IMG/VR virus record: IMGVR_UViG_3300008450_000107
Coordinates: 1-41,163 of that record
From: a virus
Length of the DNA: 41,163 nucleotides
Strand: one strand, 5' to 3'
Shown: piece after piece, positions 1-41,163 of the stretch
How the letters are laid out: every line of letters starts with the position of its first letter
Numbering within the stretch: the stretch's first letter is position 1
The notes under the pieces: generated by a model
What the model saw: the letters and a program-made list of their open reading frames with translations, nothing else
Databases searched by the model: none
What the model was told of the DNA's origin: nothing
Made by a program: the position numbers and the translations under genes

Positions 1-247
1 GAAAAAAGGGGGAATGTCCGCAGAAAGTGCGGGGTAAAAATATCAATGGGGGTGGGGTCTGTTGCGGGAAAACAACGGGTATAGGGGGAGGAACATATTG
101 GAATGAGCGGAATAGTGTATGGGTCGTGCGCGGGTACCGTCACGCGCAGCGGGGGGTGGCGGGGGTGTAGGGTGTCGCGCGTCGGGTATTTCTTTGACGC
201 ATGGGGGTCGATTTCTTTGACGCGTGCCAGGACGACGGGCAGTCTCT
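1..247. other. G-rich non-coding left end
   Basis: I see no convincing gene here. The + strand carries repeated G runs between about 46 and 92, spaced such that a G-quadruplex is conceivable although two loops are about 8 bases. A short hairpin CCGCA-GAAAG-TGCGG lies near position 20. The only longer open frame, on the minus strand at 43-270, is a low-complexity Pro/Arg-rich translation without a convincing ribosome binding site. Confidence 0.5.
188..223 (+). repeat. 13-bp direct repeat, two copies
   Basis: ATTTCTTTGACGC occurs at 188-200 and again at 211-223, a 23-bp period (roughly two helical turns). It lies just upstream of the palindrome cluster at 248-331, so it could be part of a protein-binding array; this is inference. 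Confidence 0.6.
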
Positions 248-261
248 TGTGAAATTTCACA
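248..261. promoter_or_regulatory. Perfect 14-bp palindrome, possible operator
   Basis: TGTGAAATTTCACA at 248-261 is a perfect palindrome upstream of the first promoter. The TGTGA/TCACA half sites recall CRP, but the central spacer is 4 rather than 6 bases, so a CRP site is not claimed. It is the first of several inverted repeats in 85 bp. Confidence 0.45.
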
Positions 262-278
262 GCCGTCCACTAGGTGGT

Positions 279-293
279 CATAACATTGTTATG
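279..293. promoter_or_regulatory. CATAACA-N-TGTTATG palindrome, copy 1
   Basis: Perfect 15-bp odd-centre palindrome (centre T), upstream of the promoter at 305-332. It is the first of ten copies in the early region. The placement suits an operator, but the binder is unknown. Confidence 0.7.
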
Positions 294-304
294 CAGCGAA
301 TGGG

Positions 305-332
305 TTGCACTAGCAGTGCATTTGTATATACT
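305..332 (+). promoter_or_regulatory. Likely sigma70 promoter for the first gene
   Basis: TTGCAC (305-310), a 16-bp spacer and TATACT (327-332) form a plausible -35/-10 pair. The spacer contains an inverted repeat GCACT-AGC-AGTGC (307-319), and the -10 overlaps GTATATAC (324-331). The untranslated leader to the ATG at 421 would be about 80 bases. Confidence 0.5.
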
Positions 333-375
333 TATGACTGGTAGGACTAGCGCCTACCCTGCTCTGTAAAAATCT

Positions 376-940
376 GGAACCGATACGGGGAACACCACTA
401 AAAACTAGGAGTGAATTCCCATGTCAAAAATCAATGTTTCCAATCTGATCAATGCCTATAACGCGACTGAAAAAGCATTCGGCACTTTCACAAAGGAAGT
501 GGCGAAACTGTACTCAGGCTGCAAAGTTGCCGCCGACTACGTTGCACGACGCAAGGAAGTCAACACGGCAATCGACCAACGGTTCGGAGATACCGTGGAC
601 GGTAAAGCACTTGCCACAAAGGTAAAGGCAAAAACGAACACGGTTCTGAACCGGCTGCTACCAGATGGGGTCAAACTCGGAGAGCGTAAAGGTGGCCGCA
701 AGGCTACTGGCAAGGCTACCGGCAAGGCTGCCACTGGTAAGGCTGAAAAGGCTACTGGCAAGGCTACGGAACAGCGGCCGACAATTCAGGCTGCCACCAT
801 TTCCGATGTCATGGCTGCACTGGCTCACGTTATCAGCGGAAAAACGAAAGTAGAGTTAAGCGCGATTCGATCACGCATTGACGCTATGTTCGCCACCGCT
901 ATCACCAACGCTAAGTAAAAAACAACCCCGTATCGGCTCC
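376..940. repeat. 15-bp inverted repeat flanking the first gene
   Basis: The arm at 376-390 (core CCGATACGGGG) is matched in reverse complement by 926-940 (core CCCCGTATCGG), 14 of 15 positions. The arms bracket the gene at 421-918: one lies in its 5' untranslated region, the other between its stop codon and its terminator. The arms could pair in the mRNA, or be traces of an inserted cassette. Confidence 0.65.
421..918 (+). CDS. Small basic protein with KATG-type repeats
   Basis: 165 residues, no recognised family. The N-terminal part (about 1-90) looks helical and mixed in charge. Residues about 91-118 are a run of K-A-T-G and K-A-A-T-G units, resembling the basic low-complexity tails of histone H1-like proteins. 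A further helical segment follows. The start ATG has AGGAG at 407-411, nine bases upstream. The gene is monocistronic, with its own promoter (305-332) and strong terminator (950-982), which suggests strong early expression. DNA or RNA binding is a guess from composition. The repeats are also repeated at DNA level, so copy number may vary between relatives. Confidence 0.75.
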   Translation: MSKINVSNLINAYNATEKAFGTFTKEVAKLYSGCKVAADYVARRKEVNTAIDQRFGDTVDGKALATKVKAKTNTVLNRLLPDGVKLGERKGGRKATGKATGKAATGKAEKATGKATEQRPTIQAATISDVMAALAHVISGKTKVELSAIRSRIDAMFATAITNAK

Positions 941-949
941 ACAAGCACG

Positions 950-982
950 ACGCCCCATGCCGCAAGGTGTGGGGCGTTTTGC
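950..982 (+). terminator. Rho-independent terminator after first gene
   Basis: ACGCCCCA (950-957) pairs with TGGGGCGT (970-977). An inner CC/GG closes a GCAA tetraloop, and TTTTGCTTTTT follows. It points rightward only; the opposite strand has no T run after the stem. Confidence 0.85.
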
Positions 983-988
983 TTTTTG

Positions 989-1003
989 CATAACATTGTT
1001 ATG
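989..1003. promoter_or_regulatory. CATAACA-N-TGTTATG palindrome, copy 2
   Basis: Perfect copy (centre T), extended to 17 bp by flanking G and C (988-1004). It sits directly behind the terminator, and its TTA gives the minus-strand TAA stop (999-1001) of the terminase small subunit gene. Confidence 0.75.
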
Positions 1004-1541
1004 CCAACCCCTCGCCGTCCTCGTCCACTTCCTCGAAGTCACCCTCGATGACCTCCGCATCTGCTACATGACTGACGGACGCCAGAGCAGACAGACGAGC
1101 GACCAGTTCCTGTTCCACCTCCGCAGACGGACGCACGACGTTCGCCACGTTGACGTTCACCTGTGCGCTGCCGCTCTCCACCAACTTCGACGCTCTCGCC
1201 AGAATCCCGAGGGCAGACACGCGACTAGCCGGTGGGCTATCGCGATCCGACGCCTCCTCTTTCAGACGGGCGAGCGTCCACTCCCTCAAGCCGATGCTCT
1301 GCTCCAGCAACGCCTTTTCGCTCTTCCGCTTCAGCGCCTCGATGTGTCGCTTCACCCTCTGATCGCCCATTAGGCGGGCGGCAGAAGAATGTATAGACGT
1401 TTTCTTGGAATCCGCTCCAGGTCGATAGGCGGTCACATACGCCTGCACCGGACGATCCCCTTTCACCACTAACTCACAGAATTTAATGGCATTTTTAGTC
1501 AGCGGCTTCAGCCCCTGCATAATCGGCTCATTGCTCGGCAT
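999..1541 (-). CDS. terS: Terminase small subunit (Terminase_2-like)
   Basis: 180 residues. After a short leader, the segment with LTKNAIKFCELVVKG, AYVTAYRPG, SSAARLMGDQRVKRHIEAL (residues about 14-70) matches the DNA-binding helix-turn-helix region of the Terminase_2 small subunit family. These proteins recognise phage DNA and hand it to the large subunit for packaging. The middle is helical (oligomerisation), and the C-terminus is acidic (VIEGDFEEVDEDGEG), as is common where it contacts the motor. The gene lies alone on the minus strand between rightward genes; no large subunit is in the window. The start is uncertain: there is no strong ribosome binding site before 1541, and an internal ATG at codon 8 is possible. 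Confidence 0.85.
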   Translation of the reverse strand: MPSNEPIMQGLKPLTKNAIKFCELVVKGDRPVQAYVTAYRPGADSKKTSIHSSAARLMGDQRVKRHIEALKRKSEKALLEQSIGLREWTLARLKEEASDRDSPPASRVSALGILARASKLVESGSAQVNVNVANVVRPSAEVEQELVARLSALASVSHVADAEVIEGDFEEVDEDGEGLA

Positions 1542-1629
1542 AACGAGATGTTACCTAGTAACGGTTTTCGATCTCCCGAATGTAAATCATTCCCATCCAG
1601 ACGGGCAAGCACTACGGTGTCACGAGGGA

Positions 1630-1658
1630 TTGACATATGTATATACATTTGCTATAAT
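1630..1658 (+). promoter_or_regulatory. Consensus sigma70 promoter with extended -10
   Basis: TTGACA (1630-1635), 17 bp, TATAAT (1653-1658), preceded by TGC, which gives an extended -10. Both hexamers match consensus exactly. The spacer holds GTATATAC (1639-1646). The predicted start is near 1665, with a CATAACA palindrome about 30 bases downstream. The next credible start codon is at 2184, so the transcript starts with about 520 non-coding bases. Confidence 0.9.
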
Positions 1659-1692
1659 GGCGAAGCCAAAGTCAGATACCGACATTGTTTTG

Positions 1693-1707
1693 CATAACAG
1701 TGTTATG
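1693..1707. promoter_or_regulatory. CATAACA-N-TGTTATG palindrome, copy 3
   Basis: Perfect copy (centre G) with flanking G/C (1692-1708), about 30 bases after the predicted start of the 1630-1658 promoter. In RNA it would form the tip of a longer stem: GTCAGA/TCTGAC plus CCG/CGG. Confidence 0.75.
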
Positions 1708-2058
1708 CGGTCTGACTGGTAGGCGGGACGGGCGAGACTAGTTATGGTCGATGACCCCTGAAACGATCTGGAAGAGGATCGGGTCAAGATGACAACTTGA
1801 TCGGGCGATGACGCGCTGGCGTGTGGGCTGCACACGCAAGGAGTGAAGACGCGACAAGTCGGTGCTGCGGGATACATAGAAAACGGTATTAGACAATCCC
1901 CAGTGGACAGATGGCTGACGGCGGCTGCAAGGCCGCCACTACCCCGTGTTAGACGGGACGGCCATGTTAAGCCGGTATTCGGTAGCACCTAGGCGTCTCA
2001 TTCCGTAGCCGGTACGGATGGGCAACATACATCCTGCGGCGTTAGCGGCATGAGCCTA

Positions 2059-2073
2059 CATAACAGTGTTATG
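2059..2073. promoter_or_regulatory. CATAACA-N-TGTTATG palindrome, copy 4
   Basis: Perfect copy (centre G). The symmetry extends to 25 bp with one mismatch, through GCCT (2054-2057) and AGGC (2075-2078), and again through GCGGC/GCCGC. Confidence 0.75.
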
Positions 2074-2183
2074 CAGGCGCCGCGAGTATCCGCATACATC
2101 GCTATCTCGCATTAGTGAATAGCCTAGGCTGCCTTGTTGGGAGACAGGGCAGCCGTGGGTGTTCAACCCAAGGAGACGCAACC

Positions 2184-2429
2184 ATGATTCTTGATAACGC
2201 GACTTATTCTCGTTTGCAAGCCAGTTCCGTCACGCCCAAAGTGATGGACAGTCTGCGTGTATCCGGTCGATCGCACTGGGCAGTCCGTGTTCGAGGCCAG
2301 GTCATTCTGGCAGGCGATCGTCTACAGGCAGTCGCCCTCTACGACAAGGCAGTCGTTCTCGGAGCCAACCCAGTGTTACTCAATAACGGTCGCTTGTGCG
2401 ACCGATCCCGCGCCTTTCCCAAGCACTAA
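2184..2429 (+). CDS. Hypothetical early protein, 81 residues
   Basis: Not recognised. The start ATG at 2184 is chosen because AAGGAG (2170-2175) lies eight bases upstream; the frame stays open upstream to 2115 but no better start is seen. The protein is mixed, with several Arg/Lys and no membrane segment. It is the first gene behind the hairpin-rich leader and is followed after 12 bases by the next gene, probably in one operon. Confidence 0.65.
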   Translation: MILDNATYSRLQASSVTPKVMDSLRVSGRSHWAVRVRGQVILAGDRLQAVALYDKAVVLGANPVLLNNGRLCDRSRAFPKH

Positions 2430-2441
2430 CAGGAGACGATC

Positions 2442-2792
2442 ATGTCAGAGCAATTCGACACTCTAGTGCGTACCGCACACCAAGCCGGTATAGCCGCCAT
2501 GGACAACTGCCGTCCAACCCCGATGGTGGTACGCAACAACCAGACAGGCCAGCAATGGAAGATCGATGAGGGTATGTGCGGCTTCGCATGGATCGAGTTC
2601 GCCGGTAACACGGCATTCGGTCGATGGGCAAAGAAGGCTGGCATTGCCCGTAAGCACTACCCCAAAGGCCTCTCGATCTGGGTGCAAGTGGGCGGGCAGT
2701 CCTACGAACTGAAGTCCGCCTATGCACAGGCGTTCTCTGCCGTCTTACAGCAGGCGGGAGTCAACGCCCATGCCGGTAGCCGTCTCGATTAA
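2442..2792 (+). CDS. Conserved phage protein of unknown function
   Basis: 116 residues. Blocks such as GNTAFGRWAKKAGIARKHYPKG and GQSYELKSAYAQAF near the C-terminal half, with a final SRLD, look like a small family of phage early proteins, but no function is known to me. The start ATG has AGGAG about seven bases upstream (in aacaggagacgatc). No membrane segment or metal motif is seen. It lies in the early rightward block between the gene at 2184 and palindrome copy 5. Confidence 0.75.
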   Translation: MSEQFDTLVRTAHQAGIAAMDNCRPTPMVVRNNQTGQQWKIDEGMCGFAWIEFAGNTAFGRWAKKAGIARKHYPKGLSIWVQVGGQSYELKSAYAQAFSAVLQQAGVNAHAGSRLD

Positions 2793-2799
2793 CCAATCG

Positions 2800-2814
2800 C
2801 ATAACAATGTTATG
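2800..2814. promoter_or_regulatory. CATAACA-N-TGTTATG palindrome, copy 5
   Basis: Perfect copy (centre A) with flanking G/C. It is immediately followed by the ribosome binding block caggagtaagaagacc and the ATG at 2831. An almost identical palindrome plus ribosome site cassette recurs at 3637-3668. Confidence 0.75.
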
Positions 2815-2830
2815 CAGGAGTAAGAAGACC

Positions 2831-3082
2831 ATGCCCCTGATGTATCAAGTCGAGCATTACACCCTCTGTGATGGATGGGTGAACTGCTGGCAGACCTACA
2901 AAGACCAGCAAGCCACGCCCACTCTGTACGAGACCCGCGAGGAGGCCGAGGCAGACCTCCGCGACTTCATTGCCGAGTGCATGACCTACTTCCAGAGCGG
3001 CGAGTTGGACTCGCCTCCTTCATGGGATGAGTGGCGGGTGTCTGCCGTCTATGTTCAGCAACAGCAAATGATGGAGGTGTGA
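2831..3082 (+). CDS. Small acidic hypothetical protein
   Basis: 83 residues. The start is set at the ATG at 2831 behind AGGAG (2816-2820), matching the conserved leader of neighbouring genes, rather than at upstream in-frame codons inside the palindrome. It is rich in Trp and Tyr (DGWVNCWQTY), with an acidic helix (REEAEADLRDFIAEC) and a Gln-rich end. It resembles uncharacterised phage/cyanophage early proteins; the function is unknown. The stop is followed by one base before the next GTG start. Confidence 0.7.
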   Translation: MPLMYQVEHYTLCDGWVNCWQTYKDQQATPTLYETREEAEADLRDFIAECMTYFQSGELDSPPSWDEWRVSAVYVQQQQMMEV

Positions 3083-3083
3083 G

Positions 3084-3308
3084 GTGAGCCGCAAAGAGCT
3101 GATTAAAAAACTCATCGAACGACATCTCAAGGATATCCAACAAGACGGTGGAGCAGAGAGTTATCTGTGGGAAGTGTTTTCCTACGGCAATTCCTACAAG
3201 GGCTACCACTACATGACCAACGACGAGCTGCTCTCCCATTGGAACGGAGACTGCGAGAACGATGCCGATATAGTCAATTCAATAGAGGAAACACAAGATG
3301 CGGAGTGA
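3084..3308 (+). CDS. Small hypothetical protein (GTG start)
   Basis: 74 residues, not recognised. The GTG start at 3084 has GGAGG about six bases upstream, inside the end of the previous gene, so translation is probably coupled. The N-terminus is a basic helix (MSRKELIKKLIERHLKD) and the C-terminus is acidic. It overlaps the next gene by 11 bases. Confidence 0.65.
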   Translation: MSRKELIKKLIERHLKDIQQDGGAESYLWEVFSYGNSYKGYHYMTNDELLSHWNGDCENDADIVNSIEETQDAE

Positions 3309-3573
3309 AACCCAAGAACTAATCGAACGACTGTCTCCATCAGAACGGCAAGACCTACTGGACTGCCTGCGCGAGAGGTACAAGCAGGAAAGGGATGACT
3401 TGCGACAGGCGGCAGGCTGGCCTACCCGCACGTTCAACGAGTGGCTAGACGAACTCCCACTGGATGACAACGGACTGCCGCTCGAAGGCGCACCCACCAT
3501 GCGAATGTGCCTGACAGACGAGCAGCGCAGGATCGCCATGATGGCGTGGGATGCAGCCAGGGATCAGGCTTGA
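3298..3573 (+). CDS. Small charged hypothetical protein
   Basis: 91 residues, start ATG at 3298 with an AGAGGA-type ribosome site. The N-terminal half is strongly charged helix (SPSERQDLLDCLRERYKQERDDLRQ) and the C-terminal half ends in a second helix (DEQRRIAMMAWDAARDQA). No family is recognised. The promoter at 3570-3597 overlaps its stop codon. Confidence 0.7.
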   Translation: MRSETQELIERLSPSERQDLLDCLRERYKQERDDLRQAAGWPTRTFNEWLDELPLDDNGLPLEGAPTMRMCLTDEQRRIAMMAWDAARDQA

Positions 3574-3597
3574 AGTATATACAGGATGTGTTAAAAT
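3570..3597 (+). promoter_or_regulatory. Probable sigma70 promoter before amidoligase
   Basis: TTGAAG (3570-3575), a 16-bp spacer and TAAAAT (3592-3597). The spacer begins with the GTATATAC motif (3575-3582) also seen at 324 and 1639. It would start transcription near 3604, upstream of palindrome copy 6 and the gene at 3666. Confidence 0.6.
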
Positions 3598-3636
3598 ATT
3601 CCGTGATGAAAAACTAATCCCGTATCCCAAAGGATA

Positions 3637-3651
3637 CATAACAATGTTATG
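3637..3651. promoter_or_regulatory. CATAACA-N-TGTTATG palindrome, copy 6
   Basis: Perfect copy (centre A), just downstream of the promoter at 3570-3597 and directly before the ribosome block caggagtgaagacc and the ATG at 3666. It is positioned to block transcription as an operator or roadblock. Confidence 0.75.
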
Positions 3652-3665
3652 CAGGAGTGAAGACC

Positions 3666-5090
3666 ATGCATGTATTGAAACTGCCGTACATATCTCGGCA
3701 CATTAGTCTTTTGCCGTCTCCAGAACAGGCGGACTTTATCAATCGGTTCTGTGACTTCTACGAGCGTGGCGATGGCCGTAGGCTGTTCCGCGAGATCACT
3801 GCCATGCTGTCAAACTACACGGAGCCAGAGTTACTCGGGTTCTCGTTCAATCGCGCCTCGCTCAAGTCATTCGCCAGACTGATCGCAGTCGAGTGCGAGT
3901 CGCGTGACTATCATCTGCCGCAGATCATGCTCCGCCATGCCACTCACGGCATTGCATCCTCATACGTCCCCGACGTCATGGACGATGCCAGCACAGGCTA
4001 CGACTTCGACGAGTGTCGTGACTATCTCGACGATACTGTCGGCGTCTTTACTTGTGATGACTGCGAACGAGTCTTTCACAACAACGACTATTGCTGTGTG
4101 GCAGGCGATCGATCCGTCTGCGAGTCCTGCCGTGACGATCACTACACCTACTGTGACGAGGATGACGAGTACGTCCACAACGATGACGTTAGCGAGGCCA
4201 TCAGTCGCTACGGCAATCGCATCTACATCAATACGAACCGAGACAACTACGACTACAGTTACGACGAGGATCGTGAGATATACATCCACAATGATTGGGT
4301 GGGCGATTCCGTCATCGGGCAGTATCACAGTTCCAAGAACCAGTTCGTCATGCGCCATGACGATTGGACAGCCAAGCACTACCGGCATATCGGTGTCGAA
4401 CTCGAGGTCGAGGAGGTCGATGGCGACACTCGCAATCGCGAGGCCATTGCCAAGTCCATCAACGAGGCAGTCAATGGTGACGAGAAGAATCTGTTCTTCG
4501 AGCGTGACGGCTCTCTGACCTGTGGCTTCGAGATGATCAGCAACCCCATGTCGTTGCCAGCCCTGCGCAATCTATTCCAGTTCCTCAACTCCCACCTAGT
4601 CAAAGACCTTCGCAGTCACAAGACCACCACTTGCGGCCTGCATGTCCATGTCAGCCGCTCCAATCTCACGCCGCTGCAGATTCAGAAGGTGGTCGCGTTC
4701 ATCAACGCTCCCGAGAATGAGTGGTTCATCCGTGGCCTAGCCCGTCGCTATGGCGCAGGCTTCTGCGCTATCCGTGACAAAAAGATCGGCAAGGGTATCC
4801 ATGTCGGCACGGATCGGTACGAGGCAGTCAATCTGACTAATCGCCGCACGATCGAGTTCCGTATCTTCAAGGGCAGTCTCAAGTACGAGGCCGTGATTGC
4901 AGCCATCGAGTTCTGCCACGCCATCTTGGAGTTTTGTCGTCCTGCCGTCACTGGCATCAATCAACTCTCAGCCGGTGCGTTCCTATCCTTCTGCGCTAAC
5001 AAAATGCCAGCCGACACTAAGGTGCTGCGCGCCTACATATCCAGTCGATTAAGCGGACGAGCGGAGTTGCTCGATCAAGAAGCCGCATAA
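3666..5090 (+). CDS. Phage amidoligase with N-terminal zinc ribbon
   Basis: 474 residues. Residues about 129-156 hold a Cys-rich, zinc-binding-like segment (CDDCERVF, then CC and CESC), followed by a strongly acidic Asp/Tyr-rich stretch. From about 240 comes a ligase core: GVELEVEEV, then CGLHVHVSR (about 322-330), then NRRTIEFRIFKGSL (about 391-404). This order fits the Amidoligase_2 family, which has the glutamine synthetase / gamma-glutamylcysteine ligase fold and makes ATP-dependent amide bonds. Iyer and colleagues described such enzymes with partner amidotransferases; the next gene here is one. The substrate is unknown. The start ATG at 3666 is preferred over GTG 3657 because AGGAG (3653-3657) and the leader match other genes. 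The stop codon lies in palindrome copy 7. Confidence 0.82.
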   Translation: MHVLKLPYISRHISLLPSPEQADFINRFCDFYERGDGRRLFREITAMLSNYTEPELLGFSFNRASLKSFARLIAVECESRDYHLPQIMLRHATHGIASSYVPDVMDDASTGYDFDECRDYLDDTVGVFTCDDCERVFHNNDYCCVAGDRSVCESCRDDHYTYCDEDDEYVHNDDVSEAISRYGNRIYINTNRDNYDYSYDEDREIYIHNDWVGDSVIGQYHSSKNQFVMRHDDWTAKHYRHIGVELEVEEVDGDTRNREAIAKSINEAVNGDEKNLFFERDGSLTCGFEMISNPMSLPALRNLFQFLNSHLVKDLRSHKTTTCGLHVHVSRSNLTPLQIQKVVAFINAPENEWFIRGLARRYGAGFCAIRDKKIGKGIHVGTDRYEAVNLTNRRTIEFRIFKGSLKYEAVIAAIEFCHAILEFCRPAVTGINQLSAGAFLSFCANKMPADTKVLRAYISSRLSGRAELLDQEAA

Positions 5091-5100
5091 CAGTGTTATC
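5086..5100. promoter_or_regulatory. CATAACA-N-TGTTATG palindrome, copy 7 (imperfect)
   Basis: The last base is C instead of G, the only imperfect copy. Its TAA (5088-5090) is the stop codon of the amidoligase. The GATase gene starts 28 bases later behind aaggagtaaagacc. Confidence 0.65.
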
Positions 5101-5127
5101 TAAATTACAACCTAAGGAGTAAAGACC

Positions 5128-6054
5128 ATGTGTTTATTAGTTGAACAAAAAGCCGCCACGCAATTCACGGACGAGTTTTTGGCCGACGTCTACACCAAGA
5201 ACCAAGATGGCCTTGGCATCATGTACGCCGAGGCAGGCAACGTGATCGTTCGTAAGGTGCTGCCTCGCAATGCCGACGACTTCATCCGTTACTACCGCGA
5301 TCATGCCGATGGTCGTGACTGCATCTGGCATGCGCGTATGCAGACTCACGGCGACATCGACCTGGAGAACTGTCATCCGTACATGGTGACTCGCAACATC
5401 TGGATGGCACACAACGGCATCCTCTCTGCTGGCAACAGCAACGACAAAACCAAGTCCGACACTTGGCATTTCATCCGCAACGTCATCGAGCCAGCCCTCG
5501 CCTACCAGCCTGACTTGCTGCTCTCTGCGCAGTATCAGGCTTTCCTTGGCGATCTTATCGGCAGCACTAACAAGTTCGGCTTCATGACCCACAGTGGTCA
5601 GGCCGTCATCATCAATCGCTCTGCTGGCGTGACGTATCAGGGTGCTTGGCTCTCCAACACTTACGCTTGGTCTGCCTCCAAGTTTGGTGTCAGCACTGGC
5701 TCCACTCGATCGTACGGTGGGTACGCTGGCTACGGTGGGTACAGCGCGTACTCCAGCAAAAGCAGTTACGGCTACTACGACTGGAACAGCGGCTACACCT
5801 ACGACACCAAGTCCAAGTCCGTCACCTCCACCAAGACCTCCCTCAAGCCTATCGTCAAGGCAGCCTACAACTCATGGCTCAACAACAACCTTGAGCAGTG
5901 GGTGCTGGATGCACCGTGGAAAGCGGGGATTCTCCTCGATTACGTCTACGAGAGTAACGACTCCGAGGAATTCGCTGCAGAAGAACCTGCCATGGCAGCC
6001 CAGTACATCGAAGAACTGTTTGCTAACGACGAACTCAACCCCACCCAACTGTAA
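5128..6054 (+). CDS. Class II glutamine amidotransferase-like protein
   Basis: 308 residues. The protein starts Met-Cys, so removal of Met exposes Cys2, the expected N-terminal nucleophile of class II (Ntn-hydrolase, GATase_6-like) glutaminases. Supporting motifs are NQDGLGIMY (about 25-33), IWHARMQTHG (about 66-75) and WMAHNGIL (about 92-99). Such domains release ammonia from glutamine for a partner ligase; the adjacent amidoligase is the obvious partner. Residues about 190-225 form a Gly/Tyr/Ser low-complexity tract (YGGY repeats), followed by a Ser/Thr/Lys linker and a helical, acidic C-terminus. The ATG at 5128 has AAGGAG nine bases upstream. Only 11 bases separate it from the next gene. 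Confidence 0.82.
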   Translation: MCLLVEQKAATQFTDEFLADVYTKNQDGLGIMYAEAGNVIVRKVLPRNADDFIRYYRDHADGRDCIWHARMQTHGDIDLENCHPYMVTRNIWMAHNGILSAGNSNDKTKSDTWHFIRNVIEPALAYQPDLLLSAQYQAFLGDLIGSTNKFGFMTHSGQAVIINRSAGVTYQGAWLSNTYAWSASKFGVSTGSTRSYGGYAGYGGYSAYSSKSSYGYYDWNSGYTYDTKSKSVTSTKTSLKPIVKAAYNSWLNNNLEQWVLDAPWKAGILLDYVYESNDSEEFAAEEPAMAAQYIEELFANDELNPTQL

Positions 6055-6065
6055 GGAGTAAAGAC

Positions 6066-6494
6066 ATGGGACTCGATATGTATCTGACCGGCGAGAAATA
6101 TCTCTCCGATAACTTCGACCATCCAGAGAAGAACCTCACGGAAGATGGCTTTCGCGTGAAGTCTAAGCGCCTTGAGTTGGGTTACTGGCGTAAGCACCCA
6201 AACCTCCACGGCTTCATCGTGCAGAACTTCGCCAGCGGCCAAGACAAATGTCAGGAGATTTATCTCACGGCGATTGATCTGCATAGGATCATCAAGGCGG
6301 TTAAGGAAAAGAAGCTGCCGCCCACGACAGGCTTTTTCTTTGGCGTATCTCCAGGCAGCGATGAGGAAATGGAGAACGACCTGAGGATATTGGAGGCGGC
6401 GCAGACCTGGATTCTTCAGCGTCCGCCTGAAGAGGAGACTGATGATCGAGTGATGGCGGAGTCTCGCATCGTTATCTATCAGGCTTCTTGGTAG
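6066..6494 (+). CDS. Conserved phage protein downstream of GATase
   Basis: 142 residues, start MGLDMYL, later ELGYWRKHPNLHGF and TTGFFFGVSPGSDEE. This resembles a widespread uncharacterised phage and bacterial family. The ribosome block aggagtaaagac precedes the ATG at the same distance as in the two genes upstream, so it belongs to the amidoligase/GATase transcription unit and may act with it. No catalytic motif or membrane segment is seen. Confidence 0.75.
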   Translation: MGLDMYLTGEKYLSDNFDHPEKNLTEDGFRVKSKRLELGYWRKHPNLHGFIVQNFASGQDKCQEIYLTAIDLHRIIKAVKEKKLPPTTGFFFGVSPGSDEEMENDLRILEAAQTWILQRPPEEETDDRVMAESRIVIYQASW

Positions 6495-6508
6495 CCGCGA
6501 GATGTCTG

Positions 6509-6523
6509 CATAACATTGTTATG
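6509..6523. promoter_or_regulatory. CATAACA-N-TGTTATG palindrome, copy 8
   Basis: Perfect copy (centre T), between the stop at 6494 and the ribosome block caggagataaagac of the next gene. Confidence 0.75.
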
Positions 6524-6546
6524 TGTTTTATACAGGAGATAAAGAC

Positions 6547-6750
6547 GTGGAATATGACGAGTATCAGCAACAGCAGATCGAGCATGAACGCTTCGAGACT
6601 CGACTGCTAGAGATTCAAACCTTGATCCGCTATCACACTACGCTCATCGACTGTCTTGAGACAGAGATGAAAGTGATGAAGCTCGGCATTGGTAAGCAGA
6701 GGAAGTACGATGATCAACCAACTCGTTCGGATCAACAATTCCCTTTCTAA
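6547..6750 (+). CDS. Small coiled-coil hypothetical protein (GTG start)
   Basis: 67 residues. The start is placed at GTG 6547 because the preceding aggagataaagac reproduces the conserved leader; the frame also reads from a GTG inside palindrome copy 8. A predominantly helical, Glu/Gln-rich sequence (QQQQIEHERFETRLLEIQTLI) suggests a short coiled coil. It overlaps the next gene by 41 bases in another frame. Function unknown. Confidence 0.65.
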   Translation: MEYDEYQQQQIEHERFETRLLEIQTLIRYHTTLIDCLETEMKVMKLGIGKQRKYDDQPTRSDQQFPF

Positions 6751-7150
6751 GTTATCCAGAAAGTTTCATGGGCTTGCACCATTCATTGATCACTTGGAGA
6801 TCACAGACGCCCCGCATCTGGCCGTGGCTGGCACGGATGGTCGCAGGCTAATGTTCAATCTGCAGTGGGTGCAATCGCTCAGCGATGAGCAACTCGATGG
6901 GCTGGTGATGCACGAGATCATTCATGTCATCGACGCCCACATCGAGAGGGCAGAGGATCGTGCATTGACCGTGTGGAACTCGGCTTGTGACATCCGCAGC
7001 AACTATGTGCTGCGTAATATCGAACTGCCTGTCCCGCAAGGTACGACTGACAACCCTGCCTACGACGCTATGGATATCGAGGATATCTACGAAGACCTGA
7101 TGAGCCAGATCAATCTGATCACCCGATTCACACAGGAGAATGTCGAATGA
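6710..7150 (+). CDS. Putative zinc metallopeptidase domain protein
   Basis: 146 residues. HEIIHVIDAH at residues 68-77 gives a HEXXH zinc site plus a third His. The surrounding pattern (AGTDGRRLMFN before, WNSACDIRSNYVL after) matches the putative metallopeptidase domain found with VWA-domain proteins (DUF2201 N-terminal / PF13203-like). The usual C-terminal VWA-like half is absent, so this is a stand-alone zincin domain. The ATG at 6710 has AGAGGA upstream. It could process a host or phage protein; the target is unknown. The stop overlaps the next start (ATGA). Confidence 0.78.
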   Translation: MINQLVRINNSLSKLSRKFHGLAPFIDHLEITDAPHLAVAGTDGRRLMFNLQWVQSLSDEQLDGLVMHEIIHVIDAHIERAEDRALTVWNSACDIRSNYVLRNIELPVPQGTTDNPAYDAMDIEDIYEDLMSQINLITRFTQENVE

Positions 7151-7392
7151 CTTGGAATCACAGAGTGGTTTTTTTCAAGGGCTTAGAAGGAGTCATCGAC
7201 GACTACTACGCCATTCAGGAAGTGTATTACGAGAACGGCAAGCCAATAGGTTACTGCGATGCAGAGCCAGCAGGAGAATCGCTGACAGAACTAAAGCGAT
7301 GCTTGACTCGCATGATAGATGCGATAGAGCAGCCCGTACTCAACGCCGATGAACTCGAAGGTCAATCCACAGAGGACACCACCAATGACTGA
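7147..7392 (+). CDS. Conserved small phage protein
   Basis: 81 residues, start MTWNHRVVFF, then DYYAIQEVYYENGKPIGYC and a Leu-rich helix ending in PVL. The pattern is familiar from many phage and plasmid hypothetical proteins, without known function. AGGAG lies eight bases before the ATG, inside the metallopeptidase gene, and the start overlaps that gene's stop (ATGA), indicating translational coupling. It overlaps the next gene by 8 bases. Confidence 0.75.
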   Translation: MTWNHRVVFFKGLEGVIDDYYAIQEVYYENGKPIGYCDAEPAGESLTELKRCLTRMIDAIEQPVLNADELEGQSTEDTTND

Positions 7393-7756
7393 CATCAGCA
7401 AATTCATAGAAAGATTTAACTCTGACTCGCTCAATCAACGACTGCAAGTTGAGAAGGATCAAGGCTGGCGAGATATGGTGGATAGCATTCCATTCATTCA
7501 GTTCCCAGCAGGCTGGAAGTTTCGAGCGGTACCTCCGTTCCTAGATGCTGTCGTGCGGTTCCATGTTGAGCTGCCAAACGGGGATCAAAAGTCTATCTAC
7601 CTAGACAGCCGCGACACTCTCGGAAGCTTCGGCGACAGCCCATACTGGGAAGTGTATCCAGTGGAGGGCGACGCAAGGCGCTGCGCCATGAACGACACTG
7701 AATCACTGCTTGCACTCATCGCTGCCCCATCAGCGGAGACTAAATCTTATGAATGA
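7385..7756 (+). CDS. Hypothetical early protein, 123 residues
   Basis: No family recognised. The start ATG at 7385 follows GAGG by nine bases and overlaps the previous stop. A helical N-terminus is followed by a probably beta-rich middle (FPAGWKFRAVPPFLDAVVRFHVELPNGD). It overlaps the next gene by 8 bases, consistent with one coupled operon. Confidence 0.65.
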   Translation: MTDISKFIERFNSDSLNQRLQVEKDQGWRDMVDSIPFIQFPAGWKFRAVPPFLDAVVRFHVELPNGDQKSIYLDSRDTLGSFGDSPYWEVYPVEGDARRCAMNDTESLLALIAAPSAETKSYE

Positions 7757-7997
7757 CAACATCGAAAAGTTCGGCCCCACTTCAGTGGACAACTTGCGGG
7801 AGGCTTCTGCCAAAGCCCTCGCTTTGCTGGAGCGTAACGCAGTCACCATCGATGGCGAGTGGGGTCACTGCCGTTCACTCGAGGAACTGGAGCAGGATGG
7901 TGCCTTGCCAGAAGAAATACTCGGGCTTCGCAAAGCAATCGCTGACTATGATGAAGCCCTCAATGAACTCATTGAGATGCTGAGAGTGATCGAATGA
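7749..7997 (+). CDS. Small helical hypothetical protein
   Basis: 82 residues from ATG 7749 (GGAG ten bases upstream; the start is inside the end of the preceding gene). An Ala/Leu/Glu-rich helical composition and an acidic C-terminal helix (DYDEALNELIEMLRVIE). Unrecognised. The stop overlaps the next start (ATGA). Confidence 0.65.
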   Translation: MNDNIEKFGPTSVDNLREASAKALALLERNAVTIDGEWGHCRSLEELEQDGALPEEILGLRKAIADYDEALNELIEMLRVIE

Positions 7998-8233
7998 ACT
8001 ACAAGATCATTGAGATGGCAGTGCGGGATGGCGCCACGATCGGGCTATTCCGTGCATACGACAAAGAGTTCCCGACTCCGCAAGAGATAGTGGACGCCAT
8101 CACTAAGGAGGTGATGCATGAAATCAGACAATGGACAAGGAACGCGGCATTACAAGATGATCAAACTCCCGCCTCGTCGGAAGATGTACGGGTGGGACTA
8201 CGAGAAGAGGCAGCAGCTATGCATGACAGGTAA
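7994..8233 (+). CDS. Hypothetical protein, coupled start
   Basis: 79 residues beginning MNYKIIEMAV, start overlapping the previous stop (ATGA). The N-terminal 40 residues read like a genuine small alpha/beta protein. The last third overlaps the next gene (8118-8348) by 116 bases in another frame and looks less protein-like, so the true extent is uncertain. Not recognised. Confidence 0.5.
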   Translation: MNYKIIEMAVRDGATIGLFRAYDKEFPTPQEIVDAITKEVMHEIRQWTRNAALQDDQTPASSEDVRVGLREEAAAMHDR

Positions 8234-8348
8234 GGAGTGGCATCAGTATGCGAAAAGAGATTCGTTCAAGACGGAAAGAGGGTCTGATTCCGCTTGGGGA
8301 AATAGTGTCGAAGTTTATGTTGACGGCAAACCAATGGAGAGCCAATGA
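8118..8348 (+). CDS. Small basic hypothetical protein
   Basis: 76 residues. The ATG at 8118 has a near-ideal ribosome site (AAGGAGG six bases upstream), the best in this stretch. The protein is rich in Lys, Arg, Tyr and Trp (YKMIKLPPRRKMYGWDYEKR) with no known domain. It overlaps the preceding frame by 116 bases and the next start by 4 (ATGA). Confidence 0.6.
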   Translation: MKSDNGQGTRHYKMIKLPPRRKMYGWDYEKRQQLCMTGKEWHQYAKRDSFKTERGSDSAWGNSVEVYVDGKPMESQ

Positions 8349-8518
8349 AAAACGCAAGAAGAACAGCGCAATCAGAAGAGATATCTCGACTGCGAGAAAT
8401 GCTGATTCAAATGGAGATTGATTTCAATCGGGAGCGAGGCGAACGCCTTGTCTCTGAGATCATTCTCTGCACCCTGCTCTTCGCAGCAGGCGTGATCGTT
8501 GGATTCTATCTGAGGTAG
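8345..8518 (+). CDS. Small single-pass membrane protein
   Basis: 57 residues. It begins with ATG 8345 overlapping the previous stop. The N-terminal two thirds are charged helix (SEEISRLREMLIQMEIDFNRE). The C-terminus is one hydrophobic segment (about 41-55: ILCTLLFAAGVIVGFY) ending LR, typical of a tail-anchored protein. No family recognised. The frame fits exactly between its neighbours. Confidence 0.6.
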   Translation: MKNARRTAQSEEISRLREMLIQMEIDFNRERGERLVSEIILCTLLFAAGVIVGFYLR

Positions 8519-8520
8519 TT

Positions 8521-8763
8521 ATGAAAGCCAAAGTCAGTAAGACTGAAGAACTGGAGATCAAGATTGATAGTGATATCTGTGACGCCATCGTCGTTCAGTG
8601 CGTCACGAACGTCATGGAGAACCTGAAAGCAGACTTGAAACTACGCAAGGCAGGCAAGCATAAACTCGGCGTGTTCAGCAGCGACAAGCAGGAAGACATC
8701 GAGATCATGACTGACCACATCAATGCCATGGAAGTAGTTCTTAAATACTTCTCTAATCCATAA
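8521..8763 (+). CDS. Conserved small phage protein
   Basis: 80 residues, ATG 8521 with GAGG five bases upstream, two bases after the previous stop. The pattern DICDAIVVQCVTNVMENL...DIEIMTDHINAMEVVLKYF resembles a recurrent phage early-protein family of unknown function. The stop TAA (8761-8763) is part of palindrome copy 9. Confidence 0.7.
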   Translation: MKAKVSKTEELEIKIDSDICDAIVVQCVTNVMENLKADLKLRKAGKHKLGVFSSDKQEDIEIMTDHINAMEVVLKYFSNP

Positions 8764-8773
8764 CACTGTTATG
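8759..8773. promoter_or_regulatory. CATAACA-N-TGTTATG palindrome, copy 9
   Basis: Perfect copy (centre C) that contains both the TAA stop of the upstream gene (8761-8763) and the ATG start of the downstream gene (8771-8773). A bound protein would cover the downstream start region. Confidence 0.75.
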
Positions 8774-9250
8774 TACGTCACATTGAGCGAGGCCGAGCAA
8801 CGGCTGGCTATGTTCCTGGCCAAAGAGCGTTACCGAAACGCAAGGAACAAGGGACTGCCCGACAAAAAGATGGGCGATCAATCCAATGAACTGACTGACC
8901 TTGAGGGGATTGCCGCAGAGATCGCCTTCTGCAAACTCGCCAATGTGTATCCCGACCTCGACATGGATCACACCAAAGCAGAGGATTGTTTCCTTCGCAG
9001 CGGCAAGTCCGTCGATGTCAAGTCAACCACTTACGAGAACGGGAGGCTGCTTGCCGTCAAGTGGAAGTCCGCCGACAAGGTGGATATCTTCGCGCTGATG
9101 GTGGGCAGATTCCCTAAGTATCGATGCGCTGGGTTCATGAAGTCTGAAGACCTGTTGAAGGACGGCAGGCTCATGAACCTCGGGCATGGCGAAGGATATG
9201 CGGCAAGTCAAGATGAGTTAGAAGATATCCAATCACTACTCGGAGACTGA
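8771..9250 (+). CDS. Putative PD-(D/E)XK-fold nuclease
   Basis: 159 residues. After a helical N-terminus, GIAAEIAFCKLA (46-57, Glu50), Asp72 and the motif VDVKST (Asp82-x-Lys84) with a following hydrophobic strand fit the PD-(D/E)XK nuclease core. The motif is reasonably clear but short, so a nuclease-like fold is more secure than activity. No strong ribosome binding site is seen before the ATG, which lies in palindrome copy 9, so initiation may be coupled to the stop eight bases upstream. Confidence 0.6.
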   Translation: MYVTLSEAEQRLAMFLAKERYRNARNKGLPDKKMGDQSNELTDLEGIAAEIAFCKLANVYPDLDMDHTKAEDCFLRSGKSVDVKSTTYENGRLLAVKWKSADKVDIFALMVGRFPKYRCAGFMKSEDLLKDGRLMNLGHGEGYAASQDELEDIQSLLGD

Positions 9251-9251
9251 C

Positions 9252-9476
9252 ATGACCCTAGATGACAAGTCGCCACCCAACAGTTGGCAGCAAGAGATGG
9301 ATCGTATGCCGTGGAAATACAGAGAACCCGGCAGCCCTAACGTCAATGACATCCTAGCGAGGATGCGGCAGAACGGGCTTTGGCTTGAGGCCAACGCCAT
9401 AGCCGAGGAGATATCCCGCCTTCGAGCCGAACTGTTTTCAGTCAGGGAGAGGTTATCGATTCATGACAAAGGTTGA
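9252..9476 (+). CDS. Small hypothetical protein with helical C-terminus
   Basis: 74 residues, ATG 9252 with GGAG six bases upstream in the end of the nuclease-like gene. The C-terminal half is helical with heptad-like Leu/Ala (ANAIAEEISRLRAELFSVRERL), a possible coiled coil. Unrecognised. It overlaps the next gene by 14 bases. Confidence 0.65.
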   Translation: MTLDDKSPPNSWQQEMDRMPWKYREPGSPNVNDILARMRQNGLWLEANAIAEEISRLRAELFSVRERLSIHDKG

Positions 9477-9660
9477 TAAGCAAAAGCAAATCTATCGCGA
9501 GATCAAAATGCTTCATGGCAGAATCCATGCCTTGAACTTAGAACTGAATCGCTTGGAGGCAGGCGCACCAGAGCCTTTCCATTTTGATCCAGATTTCATC
9601 CCGCCATTTCTGAGGAAAGATTATGTCGAGCCTGTCCCCCGAAGATCGAATCAAAGTTGA
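9463..9660 (+). CDS. Small coiled-coil hypothetical protein
   Basis: 65 residues, ATG 9463 with GAGG ten bases upstream. A basic, helical N-terminus (QIYREIKMLHGRIHALNLELNRLE) gives way to a Pro/Phe-rich tail. No family recognised. It overlaps the next gene by 38 bases. Confidence 0.6.
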   Translation: MTKVDKQKQIYREIKMLHGRIHALNLELNRLEAGAPEPFHFDPDFIPPFLRKDYVEPVPRRSNQS

Positions 9661-10069
9661 AGAGCTAATCTACGAACTGCACGGCTGGGCTTCAGCCAAC
9701 AAGGCTGCCCCCAGTTCCGACTGCATGACCGAGGCTGCCTATGCCCTCGCCAAGCTGGTGACGAATCGGGCAGTGAGAGACCCAGAGCCGGTCTCTCCTA
9801 AGTCCGTCCTGCAGACAGCGCAGGAGATAATCGATGAGCGTGGCAAGCGCAGGGACAACGGGCAGGAACGCTCGATGCAGCGCATAGTGCGGGTGTTTGA
9901 GGCGCTCACCGACCACAAGATGACTGAGGTGGAGGGCTGGCTCTTCATGGTCGTTCTGAAGCTTTGCAGGGAACGCACCGGCTCAGACCTTGACAACTGG
10001 ATCGATGGGGCTGCCTACATGGGACTCGCTGCCGAGGCAGTAGAGCGGGCTAAAGCCCCCTCTGCATAA
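9623..10069 (+). CDS. Conserved phage protein, DUF6378-like
   Basis: 148 residues. The arrangement AQEIIDERGKRRDNGQERSMQRIVRVFEAL (split by family-like spacing), then WLFMVVLKLCRERT and DLDNWIDGAAYMGLAAEA, resembles the DUF6378 family of helical phage proteins of unknown function. The ATG at 9623 has AGGA six bases upstream. Its stop codon TAA (10067-10069) lies in palindrome copy 10. It is the last gene before the candidate small RNA and the strong terminator. Confidence 0.65.
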   Translation: MSSLSPEDRIKVEELIYELHGWASANKAAPSSDCMTEAAYALAKLVTNRAVRDPEPVSPKSVLQTAQEIIDERGKRRDNGQERSMQRIVRVFEALTDHKMTEVEGWLFMVVLKLCRERTGSDLDNWIDGAAYMGLAAEAVERAKAPSA

Positions 10070-10079
10070 CACTGTTATG
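10065..10079. promoter_or_regulatory. CATAACA-N-TGTTATG palindrome, copy 10
   Basis: Perfect copy (centre C). It supplies the TAA stop of the upstream gene, and its final TG forms the TGn of an extended -10 (TGTTATGAT, 10078-10086). A bound protein would occlude that promoter. Confidence 0.75.
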
Positions 10080-10092
10080 TTATGATACGCAC

Positions 10093-10174
10093 ACACTGCA
10101 CCATTCTTTTGCGTCTTCACTCCGTGGTTGTAGTGACTTGGCCTGCTGGCGTCAAACCCAGCAGGCTTTTTTTT
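10093..10174 (+). ncRNA. Candidate small RNA, two hairpins
   Basis: An extended -10, TG-T-TATGAT (10078-10086), lacks a clear -35 but would start RNA near 10093. The RNA would begin with a 10-bp stem, 10094-10103 with 10125-10135 (CACTGCA.CCA to TGG.TGTAGTG, one bulge and one G-U pair), with a 21-base loop containing a U-rich run. It would end at the intrinsic terminator 10141-10174, about 82 bases in all. Alternatively it is the operon's 3' end or an attenuator before the gene at 10194. Confidence 0.4.
10141..10174 (+). terminator. Strong rho-independent terminator
   Basis: GCCTGCTGG (10141-10149) pairs with CCAGCAGGC (10158-10166), followed by eight T. It ends the long early operon and any RNA started at 10093. 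Confidence 0.92.
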
Positions 10175-10193
10175 GCCTCCAATTAGGACGCTT

Positions 10194-10583
10194 ATGAAAG
10201 AGAAATTCAAAGGCCCACCCGAAGATAAAGAGGTGGACATCAACGTGATGATGCCGAGGATACTGATCCTCGATAACACGAGCGAGGCGATCAAGGCAGC
10301 AGAGAAAGTGACAGAGATGCTGACCTACGCCTGCACTTCCCTTATCAATGCCAACCGCGATCCGCAGTTATGCATGAGTATCATCAACCATGTATTCGAG
10401 CGGGATCGAACGCTGTTTATTGCCTTAAATCGTGGGCAAAAATACGACCTCGATCACTTTCGCCTGACGATGGTGGCACTGGCGACTGCCTACGAATACA
10501 TCTGCGGTGGACACATGATCCAGCTGTCTGAGCCAGTGGACTTCGATGAGATACTGGAGCTGCGCATGGAGGGCAGGGCGTGA
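10194..10583 (+). CDS. Hypothetical protein after terminator
   Basis: 129 residues from ATG 10194 (AGGA five bases upstream; an in-frame TTG at 10173 lies in the terminator T run and is rejected). Helical, with acidic and basic clusters; no family recognised. Because a strong terminator sits 20 bases upstream, expression needs readthrough, antitermination or a promoter I cannot see. The stop overlaps the next start (GTGA). Confidence 0.65.
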   Translation: MKEKFKGPPEDKEVDINVMMPRILILDNTSEAIKAAEKVTEMLTYACTSLINANRDPQLCMSIINHVFERDRTLFIALNRGQKYDLDHFRLTMVALATAYEYICGGHMIQLSEPVDFDEILELRMEGRA

Positions 10584-10771
10584 AGAACAAGACCTGTCAT
10601 TCCTGCCACTACTCGAAGGCAGTTCAGTACGACCTGGCTAAGGGCGGCAAGACAGACTGGATGCTCTACTGCACCTACTGGCAGGGGCATCTCTATGCCG
10701 CCTGTGCTGCGTTTGTTTACGAACCCGGCACAGACGTCAAGGAACTGACAGCCGCCAAGAAAGTGGCGTAA
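10580..10771 (+). CDS. Small four-cysteine protein
   Basis: 63 residues, GTG start overlapping the previous stop. CHSCHYSKA at the N-terminus, then YCTYW and AACAAFVYEPGTD, give Cys pairs consistent with a small zinc-binding fold seen in phage hypothetical proteins. Role unknown. Confidence 0.7.
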   Translation: MKNKTCHSCHYSKAVQYDLAKGGKTDWMLYCTYWQGHLYAACAAFVYEPGTDVKELTAAKKVA

Positions 10772-10800
10772 TATGTATTTACATTAACAAGGGGGTTTAT

Positions 10801-11190
10801 ATGGCCTACACCAAGCCGTCGCTCCGAGAGCGACTAAAGAATCAGATCATGTCCGAGAACGTCGCTGGCACTAAGGCTGGCCAGTGGTCAGCCCGTAAGG
10901 CGCAGCTGCTAGGCAAACGCTACAAGGATGCAGGCGGTGGTTACTCGGGCAGCAAAACCAAGTCACAGAAGAGCCTCAGCAAATGGACAAAGCAAGAATG
11001 GACAACCAAATCTGGCAAGCCTTCGAGCAAGACTGGCGAAAGATATTTGCCAAAGAAGGCGATCAAAGCCCTCTCCTCATCGGAGTATGCCGCGACGACG
11101 GAAGCCAAGCGCAAGGGCAAAGCCAAGGGCAAGCAGTTCGTGAAGCAGCCCGAAAAGATCGCCAAGAAAGTTAAGCGGTATCGGGATTGA
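10801..11190 (+). CDS. Basic DUF5872-like phage protein
   Basis: 129 residues, very rich in Lys, Ser and Arg. The segment SLSKWTKQEWTTKSG, then GERYLPKKAIKALSSSEYAATTEAKR and KQPEKIAKKV, fits the DUF5872 family found in large and small phages. Function is not established, though the charge suggests nucleic-acid contact. The ATG has AAGGGGG upstream. The upstream gap has GTATTTAC (10775-10782), a variant of the GTATATAC motif. Confidence 0.75.
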   Translation: MAYTKPSLRERLKNQIMSENVAGTKAGQWSARKAQLLGKRYKDAGGGYSGSKTKSQKSLSKWTKQEWTTKSGKPSSKTGERYLPKKAIKALSSSEYAATTEAKRKGKAKGKQFVKQPEKIAKKVKRYRD

Positions 11191-11194
11191 TCCA

Positions 11195-11491
11195 ATGCCG
11201 AAACAAAAGAACGAAGACAAGATGCTGATCTTTCGATGCCATCAGGAAACGATTCTGCGCATCAAAGCCATTGCAGCAGCCGAAGGGCGGACAGTCTCCG
11301 CCCAGATTCGTCAAATGATTGACGACTACCCCCTCAAACCCCGCTTCATCAAGGCTGCCAAGAACAGCCTGAAGCGTAACCCACGCGCCAAACCGAAGCA
11401 GATCATCGAGGAGGCGCTGGCGGCCAAATACCCTACCCAAGTAGAGGGTCTAGACTCGCCGCCTGTAATGCCTTCTCAGCCTGATCTATAG
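11195..11491 (+). CDS. Ribbon-helix-helix (Arc-like) DNA-binding protein
   Basis: 98 residues. Residues about 9-46 (KMLIFRCHQETILRIKAIAA, then EGRTVSAQIRQMIDDY) fit an Arc/MetJ-type ribbon-helix-helix: one strand plus two helices that bind palindromic DNA as a dimer. The rest is basic, then Pro-rich. It is the clearest candidate transcription regulator in the rightward block and could bind the CATAACA palindrome; this is inference. The ribosome site is weak. The last 59 bases overlap the convergent gene 11433-11975. Confidence 0.7.
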   Translation: MPKQKNEDKMLIFRCHQETILRIKAIAAAEGRTVSAQIRQMIDDYPLKPRFIKAAKNSLKRNPRAKPKQIIEEALAAKYPTQVEGLDSPPVMPSQPDL

Positions 11492-11975
11492 TCGATCGCA
11501 CCGAATCCGGGGAACGCCTAGACCCCGGTCTGAGAGTGGGATTGAAGTACTGCTTCAGGGCATTTAGCCCTGACCGCAGATCGGACAACGGGCTTTCCAA
11601 CTCCCTCACCACCGTCAACCAGACGGCCCGGTACGCCTTCGGGTGGCAGCTCTTCAGCAGATAGCGATCTGCCGACAGCATGGCCAATGCCCGAGGCGCA
11701 CGATCCCCCACGGACATCTGGATTCGCTCCAGTTGGATCGAGGAGGGGAACACACCGGAGCGATGGGCTAGGGCATGGAAGGCCAGAGCCGCATCGTATT
11801 GATCGGTGTCGATAGCCTTGCGGATGTACAGCCGATCGATCAAATGCTGATCGACCACCTTCGCCCTGATGAAGAGGCCATCCTCGGACTCCAATCGAAC
11901 TGTGTGCTTACGATGCAGTTCGTTGGAGCCGAGTTCGTTGGCGATCAGTTCCCTAGTTTTCGATTGACCAGTCAA
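11433..11975 (-). CDS. Hypothetical protein downstream of primase-helicase
   Basis: 180 residues in the longest frame, which begins TTG at 11975 without a clear ribosome site; a later start is possible. The gene overlaps the end of the primase-helicase gene, so coupling is likely. Mostly helical with many Arg/Leu; no motif recognised. Its position suggests a replication accessory role, by context only. Its 3' end overlaps the convergent RHH gene by 59 bases. Confidence 0.6.
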   Translation of the reverse strand: MTGQSKTRELIANELGSNELHRKHTVRLESEDGLFIRAKVVDQHLIDRLYIRKAIDTDQYDAALAFHALAHRSGVFPSSIQLERIQMSVGDRAPRALAMLSADRYLLKSCHPKAYRAVWLTVVRELESPLSDLRSGLNALKQYFNPTLRPGSRRSPDSVRSTIDQAEKALQAASLDPLLG

Positions 11976-13719
11976 AATTGTCGGGCTGCTTTATCGCATG
12001 TTGCCTATCCGACCATCTTGTGCTAGCGGAATCAAATTGTAAATACGCCATCCCCATTTTTCCAAGCCACTGCCAACGTGCTTTCCACACATGAGCCTCT
12101 GGCCCGTCTTCCGTGCGAGTGACAGTGAGACCCAAGTCTGCCTTGGCAAACCATGCCATCGACTTAGCGACATCGAGTCCTGTCACTACCTTCTGACTGC
12201 GATCCATCGGCTTAGCAGGATGCGCTACGAAGAATACGTGGACGCCTGATTGCTTGGCGAACTGCTGCACTTTAGTCAGCATGCCGTTGATCGCATCTGT
12301 CTCCAGTCGATCTTTGGTATCCACTTCGATGAAGTTGTACGGGTCGATGACAAGGATACGAACGCCCATGCGCATCACTGCCGCACGAGCAAACTCCAAG
12401 ATGCCCTCGATGTCAGCCGGCGCACCGGCCATGTAGTCGAGCCACACGAAGTGATCCTGCATCCAAGTGAATGCAGCGTTACGCTCCTCGATCTGCATGC
12501 GAGGCTTGCCCATGCCATCGAAGAACGGCTTGCCGACAATCTTCGAGGCCAGCTGCGCCATGTGCAGATGCGGGGGCTTCTCGAAACTGCAGAAGGCTGT
12601 CTTCCATCCCTGCTGCTGCGCAGCGTTGAGGCAGACCTGATCGATGAGATCAGACTTACCACTGCCCGGGAAGCCTGTGACGATCGTCATCATGCCCTCG
12701 GAGATGCTCATGATCTGGTCGAGGGCGGGGATGCCAGTCGGGATGCCTTTGGTGTGGCCTTCGTTGTAGAGATTGTCGAACCGCTGGGCGTAGTGGTCAG
12801 CCCCGTAGAGGCCTGCCATCGGAATCGGCTTGGCCTTGCTGAACGCTTCGAGCAAACCATCAGTCCCAAATTGGGACATGGTTTCGTTAGCGTCTTTGCA
12901 AGGCAGCGTGATCTTCCAGCACTTGGCCTTGCCGATACGGCGAGACAGCTCCTCGATGAGGGCTTCTCCAGCCGGGTCTAAGTCAGGTGAGAAGTAGATG
13001 CGGCTTGTCGAATTGAGAAGCTCCTGCGCTTCCCAGACGTACGCAAAGCGACGATCGTCCATCGGATCGATCACGCCATCCTTGACTCGCTGCGGCGCAC
13101 CGTTCGGTACGCTTACGACGTTGGCATCAACGCCTGCTGCCAGCCATGACAGCGCATCGATCTCGCCCTCACAGATCAGCAGTGGCTTGCCTGCCTCCAC
13201 CTGATCGATGTTCCAGAAGCTATTGCAGACAGACTGCTGACTGAAGTGCTTATCGCCATCGGCACTGCGCCACTTGACGGCGAATATCTTGCCGTTCTCT
13301 CGATACGGGAATCCCACTGCAGGCAGATTGCCAGCAGCAGCAAATCCCCATCGACCGAACACGCAGTACTTATCCGAGATAGATTCAGGGATGCCGCGAG
13401 ACTTCAGATACTGAATGCCTTGCGCTTTATCTGTTTCATTCAAGTCAGCCAGCACCACTTCGGTCTTGGGCTGCTTGATAGATTGAACTTGCCGAATCGG
13501 CGTGACATTACTTTGAAAACGATCCATACCGCCTTGTACCCCACAGTGCCAGCAATTCCAACGAATGGATTGATTGTCCACGTAGACCGAAAGCGGTCTG
13601 TCGTGGCGATGTTTACTACGAGTGTGTTGACAAGCGGGACACTCCACTTTGTGTTGCCCGTTGTCTAGATGTTGGACTGCCCGTCCAATGAAGTCATCTT
13701 CGTCAATCATACTCAGCAT
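11953..13719 (-). CDS. Primase-helicase, T7 gp4/Twinkle-like
   Basis: 588 residues. A zinc ribbon Cys27-x2-Cys30 ... Cys56-x2-Cys59 opens the protein. A Toprim-type motif (LLICEGEIDALSW) is near 179-192. A RecA/DnaB-type ATPase follows with Walker A GFPGSGKSD near 347-356 and a hydrophobic strand ending in Asp (VRILVIDPYNF) as Walker B. This is the layout of bifunctional phage primase-helicases that unwind the fork and prime the lagging strand. The length is normal. ATG 13719 has GGAG eight bases upstream. It leads the leftward replication operon; the polymerase is not in the window. Confidence 0.92.
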   Translation of the reverse strand: MLSMIDEDDFIGRAVQHLDNGQHKVECPACQHTRSKHRHDRPLSVYVDNQSIRWNCWHCGVQGGMDRFQSNVTPIRQVQSIKQPKTEVVLADLNETDKAQGIQYLKSRGIPESISDKYCVFGRWGFAAAGNLPAVGFPYRENGKIFAVKWRSADGDKHFSQQSVCNSFWNIDQVEAGKPLLICEGEIDALSWLAAGVDANVVSVPNGAPQRVKDGVIDPMDDRRFAYVWEAQELLNSTSRIYFSPDLDPAGEALIEELSRRIGKAKCWKITLPCKDANETMSQFGTDGLLEAFSKAKPIPMAGLYGADHYAQRFDNLYNEGHTKGIPTGIPALDQIMSISEGMMTIVTGFPGSGKSDLIDQVCLNAAQQQGWKTAFCSFEKPPHLHMAQLASKIVGKPFFDGMGKPRMQIEERNAAFTWMQDHFVWLDYMAGAPADIEGILEFARAAVMRMGVRILVIDPYNFIEVDTKDRLETDAINGMLTKVQQFAKQSGVHVFFVAHPAKPMDRSQKVVTGLDVAKSMAWFAKADLGLTVTRTEDGPEAHVWKARWQWLGKMGMAYLQFDSASTRWSDRQHAIKQPDNFDWSIEN

Positions 13720-13802
13720 GCGTCTTTCTCCTTTGTGCTGAGTGAATATTTTCTATAGGCCGAAGATTGTTTTCAAATACTTTATCTGTATCTACAAACG
13801 AC

Positions 13803-13822
13803 AAACCCCCTTGCGGGGGCTT
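13803..13822 (-). terminator. Leftward terminator-like hairpin
   Basis: On the minus strand, AAGCCCCC-GCAA-GGGGGTTT forms an 8-bp stem (one G-U) with a GNRA loop, followed by the T-rich GTCGTTTG. The T run is broken, so termination may be partial. It would separate the RusA transcript and the structured region from the primase leader. Confidence 0.5.
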
Positions 13823-14149
13823 GCGTCCTACTAGTGAAGTAGGTACTCTGGCTGTGGGAACCGAGTGAGTGGTAGGGTAGAGTAGTGATCTACTCCTGTC
13901 AAACACTCAATCCCCCTATCGTTCTGGTCGGGGAAACTACGCGCAGTTCGATTTGTATTCAGACCGGGGCGGCAGGCCTCTGAACGCGCGGCGTTAGTCA
14001 GGAAGCGCGAACTGCAACAGGGCAACCTGTAAAAGTAGCTGACAGCGGGGTGGCTCCGTCAGTCATCCTCTGCACGATCGGACGTAGGCTTACTCCGTCT
14101 GTACCGTGCGGAGTTCACCATCAGTCATCAGGTATATACAGATATCTAG
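13821..14149 (-). ncRNA. Hairpin-rich non-coding stretch
   Basis: No convincing gene between the primase-helicase and the gene at 14150-14398. Inverted repeats follow one another: CCTACT/AGTAGG (13827-13843), GAGTAG/CTACTC (13880-13895), TCCCC/GGGGA (13911-13934), GCAGTTCG (13943-13950) with CGAACTGC (14008-14015) enclosing AACGC/GCGTT (13983-13995), ACAGG-GCAA-CCTGT (14017-14030), CTGAC/GTCAG (14039-14062) and CTCCG/CGGAG (14093-14113). The octamer-plus TCAGTCATC occurs twice (near 14058 and 14121). The flanking 14139-14165 repeat pairs fully only as minus-strand RNA (G-U), which is why minus is preferred; the strand is not certain. An origin of replication is an alternative. Confidence 0.4.
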
Positions 14150-14165
14150 TTAATCTAGATACCTG
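14139..14165 (-). other. Inverted repeat over stop codon
   Basis: On the minus strand, CAGGTATCTAG (14155-14165) pairs with CTAGATATCTG (14139-14149) around a 5-base loop, with one G-U pair. It covers the TAA stop at 14150-14152 and the GTATATAC motif adjoins it at 14132. AT-rich and without a T run, so processing or 3'-end stabilisation is more likely than termination. Confidence 0.5.
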
Positions 14166-14398
14166 TTAATTAACTGCTTGGCTTTCTTACGACGGATTCC
14201 CGTAGGCAGTTTCATCATCTGAGCAATAAACTTTTTGATCTGGCTGGAATCCAGCTGGGCTTCCATACAAGCATGATCAAAGTCCTGACTGCCCACCCAG
14301 CGGATAGCATCCTGCCGAGTGTCAGTGTCGAGGTCAGTGAGGTCTTCTAATGCCTGGCAGATGACCCGCCTTGCAATCCTAGTCGTTCCAAAAAACAC
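14150..14398 (-). CDS. Hypothetical protein next to RusA
   Basis: 82 residues from GTG 14398, chosen because AAGGA lies eight bases upstream; the frame opens at GTG 14422. It begins MFFGTTRIARRVICQALEDL and ends with basic helices (GIRRKKAKQLINRYLD). The composition is helical and basic, but no domain is recognised. It overlaps the end of the RusA gene by 20 bases, so the two are probably coupled. Confidence 0.6.
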   Translation of the reverse strand: MFFGTTRIARRVICQALEDLTDLDTDTRQDAIRWVGSQDFDHACMEAQLDSSQIKKFIAQMMKLPTGIRRKKAKQLINRYLD

Positions 14399-14801
14399 CG
14401 AGCTTGTCCTTGAATTGTTCACGAAACATATCCATCGAGCAGACGAACATCTCTGCCCTCGGATTATCTCGATCTAACCCCCACATGACAAATCTACATT
14501 TCACTTGTCTATCGTTGGCGTATATACGGTCTTGCAGCAGATCGAGAATCAAGGACTCATCGAGGTCTGGCCGCCTGCTGGCGTAGTAGATTTTTGCCCC
14601 GAAGAACAGATCGCCTTCGAGCATGGAATCAAGAGCTGGCACTTGCAGCTTGAATGAGTCGCCGTAAGACAGCGCCTTCTTACTCTTGATGAGGCGGGGC
14701 TTGCCTCCGAAACTGACGAGCCTTCTTTGGTTGGCTTTGCTGGCGGGTTCGCCCAAGACAATTCCTTCCCAGAAATTGTTGACTTGAAATTTATTTTCCA
14801 T
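14379..14801 (-). CDS. rusA: RusA-like Holliday junction resolvase
   Basis: 140 residues. The region ASRRPDLDESLILDLLQDRIYANDRQV carries the acidic signature of RusA endonucleases: Asp79, Asp81, Asp87/Asp91 and Asp97 before RQV, matching the family pattern RPDxDN...D...YxDDxQV with Glu in place of the usual Asn. RusA cuts four-way DNA junctions. The length is typical. ATG 14801 has GGAG ten bases upstream. It is divergent from the recombination operon, whose promoter overlaps its first codons. Confidence 0.8.
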   Translation of the reverse strand: MENKFQVNNFWEGIVLGEPASKANQRRLVSFGGKPRLIKSKKALSYGDSFKLQVPALDSMLEGDLFFGAKIYYASRRPDLDESLILDLLQDRIYANDRQVKCRFVMWGLDRDNPRAEMFVCSMDMFREQFKDKLGVFWND

Positions 14802-14807
14802 TAAAAT
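14779..14807 (+). promoter_or_regulatory. Sigma70 promoter of recombination operon
   Basis: TTGACT (14779-14784), a 17-bp spacer and TAAAAT (14802-14807), each 5 of 6 to consensus. The predicted start is near 14814, leaving a leader of about 30 bases with GGAG before the ATG at 14845. It overlaps the 5' end of the divergent rusA gene. Confidence 0.75.
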
Positions 14808-14844
14808 CTTTCTCCATACTGAAGATCATATACGGAGTCAAGAC

Positions 14845-15129
14845 ATGCCACAAGGAAATCCAGAAGGATTAAAGGCGCCTATTGACCAGCGGGTTCAGGA
14901 GGCAGTCATTGCATTTATCCACGCTGCGTACAGAGATGGCCTACAGGGATTCTCTGTTGCTGTCAATGATGACACCAGAATATTGAGACTCACCAAGTCT
15001 GACCCAAATGGGAGAGAGCTACATACCGTGACTCTCTACTACGAGTTCGTACTTGATGGCGGCATGGAATCACTAATGGACACAGCTAGAAAAATTCAGG
15101 AGTTAGTCGATGAAGGTAAAACCTTTTAA
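14845..15129 (+). CDS. Hypothetical protein heading recombination operon
   Basis: 94 residues, ATG 14845 with GGAG seven bases upstream. Mixed alpha/beta with an acidic C-terminal helix (SLMDTARKIQELVDEGK). No family recognised. It overlaps the next start by 20 bases. Confidence 0.65.
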   Translation: MPQGNPEGLKAPIDQRVQEAVIAFIHAAYRDGLQGFSVAVNDDTRILRLTKSDPNGRELHTVTLYYEFVLDGGMESLMDTARKIQELVDEGKTF

Positions 15130-15367
15130 GTTTAAGAAGAAGCAAGCCAAGGTGGAGATGAAGCCTGTCGTTAAGACAGACCTTCCCGAGATCGAAGTAG
15201 GTCAGGGGATCATCGTCGAGTGTTCCACTCAAGACAAGGCGGATATCCAAGCAACCTACCGCGCTATCAAGAAGGAATTGGCTAGGCGAAAGGGGCAGAA
15301 GTATCGAGTCATCTGGCTGATCAAATCGTTTCTGATCTATCGAGTGAGCAATGAAGTACACAAATAA
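15110..15367 (+). CDS. Small basic hypothetical protein
   Basis: 85 residues, starting MKVKPFKFKKKQAKVE. A strongly basic N-terminus is followed by an alpha/beta segment (GIIVECSTQDKADIQATYRAIKKEL) and a hydrophobic, basic C-terminus. Unrecognised. It overlaps both neighbours, so it is translated within the recombination operon. Confidence 0.65.
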   Translation: MKVKPFKFKKKQAKVEMKPVVKTDLPEIEVGQGIIVECSTQDKADIQATYRAIKKELARRKGQKYRVIWLIKSFLIYRVSNEVHK

Positions 15368-16100
15368 TCACAATGTCCCCGTCGAGGTAATACGGGCAGT
15401 CCAGAGCGACCCGTACACCAAAGGCGAGGGCGTTACGCTGTCGGTTACGCAGCTGATCAAGTCGCCTAGGATCGTGGCTCTGCAAGAGCGGCACGATGAT
15501 GAGATCACTGTCGATTACCGCGATGAAGTATTCAAGCTCCTTGGTAAGGCAGTGCATCTGGCACTGGAAGATGCCAACGCCAAGGATGAGAACTTGATCC
15601 CAGAGCGTCGGCTGTATGCTGAGATCAACGGCTGGCGCATCAGCGGCCAGACAGACACCATGTCTCTGGCTGAGAAGATGCTGACGGATTACAAATGCAC
15701 TAGCGTGTATGCCGTCACATCAGACAAGCCTGAGTGGGAGCATCAGTTGAATCTCTATACGTGGCTGTGGCGCAAGCACGGCTACGAGGTGGAGAAGCTA
15801 CGGATCATGGCGATCCTGCGTGACTGGCGACGTAGCGAGGCAGACAAGAAGTTTGACTACCCGCAGTCTCCGGTGGTGTGCTTGGACATCCCGCTTTGGG
15901 GATTCATCAAGCAGACCGAGTTTGTCGAGCAGCGCGTTCGCTTGCACCAAGAAGCGATGAAGAAGGATGCAGTACTGCCTGAGTGCAGTGACGAGGATCG
16001 ATGGTTGCGCGGCAAGAAGAATGTCCGTTGCGAAGGCAACTGGTGTCAGGTCGCGCAGTTCTGTTCACAGTGGCAGTCCATAAAGGAGAAGAAGGCGTGA
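15351..16100 (+). CDS. RecB-like PD-(D/E)XK exonuclease
   Basis: 249 residues. The ordered motifs of the RecB/Cas4-like exonuclease family are visible: GKAVH (His69), Glu91, GQTD (Asp102), DYK (Asp113-x-Lys115) and QLNLYTWL (Gln132, Tyr136). The C-terminus has three cysteines (VRCEGNWCQVAQFC); an iron-sulphur cluster would need a fourth and is not claimed. In phages this enzyme resects DNA ends for single-strand annealing. It is followed without a gap by the annealing protein (GTGA overlap). ATG 15351 lies in the end of the previous gene. Confidence 0.85.
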   Translation: MKYTNNHNVPVEVIRAVQSDPYTKGEGVTLSVTQLIKSPRIVALQERHDDEITVDYRDEVFKLLGKAVHLALEDANAKDENLIPERRLYAEINGWRISGQTDTMSLAEKMLTDYKCTSVYAVTSDKPEWEHQLNLYTWLWRKHGYEVEKLRIMAILRDWRRSEADKKFDYPQSPVVCLDIPLWGFIKQTEFVEQRVRLHQEAMKKDAVLPECSDEDRWLRGKKNVRCEGNWCQVAQFCSQWQSIKEKKA

Positions 16101-16759
16101 GTGACGAAAGCACAATCGATTATGCTGAGCGATCTGCCAAGATATGGCAGACGTTGAGCAAGCTGAATGTCAACGAACACACCGAGAAGAAAGGTCATCT
16201 GACCTATCTCTCATGGGCTTGGGCTTACCAGACCATGATGGATCACTTCCCGGATATGCGTATTGTCTGGAGTACGTTCAGGGATGTAGACGGAATGGAC
16301 AGGGATGTCCTCTACTACCCGGATCGAACTTGCTCTGTGCATTGCTCGGTCATCATCAACGGCATCACAAAGCACATGTGGCTGCCCGTGATGGATAACC
16401 GCAACAATGCCGTTGCAAACCCGGATGCGAGAGCCATCTCGGATACGAAGATGCGCTGCCTCGTGAAGTGCTTTGCGATGTTCGGGCTTGGCCTGTACAT
16501 ATTCGCGGGCAGTGACTTGCCGCAGGAAGAACCGCTGGAGATTCCTGAGCGCATCAAGTCACCAGAAGATCATCAAGTCTTCTTGAGGGAAGTGGAGAAG
16601 AAGGCCACTAAGATCAAGGCTAAGGCGGAACTCAATACGTTCTTCCGCAGCCTTGAGCCGTGGTTCTCCGACCTTCGAGAGATAGTCGATGAGGAAGGTG
16701 TGACCGGGTATGACGATCTGGTCAAGAAGTTTAAGTTGTATGCAACAAAGGTAAAGTGA
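16097..16759 (+). CDS. DUF1071 / Sak3-type single-strand annealing protein
   Basis: 220 residues. The segment GHLTYLSWAWAYQTMMDHFP, then WLPVMDNRNNAVANP, and TKMRCLVKCFAMFGLGLYIFAGSD (read as separate blocks) is the hallmark of DUF1071, the Sak3 group of phage annealing proteins. Such proteins coat and anneal complementary single strands during recombination. The C-terminal third is helical and charged. The start is GTG 16097 (GGAG eight bases upstream, overlapping the exonuclease stop), not the longer upstream frame. Confidence 0.85.
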   Translation: MSDESTIDYAERSAKIWQTLSKLNVNEHTEKKGHLTYLSWAWAYQTMMDHFPDMRIVWSTFRDVDGMDRDVLYYPDRTCSVHCSVIINGITKHMWLPVMDNRNNAVANPDARAISDTKMRCLVKCFAMFGLGLYIFAGSDLPQEEPLEIPERIKSPEDHQVFLREVEKKATKIKAKAELNTFFRSLEPWFSDLREIVDEEGVTGYDDLVKKFKLYATKVK

Positions 16760-16760
16760 G

Positions 16761-17087
16761 ATGGAAAACAGAGTTAGTATTGATGGCGCCTTGTATCCGA
16801 ACCGTTACAAGGACAAGCCGAACAAGCCGGATATCACTGGCGAGATCACGCTCAGCAAGGACTTGCTGAAGTCGCTGGTGACGCTGGTCAAGGAGGGCAA
16901 AGAGGCTGGCCTGAAGGTGGCGATCTGGAATCGCGAGAGCAAGGCAGGCAACCCCTACCAGTACATTAAGTGTGAGGCAGTTGAACCTAAGCCGAAAAAG
17001 GAATATAACGGAGGTGGGTCGTCTGGTTTCAAGGCAAATCCACCGTCAGTGCAAGCTGAGGACCCGGATGATCCGCTTCCGTTTTAA
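16761..17087 (+). CDS. SSB-like protein with acidic tail
   Basis: 108 residues. The N-terminal part looks like a small beta-barrel (ITLSKDLLKSLVTL, GLKVAIWNRESKAGNPYQYIKC). A Gly/Ser linker follows, and the last residues are DPDDPLPF, closely resembling the DDDIPF tip by which bacterial SSB recruits partner proteins. A single-strand-binding role fits its place behind the exonuclease and annealing protein, one base after the latter. It is shorter than classical SSB, so a highly diverged OB-fold is assumed. Confidence 0.65.
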   Translation: MENRVSIDGALYPNRYKDKPNKPDITGEITLSKDLLKSLVTLVKEGKEAGLKVAIWNRESKAGNPYQYIKCEAVEPKPKKEYNGGGSSGFKANPPSVQAEDPDDPLPF

Positions 17088-17116
17088 TTGATTGTTTACT
17101 CTCCATAGGGATTATT

Positions 17117-17145
17117 CCCCACCCGCCTTCGGGGTGGGGTTTTTT
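17117..17145 (+). terminator. Terminator of recombination operon
   Basis: CCCCACCC (17117-17124) pairs with GGGTGGGG (17132-17139) around a short loop, followed by six T. It ends the 14845-17087 operon. Confidence 0.93.
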
Positions 17146-17158
17146 ATGGGAGGGGGAA

Positions 17159-17368
17159 ATGCAGAGCCATTACATCAAGCTAGTAGACGCGCTGCGTCTG
17201 ATAGACAGAGACGTTAAAACGACAACGGAAAGGGAGTTCCTGCCAGTAGGGGAGCTAATGCATGAAGCGGCGGAAACTATCGAGAAATTGGAAAAAAAGA
17301 ACCAGGAAAAGACCAAAGAGATCGCAGAGCTTGAAGCTCTGCTCCGAGAAGCCTTCCCCATCCGATGA
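17159..17368 (+). CDS. Small coiled-coil hypothetical protein
   Basis: 69 residues, ATG 17159 directly behind GGGAGGGGG. The C-terminal half is a long, highly charged helix (ETIEKLEKKNQEKTKEIAEL), likely a coiled coil. It follows the terminator, so its transcript needs readthrough or an unseen promoter. A hairpin with arms GAGTCC/GGACTC (about 17371-17402) follows its stop. Confidence 0.65.
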   Translation: MQSHYIKLVDALRLIDRDVKTTTEREFLPVGELMHEAAETIEKLEKKNQEKTKEIAELEALLREAFPIR

Positions 17369-17408
17369 GAGTCCAAAAGCCTTTATAGACTTTAGGACTC
17401 TGCATGGA

Positions 17409-17540
17409 ATGCCAGAAAAAGAAATAAACCGCTGTATTATTTGCCGCTGCGAGATCGGCTCTTCGCGGTACTCTTCTTTGACTTGCTCACACTGCCGTCA
17501 GAGGCAGCGTCGGCGTGAGAGACAATCAGCTCGCCCCTGA
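17409..17540 (+). CDS. Possible zinc-ribbon mini-protein, antisense to neighbour
   Basis: 43 residues from ATG 17409, with a weak AGGA about 11 bases upstream. The sequence has CIICRCEIG followed by LTCSHCRQRQRRR, the Cys-x2-Cys ... Cys-x2-Cys-Arg pattern with a basic tail that is common in small phage zinc ribbons. It lies antisense to the last 104 bases of the metallophosphoesterase gene, whose tail there is low-complexity Ser/Lys/Arg. It could be a real overlapping gene or a coincidence of reading the other strand. Confidence 0.35.
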   Translation: MPEKEINRCIICRCEIGSSRYSSLTCSHCRQRQRRRERQSARP

Positions 17541-18480
17541 ACACTGCCCCCATCTCGTTCACATGGCAGATTTCAGCATCGACAATCTTGCCCTTGATGA
17601 ACGACAGCACGGCGAACCCAGAGCAAGAACCGATCGTAAGGCCTTCTCGGTAGGCAAACTGGGGGCCGCTGGGTTCGGCTAAGTGTCCGCAGTCAACGCC
17701 CCATAAACGCCCATTAGCGTTATCTACGGGGTTCACTCTCAGCTGGTGCAGATGGCCGTGGGCATAGCTCAGGCCATATCTCATCGCTGAGTTGTATCCA
17801 GAATGAACACCACCGCTTACAGGGCGGTGACGCATACCAAGTTGGTTATTCACCTTGGTCATGTAGGTGAACTTCCACGCCTTGAAGTAATCCGCTATCG
17901 AGAACCCAGCCAGTCCCTCGTACTGGAAAGTGTTGGCAGCTAGGGTTCTATCAAATCTCGCATCATGATTGCCCACATGCCACAACTTCAGGGACTCAGG
18001 AGAGGCTTTCTCGAAGTCGCTCATGCGTTCCCGGCAAGCATCCAATTCGTCAATCACCCTTGGGGATTTCTCCCACCCCAACGGCGGATGCCTTGACACT
18101 GTGGCTCCATCGAACATATCGCCTAGTGCGGCAATGATCGTGGGGCGTTCCTGCTTGGCAAATTCAACAGCCGCTATGTGGGCAGTCGTGATGATTCCCG
18201 GCCAGTAATGTGCGTCAGATACGCAGAGGATTTTGCCGGTGTCGATGGAGACGTTGTTCTCTAGGGGAAACTGCTGGGCCGCTTTGTCCCAGCCATAAAC
18301 GCTGCTGCTGGTGGTTCTGATCTGGATAGTCTTGAGGGTGATTCCTTTTGCCGATAGGTCTCGTCTGCGTTTATACACATTCGATTCGGTCATCCCGGCA
18401 ATCTTGGCTACAGCGGTTGGCGACCCCTTCGCTTGACTCCATACATTTATGAACTCACTATCAGTCATCTTCTGAGCCAT
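17437..18480 (-). CDS. HTH-containing calcineurin-like metallophosphoesterase
   Basis: 347 residues from ATG 18480. Residues about 16-42 (QAKGSPTAVAKIAGMTESNVYKRRRDL, shown here only as landmark blocks GSPTAVAKIAG and ESNVYKRRR) look like a helix-turn-helix. The phosphoesterase motifs follow in order: Asp89-x-His91, GDMFDG (Asp121, Asp124), GNHD (170-173) and AHGHLH. These bind two metals in enzymes that cleave phosphodiesters or phosphoproteins. The fusion suggests a DNA-directed nuclease or phosphatase. The C-terminus is a Ser/Lys/Arg tail. A longer frame from TTG 18492 is less likely. The ribosome site lies within a hairpin (18482-18510). Confidence 0.82.
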   Translation of the reverse strand: MAQKMTDSEFINVWSQAKGSPTAVAKIAGMTESNVYKRRRDLSAKGITLKTIQIRTTSSSVYGWDKAAQQFPLENNVSIDTGKILCVSDAHYWPGIITTAHIAAVEFAKQERPTIIAALGDMFDGATVSRHPPLGWEKSPRVIDELDACRERMSDFEKASPESLKLWHVGNHDARFDRTLAANTFQYEGLAGFSIADYFKAWKFTYMTKVNNQLGMRHRPVSGGVHSGYNSAMRYGLSYAHGHLHQLRVNPVDNANGRLWGVDCGHLAEPSGPQFAYREGLTIGSCSGFAVLSFIKGKIVDAEICHVNEMGAVFRGELIVSHADAASDGSVSKSKKSTAKSRSRSGK

Positions 18481-18481
18481 G

Positions 18482-18515
18482 CCTTCATCCAAACGTAGAA
18501 AGGATGAAGGTTTTT
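18482..18515 (+). terminator. Terminator hairpin overlapping antisense leader
   Basis: CCTTCATCC (18482-18490) and GGATGAAGG (18502-18510) form a 9-bp stem followed by TTTTT on the + strand. It would stop rightward transcripts running antisense to the phosphoesterase. On the minus strand the same stem holds the GGATGAAGG next to the ATG at 18480 and could hide the ribosome site. Confidence 0.75.
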
Positions 18516-18539
18516 ATCAGTAGTTAAAGGAATTTGCAA

Positions 18540-18791
18540 ATGAAAGATAAAGAAAAGCGCGGGAAATTATCCGTTGTCAAGGATATGCCTGATGAAGTGA
18601 CTGAGCTTTATCCCAGCATTGACACCATCCTTAACAGTTTCGCAGGCACGAATCCGCTTTATATCTTGGTTGTGTCAGTAGATAAGGACGGCACTATCAA
18701 CTGCGGGTTTAACACGACATCAAAAGCGGAACTGCTCCTGCTGACAGAACAGTTCCGCTATTTACTGATGAACGGCGAGTTTGATAGCTAA
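18540..18791 (+). CDS. Small conserved phage protein
   Basis: 83 residues from ATG 18540 (AAAGG nine bases upstream; an in-frame TTG at 18534 is less likely). The core NPLYILVVSVDKDGTINCGFNTTSKAELLLL (beta hairpin then helix) resembles a small family seen in many phages, function unknown. The stop codon overlaps that of the convergent 2322-residue gene. Confidence 0.7.
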   Translation: MKDKEKRGKLSVVKDMPDEVTELYPSIDTILNSFAGTNPLYILVVSVDKDGTINCGFNTTSKAELLLLTEQFRYLLMNGEFDS

Positions 18792-21700
18792 CCAGTAAAG
18801 GCCGCAAAGATAGCCGAGGCAGCGCGAGAAGGAATCTCGCCTCGCTCTCGAAGCACTGGAACTACGGACAGCCGAAGGTCTTTGTCAGCCTCTAGTTGTT
18901 CCAGATAATCTCGAGTTTGATCTGCCCCCAACTCCGACTTGAGGATGGCATCTCTCGTTTCTCGATACCGTTTCAAGTAACGCTCGATAGCCAGCACTGA
19001 CTCGCGAGTCTCGATCAGCCCTCTTCGAGCATTGGCGTAAGCGTAGTACTCCCCGATATCTCCACGCTCTGCGATCTTCTTGAGCGTAGCCACCATCTTG
19101 TCCGACTCGTCACGCAACTCGTAGAACTCTTGCTGCTGACGATCGCCGGCAGTACCAGCGCCGTAGAAGAATCGGCGCACACCCGGGATGTTATTGACGT
19201 CAGAGTAGTCGGCGCGGGTTCCTGCCGTCTTATCACCGTCCACTTCACGGATGATCTTGTCGGTCATCAGGAACAAGGACAGGCCCAATGAACCACCGTA
19301 CCCACCCACCAGATAGTCGAGCTTCATCGGACTGACGTTGATCAGCTTGCCCAACTCCTTGGATATCGTGGACGTACGTTCGTCGTACTGCTCCGAAGCC
19401 TCGGTTCCCTTGTTCACCCAGTAAGGCACGATGTCCTGCCCGGTGTAGCTGTTCTTGTTGCGCCAAACATCGATCAGGGGCTTCACAATCTGGAAGCCGG
19501 TGATGTCAATGTTCGTGGAGTTGTTCACTTGGCGGACAAGACTGTCGCGGAATCCACGGGCATCCATATCCCCGAACATAAAGTTCAGGAAGGTTTCTGG
19601 AACTGCCTTGAACATCATGCCGATTTCGAAGGGGATGGGAATCTTCAGCATCACGCCCTCTCCCAAGACGGGAGCAGGGATCAGCCAGTTGTCATCTCGC
19701 ACTTCTCGACGGGCTTTCTTGTACTCCTCGTTGTCGCTCATGAGCATGAAGTAGACGCCCGTCATGGCGGCCAACATCGCACCGCGCATCAAGGCTCTCT
19801 TCTGCGTCACAGCGCGAGGCTCCAGCCCCTCGTACGGCGAGTACTTGCCGTACAGTGAGCGATAGATCACATCGAGGCCTTGGATACGGGCGTTCAAGAA
19901 CGGCACGGAGGCAGTCACAACGCGCCACAGCGGGTTGCCACCACGGCGGCTGAAGTTCAGCACTTCGATGGCTGCCTGACGAGCGGCAGCCTCGCTGCCT
20001 GTCTGCTTCAGCACCGAGTTGTACACAGCCATACGAGTGGCAGCGTCAGAGCGGGTACTCATGTCGCCCAGCCAATCCCACACGCGGGTCACAGCGTTGC
20101 CGCTAGTGACAGCGTGGTTACGCATGTCAATGCCCTGCTTGCGATACTGTCTCTTGATGTATTTCTTTAAGTCCTGCGGGTCGGCGGACATATCGTATCC
20201 ACCCACGATGCCGGTCTTCAGCAGGGTATCGATCTCGCCCATGCCGAACTGCTTCAGCGTGTCGATGACCGGGACATAGCCAGTGCCACTCGTGACGAAC
20301 GAGGAAAGCGTATCTCGAAGCATGTTGGCGACGATAAAGCCCGGGTCTCGCGTCACTAACTCTCGAAGTGCATTCGCTGGCATGGCCAGAATCTTGGTCA
20401 TCGTGTTGAGAGTCGGATCACCGTAGTTCATCATCGACTCGTGCAGCAGCGGGTCTGCCACTTCGTAGTAGACCTCGTTGCCATCAACGAATGTCGTCTT
20501 GATGTAGCTGCCGCGCTGACGAAGCTGAGATGCCTGCTTCGCCGGGTTCGGTCCATCAATCAGTCTTGCCTCTCCCACCAGCACTGAGTTACGCAGGATG
20601 CGATTGGCAGCCACGTTCTTCAAGCCGGCAGAGATGATGCCGAATGCGTTCTTCGAGATCATCTCGAACGGGTCAGCATCCTCCAGGTCTTTCGCCCTGT
20701 CGGTCAAAGCGCGAGTGAGGAAGTCGGCCTTCGTCATAGAGGACTTGCGGCGGAAGCCTTGGTCACGCATGACCGCCTCTTCCATCTCCTCGTAGAACGG
20801 GAAGTAATCACCCCACTGCTTCCACTTATCAGCCAAGTCCTCCGTCAAAATGCCGGTGTCCTTGCCGAACTGGATCAGCGTGTTGTTCCAGTTCTGGTAC
20901 TTGTTGTACGCCTCAGTGACTTGCGGGAATTCAGTGTCGATCTCTTCGATCAACTGACTGATCTTTGCATCACTCGGGTTGTCCACAAGCCTGACTTTCT
21001 TGGCAGCCTCGATGATCTCTTTGAGAGCTGCCACTCGATTGGGGTCTGCATCCGGGCCAATGTTGTCAAGCTCGAACATCGCTTGCTTGGCACGATTGCG
21101 GAAACCCTGCACACGCTTGAGCGTGGAGTAGGCTTTGAACTGCCCCATACCATTAGGCACAGTGCCGTTGACGAGCGGCCCCAAGATATCGAGCAAGCCC
21201 GGAGTGCTGGAGTCCACATCGATGTAGCCAGCAAACTTGTCGTTCTCGAAAGCACCGGGGTCTGCCGCAATCATATTGCGACCCGACACCCACTTCACAC
21301 CGCCATAGTTCATGGCAGATGCCAGCCATCCTCTGGCTCGATCCAGCTGACCGAGGGCAGCACTCGCTGAAGTTTCAGCCAGCAGCATTCCCTCGTTCTC
21401 GGTTCCGATGAGGGCAGACTCTTGGCGACGAAACTCGTTGTAGCGATCGATCACTGCCTTGCGGAATACGCGAGAGAAGTCATCAAAGGCAGACTTGAAT
21501 CCGCCATCCTGCCAGCTCTCTAGGATCATGAGAGCCTTCTGCCCGAACGTCATATCCTCCGGCTTGATCTTGCCGTAACGACGTACGCCTTCCTCGATCA
21601 CATCGTTGTTGATCGGGTCTTCCGCAATCTCATTCAGGCGGAATCGATTTCCCGAATCTGGGAACGGCACTTCCCTGCCATCTTGATCGAACTTCAGGGC

Positions 21701-24700
21701 AGCGGCAGTGGCGATCTTCGGAGCATTCGGATTGAAGCGCGGGATGTAACCCTTCGGCGTATTGCCGATATGGGTTTCCATAAAGTCATCAACGCGCTTC
21801 TCGTCTGCCTCTGAGATAGGCGTTTCGAGAGCAAGAGAACCTTCATCCACATCCCCGTATGGAGCCATTGACTCCTCACGAGACACGGGCATCGGGATGC
21901 TGGCGTTACCTTCCTGCGCTTCAATGCGAGTCGGCCACGATTCTACGTAGTCAAACTCACCCGGCTTGCTTTGCTCAGACCAGCGAATGGGATTCGGGTC
22001 CATAGTGCGAAGGATGACCGGCATTGAGCTATATCCGGCGTTCTTCAACGCCCTTGCTCTGTGCCTGCCCTCGTGACCGACAATCTTGAGAACTCCGTTC
22101 TCATTCAGAGATGCATGCAGGAACGGGATGGAACTGAACTTCTTCCCTTCGGCCAGAAGCTTTTGAATATCATCATCCTTGGCCTGCATGTAGCCAGGCC
22201 TTGCCAACTTCAGGAAGTCATCGATGTTCATCTCGATGAGCTTCTCTCTGCTTTTGTAATCTGGGACACGCAAGCGATTGACAGCGACAGGATCGAACAT
22301 GCCAACCGCGCTACCCTTGCTGGGTCTTACGCCATCCTTGCCAACCACCACTTCCAAGTCAGACTGAGTGATCTTGACTGGGCCACGGCGACGCTCACCC
22401 TTGTTCACGATCTTCTTCACTTTCGCCAACTCTTGGTCTGCGAAGTTCAGCGATCGGATCGTGGCATTGGCGTCCGGGTTGAATACAGAGAGTCCCGGCG
22501 TTCTCGCGCCGATCTCTCCATCTGCAACAGCAGAGAAGATTTGATCAATGGACGTAGCACCTGATCCCTTCCACGCCGTAGCGAAGGACTGGATGAAGTT
22601 CATGATGCGCTGGAACAGGGAAGCGGGTTTGCCTGCGGCAAACTTGCCGCCGTGCTTACGCCACAGGCGGAAGCTCTCTGCCACTGCCTCCTCGACGAGT
22701 TGCATCTCGTTGAGTCCTTTGCCTGCATAACGCAGACGAATCTCATCGAGCATGGTGGTGGGAGGCAGCTTGCCCTTTGGCTTGAGCATCAAGCTCGTAT
22801 CGCCAGCCTCATCGAGGTAGGCTCTATTGATCTTGGCAGTGCGAACGAAGTTCGAGAGAGTGTTCCACTCCTGCTCGGTGAACATATCCGCTTCACGCAT
22901 AGCGTGAATGGTTTCGTGATCCACCGTACTGACAATGCGATCGATGATCGCTTCAGTGGATACGTTCGGATCATTCAACTGATCGCCAATGTTGATGACG
23001 ATGGACTTCTTGATGGGCGAGAAGTAGCCAAGTTGCATGACCGTCTGGCCAGAGGGCAGCTTGCGAGTTTTAGCCTCGCCCTTGTTCAGCGAGTACTTAA
23101 CAAACTTGGCAATGCCGTAACGATTCAGAGCGTCAGCCAGAATCTTGTCGAAGTTCGTGGCAACACGCTCAACTTGCGGGTCAGCGCCTTGCGCAACGGC
23201 AGCTTCTTCTCGCTTCTCCGCTTCCTGCTTCACTTCCGCAGTGGGAGTCTTCGGGTCAGTGACTGCCTGCTTCGCCTGCTGCTCGACACGCTTAACGGAA
23301 TCTTCCGTAAAGCCTGACGCTCTCATTCTGGCGGCAGCCTGCTCCACGGTTTCGTTCTGCAGCAGTCCCGCTGCCTTAGCCTTACGATCGGCAATGTAGT
23401 CTTGCTCTGATCGAATCAGTTGGATTTTCCCAGGAACGACTGGCTTGACTCTGCCGCTAAAGAGCAGATCGCTATACATCTGCTTCGAGGCAGCATCCGA
23501 AAGTCCAGTGGCTGCCTGAATATCCTTGGCAGAAAGGCTCGGCGTCTTGCCGTCTTTGGCTGTGCCAAGCACGCCAAGAACTCCCTCGAACTGAGAGCGG
23601 CTGTACTGACGACGGAATAAGTTCGGAAACTTGATCGTCTCCGGCATGGCGGGAGTGTTGGCAATGCGCGTCATCAAGTAGGTGCGCTGCCCGTTGGACA
23701 TATCGCCCCAGTTCTCAGTCCCTGTCCAGTACTTGGCGTAGTCTTTGAACGCCTTATCCTTGACGTCGATCTTGAGGTTCTTGTCGTTACCGAGTTTTGT
23801 CAGGGCAGATGCCGTGATGGTTCGCTTGTTGGCGAAGTTCGGGTCAACCAGCACTTCTCGCTTGATGTACTTGTTCAGCAAATCGTTCTGCTCAGTAATC
23901 TGAGCAAAGCTTTGCATCATCTCGTCGAAGTCCTTCGGGCCAAGTAACTTCTTGGCTTCCTCTGGCGAGTAGAAGTCCTTCATGCCGACTCGCTTTTCCT
24001 TCGGCAGGAAAGCGGAGATAACCGACTTCTGAACCAGTCGGTTCTTCGGTGATCGCAGTGATGCTGCCAGACGATAAGCGGGGTTGTTATCGATCAGGCC
24101 AGTGAAGCGCAACACATTGGCTGCCGAGATGGCAGCGTTCTGGTTGTTGATCTCAGCCAAGTCAACAAACGCATCGTTGACGGAGGCGTACTGCTTGTCC
24201 GTCACGGGTGATGCAGTCATCACATCAACAAGACCGAACGTGCCATCGCCTAACGGCTGCACTTTGATGAAGCTATCTTCACTCGGCGTTGCAATGCGAC
24301 CGCCTTGAATGGCAGAGAGGATTCTCGCTGGCTCTATGCCCGGGATGTTTCCATCCTTAGAAACGCTCAGAGCTTTGCGTACAGCACCAAATGCCACGCC
24401 CTCTGCCACTTCCTTGGAGGGTTTGGCAATGCCAAGATCACCGGCTGCCGCTATGGCAACCGCATCCTCTACGCTTCGGCCAGCGGCGAGTTCCCCAGTG
24501 ATGTCGTAATAGCCATCACCTTCAGGGCTGTAGGCCATCGTCGAAACGCCGCCCTTACCGTCAGGCGATGAGAACACGGTGACACGAGTGAAGCGATCTG
24601 GATTACCAGAGAGTGATACCGTGTAGATGCCCTCGTTAGTGGGGGCAGCAGGGATGGCGCTAGGCGGCGGCAGCATCAATACGCTAGGAGCCGGCTGGCC

Positions 24701-25756
24701 ACGCTTGGCTGCATCTTCCTCGCGCTGCTTGCGAATCTCTTCTGCCTGATCTGCAGTGAAGCGGTCAATGCGCTGACGTCGGAGCTTCTCTTCCTTATCT
24801 CGGTAAAGCTTGTTGGCCACTGTGCGGCGGCCACCCATTGCATCGACGATCACATCCGCAATCGCACCGACACCGCCACCCACCATCAGATCGTCCATGA
24901 AGGACTCACCGATCTCGATGTCAGCGTCGTAAGCCACATTGCTCACGATGTTCTGGCCGATACCCGCCAAGCCTTCCTGCAATCCTTCTGCTGCGCCTTG
25001 CGTAACAGCGCCTTTCGTTAGGCGCATGATGTCGTCGGACACAGAGCCAGCAAGGGGGCTGCGCTTATCTAATCGAGAGAAGATGTTCAGCAACGCAGAA
25101 CCCGTCTCCGGCGTCACCTTACTGAAGAGCCGATTGATCGGCAGCATTTCAGTGGCGCCGATACCAGCACCACCAATGAGGCCAGCAATCTCCTGCCCGG
25201 CAGTGATTTCTTTGCCAAGCTCACGCTCTTGCTGCATGCGCTGCGCTTGTTCGCCAGCGCCGCCTGCTACAGCCAAACCCACGCCGGCAGTACGGGCAGC
25301 TACGCCAGTGGCGGAGGCTCCGAGTGCTTTAGCAATGCCACCCGGCATGGCGTAAGTGGCAACAGAGCCTAATCCTGCGCCTAACTTCGAAGCTAAGAAA
25401 TCCTTGTACGGCTCCTCTGGAGCGAGGATGCTCTCGTCCTCTAAGTACTTCTGTGCGGCAGCAAGATTGGTTTCAAACTCCGTGTCGATGCCCGGAGTGA
25501 CAGCGCCAGCAACGCCCTGCGCTGCCCCAATCAGAGAACTTGCAAAGCCACGCGGGATTCCCTTGAAGAACTCCGCCGCTCCACCGCCTAATGTTTGATA
25601 GGGATCAAGCAAGGAGCCGTATTCATCTGGGAACCGCTGCGCCAAATCCAATCTGAGGCGATACCGATCTTCCTCGGTAAGTTGCTCAGGGAGATCCAAC
25701 GTGCTGCCATCGGGCAGTCGAAATGATCTTTTATTGGCAGGCACTAATGTGGCCAT
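18788..25756 (-). CDS. Giant polyvalent virion protein (2322 residues)
   Basis: The N-terminal 170 residues include Gly/Ala-rich hydrophobic stretches. Near 737-765 a winged-helix-like segment (LSAKDIQAATGLSD) occurs. Near 944-950 HETIH gives a zincin metallopeptidase site. Near 1215-1230 GHEGRHRARAL resembles the ParB-like nuclease fold motif. Near 1900-1945 AATRMAVYN ... EVLNFSRRGGNPLW, followed by FLNARIQGLDVIYRS, matches the LPD38-type domain of phage large polyvalent proteins. Aravind's group proposed that such proteins are packaged and injected to protect incoming DNA, as P1 DarB does. The position at the end of the virion operon fits an ejected internal protein. No frameshift is seen. 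Domain borders are approximate. Confidence 0.8.
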   Translation of the reverse strand: MATLVPANKRSFRLPDGSTLDLPEQLTEEDRYRLRLDLAQRFPDEYGSLLDPYQTLGGGAAEFFKGIPRGFASSLIGAAQGVAGAVTPGIDTEFETNLAAAQKYLEDESILAPEEPYKDFLASKLGAGLGSVATYAMPGGIAKALGASATGVAARTAGVGLAVAGGAGEQAQRMQQERELGKEITAGQEIAGLIGGAGIGATEMLPINRLFSKVTPETGSALLNIFSRLDKRSPLAGSVSDDIMRLTKGAVTQGAAEGLQEGLAGIGQNIVSNVAYDADIEIGESFMDDLMVGGGVGAIADVIVDAMGGRRTVANKLYRDKEEKLRRQRIDRFTADQAEEIRKQREEDAAKRGQPAPSVLMLPPPSAIPAAPTNEGIYTVSLSGNPDRFTRVTVFSSPDGKGGVSTMAYSPEGDGYYDITGELAAGRSVEDAVAIAAAGDLGIAKPSKEVAEGVAFGAVRKALSVSKDGNIPGIEPARILSAIQGGRIATPSEDSFIKVQPLGDGTFGLVDVMTASPVTDKQYASVNDAFVDLAEINNQNAAISAANVLRFTGLIDNNPAYRLAASLRSPKNRLVQKSVISAFLPKEKRVGMKDFYSPEEAKKLLGPKDFDEMMQSFAQITEQNDLLNKYIKREVLVDPNFANKRTITASALTKLGNDKNLKIDVKDKAFKDYAKYWTGTENWGDMSNGQRTYLMTRIANTPAMPETIKFPNLFRRQYSRSQFEGVLGVLGTAKDGKTPSLSAKDIQAATGLSDAASKQMYSDLLFSGRVKPVVPGKIQLIRSEQDYIADRKAKAAGLLQNETVEQAAARMRASGFTEDSVKRVEQQAKQAVTDPKTPTAEVKQEAEKREEAAVAQGADPQVERVATNFDKILADALNRYGIAKFVKYSLNKGEAKTRKLPSGQTVMQLGYFSPIKKSIVINIGDQLNDPNVSTEAIIDRIVSTVDHETIHAMREADMFTEQEWNTLSNFVRTAKINRAYLDEAGDTSLMLKPKGKLPPTTMLDEIRLRYAGKGLNEMQLVEEAVAESFRLWRKHGGKFAAGKPASLFQRIMNFIQSFATAWKGSGATSIDQIFSAVADGEIGARTPGLSVFNPDANATIRSLNFADQELAKVKKIVNKGERRRGPVKITQSDLEVVVGKDGVRPSKGSAVGMFDPVAVNRLRVPDYKSREKLIEMNIDDFLKLARPGYMQAKDDDIQKLLAEGKKFSSIPFLHASLNENGVLKIVGHEGRHRARALKNAGYSSMPVILRTMDPNPIRWSEQSKPGEFDYVESWPTRIEAQEGNASIPMPVSREESMAPYGDVDEGSLALETPISEADEKRVDDFMETHIGNTPKGYIPRFNPNAPKIATAAALKFDQDGREVPFPDSGNRFRLNEIAEDPINNDVIEEGVRRYGKIKPEDMTFGQKALMILESWQDGGFKSAFDDFSRVFRKAVIDRYNEFRRQESALIGTENEGMLLAETSASAALGQLDRARGWLASAMNYGGVKWVSGRNMIAADPGAFENDKFAGYIDVDSSTPGLLDILGPLVNGTVPNGMGQFKAYSTLKRVQGFRNRAKQAMFELDNIGPDADPNRVAALKEIIEAAKKVRLVDNPSDAKISQLIEEIDTEFPQVTEAYNKYQNWNNTLIQFGKDTGILTEDLADKWKQWGDYFPFYEEMEEAVMRDQGFRRKSSMTKADFLTRALTDRAKDLEDADPFEMISKNAFGIISAGLKNVAANRILRNSVLVGEARLIDGPNPAKQASQLRQRGSYIKTTFVDGNEVYYEVADPLLHESMMNYGDPTLNTMTKILAMPANALRELVTRDPGFIVANMLRDTLSSFVTSGTGYVPVIDTLKQFGMGEIDTLLKTGIVGGYDMSADPQDLKKYIKRQYRKQGIDMRNHAVTSGNAVTRVWDWLGDMSTRSDAATRMAVYNSVLKQTGSEAAARQAAIEVLNFSRRGGNPLWRVVTASVPFLNARIQGLDVIYRSLYGKYSPYEGLEPRAVTQKRALMRGAMLAAMTGVYFMLMSDNEEYKKARREVRDDNWLIPAPVLGEGVMLKIPIPFEIGMMFKAVPETFLNFMFGDMDARGFRDSLVRQVNNSTNIDITGFQIVKPLIDVWRNKNSYTGQDIVPYWVNKGTEASEQYDERTSTISKELGKLINVSPMKLDYLVGGYGGSLGLSLFLMTDKIIREVDGDKTAGTRADYSDVNNIPGVRRFFYGAGTAGDRQQQEFYELRDESDKMVATLKKIAERGDIGEYYAYANARRGLIETRESVLAIERYLKRYRETRDAILKSELGADQTRDYLEQLEADKDLRLSVVPVLRERGEIPSRAASAIFAAFTG

Positions 25757-25780
25757 TCAGAACCCCAATTGTCGATGTAA

Positions 25781-27202
25781 TTACAGGGCGGATTCTAAGT
25801 CAGAAGCAGAGGCAAAGTTCTGCCCCATTAGTGGGAATGTCGGTGTCCCCTTGCCTCGATAGTAATCTGCCTGAGACTGCAGCAAATTCTCTCTAGCAGT
25901 CAACAATCGATCGTCGTTGTCCTGCGCTTGCCGCGCAATCGCCAAACGCTCAGCATCGTTCTTAGCTGCCGCCACTCTGGCAGCGGCCTCTTCACGCAGG
26001 GCTTGACGGCGCATGTCGATGTCAGTGAGCTTGAGACGAATCTCGGTGTCGAACCGAGCCTGGTCACGAGCGATAGCCGCAGCCTCGCGAGCATCAGCCC
26101 GTTGCTCTGTGCGTTGACGCTCTTTGATCCCCATCAAACCCATCTCGAAATCACGCTGTTCGCGGCGGAACTCGCGATTGGCTGCCTGCTGTTGACGAGT
26201 CAATGCCGACAAGCCACGGGCGATATCACCACGCTGGGTGGCAGTGCCAATCACTTCCCCAAGGCCGGCCAGCATCTCTGCCTGACTCATGCGCCTAAAG
26301 TCTTCCTCGTTCGGCTGATAGCGGTAGTAACGCTCCAGCATCTCCGGCGTGAATTCATCAGCGCGTTTGCCAGTGACAGCCACTTCCTGCAACGCCTCGA
26401 TGCCGGGGCGTCTAGCTACGGTTGGGCGAACTCCAGCCTGCGGCGCAGCAGCAGGGGGAGCCGGAGGCGCCACTGCCGTATCACCTCCCACCGGCACCCC
26501 ACGGATCATGGCGGTTTGTCCGCTGATAATGTTCTCGATTCCGGGTATGCGAGGGGCAGCATCAACGGACGTAATGCCAGGGGCTGAGGACGGCGTAGCC
26601 ACCGGAGCCTGCCCGATAGCAGGGGCGGTCGCTAATCCTTTCATCGATGCCAATTCCGCCCGTAGAGCGGACGCATCTCCGCCTGCGGCTTCGACAGTCG
26701 CAATCTCCCGCCTCAGACCTACTTCCGAGCGGCGGGGAGTCAACGCCCTCAAGCCTCGGCGGACAAGATTCGACAGCGGCTGCCCCGGCACATTCATGCC
26801 TTCTTGCATCCGCTCCACTTCCCCGCCACCGGCCATGCCCTGAACCGGCATGCCGTCCATGATTCCTGCGGCCTCCATAGGAGCCTCGGGAGCCATCTGG
26901 GGCTGACCCATCTCCATACCAGCCTGAGCCGGCATAGCGGCTGTAATGCCTTGAGGGGCGGCCATAGCCTGATCCTGCATCATCTGCCCTGCAAAGGCGG
27001 CTGCCTGCTGCTGAGCGACCGGGGGAGCCACTTCCTGCTGGGCTGCCATCTGCCGCTCAACCCGCTGGCGATCCTGCTGGCGGCGCTGAATCTCAGCCAT
27101 AACGAGGTACGGGGGGTAGCCCCGCATCGGCTGCTGGGCTTCTTGCAATAAGGACTGGTCGCTAAAGGACTCTAAGTCCTTCTGTTGGTCAATCAGGCTC
27201 AT
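25781..27202 (-). CDS. Internal virion-type protein, Gln/Ala-rich
   Basis: 473 residues. The first 150 are rich in Gln, Met, Ala and Pro, with AGGGEVERMQEG recalling the MA(E)GGxV blocks of other phage internal proteins. The middle has a Pro/Ala linker. From about 300 onward it is highly charged coiled coil (REFRREQRDFEMGLMGIKERQ and onward). ATG 27202 has GAGGGGG upstream. It lies between two other probable ejection proteins, all leftward with short gaps. Exact role unknown. Confidence 0.65.
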   Translation of the reverse strand: MSLIDQQKDLESFSDQSLLQEAQQPMRGYPPYLVMAEIQRRQQDRQRVERQMAAQQEVAPPVAQQQAAAFAGQMMQDQAMAAPQGITAAMPAQAGMEMGQPQMAPEAPMEAAGIMDGMPVQGMAGGGEVERMQEGMNVPGQPLSNLVRRGLRALTPRRSEVGLRREIATVEAAGGDASALRAELASMKGLATAPAIGQAPVATPSSAPGITSVDAAPRIPGIENIISGQTAMIRGVPVGGDTAVAPPAPPAAAPQAGVRPTVARRPGIEALQEVAVTGKRADEFTPEMLERYYRYQPNEEDFRRMSQAEMLAGLGEVIGTATQRGDIARGLSALTRQQQAANREFRREQRDFEMGLMGIKERQRTEQRADAREAAAIARDQARFDTEIRLKLTDIDMRRQALREEAAARVAAAKNDAERLAIARQAQDNDDRLLTARENLLQSQADYYRGKGTPTFPLMGQNFASASDLESAL

Positions 27203-27205
27203 CGA

Positions 27206-28453
27206 TTAGCCCCCTCGGAGTGCGTTGTAAAGCCCAAGCCCTGACAGTCCCGCTCCCAGCGTGGACTGGAACAGGCTCGGCTGTTGCTGGAATGTCGAAA
27301 CCGTTTGCTGCGGCTGAACCGGAACACCGCGAAGGATGTTGGAGTAGAAGCCCAACTGCCCTTGCGTGTAGCCCATCTGGTTCAGGAAGTCCTGATAGCC
27401 GACATCGAGCGAGGCTTGGTTCAATGCGCGCTTACGCTGACCCACTGCCTCCTGTTGGCCGAGCCGCTCAATGTCCAAAGCCTGCTGGGCTTGGCCTAAA
27501 TTGCCAAGAGTCTGTGCGGCTGCCAGCTGTTGCTGACGGCCAGCTAAGTCTTGCTGCAGGCCAGCCAACCCGAACTGAGTTTGCTGCTGACGGGAAGCCT
27601 CACGAGCCGCTTCCTGACGCGCAGCCAATTCAGCTGACGCCAGACGCTGTTGCTGCGTGGTCTGTTGGGCAGCCAATCCCATTTGAGCCGCCGCTTGTCG
27701 AGCCGCCTCTTGCGCCTGAAAGCCTGACAATCCGCTGGCTGCTGCGGCCTGACGGGCAGCCTCTTGAGTTTGGAAGCCAGCCAGCTGCGCCTGACGATCA
27801 CGCTCGTACTGCTGCATGGCAGTTTCGTACGCAGCCGCACGTCCCTTGGCAGTGACGTCACCCACTTGTTCCAGAATATTGCGCTGCAGTTCTGAACGCT
27901 CAAGAGCCTCGCGGTATCCGCCGCGACCACCCGCTTGAGCAGCTGCCTGACTAATACCCGTTCTTGCTCGTTCAGCCCCCTTCTCTAACTCACGAACCGC
28001 CGCACTCGTCACTGCCTCCTGATACGGAGTCATGTATCGAGAAGCCACCTCGGAGGTGAATGGCCCAACGCCACCAAGTATCCCTGCCTGATATGCCGCT
28101 GGGCCAACGCCGGCTTGGTAGCTGGCAGTGATATCAGTTGGGGCGTAGGCTGCCGTGAAAGTGCCGGGTTGGTATAGCTGTGCAAAGTTAAACGCACTCG
28201 GGCCTGCCTGCGCAGCCTGAGCAGCAACGCCAGTGGCTGCGGCAATCTGTTGCGGAGTGGCCAGCGAAGAAATGCCACGCTGTGCGGCTAGCTCCGCCTC
28301 AGTGAAATCAGCAAGCCTTGCGCCTGTATACGGCTGATAGCCCTGAAGGCTCTCGGTTTCTGCTCTCTGGAGCAGACGCTCGAAATACGGGGCGGCGTAC
28401 TCAGGCAGTGCCTGTTGGTAGACCGTGGTGCTAGTGGGTGCTGTTTCTGCCAT
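27206..28453 (-). CDS. Virion-associated coiled-coil protein
   Basis: 415 residues. The N-terminal part (QQALPEYAAPYFERLLQRAE, then GYQPYTGARLADFTEAE) is familiar from podovirus-type structural clusters of aquatic phages. The middle and C-terminal two thirds are long Ala/Gln-rich helix with internal repetition (FQTQEAARQAAAASGLSG, FQAQEAARQAAAQMGLAA). ATG 28453 has GAGGA seven bases upstream. Likely an internal or tail-tube component; no enzymatic motif is seen. Confidence 0.68.
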   Translation of the reverse strand: MAETAPTSTTVYQQALPEYAAPYFERLLQRAETESLQGYQPYTGARLADFTEAELAAQRGISSLATPQQIAAATGVAAQAAQAGPSAFNFAQLYQPGTFTAAYAPTDITASYQAGVGPAAYQAGILGGVGPFTSEVASRYMTPYQEAVTSAAVRELEKGAERARTGISQAAAQAGGRGGYREALERSELQRNILEQVGDVTAKGRAAAYETAMQQYERDRQAQLAGFQTQEAARQAAAASGLSGFQAQEAARQAAAQMGLAAQQTTQQQRLASAELAARQEAAREASRQQQTQFGLAGLQQDLAGRQQQLAAAQTLGNLGQAQQALDIERLGQQEAVGQRKRALNQASLDVGYQDFLNQMGYTQGQLGFYSNILRGVPVQPQQTVSTFQQQPSLFQSTLGAGLSGLGLYNALRGG

Positions 28454-28468
28454 TGATGTTTCCTCTAA

Positions 28469-31400
28469 TCAAGCAGGCAAGACTTTGGCTGAGTTAATGG
28501 GTCGCGCCTGCTTGGTTGACCCAGTTTTATCTTTACGAACTCGGGACATCATCTGTTCAAGTTTATGCCTTCCCGAGTCACTATTCCCATCTCCGAGCAT
28601 GCTGACCACATCAGCAGGGATGATGAACTCGCCCGGCGAGACTGCGACCCGTTCGCTGCTGCCAATCACGCCATCGACCATATCGTCCATGCCGCCAGTG
28701 TGGCCCTCCACCATCCCTTCCTTGCGGCTGCCGTTGGCAACAGACTCTAGGGTCTCCTCGCGGAGTTTGCGGAAGGCACGGTTGCCGTGCAGATCAATGA
28801 ACTTCTGGATGACATCATCGGTCTGATCTTCCGGCAGCTGCCCTAAGATTGCAGCCTGTGTCAGCGGGATCAGCTGGCGACTGCCATCTGTCATCGGCGC
28901 GTCAGAGTCCTCCATCATGGTCTCTTCTATCTCGCCGCCCTCGTTATAGCCTTGGATCATCTCCAAGTAGCCACGAGGTGAGTACGACTTAATCGTACCG
29001 CCAACAGCTTTAGGCTCGATGCGATCGTCAGGTGTAGTGCCGGGGCGTGTACCCGGACTTCCACCCGGAGTGGTTCCCGGCTGAGTCGTATCAATCACTG
29101 CCGGCGGATTCAGGTTCGTGAAGAACATCCACTCAGGCAGGAAGCCATGGCGGTAGTCTCCCGGTGCGCCAAAGTACTTACGCTCTTGGCCTTCCGGGAT
29201 ATAGCCAAGGCCGCCAGTGCCAGTGTATCCGCCACCGCCACCAACGCCGGCTCCAGCCCCACCCGCAGTGCCGCCAGCCAATGCTGAAAGCAACTGGGCA
29301 ATTGCAGCGTCCGTTAAAATCTCTTGCCCTTTCTCCTTCAATGTATCCAGCAAACCCGGAGTGTTAATTGGAGTTGGAGCAGTAGGCGGGACGAATGGCG
29401 TAGTAGTTGGAATATTTGGCGTCGGCACATTCAAGTCAGGCTCACCCGGCTTGCTGCCTCGAATCACCACTTCCGCTTCGGTCGGGAACATATCCGACGT
29501 TAAGTCAATATCGCTATCCACCACATCAAGGTTAAGGACAGGGACATCCACTTCCTGCACTGGCGTACGAGGACTTGTCACCACCACCTCATCGAGCGGA
29601 GTCTCGATAACAGGCGTAGCCGGAGGCGGAACAGCCACTACAGGCACATTCACCTGTTGATCTGTTTGCGGCCCAGTCCTCACCGTCACTTGATCAAGCG
29701 GCGGTTGAACAACATCAGCAGGAGGCGCTGGCGGAGGCGTAGTCACAACAGGCACATTGGGCTGCTGCGTTGTTTCCGGGCCAGTTCTCACTGTGACCTG
29801 ATCAAGCGGAGTCTGTACCACAGGCTGCTCTGGAGCAGGTGGCGGGGTAACAACTACAGGCGCATTGGGCTGTTGAACCGTCTCAGGCCCAGTCCTCACC
29901 GTTACTTGGTCAAGCGGGGTTTGAACAAGAGGCTCAGCCGGAGGAGTGACAGTGGTCGGCACAGGAGCAGACGGCTGCACCGTCTCTTTGCCAGTCGTCA
30001 CCTTCACTTCAGGCTGCGTTGCCTGCTGAGCGGCAACTTGTGCTGCTGCCTGCGTCGTTGCTTGAGCAATGCTGTTGGCTTGATTTACTGCCGACACGAT
30101 CACCGTGTTGGGGTCAGCGACAGTAACGAGCGTGTTGTTGACTTGCTCACCGAGCGGCAGATTGTCCAATGCCCAGTTGTTGTAGGCATCTTTGATTCCG
30201 CCCAACGCAGTCTCAGCAATAAAGCTAAGACCGCCAGCGATCAAGCCAGCTTTCAATGCGTCCTCGAAACTGCCCCCTTGCAAGGCAGAGCCAGATGCGC
30301 CAATGATGGCAGAGCCAAGCGCAGTTGTGCCTGCCTTGCCAAGTCCAGCAAGGCCAAGTTTTGCACCAATCGAGCTAGAAGCCACTGCATCGCCAAGCGC
30401 AAATGGCACACCAGCAAATGCCAGAGCCACTGTGATCAGCGGGATAGTCAGGTTCTGCTTGGTTGACTTCATGCCAACCTGATCAGCTGCCGTGGGATAT
30501 CCAACGCCACCCGAAGCCTTGAGAGCAGCAATGTCTTTTTGCATCGCTGCGTTCTTGTCTATCGTGTAGATGTAGTCGCCCACTTTCGCGCCGGGGTACA
30601 GAAGCGGGATCACCTTATCAACTGGCATTGCTTCGTAATAGGCGCGGATATCATCTTCAGTCATCGGCCCAGCCATCTGGGAGATGTCCGAAGTTCTCAT
30701 CATGTTGGCAGTGAAGATGCCCTGCGTCATTTCGCCGGGGTTGAACTTCTCGATGTACTGCTTATCGCCAGAAATGGCCAGATCAAAAGCCTTCTCGAAA
30801 TTTTTGGCAGCGAGAGCCTGACGAATATCGTCAAAGCGGTTCTTCAGGAAGCTGCTGTATTCATTCATCTGCTCGACGCCCTTCAACTCCTCTGGGGATA
30901 GCCCAGCTAAGAAGTTGGCTTCCATCGCAGCAGTGTCTACGCCAGAGTAGAGCGGCTTCATGTTGGCAGCGATAGCATCTGCCTCCGCCTGAGTGAGGCC
31001 GTAATCAGCCAGCGTTTGCTGCGGCGGCGCTTCAACTGTCGGCTGACCAATCGGTTTGTACACCGTTGCAGACACATTGGGGTCAACCGAGATCGGACCG
31101 ATGGCAAAGTTTCTGGCCACATCAACCTGGCCGCCAACTTTTGGCTGGCTGAGCAATGCAGCTAATTCATATAAGGCTTGATCATTAAATCCAGTGCTTT
31201 CTGGAATTTCAGCGCCGGGAACAAAGAAGCTGCTGACGTCCACTGGAGCAGGCTGAGAATCAACCGGCGTCACAGGCGGATTATAAATAGGCTCATCTGG
31301 AAGCGGCCTGTCAGCAGGAACCGCAGCTTGCTGGCTTCTAGTGTCTGCTGCCTTGTATGTGTCAGGCAGTTGATCGTACGGAGTGCGAACGCCGGTCTCT

Positions 31401-32266
31401 TCTGGCAAGCGGTTATATGTGCCGTCTGACCACAGGAACCATTCCTCGCTACCTTGATCGTTGAATTGATCAAAGGAGATGAGATCGCCGTCGAACTTGC
31501 GCTGCACAATGCCGCCCTCCGCCATTCCCGGTCTGTAGTACGGGTTTGAACTGGGGACAATCTGTGGGTACTTCGTTTGCAATTGCTTGCGACGCTGTGT
31601 TTGGCTCGTCAAGAAATTCTGGTACTGCCGGATGTAATCCTCTTCGGCATTGATACGGGCAAGCTCACCGAGGCCTGTTGTCAACGGCAACAACACTCCC
31701 GGCTTCTGGATTTGCTCCATGAAATTATCGAGGCCGCCTTCAGTGGCCACCTTCGCCATCTCAATAGGATTGAACTCAGGCGACTTGAAAGCCTCTGAAT
31801 AGCGTGAACCGAACGTGCCTGTCTCTGGCTTTTTGAAGATGCCGAACTTGTAGCCGGTATCTGCGATGGGCTGGCCAGTCGCAGCATCTACTGCCGCATC
31901 TGGCGAAGTGGCGGCAAGATTTCGGCCCAGTCTGCCAACCGATGAGCTGACAAGACCAGACATGATGCCCTTCTCAAGGCTGCCACCACCGATCATGGTT
32001 GAGGCAGTGGAGGCCAAGAAGCTAGATACGCCGGGGGAAAATCCGACTGCCTTGAAAGCAGGGCCTAGGAAGGCAGAGCCTACAAATGGCAACAGGTCTT
32101 TGAACTTGAATGCCTCTGGTAAACCCGTCATCGGGTTCTCAGTGATGCCACCTAAGTTGGCAAGGTATTTCACTTCGCTAGGAGCGACGTGCATCAGCAT
32201 GGTGTCGCCATAGCGACCCTGCTCAGCCAATATCCCTGCAAGTCCTTGCATCGTCTGGTTGGGCAT
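28469..32266 (-). CDS. Large structural protein with Pro/Thr repeats
   Basis: 1265 residues. The N-terminus has GDTMLMHVAPSEVKYL and ITENPMTGLPEAF, a pattern seen in many phage internal proteins. Hydrophobic Gly/Ala stretches occur near 60-110 and 640-700. Residues about 751-909 are tandem repeats built around TPLDQVTVRTGPET. A Gly-rich stretch follows (GGAGAGVGGGGGYTG). The C-terminus has the motif VAVSPGEFIIPADVVSMLGDG followed by a basic helix, recurrent at the end of phage tape-measure-like or ejection proteins. The repeats may form an extended spacer. ATG 32266 has a GAGAG-type site. Confidence 0.72.
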   Translation of the reverse strand: MPNQTMQGLAGILAEQGRYGDTMLMHVAPSEVKYLANLGGITENPMTGLPEAFKFKDLLPFVGSAFLGPAFKAVGFSPGVSSFLASTASTMIGGGSLEKGIMSGLVSSSVGRLGRNLAATSPDAAVDAATGQPIADTGYKFGIFKKPETGTFGSRYSEAFKSPEFNPIEMAKVATEGGLDNFMEQIQKPGVLLPLTTGLGELARINAEEDYIRQYQNFLTSQTQRRKQLQTKYPQIVPSSNPYYRPGMAEGGIVQRKFDGDLISFDQFNDQGSEEWFLWSDGTYNRLPEETGVRTPYDQLPDTYKAADTRSQQAAVPADRPLPDEPIYNPPVTPVDSQPAPVDVSSFFVPGAEIPESTGFNDQALYELAALLSQPKVGGQVDVARNFAIGPISVDPNVSATVYKPIGQPTVEAPPQQTLADYGLTQAEADAIAANMKPLYSGVDTAAMEANFLAGLSPEELKGVEQMNEYSSFLKNRFDDIRQALAAKNFEKAFDLAISGDKQYIEKFNPGEMTQGIFTANMMRTSDISQMAGPMTEDDIRAYYEAMPVDKVIPLLYPGAKVGDYIYTIDKNAAMQKDIAALKASGGVGYPTAADQVGMKSTKQNLTIPLITVALAFAGVPFALGDAVASSSIGAKLGLAGLGKAGTTALGSAIIGASGSALQGGSFEDALKAGLIAGGLSFIAETALGGIKDAYNNWALDNLPLGEQVNNTLVTVADPNTVIVSAVNQANSIAQATTQAAAQVAAQQATQPEVKVTTGKETVQPSAPVPTTVTPPAEPLVQTPLDQVTVRTGPETVQQPNAPVVVTPPPAPEQPVVQTPLDQVTVRTGPETTQQPNVPVVTTPPPAPPADVVQPPLDQVTVRTGPQTDQQVNVPVVAVPPPATPVIETPLDEVVVTSPRTPVQEVDVPVLNLDVVDSDIDLTSDMFPTEAEVVIRGSKPGEPDLNVPTPNIPTTTPFVPPTAPTPINTPGLLDTLKEKGQEILTDAAIAQLLSALAGGTAGGAGAGVGGGGGYTGTGGLGYIPEGQERKYFGAPGDYRHGFLPEWMFFTNLNPPAVIDTTQPGTTPGGSPGTRPGTTPDDRIEPKAVGGTIKSYSPRGYLEMIQGYNEGGEIEETMMEDSDAPMTDGSRQLIPLTQAAILGQLPEDQTDDVIQKFIDLHGNRAFRKLREETLESVANGSRKEGMVEGHTGGMDDMVDGVIGSSERVAVSPGEFIIPADVVSMLGDGNSDSGRHKLEQMMSRVRKDKTGSTKQARPINSAKVLPA
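29540..30012 (-). repeat. Tandem 108-bp coding repeat
   Basis: Copies of a 108-bp unit (36 codons) lie in register, with matching positions near 29675, 29783 and 29891, plus degenerate outer copies of about 102 bp, roughly five units in all. Each encodes a version of PLDQVTVRTGPET followed by a Pro/Val/Thr linker. Confidence 0.85.
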
Positions 32267-32271
32267 CTTGA

Positions 32272-32607
32272 TTACTCTCTCGAAGTTTCAACGCCGAATA
32301 TGTTGAAAGCCACATTCGTTGCGCTGGCATAAACCCGAACCCTGTCAGTCTCGTTCAGGGTCATTCCGATAACGACTAGCAGCGTATCTTTCGCGCCGAT
32401 CACATAGTCGTAGTAGATATACTGCTTTGTGCTGTTAGCTTCGTTAGCCACTGCCACAGAAATGCGGATCGTGACTGGCGAAGAGCCAGTGTTGCAGACC
32501 GTAATGCTGCTGATAGTGGCCTGCGCTTCAGCAGGCACAACATACAGGTCTGCTGATGTCGTGGCGGCGGGAGAAGCCTGACCAAGTACTTTGATTGAGT
32601 CTGCCAT
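32272..32607 (-). CDS. Small beta-rich virion protein, paralog of 33826-34161
   Basis: 111 residues, predicted beta-sandwich (SSITVCNTGSSPVTIRISVAV, then tyrosines, then a strand-rich end). It aligns by eye over its full length with the 111-residue protein at 33826-34161 (shared TTS...LY..PA, CNT.GSP, VYASAT/VKASAT), so the two are probably paralogs. A decoration or tail-attachment protein is possible. No clear ribosome site; the start is coupled to the stop of the upstream gene. Confidence 0.68.
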   Translation of the reverse strand: MADSIKVLGQASPAATTSADLYVVPAEAQATISSITVCNTGSSPVTIRISVAVANEANSTKQYIYYDYVIGAKDTLLVVIGMTLNETDRVRVYASATNVAFNIFGVETSRE

Positions 32608-32608
32608 A

Positions 32609-33829
32609 TTAAGGGTCTGTTAAATCCCAGTAAGACATTGCGCCGATCCCATCCCCTGTTCCAGTAATAACTCTAACTGCCAGCGTGTAGATGTCGCTGA
32701 CGTTTGCCAGAGTTACTCCAAGCTGGAGATCGAAGTTGTATGAAGAGATTTCGTTGAATGGCGTTGAGGACAGTACACCGGAAGAGGTGTAATCCAGCTT
32801 CACGATCTCTCCGCCGGTCATTGATGTGGCGGCAGTGTCGAACTCTACGTTCGTAGAGAGGCTGCCAAACGAAGCCCCAGTCAATGTCGGGTTTTTAACT
32901 AACACCACTTCGAAATAGTCTGATGCTGAAGTCGGCATAAATGAGTAGCCGTTCGGGATGACAACAGCGCCGAGGTTGGTGGACTTAAGGCGAATGGATG
33001 TCAATGGGTAAAAAGAAGTTCCAATGCCCGTGGTTTCTGTTGTCTCTCTAGCCCAAGTTAACTGAGAGCGTTGCTCGTAACCGCCCTCGCTTGCAACAGA
33101 AGAGCATATTTGCTTCATGCTCTTGGTTCCCGATATGGCGCCAGTGTTCGTTATCTCGTAACGAAGCGGCAGTATCGCTGTCTGCATATAGACCTCTGTC
33201 AGCGAGTTGGCATTGTGAAATGTGTGAGCCACAATGTATTCGCCATCGATGACGAACCCACAGCGAACCGAGCCAACGCCAAGCCACTCAAAATCCATGA
33301 ATAGGATTTGCGTCTTGGTTTCATCCAGAGTGACGCCACTAGGGCCGGTTCCATCCAGCTTGTCCCCGTTCCAACTGGATTGATTAACAGTCCTTGCATC
33401 GCTTACAGAACCGCTCGTATAGGTTCTGACAACGAAAGAGAGGGCATCGTCATTCTGCTGGAAGAAGACGCCATTGTTCGTGTTGAAGTAGCCGACCCTT
33501 TGGCGCAAGTTGGCTTCACCAGCCGCCATCGTGAAGGTGGCTAGAATCAACAACGACTTGCCCGGCTGATACGGGAACACTCGCCTTGTCTGCCTAACAA
33601 CCTCGTCCCCAGATGCCGATGTAACTTGCATCCTGACGGCTGACTCGTTAGAGAGGAACGTGACCGTTCCAGAACCCGATGTGGATTCTGAGAACTGCGG
33701 GTCTTTAGCGTATCGGTTCTGGCTGTCAAACAGCGTATAGGGAGTGGAAGTCCTTAGTCGGCCAAACGCATCTAGCGTCGTGCCGCCGTAGAAAACTTCT
33801 TGACTGCCTTTTGGGTAAACCGAAATCAC
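32609..33829 (-). CDS. Phage structural protein (AFGRLRTSTPYTLFDSQ type)
   Basis: 406 residues, almost wholly beta. The N-terminal DAFGRLRTSTPYTLFDSQNRY is a recognisable signature of a structural protein widespread in marine and freshwater phages, often annotated as tail or neck protein. The GTG start at 33829 overlaps the previous stop (GTGA). It sits between two paralogous small beta proteins, suggesting that the three assemble together. Confidence 0.75.
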   Translation of the reverse strand: MISVYPKGSQEVFYGGTTLDAFGRLRTSTPYTLFDSQNRYAKDPQFSESTSGSGTVTFLSNESAVRMQVTSASGDEVVRQTRRVFPYQPGKSLLILATFTMAAGEANLRQRVGYFNTNNGVFFQQNDDALSFVVRTYTSGSVSDARTVNQSSWNGDKLDGTGPSGVTLDETKTQILFMDFEWLGVGSVRCGFVIDGEYIVAHTFHNANSLTEVYMQTAILPLRYEITNTGAISGTKSMKQICSSVASEGGYEQRSQLTWARETTETTGIGTSFYPLTSIRLKSTNLGAVVIPNGYSFMPTSASDYFEVVLVKNPTLTGASFGSLSTNVEFDTAATSMTGGEIVKLDYTSSGVLSSTPFNEISSYNFDLQLGVTLANVSDIYTLAVRVITGTGDGIGAMSYWDLTDP

Positions 33830-34161
33830 AGGGCTTCTCCGCCGCTAGCCGATATCGTGCATCCGGTAGCTGACGCTTTCACTTGGATCGTATCCCCAGC
33901 ATTGAGTATCTGCATCCCACACCACTGCAGCGTGCTGTAGGCAGGCAGCGAGGCGTTATAGAGGATGGCGTTGCTGGCACTGGCCGTCCCCGCCGAAGGC
34001 ACTAGAGACACGTATACGCCAATAGGGGAGCCTGTCGTGTTGCAAATATCCATGTCCTTGACGTAGGTTCTCGTGGACGCAGGGGCCGTATACAGCGTCG
34101 TATACGATGTCGTAATGGCTGCCTGCCCGAGCTTGAGGCCTGTGATGTTCTGGAATGCCAT
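33826..34161 (-). CDS. Small beta-rich virion protein
   Basis: 111 residues with strands and ICNTTGSPIGVYVSLVP in the middle, ending in SATGCTISASGGEAL. Paralog of the protein at 32272-32607 and of exactly the same length. The start overlaps the preceding stop (TAATG) and its own stop overlaps the next start, so the cluster is translationally coupled. Confidence 0.7.
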   Translation of the reverse strand: MAFQNITGLKLGQAAITTSYTTLYTAPASTRTYVKDMDICNTTGSPIGVYVSLVPSAGTASASNAILYNASLPAYSTLQWCGMQILNAGDTIQVKASATGCTISASGGEAL

Positions 34162-34409
34162 TAGCAGCTACCCCAGCTGCCTAGCCAAGCCCCGACATTG
34201 TTAGTGGTTGTCTGGGATGGGTAGAGCGGCATGAACTGAAACCGCTTCATGGCAAGGCTGCCCACGCTGTCCCCTTGAGTTTTGGCACGGAGAGTCTCGG
34301 AGCGAAGCTCCTGGATTTCCAGCTCTAAGGTTCTGCGAGTTAACGCTTCATTGAACTTGTCGTAAGCAGGGGCTGCAATTGGCAGCGTCAGTGGAATTCT
34401 GCCAGCCAT
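34161..34409 (-). CDS. Small virion-cluster protein
   Basis: 82 residues. A central charged helix (RRTLELEIQELRSETLRAK) is followed by an aromatic end (FMPLYPSQTTTNNVGAWLGSWG). Start and stop overlap the neighbouring genes by one base (TAATG). Function unknown; context suggests a structural or assembly role. Confidence 0.65.
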   Translation of the reverse strand: MAGRIPLTLPIAAPAYDKFNEALTRRTLELEIQELRSETLRAKTQGDSVGSLAMKRFQFMPLYPSQTTTNNVGAWLGSWGSC

Positions 34410-36238
34410 TAGCGTTGACCATCCGTGCGAAGATCAAACCGAAGGTCGCCTAATCGCCACCCGTATCCTAGGCCAGCACTCTCCACTCGAACCGCCGCCT
34501 GACGCATGCGGTTTCTGACAAATACCTGATCAGTGGAGGAACCCACTGTCGAAGTGGATTTAGTGTTCAAGCTCTGCAATGGGTAATCCTTGCCCTTAAT
34601 GACAAGGCTAATCATATTCGAACTGGTGGAGCCTTGGAATTTAAAGTCTGGGATAACCCTAGACATGAACATAAATTTCTGACCCGGATCAAGCTCAAGA
34701 CTGCCAGACTCGATATAGGCAGTTAATGGGCTGCCATCAGCGTCGTAACCTATTTCATGCTGATAGAGATACCCAGAGCCATTAACTTTGCCAGCGGCAA
34801 TCGGGAAGTTCTTCAGTGCGGAGTCATAGTAGGCAGTTCTTTCCATCGTGCCGATGTACCAGATTTCTTCCTTGTAGTTGTAAGTGACGTAACGATTCAC
34901 TTCCTGTGAGCTGCTGGACGGGTAGTACCAAGTCACTTCGGAGAACTTGGAGTTAGTGGCGGCAAATATCTTGTATGCCTGCCCCAAGTTGATATCAGAG
35001 AAGACGTAATTCAGGACAGTACAATCCAAGGTTTGAACCGCTCCGTTGTAAACGTAGAAGTTGCCTTCGTCCATAAAGAAGACAAGGCCGTTTGCATCCG
35101 CTACGCAATTCGGAGATATACAACCGTGATAGTCCGAAACCAACGAGAATGAATAAACAAATGGAGAACCCACATAACGCATGCTGTATACGCCAGCGTC
35201 AGTGAATATCAGAACTTCTTGCTTGGTCTTTTGTGCCGTCACAACGTAAGAGCCAGAGCCTAGCAACTGACCGCCAGCGTCATTAGTGGATGTTGGTGTC
35301 CAGTCGATCGCGCTATCTGACTCTGACCAGCGAACAAGTAGCGGGTCTATGTTGGTAGAGCCAATTGGATTGCACCCAAACGCAATCACTTGAGCAGCGT
35401 TTTCGCTCACCATGATTTGAGTGGCTGCTACTGGCGCATCGGATGAGCCACTAACGGCAGTAAGAGCGACGCCTCTGGAGCTAGTCCCGAGGCTTTGATC
35501 CCAATAATAAACGCCGCTTCCACGAACATTGAATATCAAGTCATTGCCATAGTTGTCTTGAGACCAGAGTCTCAATTGGCCTGACGGCGTAATGGCAGTG
35601 GAAGAACCCCAAGCGCCATAACCCCAAGGACCAATACCCCAGCCAGTGCTTGGGACGTAAACATCCAAGCCGACATTGATCTGGTAGACGGCCACAACAG
35701 AAGCACCGCCACCAGATACTGCCCCGCTAGCGCAAGGCGTGGCCACTATGATCTTGTAGCTGTTAGCGTTAATAATCTGGGTAATCTGATGCTCTTTGTT
35801 CAGATCGCCTGCCGGGATACCATCGAATCCAGACGCCCCGCTGTAAGTGACGAAATCACCCACCACGGCTCCGTGGTTAGTGTCTGCTACTGTGACCTCA
35901 GTAGACCCAGCTGCCCCGCTAGTAAACGGGTTGTTAGCCATTGGGTTAACTGTCTTACGAATCGGCGTGATGTCGTAATACGAGCTTCCCTCATTAACGT
36001 AAAACTTTAGGTTAGTCCCAAAGCTTAAATACGTTGTGAACGTATTAGTGGCCCAATCGAATATTGATCGGCAAGTTCCCAAGAATGTGGAGTCAATATA
36101 CTTCTGCCAGCCGCCAATCTTTTCAGGCCTGCCTTGCCGAAAACGAACCTTATCGGAATCAAACCAGCCACCGTCAGCCGTATATTCGGTGCCTTCCTTG
36201 TTCACACCAGGCTGAAATTTCGGCTTCGTTAAGGCCAT
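34409..36238 (-). CDS. Tail-associated structural protein, beta-rich
   Basis: 609 residues. The opening NKEGTEYTADGGWFDSDKVRFRQG and later GWGIGPWGYGAWG are typical of a podovirus structural protein. The repeated strand patterns suggest a beta-propeller-like fold, as in P22 gp10-type tail stabilisation proteins; that assignment is inference. No catalytic motif is seen. ATG 36238 has GGAGG four bases upstream. It heads the small-protein cluster downstream. Confidence 0.68.
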   Translation of the reverse strand: MALTKPKFQPGVNKEGTEYTADGGWFDSDKVRFRQGRPEKIGGWQKYIDSTFLGTCRSIFDWATNTFTTYLSFGTNLKFYVNEGSSYYDITPIRKTVNPMANNPFTSGAAGSTEVTVADTNHGAVVGDFVTYSGASGFDGIPAGDLNKEHQITQIINANSYKIIVATPCASGAVSGGGASVVAVYQINVGLDVYVPSTGWGIGPWGYGAWGSSTAITPSGQLRLWSQDNYGNDLIFNVRGSGVYYWDQSLGTSSRGVALTAVSGSSDAPVAATQIMVSENAAQVIAFGCNPIGSTNIDPLLVRWSESDSAIDWTPTSTNDAGGQLLGSGSYVVTAQKTKQEVLIFTDAGVYSMRYVGSPFVYSFSLVSDYHGCISPNCVADANGLVFFMDEGNFYVYNGAVQTLDCTVLNYVFSDINLGQAYKIFAATNSKFSEVTWYYPSSSSQEVNRYVTYNYKEEIWYIGTMERTAYYDSALKNFPIAAGKVNGSGYLYQHEIGYDADGSPLTAYIESGSLELDPGQKFMFMSRVIPDFKFQGSTSSNMISLVIKGKDYPLQSLNTKSTSTVGSSTDQVFVRNRMRQAAVRVESAGLGYGWRLGDLRFDLRTDGQR

Positions 36239-36260
36239 CTATCCTCCAACTAAACTGGTG

Positions 36261-36749
36261 CTAAGTGAGCGAAGATAGATACAGTGATCTTTCGTCGCGC
36301 CTTCTTTTAACTAATCCTGGTAGTACTCTGCCGCCAGCCTTTGTCCACTTTAGGAACTCTTCGGCAGCTTCCTCGAAATCCCCTCGATTGGTTTTCATCC
36401 GAAGGGAAGAACGCTGGAGATTGCCGAGACCCACGTTGAAGGCAAAACTGACGAGAGAATCGAAGATTCCCTGACGGCCAACAGCAGCAGGGCAAAGTCG
36501 AACCACGCCACGCTCAAACCGACCAAGGTCTTGAGCAAGGATAGAATCAACTTCGGCCACAGTGAGGACGCGATCCCAGCCTGCGGGTATCGGTAGATTA
36601 CGTCGTTCCTCATACTTCACCGCCGCATGGGCTGGATCAATGACATGACCAACCCCCACCGTCCACAAGAGAGCAGGGCAGCGGTAAGGCTTAGTCCTTA
36701 CCCCCTCGTGGTGTTTGATCATCTCGATAGCAGCAGGGCTGACTTTCAC
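36261..36749 (-). CDS. GH24 phage lysozyme (endolysin), Cys catalytic variant
   Basis: 162 residues. MIKHHEGVRTKPY ... LLWTVGVGHV contains the T4-lysozyme-family active site, Glu15-x8-Cys24-x5-Thr30. Most members have Asp at the second position; Cys is a known alternative (E-8aa-D/C-5aa-T). The enzyme cleaves peptidoglycan glycan strands. No signal peptide or signal-anchor segment is seen, so export should depend on the holin encoded directly upstream (ATGA overlap). Confidence 0.92.
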   Translation of the reverse strand: MKVSPAAIEMIKHHEGVRTKPYRCPALLWTVGVGHVIDPAHAAVKYEERRNLPIPAGWDRVLTVAEVDSILAQDLGRFERGVVRLCPAAVGRQGIFDSLVSFAFNVGLGNLQRSSLRMKTNRGDFEEAAEEFLKWTKAGGRVLPGLVKRRRDERSLYLSSLT

Positions 36750-37231
36750 TTCTTTCCAAAAGCCTGAGTACCAAACCAGAAAGCAATAATGGACGAGAGG
36801 ATTAGCATCTCGTCATCCGAAAACACTTCCGCCATCGCGGCAGCAAACGGCACACCCGTATTGTAGGCGTACCAGACGCCAGCAATATTGATGGCGACAA
36901 GCTCCAGCACGAAGATGTAGGTGACAACCGGACGCACCGAGGCGCGTAGGTTAATCATCCACTGTGACGCGCCTTTACCGATTTCCATATCGTGCTGGTA
37001 CAGAGCTACTCGCTCTTCGGCTGCGGATTGAACCTGAACCTGCTCCAGCTTGATCTCTTCAACCCGGGCTTGAGCAATAAAGCCACGCTCTGCCAGGGCT
37101 AGTTCCCGCTCCTTCTGAGCGGCAACCAGGGCTAACTCGTGCTTCTTGTCCTGCCTGTCTTGGAATATCTGAAGGATTTTAGGAAGTCCACCAGCGAGGA
37201 AGGACAGGAAAGTGGAAATCATTGTCATCAT
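36746..37231 (-). CDS. Holin, GTA_holin_3TM-like
   Basis: 161 residues from ATG 37231 (GAGGG about eight bases upstream; a TTG-initiated longer frame from 37270 would run over the previous gene). A hydrophobic N-terminus (TFLSFLAGGLPKIL), then a long charged helix (DRQDKKHELALVAAQKEREL), then two C-terminal membrane segments (VTYIFVLELVAINIAGVWYA, with MLILSSIIAFWFGTQAF) fit the three-segment holin described from gene-transfer agents. It would form the membrane lesion that releases the endolysin. Confidence 0.75.
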   Translation of the reverse strand: MMTMISTFLSFLAGGLPKILQIFQDRQDKKHELALVAAQKERELALAERGFIAQARVEEIKLEQVQVQSAAEERVALYQHDMEIGKGASQWMINLRASVRPVVTYIFVLELVAINIAGVWYAYNTGVPFAAAMAEVFSDDEMLILSSIIAFWFGTQAFGKK

Positions 37232-37241
37232 AAGTTGGCCC

Positions 37242-37394
37242 TCATTTATCCCGCTTGTTAACGAGATCAAACAGAGTTTTGATTTTGTCTTCCAGCACTG
37301 CGACTCTTAAATCCAGTTTCGATAAGACAATGATCAGTGTGATTAAAGCAAGAATTACCGGCCAAGCTCTTGTGAAAATCTCAAAAAGCTCCAC
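37242..37394 (-). CDS. Very small membrane protein in lysis module
   Basis: 50 residues starting GTG at 37394 (an in-frame GTG at 37403 is the alternative; no strong ribosome site). One hydrophobic segment (WPVILALITLIIVLS) is followed by a heptad-like charged helix (KLDLRVAVLEDKIKTLFDLV). A second, 19-codon frame starting at 37440 (ATGA overlap with the upstream stop) ends near 37384 and could deliver ribosomes here by re-initiation. Same layout as the two genes upstream. Confidence 0.5.
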   Translation of the reverse strand: MELFEIFTRAWPVILALITLIIVLSKLDLRVAVLEDKIKTLFDLVNKRDK

Positions 37395-37436
37395 GCTGAC
37401 CACCGTCTACAAAAAAAATAGAGACTGAAACTGCCG

Positions 37437-37694
37437 TCATTTGTTTCGCTCCTCTATTAGCTTTACACGCACTTGCAAGTCATGGATGTCTTCCATGATG
37501 TCGTCTTTTAATTCTTGGCGACGAGCGGCGCTCAAGGGGCTATCTGTGGGAACGCCATCCTCGGTAATGAGAATAGGAATTTTGGATTCAATGGCAATTA
37601 GACGATTGTTGAACGATGCAATCTCCGCCAATAGCCAGCCCACAGCTGCCAGCAGGACTGGAAACAGCATGTCCACAATCTTCTGCATGTTCAT
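37437..37694 (-). CDS. Membrane-anchored coiled-coil protein, lysis module
   Basis: 85 residues. The N-terminal segment IVDMLFPVLLAAVGWLLAEIASF is a probable membrane anchor, and the C-terminal EDIHDLQVRVKLIEERNK a short coiled coil. The topology suits an inner-membrane spanin, antiholin or XhlA-like accessory protein, but no family match can be claimed. The start overlaps the upstream stop (ATGA). Confidence 0.65.
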   Translation of the reverse strand: MNMQKIVDMLFPVLLAAVGWLLAEIASFNNRLIAIESKIPILITEDGVPTDSPLSAARRQELKDDIMEDIHDLQVRVKLIEERNK

Positions 37695-37912
37695 TTGTCT
37701 GCCTTCTCATCCAGCTTATCGAAGATCTTACTCAGCATATTTTTAATGTCGTCAATGTCTCGCTGATACGTTGTTTGAGTAACGTAGTTAAGCGGCATAT
37801 TGCGAACGTCTTTATCCAAACGCTCAATGCTGCGGGTGATCTGGTTAAGAGACCACCCACCGAAGAACGCCGCCACACCCACTACAATATTGAAAAGCAC
37901 TTGAAGTTCCAT
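37691..37912 (-). CDS. Membrane-anchored coiled-coil protein, XhlA-like layout
   Basis: 73 residues: hydrophobic N-terminus (VLFNIVVGVAAFFGGWSL), then a charged helix with heptad spacing (NQITRSIERLDKDV ... IDDIKNMLSKIFDKLDEKADK). This resembles small phage lysis-module proteins, but identity is not certain. First of three consecutive genes of similar design, upstream of the holin. Confidence 0.65.
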   Translation of the reverse strand: MELQVLFNIVVGVAAFFGGWSLNQITRSIERLDKDVRNMPLNYVTQTTYQRDIDDIKNMLSKIFDKLDEKADK

Positions 37913-37926
37913 TTAAGTGTCCCGGC

Positions 37927-38295
37927 TTATATGGGCTGACCATCGACAGTGATGTCGAACTCATTGCTGACCACCGCAGAGGCAGTCACAGGCGTCGGCT
38001 CGGTGGGGTCAACAACAAGCGGCGGGTCAACCACTTCATCCCCTTCCTCGATCTCCTCCTCGATGACGGCGGTTAGCGGATACTCGCACTCCACCCACGC
38101 CATCTCGCTGTGGTTCCAGTTCCATTGGTAGCCGGGACGATCCTCGGGCTTGGGATCACGCACGACCCACTCGCCGTTCAGCCACGCGACTTCTTTGCCC
38201 TCTGGCGCTTCTGGCTTGGCAGGAACTTCATACCATCCCTTGTTGTTGTCTGTGACTTCAACCGGGTAATGGCCTTTGAAACTATAAAGAGTCAT
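37927..38295 (-). CDS. Hypothetical protein between adhesin and lysis genes
   Basis: 122 residues. An aromatic N-terminal half (GWYEVPAKPEAPEGKEVAWLNGEWV, then YQWNWNHSEMAWVE) resembles tail-fibre assembly or fibre-associated phage proteins, and the C-terminal half is acidic and Pro/Val/Thr-rich. ATG 38295 has AAGGTG upstream, overlapping the stop region of the adhesin gene. A chaperone for the adhesin is possible but unproven. Confidence 0.6.
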   Translation of the reverse strand: MTLYSFKGHYPVEVTDNNKGWYEVPAKPEAPEGKEVAWLNGEWVVRDPKPEDRPGYQWNWNHSEMAWVECEYPLTAVIEEEIEEGDEVVDPPLVVDPTEPTPVTASAVVSNEFDITVDGQPI

Positions 38296-38303
38296 GTGTC
38301 ACC

Positions 38304-41163
38304 TTACAGGGTCAGGAACGCCGTAGTCGGCGGGGTGAAGTTGCTGGTGTAACGGGCGATGCCTTTGGTGATGCGAACATCCTGCAAATACCCGGCATAT
38401 GGATAATCTGCGTTCCAACCGGTTGTACTTGTTACGCCACCGACGGTTAGCGGGTAGGACGAAGTGGTATTTGAATTACTCGCACTAGTTGGAGTACAAG
38501 ACAAAATTCCATTAACAAAAATTCTTACCGTGCCGTTATATCTAGTGATTGCAACGTGCGCCCACGTTCCAGCCGCAAGAACGTTTCCGGTTGTTACTTG
38601 GGTTGTTGCGCCATTAAAGAACGCAGAGATAGTCGCGTTAACCTGAAAAACACCGTACCCCACATTTCCCGCGTAATGTTGCATACCCAATATACAACTG
38701 TAACCTGATGCAGCAGGGGCAATCGTGTCCGGTCGCATCCAAAACTCAATAGTAAAATCACTTCCAGACAGCAGGTTTAGGTTGGTAGTAACACCGTACC
38801 CATTCAACTGATCCCCGCTACCATCGAAATACATCGACGACCCGCCGAACTTGCTCTGCGTCGTGCTGATCTGCGCGTTGCCCACCGTCTCAAGGTCGTT
38901 CTTGGACGTAGCGTCGTAGATGCCTGCGTTGGTGAAGTTGGTGAGCAGTTGTGTTCCAGACACCGCAGTTAGCGGAGCCGTTGGAATTGTGTAAGTCGTT
39001 CCAGAGTATTGAGCGGTTCCTTTTAACACGCGAATATCTGAAAGGTATCCATTCCACGGAGTTGCGGTTGGGTACTCTGCGCCAATGCGAATTCCGTTGT
39101 TTGCCGTTCCGGTAAACGTATTGTTGCTGCTTAACTGCGCTTGTCGCTTGCCGTTTGCGTACAGGGATATGTTATTGCTGCCTGTGCCGCTTCTCACCAA
39201 AGCAAAATGCGTCCATTGGCTAGGAACCATGGAGTCACTACTGATCATTGTTGACCCGGCCACAGATGCGCGGAGCGTTGCCGATGCTGTAGACACCCAC
39301 ATCTCTATGCCAGAACTTCCAGCCTCACCAAGTTGGAAAAACACAATGGTTGATCCGTAGTTTGATCCGTTAAACCAACCCTCAATCGTAAAGTCGCCGT
39401 CCAGCGAGTAAGCAGAACTGTTTGCGATTTGCAGGTAATCCCCGCTCCCATCAAAATACCCACTCCCGCCATACGTCGCTGCACTCCACGCTGCCGTGGG
39501 GTTGAACGGGCTGAAGGCTTGGACAGATACATCACCGTTGCGCGTGATGGCAAAGGCGTTGCTGCTGTTGTCTACAAAGCGGTTGCTCTGACAGGTCAGC
39601 AGGGAGGTGTTGGTGATAGCGGTGAGTGGCGTTGTGCTAGGCGTAAAGTTAGCCGTGTAGACGGCGGTGCCTTTGACAAGACGCGCATTAGAAATGTAGC
39701 CGGGGAAATATGAACCGGCTGCGGCTCGGCTTGTGTAAGCGCCAATCGTGACGCGCTGCGAGGTTAAGTTTGTGGAGTTACTAACGCTTCCAACTTCTAA
39801 TCCGTTAATAAACAGTTTTAACGTAGACCCGCTGCGAGCCATCGCAACGTGCTGCCATTGATTTGTCGTCAGGTTGGACGAACTGCTTAAAACAACCGAC
39901 GACGTTGCAATGTCTAAACGGCCAGTAGTTGTGTATTCAAGCGAGAACCCACCGCCAGATGGAGTGCTTTCGCGTTGATCAATAATGACGTTTGAACCAG
40001 AGCCGGGAAGTGACGTTGGGTAAACCCAGCATTCAACCGTAAAATCTCCGGTGCCGTATGCAAACGCAGCATTATCGGCGGGGTACAGAAAGTCCCCACT
40101 ACCATCAAAAAAGTTCCCCCACCCCGTCTGCGAGAACGGCGAGAACGTACCCTGCGTCGTGTTGCCATTGCGGGTAATCGTGAAGTTGTTGGTAGACGAG
40201 TCTAGGAACGTATTGTTCTGCGCTCCGTTGGTGCCGTTACCGGGCAGCAGCAGAGTGGTGTAGTCAAAGTACGGATCGGCAGTCAGCGTGACCGTACCGC
40301 CAATGTTCGGGAACTCTGCCGTTGGAGGCGTAAAGTTGTAGGGGTAGCGGCCTACGCCCTTGGAGATACGCCAATCGTCAACGTATCCGTTCCAAGGCCA
40401 AGTCCCTCCCGGCTGCTGTCCAATGTTTAGAACCTTGGACGTAGAACCGATGGAATTCGTATTCGCAATCGTGGCAAACGCTGTGCCGTTGATGTATGCC
40501 TTGATAACACCAGCATTGCGCGACGCAGCAAAATGATACCAAGTGCCAGTTTTAATAAGGCTTGTTGCAAAAAAACTAGTATTTGCGGTTGTCAAAAAGC
40601 GCAGCGACCCATTGTTTTCAATCTGGATCAACCATTCATCTGACGTACCTGTAGTCCAAGTGCCGCCCAAAACGTAATATTGATTTGCAAATGAATTCAA
40701 ATAGAACCAGCCCTCAATTGTAAAATCGCCGGTTCCGAAGTTCATGAACTGGTTGTAGGGAATTGTTAAATAATCCCCCGTCCCATCAAACGACATAGAC
40801 CCCGTGCCGTACTTCTTGACCGAGGTGCTGATCTGGGCATTGCCGACCGTCTCGTAATCCGCAACGGCAGCGTTGTCAAAGATACCGGCGTTGATATTTG
40901 CAGACAGGAAAGCCGTATTGGTAACAGCAGTCAATGGAGCAGTCGGAACCGTAATGCTAGTTTGAGTCGGATCATAGATGGCAGACCCGTTTACGATTCG
41001 GCAATCAGTTATGTATCCGGTGAAATAGTCTTGAGCCTGCTTGCTTCCGATGGTCATTGTTTCCGTGCCGCTGTTAAGCGTCGGATTGCTAGTGTCAGTC
41101 CCAAACCTTGAACCATTTAAATATGCAGAAATTGTGCTGCCGTTACGCACAACTGCAAAATGG
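38304..41163 (-). CDS. Multi-LamG (concanavalin A-like) adhesin, 5' end cut
   Basis: More than 950 residues in the window; the frame continues past the right edge (codons for HFAVVRNG lie before the first internal Met), so the N-terminus is missing. Four complete repeats each contain a FDGSGDYL-type block, then GDFTIEGW or a variant, then a Gly-Tyr-x-x-D-x-R-x-x-KG block, plus one partial repeat. Blocks recur every 620-670 bases (near 38820, 39445, 40095 and 40780). LamG_3-type domains form jelly rolls that bind glycans; a tail-fibre or capsid-surface receptor-binding role is likely. Confidence 0.82.
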   Translation of the reverse strand, partial: HFAVVRNGSTISAYLNGSRFGTDTSNPTLNSGTETMTIGSKQAQDYFTGYITDCRIVNGSAIYDPTQTSITVPTAPLTAVTNTAFLSANINAGIFDNAAVADYETVGNAQISTSVKKYGTGSMSFDGTGDYLTIPYNQFMNFGTGDFTIEGWFYLNSFANQYYVLGGTWTTGTSDEWLIQIENNGSLRFLTTANTSFFATSLIKTGTWYHFAASRNAGVIKAYINGTAFATIANTNSIGSTSKVLNIGQQPGGTWPWNGYVDDWRISKGVGRYPYNFTPPTAEFPNIGGTVTLTADPYFDYTTLLLPGNGTNGAQNNTFLDSSTNNFTITRNGNTTQGTFSPFSQTGWGNFFDGSGDFLYPADNAAFAYGTGDFTVECWVYPTSLPGSGSNVIIDQRESTPSGGGFSLEYTTTGRLDIATSSVVLSSSSNLTTNQWQHVAMARSGSTLKLFINGLEVGSVSNSTNLTSQRVTIGAYTSRAAAGSYFPGYISNARLVKGTAVYTANFTPSTTPLTAITNTSLLTCQSNRFVDNSSNAFAITRNGDVSVQAFSPFNPTAAWSAATYGGSGYFDGSGDYLQIANSSAYSLDGDFTIEGWFNGSNYGSTIVFFQLGEAGSSGIEMWVSTASATLRASVAGSTMISSDSMVPSQWTHFALVRSGTGSNNISLYANGKRQAQLSSNNTFTGTANNGIRIGAEYPTATPWNGYLSDIRVLKGTAQYSGTTYTIPTAPLTAVSGTQLLTNFTNAGIYDATSKNDLETVGNAQISTTQSKFGGSSMYFDGSGDQLNGYGVTTNLNLLSGSDFTIEFWMRPDTIAPAASGYSCILGMQHYAGNVGYGVFQVNATISAFFNGATTQVTTGNVLAAGTWAHVAITRYNGTVRIFVNGILSCTPTSASNSNTTSSYPLTVGGVTSTTGWNADYPYAGYLQDVRITKGIARYTSNFTPPTTAFLTL

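Follow-up and report, generated by a model that had tools for sequence, protein, structure and literature searches.

Distributed repeated operators already have precedents in phages, namely the SPbeta element and the conserved inverted repeats (CIRs) of phiC31. The CIRs and repressor c of phiC31, a temperate Streptomyces phage, form a system of symmetric operators across the early region. In L5 (cluster A), more than twenty repressor sites lie in promoters and short intergenic spaces, and a halt of both initiation and elongation was proposed; each stoperator is an asymmetric 13-mer that follows the direction of transcription, and a helix-turn-helix (HTH) repressor binds it as a monomer (PMC9283540). 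In SPbeta, a 15-bp repeated element (SPBRE) is found at the promoters of about ten genes in one phage, under one master repressor, MrpR (PMC10516654). The array described here occupies the early region of the window (the whole stretch of DNA that was analysed, 41,163 nt), and belongs to a control system that is widespread in aquatic bacteriophages and apparently undescribed.

The palindrome array of the window

Scanning of the whole window for CATAACANTGTTATG at ≤3 mismatches returned exactly ten matches (Table 1), the same 15-bp copies that the first-pass annotation had listed. Nine are perfect and the site at 5086 has a mismatch in its last base. The confinement to the early region claimed there also holds: in the remaining 31 kb, 3' of 10,079, no further match was found at this threshold. 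The array is well above background frequency, as 100 dinucleotide shuffles gave a mean of 0.96 matches and a maximum of 4.

The central bases of the ten sites are, in order, T,T,G,G,A,A,G,T,C,C. Matching of places in three relatives by their gene context showed agreement of the arms at 222/224 positions, of the centre in 4/16 and of the flanks in 41%, which bears out the earlier view of conserved arms around a variable centre. In other phages only an 11-bp core, TAACA-N-TGTTA, is constant, and the outer two bases vary. With a hand-chosen gene set, no site (0/10) reaches deeper than 20 bp into a gene, though gene interiors so defined make up 80% of positions 260-10300, in agreement with the placement between genes or at their edges noticed on the first pass. 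The sites at 989, 5086, 8759 and 10065 overlap stop codons. Between site 1 and the -35 element of what is presumed to be the first early promoter there are 11 bp, and the terminator-like stem that closes the array begins 60 bp beyond the end of site 10. At P2 and at P3 of the window a site lies between the promoter and the first gene, and the P2 of G013 and of G037 has a site on either side. The promoter scan was overall at chance level (6 found vs 8.2 by chance), and an Rfam search of positions 1-12000 gave nothing at E≤1. Judged from the sequence, the view of the palindromes as an array of two-fold operators restricted to the early region is supported.

Table 1. Positions of the palindromic sites, gene X and neighbouring features in the window.
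Feature	Position	Strand	Remarks
Site 1	279..293		upstream of presumed promoter P1 of gene X
Site 2	989..1003		directly 3' of the gene X terminator-like stem; overlaps stop codon of TerS-like gene
Site 3	1693..1707		roughly +29 to +43 relative to P2, from an inferred start
Site 4	2059..2073		end of untranslated leader 3' of P2
Site 5	2800..2814		gene junction, directly 5' of ribosome site
Site 6	3637..3651		about +34 to +48 of presumed P3; directly 5' of amidoligase gene and ribosome site
Site 7	5086..5100		amidoligase/amidotransferase junction; one end mismatch
Site 8	6509..6523		gene junction
Site 9	8759..8773		overlaps an ORF's stop and the start of the following ORF
Site 10	10065..10079		end of last ORF 5' of terminator-like stem
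Gene X	421..918	+	165 aa; regulator proposed to bind the sites
Presumed promoter P1 of gene X	305..332	+	TTGCAC-16-TATACT; by inspection and pattern in relatives; missed by promoter scan
Terminator-like stem 3' of gene X	949..978	+	
Promoter P2	1630..1658	+	TTGACA-17-TATAAT, 12/12
Presumed promoter P3	3570..3597	+	TTGAAG-16-TAAAAT, 9/12, a score also reached by chance
Terminator-like stem closing the array	10140..10167	+	
RHH protein	11195..11491	+	candidate of the first-pass annotation; found only in the window's clade

Gene X and its families

The first early gene of the window, here called X, is located between sites. Its product is predicted to consist of a helical N-terminal part, a basic disordered linker and a C-terminal helical pair. 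Gene X was absent from the candidate regulators named on the first pass. Searches against Pfam and PHROG gave no convincing match, and Foldseek searches with X models gave none at E≤0.001, although families outside the search may still match. Isochorismate-pyruvate lyase, the best second-look match listed for the A7 model (Z 5.7, rmsd 3.3, 79 aligned), was too low to be accepted as a fold relative.

X proteins of the window type, the A2/A7 family and the A3 type have no mutual profile match (hhalign E 0.17-0.44; window X against the A2/A7 family 0.41 and 0.3), and a search with the A7 profile was negative for the window, G019, G037 and G013. The window X is tied to the other types by position, by the sites and by a similar predicted helix layout (one model pLDDT 67). 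Only 8 loci with the window's X type were found, and several of these are the same or near-identical phages. Among 50,697 phage records no tblastn match at E≤0.01 was detected with A7-type, A3-type or G037 X queries. In a bacterial genome collection, 34 stretches fit the pattern of A4-type X and 0 were confirmed.

X and the sites occur together

Among the 80 loci returned by an X-type protein profile the core is present in all (80/80), in two or more copies in 78/80, while three permuted-arm controls gave 1 match altogether. Among loci fetched by X-type protein alone, 70 have their X DNA outside the motif-scan stretches; in these the core is found in 70/70, two or more copies in 69/70, and in all 43 non-redundant loci (43/43) there are at least two. 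A core lies ≤260 bp upstream of X in 68/70 and ≤520 bp downstream in 68/70. The A3 list in this count omitted L291, L294 and L295, which do not have those sites; the A3 loci outside the motif scan (n=13) have a site in 13/13 and two or more in 12/13.

A set of 28 of the 80 loci, with more than 6 kb downstream and a distinct site pattern, was kept for counts of site distribution (26 for ORFs and hairpins). TAACA-N-TGTTA occurs 390 times in these 28 loci, and each of the other 19 arm permutations 0-6 times. No site was found more than 1.5 kb upstream, 3 fall in the 500-bp bin holding X, 65 in the next bin, and further downstream there are 0.8-2.4 sites per kb. The gene of X is itself nearly free of sites. 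Spacing has a median of 578 bp over at least 8 kb, without helical phasing, and there is usually one site upstream of X. The centre is not free in A4-type loci, being A or T in 373/390 sites, and 139/353 of the A4-type sites lie inside crudely called ORFs.

The site type varies with the X subfamily. In one divergent subfamily the central base is missing: in seven distant A3-type loci (L285-L289, L292 and L293, of which L288 and L289 are identical around X) the sites are GCATAACATGTTATGC, with spacer 0, again around X. L294 and L295 have four TAACACGTTA/TAACGTGTTA copies upstream of X, in a count made without a control.

The relationship was also tested in reverse, from sites to X. Two motif scans underlie this test, one of which gave at least 120 stretches; among the matches listed, X was found in 20/29 stretches with three or more sites, 5/16 with two and 6/87 with one (Fisher p 9e-11 for three or more vs one). 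This test is partly circular and thus weaker, because the X profiles themselves derive partly from these loci. Of the 9/29 listed stretches with three or more sites and no X by HMM, three are from contigs with X elsewhere, and a gene of L070 aligns weakly with X. One set contained 38 stretches (37 records) picked for two or more near-matches. From a separate list of 80 loci 39 were examined, and 4 of these matched at ≤2 mismatches, exactly only G038, the window's near-identical record. Among site-bearing records outside the window's clade 18/20 match the A7 profile, and G091 and G092 carry an A3-type X instead.

Some records have sites and no detected X. In the structural-gene relative G067, four cores are spread over 24 kb and X was not matched. 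Among the relatives used as negatives, only 3/13 show the terminase gene that X would adjoin. G003 contains 12 near-matches genome-wide and none of the three X families, and L388, the sole newly found contig with several 16-mer sites, has no X in the 3.7 kb covered. No array was detected in the whole of MEP401 and MW202733 (chosen by amidoligase), or in the first 50 kb each of DSL-LC04 and HMO-2011, the latter with one core.

Proposed role of X and alternative explanations

X quite probably binds the palindromic sites, and it has about an even chance of shutting down early transcription. The main reading, to which a probability of roughly 0.5 is given, is that X binds TAACA-N-TGTTA as a dimer in an autogenous shut-off of the early region; both the dimer state and repression upon binding are what we infer. 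As the first early gene product, X would bind beside early promoters and at gene junctions and block initiation and elongation by the host RNA polymerase. Its own gene would be spared: the X transcript from P1 to the terminator crosses no site, so production of X would continue. Several findings count against this reading. Site 1 is upstream of P1 at a distance that varies between X types, and steric block of P1 is impossible from there; others are the missing profile match between the X types, the few loci of the window's X type, the lack of a convincing fold match, the A4-type sites inside ORFs and with a restricted centre, the records with sites and no detected X, the occurrence of HTH_3 and RHH proteins in site-bearing records, and the chance-level promoter scan. 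A bolder version, rather doubtful at present, is that X represents a new class of DNA-binding regulator, with which apparently lytic aquatic phages switch off the whole early domain at once via a distributed array, partly through composite X-dependent terminators made of a hairpin plus a site.

A protein that binds the same sites could act differently. X might bridge the 10-20 sites and so fold the early region into a single nucleoprotein domain, or mark it as such, in an architectural or partition-type role like that of KorB or MatP. The long array without helical phasing, usually with one site upstream of X, and the many A4-type sites inside ORFs would suit this, but the window sites are all at gene edges (10/10) and near promoters, and bridging needs no site-free X gene, yet that gene is nearly site-free; such a role is unlikely. 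Activation of early transcription by X, or a polymerase made processive through the early operon, seems more improbable still: in those X types that were inspected a site does lie a short way upstream of P1, and in L072 and L279 one lies upstream of a second promoter-like sequence, but the gap between site and -35 varies (by inspection, 11 to about 46 bp), the hexamers of P2 are already at consensus, and at P2 and P3 of the window the site is on the downstream side.

It is also quite improbable that the binder is a protein of the host or a different one of the phage, with X merely a regulated neighbour. The X types cannot be aligned despite a nearly constant site, which would fit a separate binder, but the X subfamily and the site spacing vary together. 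The first-pass annotation had proposed the RHH protein and HTH proteins as regulators. The RHH, HTH_3, A7-profile and integrase tests were made on 25 chosen site-bearing records, for RHH as whole records since it sits 10.3 kb beyond X and the X loci reach about 8 kb. The RHH profile was found in 5/5 records of the window's clade, alongside X, and in 0/20 others, so it fails as a general binder and is possibly a partner within that clade; Pfam RHH_1 gave weak matches in 5/25 records, 0 over the cut-off. HTH_3, the candidate for A4-type loci, was detected at E≤0.1 in 18/25 records, a result partly in favour of the proposal, but only 5 are over the cut-off, G000, G038, G013, G080, G081, G091 and G092 have no match, and those in G019 and G037 are partial and inside large ORFs; it was rejected as the binder. 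The AbrB/MazE regulator MtvA, encoded on a Pseudomonas plasmid, has TAACATTGTTA as its exact target (PMC11826091), but AbrB/MazE was also rejected, with no match in 27/27 site-bearing records (E≤10). Least probable is a role of the palindrome at the RNA level, as a hairpin close to ribosome sites that serves translation or RNA processing. Ribosome sites are directly 3' of sites 5 and 6, and in A4-type loci a GC hairpin lies close 5' of 23/364 sites and 3' of 3 (vs 2.6% at random places), but site 1 is upstream of P1, hence untranscribed from it, and the outer bases are non-complementary in many sites. An N4-like virion RNA polymerase with hairpin promoters was rejected as well: the 2322-aa protein has LPD38, only a weak phrog_2206 match (E 0.023) and no PDB sequence match.

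If X does shut off the early region, a large group of aquatic phages that are uncultured would have a device for early shut-off. Its regulator family would be one without a described member found in the curated families or in the isolate and bacterial collections searched, and its distributed operator array would be present in phages without a detected tyrosine integrase. The array can be used as a DNA signature for finding such phages. The specificity of X is directly testable because the site spacing differs with the X subfamily, and short proteins and duplexes suffice.

Comparison with known systems

Tyrosine integrase (PF00589), the one integrase type covered, was found in none of the 25 chosen site-bearing records, which are possibly fragments; a diverged fold could escape the search. 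Within that scope, a lysogeny repressor seems improbable. The phiC31 CIRs resemble the array in being symmetric and spread in an early region, but phiC31 is temperate. Literature searches for HMO-2011-type phages, phiC31 CIRs and podovirus palindromes found nothing relevant among the papers listed, and the available part of PMC5311408 contains nothing on CIRs. Among the papers listed as containing the core sequence, the one relevant account is that of MtvA/MtvT of plasmid pPAD8, where the MtvA target is the identical 11-mer (PMC11826091); MtvA differs in its AbrB/MazE fold, and the identity is perhaps a coincidence.

SPBRE is similar to the window array in that one repeated element is distributed through one phage. 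However, MrpR is a lysogeny-maintaining protein of tyrosine-recombinase fold, whereas X is predicted to be small and helical. The closest likeness is to L5, the parallel drawn on the first pass together with the proviso that this would be a distinct system, and both parts stand. Like the L5 stoperators, the window sites are many, outside gene interiors (10/10) and near promoters, if less strictly so in A4-type loci. They differ from the asymmetric, monomer-bound L5 sites in being palindromic, and the protein proposed to bind them has no convincing family match. By analogy, the array would work like a stoperator system, but not like that of L5.

Palindrome array and its conservation

The first-pass annotation had described ten copies of a 15-bp palindrome lying between genes or at their edges in the early region, and this was borne out. 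A pattern search with CATAACANTGTTATG allowing up to three mismatches found 10 occurrences in the window, at precisely the positions that annotation had given, 9 of them perfect, compared with a mean of 0.96 (maximum 4) in shuffled windows. All are confined to the early region (see the table), and none sits deeper than 20 bp within a gene, such interiors making up 80% of 260-10300 in a gene set chosen by hand. In G019, G013 and G037, members of the window's clade, sites are found at corresponding places. Across 16 pairwise comparisons at 8 places, paired through gene context, agreement was 222 of 224 positions for the arms, 4 of 16 for the centre base and 260 of 640 for the flanks. Such arm-only conservation is the signature of selection acting on two half-sites.

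A motif scan of viral contigs uncovered at least 120 stretches with matches to the 15-mer. In arrays on many contigs the 11-bp core TAACA-N-TGTTA is invariant, with variation at the outer two bases. Some sites in L048 and L099 are nested in longer imperfect palindromes (CTGAC...GTCAG). Phage G003 (L211-L213) has 12 near-matches scattered over its 47.7 kb and also carries ACCATAACAWTGTTATGGT, a longer palindrome, as well as CCTAAACA variants; it has no match to any of the three families of X, the proposed site-binding regulator.

The virus and its relatives

The window is a 41,163-base virus record. A neighbouring record, L116, overlaps its left end at 99.9% and extends on to a large terminase gene, and G038 is almost identical to it from 5645 onward. 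Among phage records, DSL-LC04 gives the best match to one virion structural protein (57% identity), and there are further matches in HMO-2011 and many T4-type cyanophages. Of 13 relatives found via this protein, none has a six-base-arm palindrome in four or more copies, and the core is absent from 12; the terminase gene beside which X would lie is visible in just 3 of the 13. The exception, G067, has four cores 5-10 kb apart and no X match. Two of these cores share the 19-mer ACTTTAACAATGTTAAAGT.

The early region encodes a putative amidoligase and a protein scoring just below the cut-off for class II glutamine amidotransferases. A piece related to DUF2201-type proteins, which accompany an AAA_5 protein inside A4-type arrays, was detected by its profile in 4/4 window-clade records, 12/13 A4-clade records and 0/13 relatives. 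The 2322-aa protein contains an LPD38 domain and weakly resembles (E 0.023) phrog_2206, the virion RNA polymerase family.

Coordinates of features in the window and related records
Feature	Record	Position
Palindrome array	window	279-10,079
Gene X (165 aa)	window	421-918 (+)
P1 (presumed)	window	305-332
P2	window	1630-1658
P3 (presumed)	window	3570-3597
GTATATAC in spacers of P1, P2, P3	window	324-331, 1639-1646, 3575-3582
Untranslated leader	window	1708-2114
DUF2201-related piece	window	6689-7150
DUF2201-related piece	L070	8074-10403
RHH protein	window	11195-11491
2322-aa protein	window	18788-25756
Four cores	G067 (L260-L262)	14323, 22836, 28204, 38775
GC hairpin abutting first site after X	L306, L312, L318, L320, L321, L325, L327, L337, L340, L371	

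Gene X and the sites occur together

In the mapped arrays (window, A2/A7 and A3 types) the first early gene, X, lies between sites near a divergent terminase gene identified by Pfam. A query with the A4-type X protein only, its members taken from motif-found contigs, retrieved 80 loci; the core occurs in all 80 and at least two cores in 78. In 70 of them the X DNA lies outside every motif-scan stretch: here at least one site is present in 70 and at least two in 69, with a site up to 260 bp upstream of X in 68 and up to 520 bp downstream in 68. At least two sites were found in 43/43 non-redundant loci of this kind.

A set of 28 distinct loci contains 390 cores (centre base A or T in 373), while the other 19 arm permutations occur 0-6 times apiece. 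Upstream, two sites lie 1.0-1.5 kb from X and none farther; the final 500 bp ahead of X hold 43, the bin containing X holds 3 and the following 500 bp hold 65, with 0.8-2.4 per kb from there to +8 kb. G083 (L324) has two adjacent X-type genes, which accounts for the pair of sites lying 1.2-1.4 kb before the counted copy. The A7 profile matches 18 of 25 site-bearing records, none in the window's clade and neither G091 nor G092, which carry A3-type X. In the direction from motif to X, among the stretches listed, X was found in 20/29 with at least three sites, 5/16 with two and 6/87 with one, a test that is partly circular because the profile members come from these loci.

Site type follows the X subfamily. 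Among 30 A3-type loci, close relatives bear the 15-mer or near-matches, and in seven distant ones (L285-L289, L292, L293; L288 and L289 do not differ around X) the site is GCATAACATGTTATGC, which keeps the arms and lacks the central base; it occurs roughly 170-195 bp before the aligned part of X and recurs downstream. A scan with this 16-mer found 16 stretches, with at least two copies on 8 contigs: seven are the distant A3-type contigs, and L388 is new, with no X found in the 3.7 kb covered. In two further distant loci, X is preceded by four copies of TAACACGTTA or its complement (a count with no control). L291, a stretch of just 428 bases, has no site, and L281, L036 and L024, which end close to X, have sites on one side only.

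The RHH protein, proposed in the first-pass annotation as a candidate binder, occurs within the window's clade as regularly as X. Its profile matches that clade (G000, G038, G019, G037, G013) and 0/20 other site-bearing records, so it is not the general partner. Pfam RHH_1 has weak matches in 5/25 records, in G033 and G087 within a 208-aa frame. HTH_3 matches occur in 18/25 records, 16 of these outside the clade; they are absent from 4/20 records outside it and from the window.

X itself could not be placed in any family. No Pfam or PHROG family matches window X at E<=0.01. The 53 A7 members have scattered weak Pfam matches, the most widespread being DUF6492 (9 members, best E 0.0066), and PHROG matches in at most 2. 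The A7 model (pLDDT 85.6) predicts three helices, a disordered linker and a C-terminal helical pair, and the window X model (six sequences, pLDDT 67) has a similar layout. Foldseek searches with the X models gave nothing at E<=0.001. The three X types stay separate in profile comparison, which leaves homology between window X and the large family unproven.

Possible modes of action

P2 matches the promoter consensus at 12/12 positions; P1 and P3 are presumed from their recurrence in relatives. Overall, the promoter scan is not above chance (6 found vs 8.2). Site 1 lies 11 bp from the -35 of presumed P1. At P2 and P3 a site lies 29-48 bp downstream of the inferred start, ahead of the first gene, and in G013 and G037 P2 is flanked by two sites. 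The X transcript would run from P1 to its own terminator without crossing a site, and the remaining early genes would lie past one; this arrangement fits an autogenous shut-off that spares X. Simple roadblocking is harder to reconcile with site 1, which is upstream of P1 at a distance that varies between X types.

Hairpins and sites could possibly form composite terminators. In 26 A4-type loci a GC hairpin lies close upstream of 23/364 sites and downstream of 3 (96/3640 at random places), and in 10 of these loci the first site after X is directly abutted by a GC hairpin that has a four-base loop, with neither a gap nor a T run. Against this, a polymerase halted at the site edge would have the hairpin still unfinished. 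Besides autogenous shut-off, X may have an architectural or an activating role.

The palindrome GTATATAC in the promoter spacers, present also at P1 and P2 of G019, G013 and G037, is possibly a second operator. The leader of about 400 bases after P2 contains site 4, has similar stretches in G013 and has no Rfam match.

Comparison with known systems

The L5 stoperators are alike on paper in their working, but each is an asymmetric, oriented site for a monomeric protein (PMC9283540), whereas the window's sites are palindromic, which upholds the earlier view of a distinct system. The SPbeta element is likewise a 15-mer with one master repressor, which however has a recombinase fold (PMC10516654). 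MtvA binds an identical core (PMC11826091); its family was not found among the site-bearing records examined. On a limited literature search, an array with this regulator is apparently undescribed; the array itself belongs to the distributed operators, a known kind.
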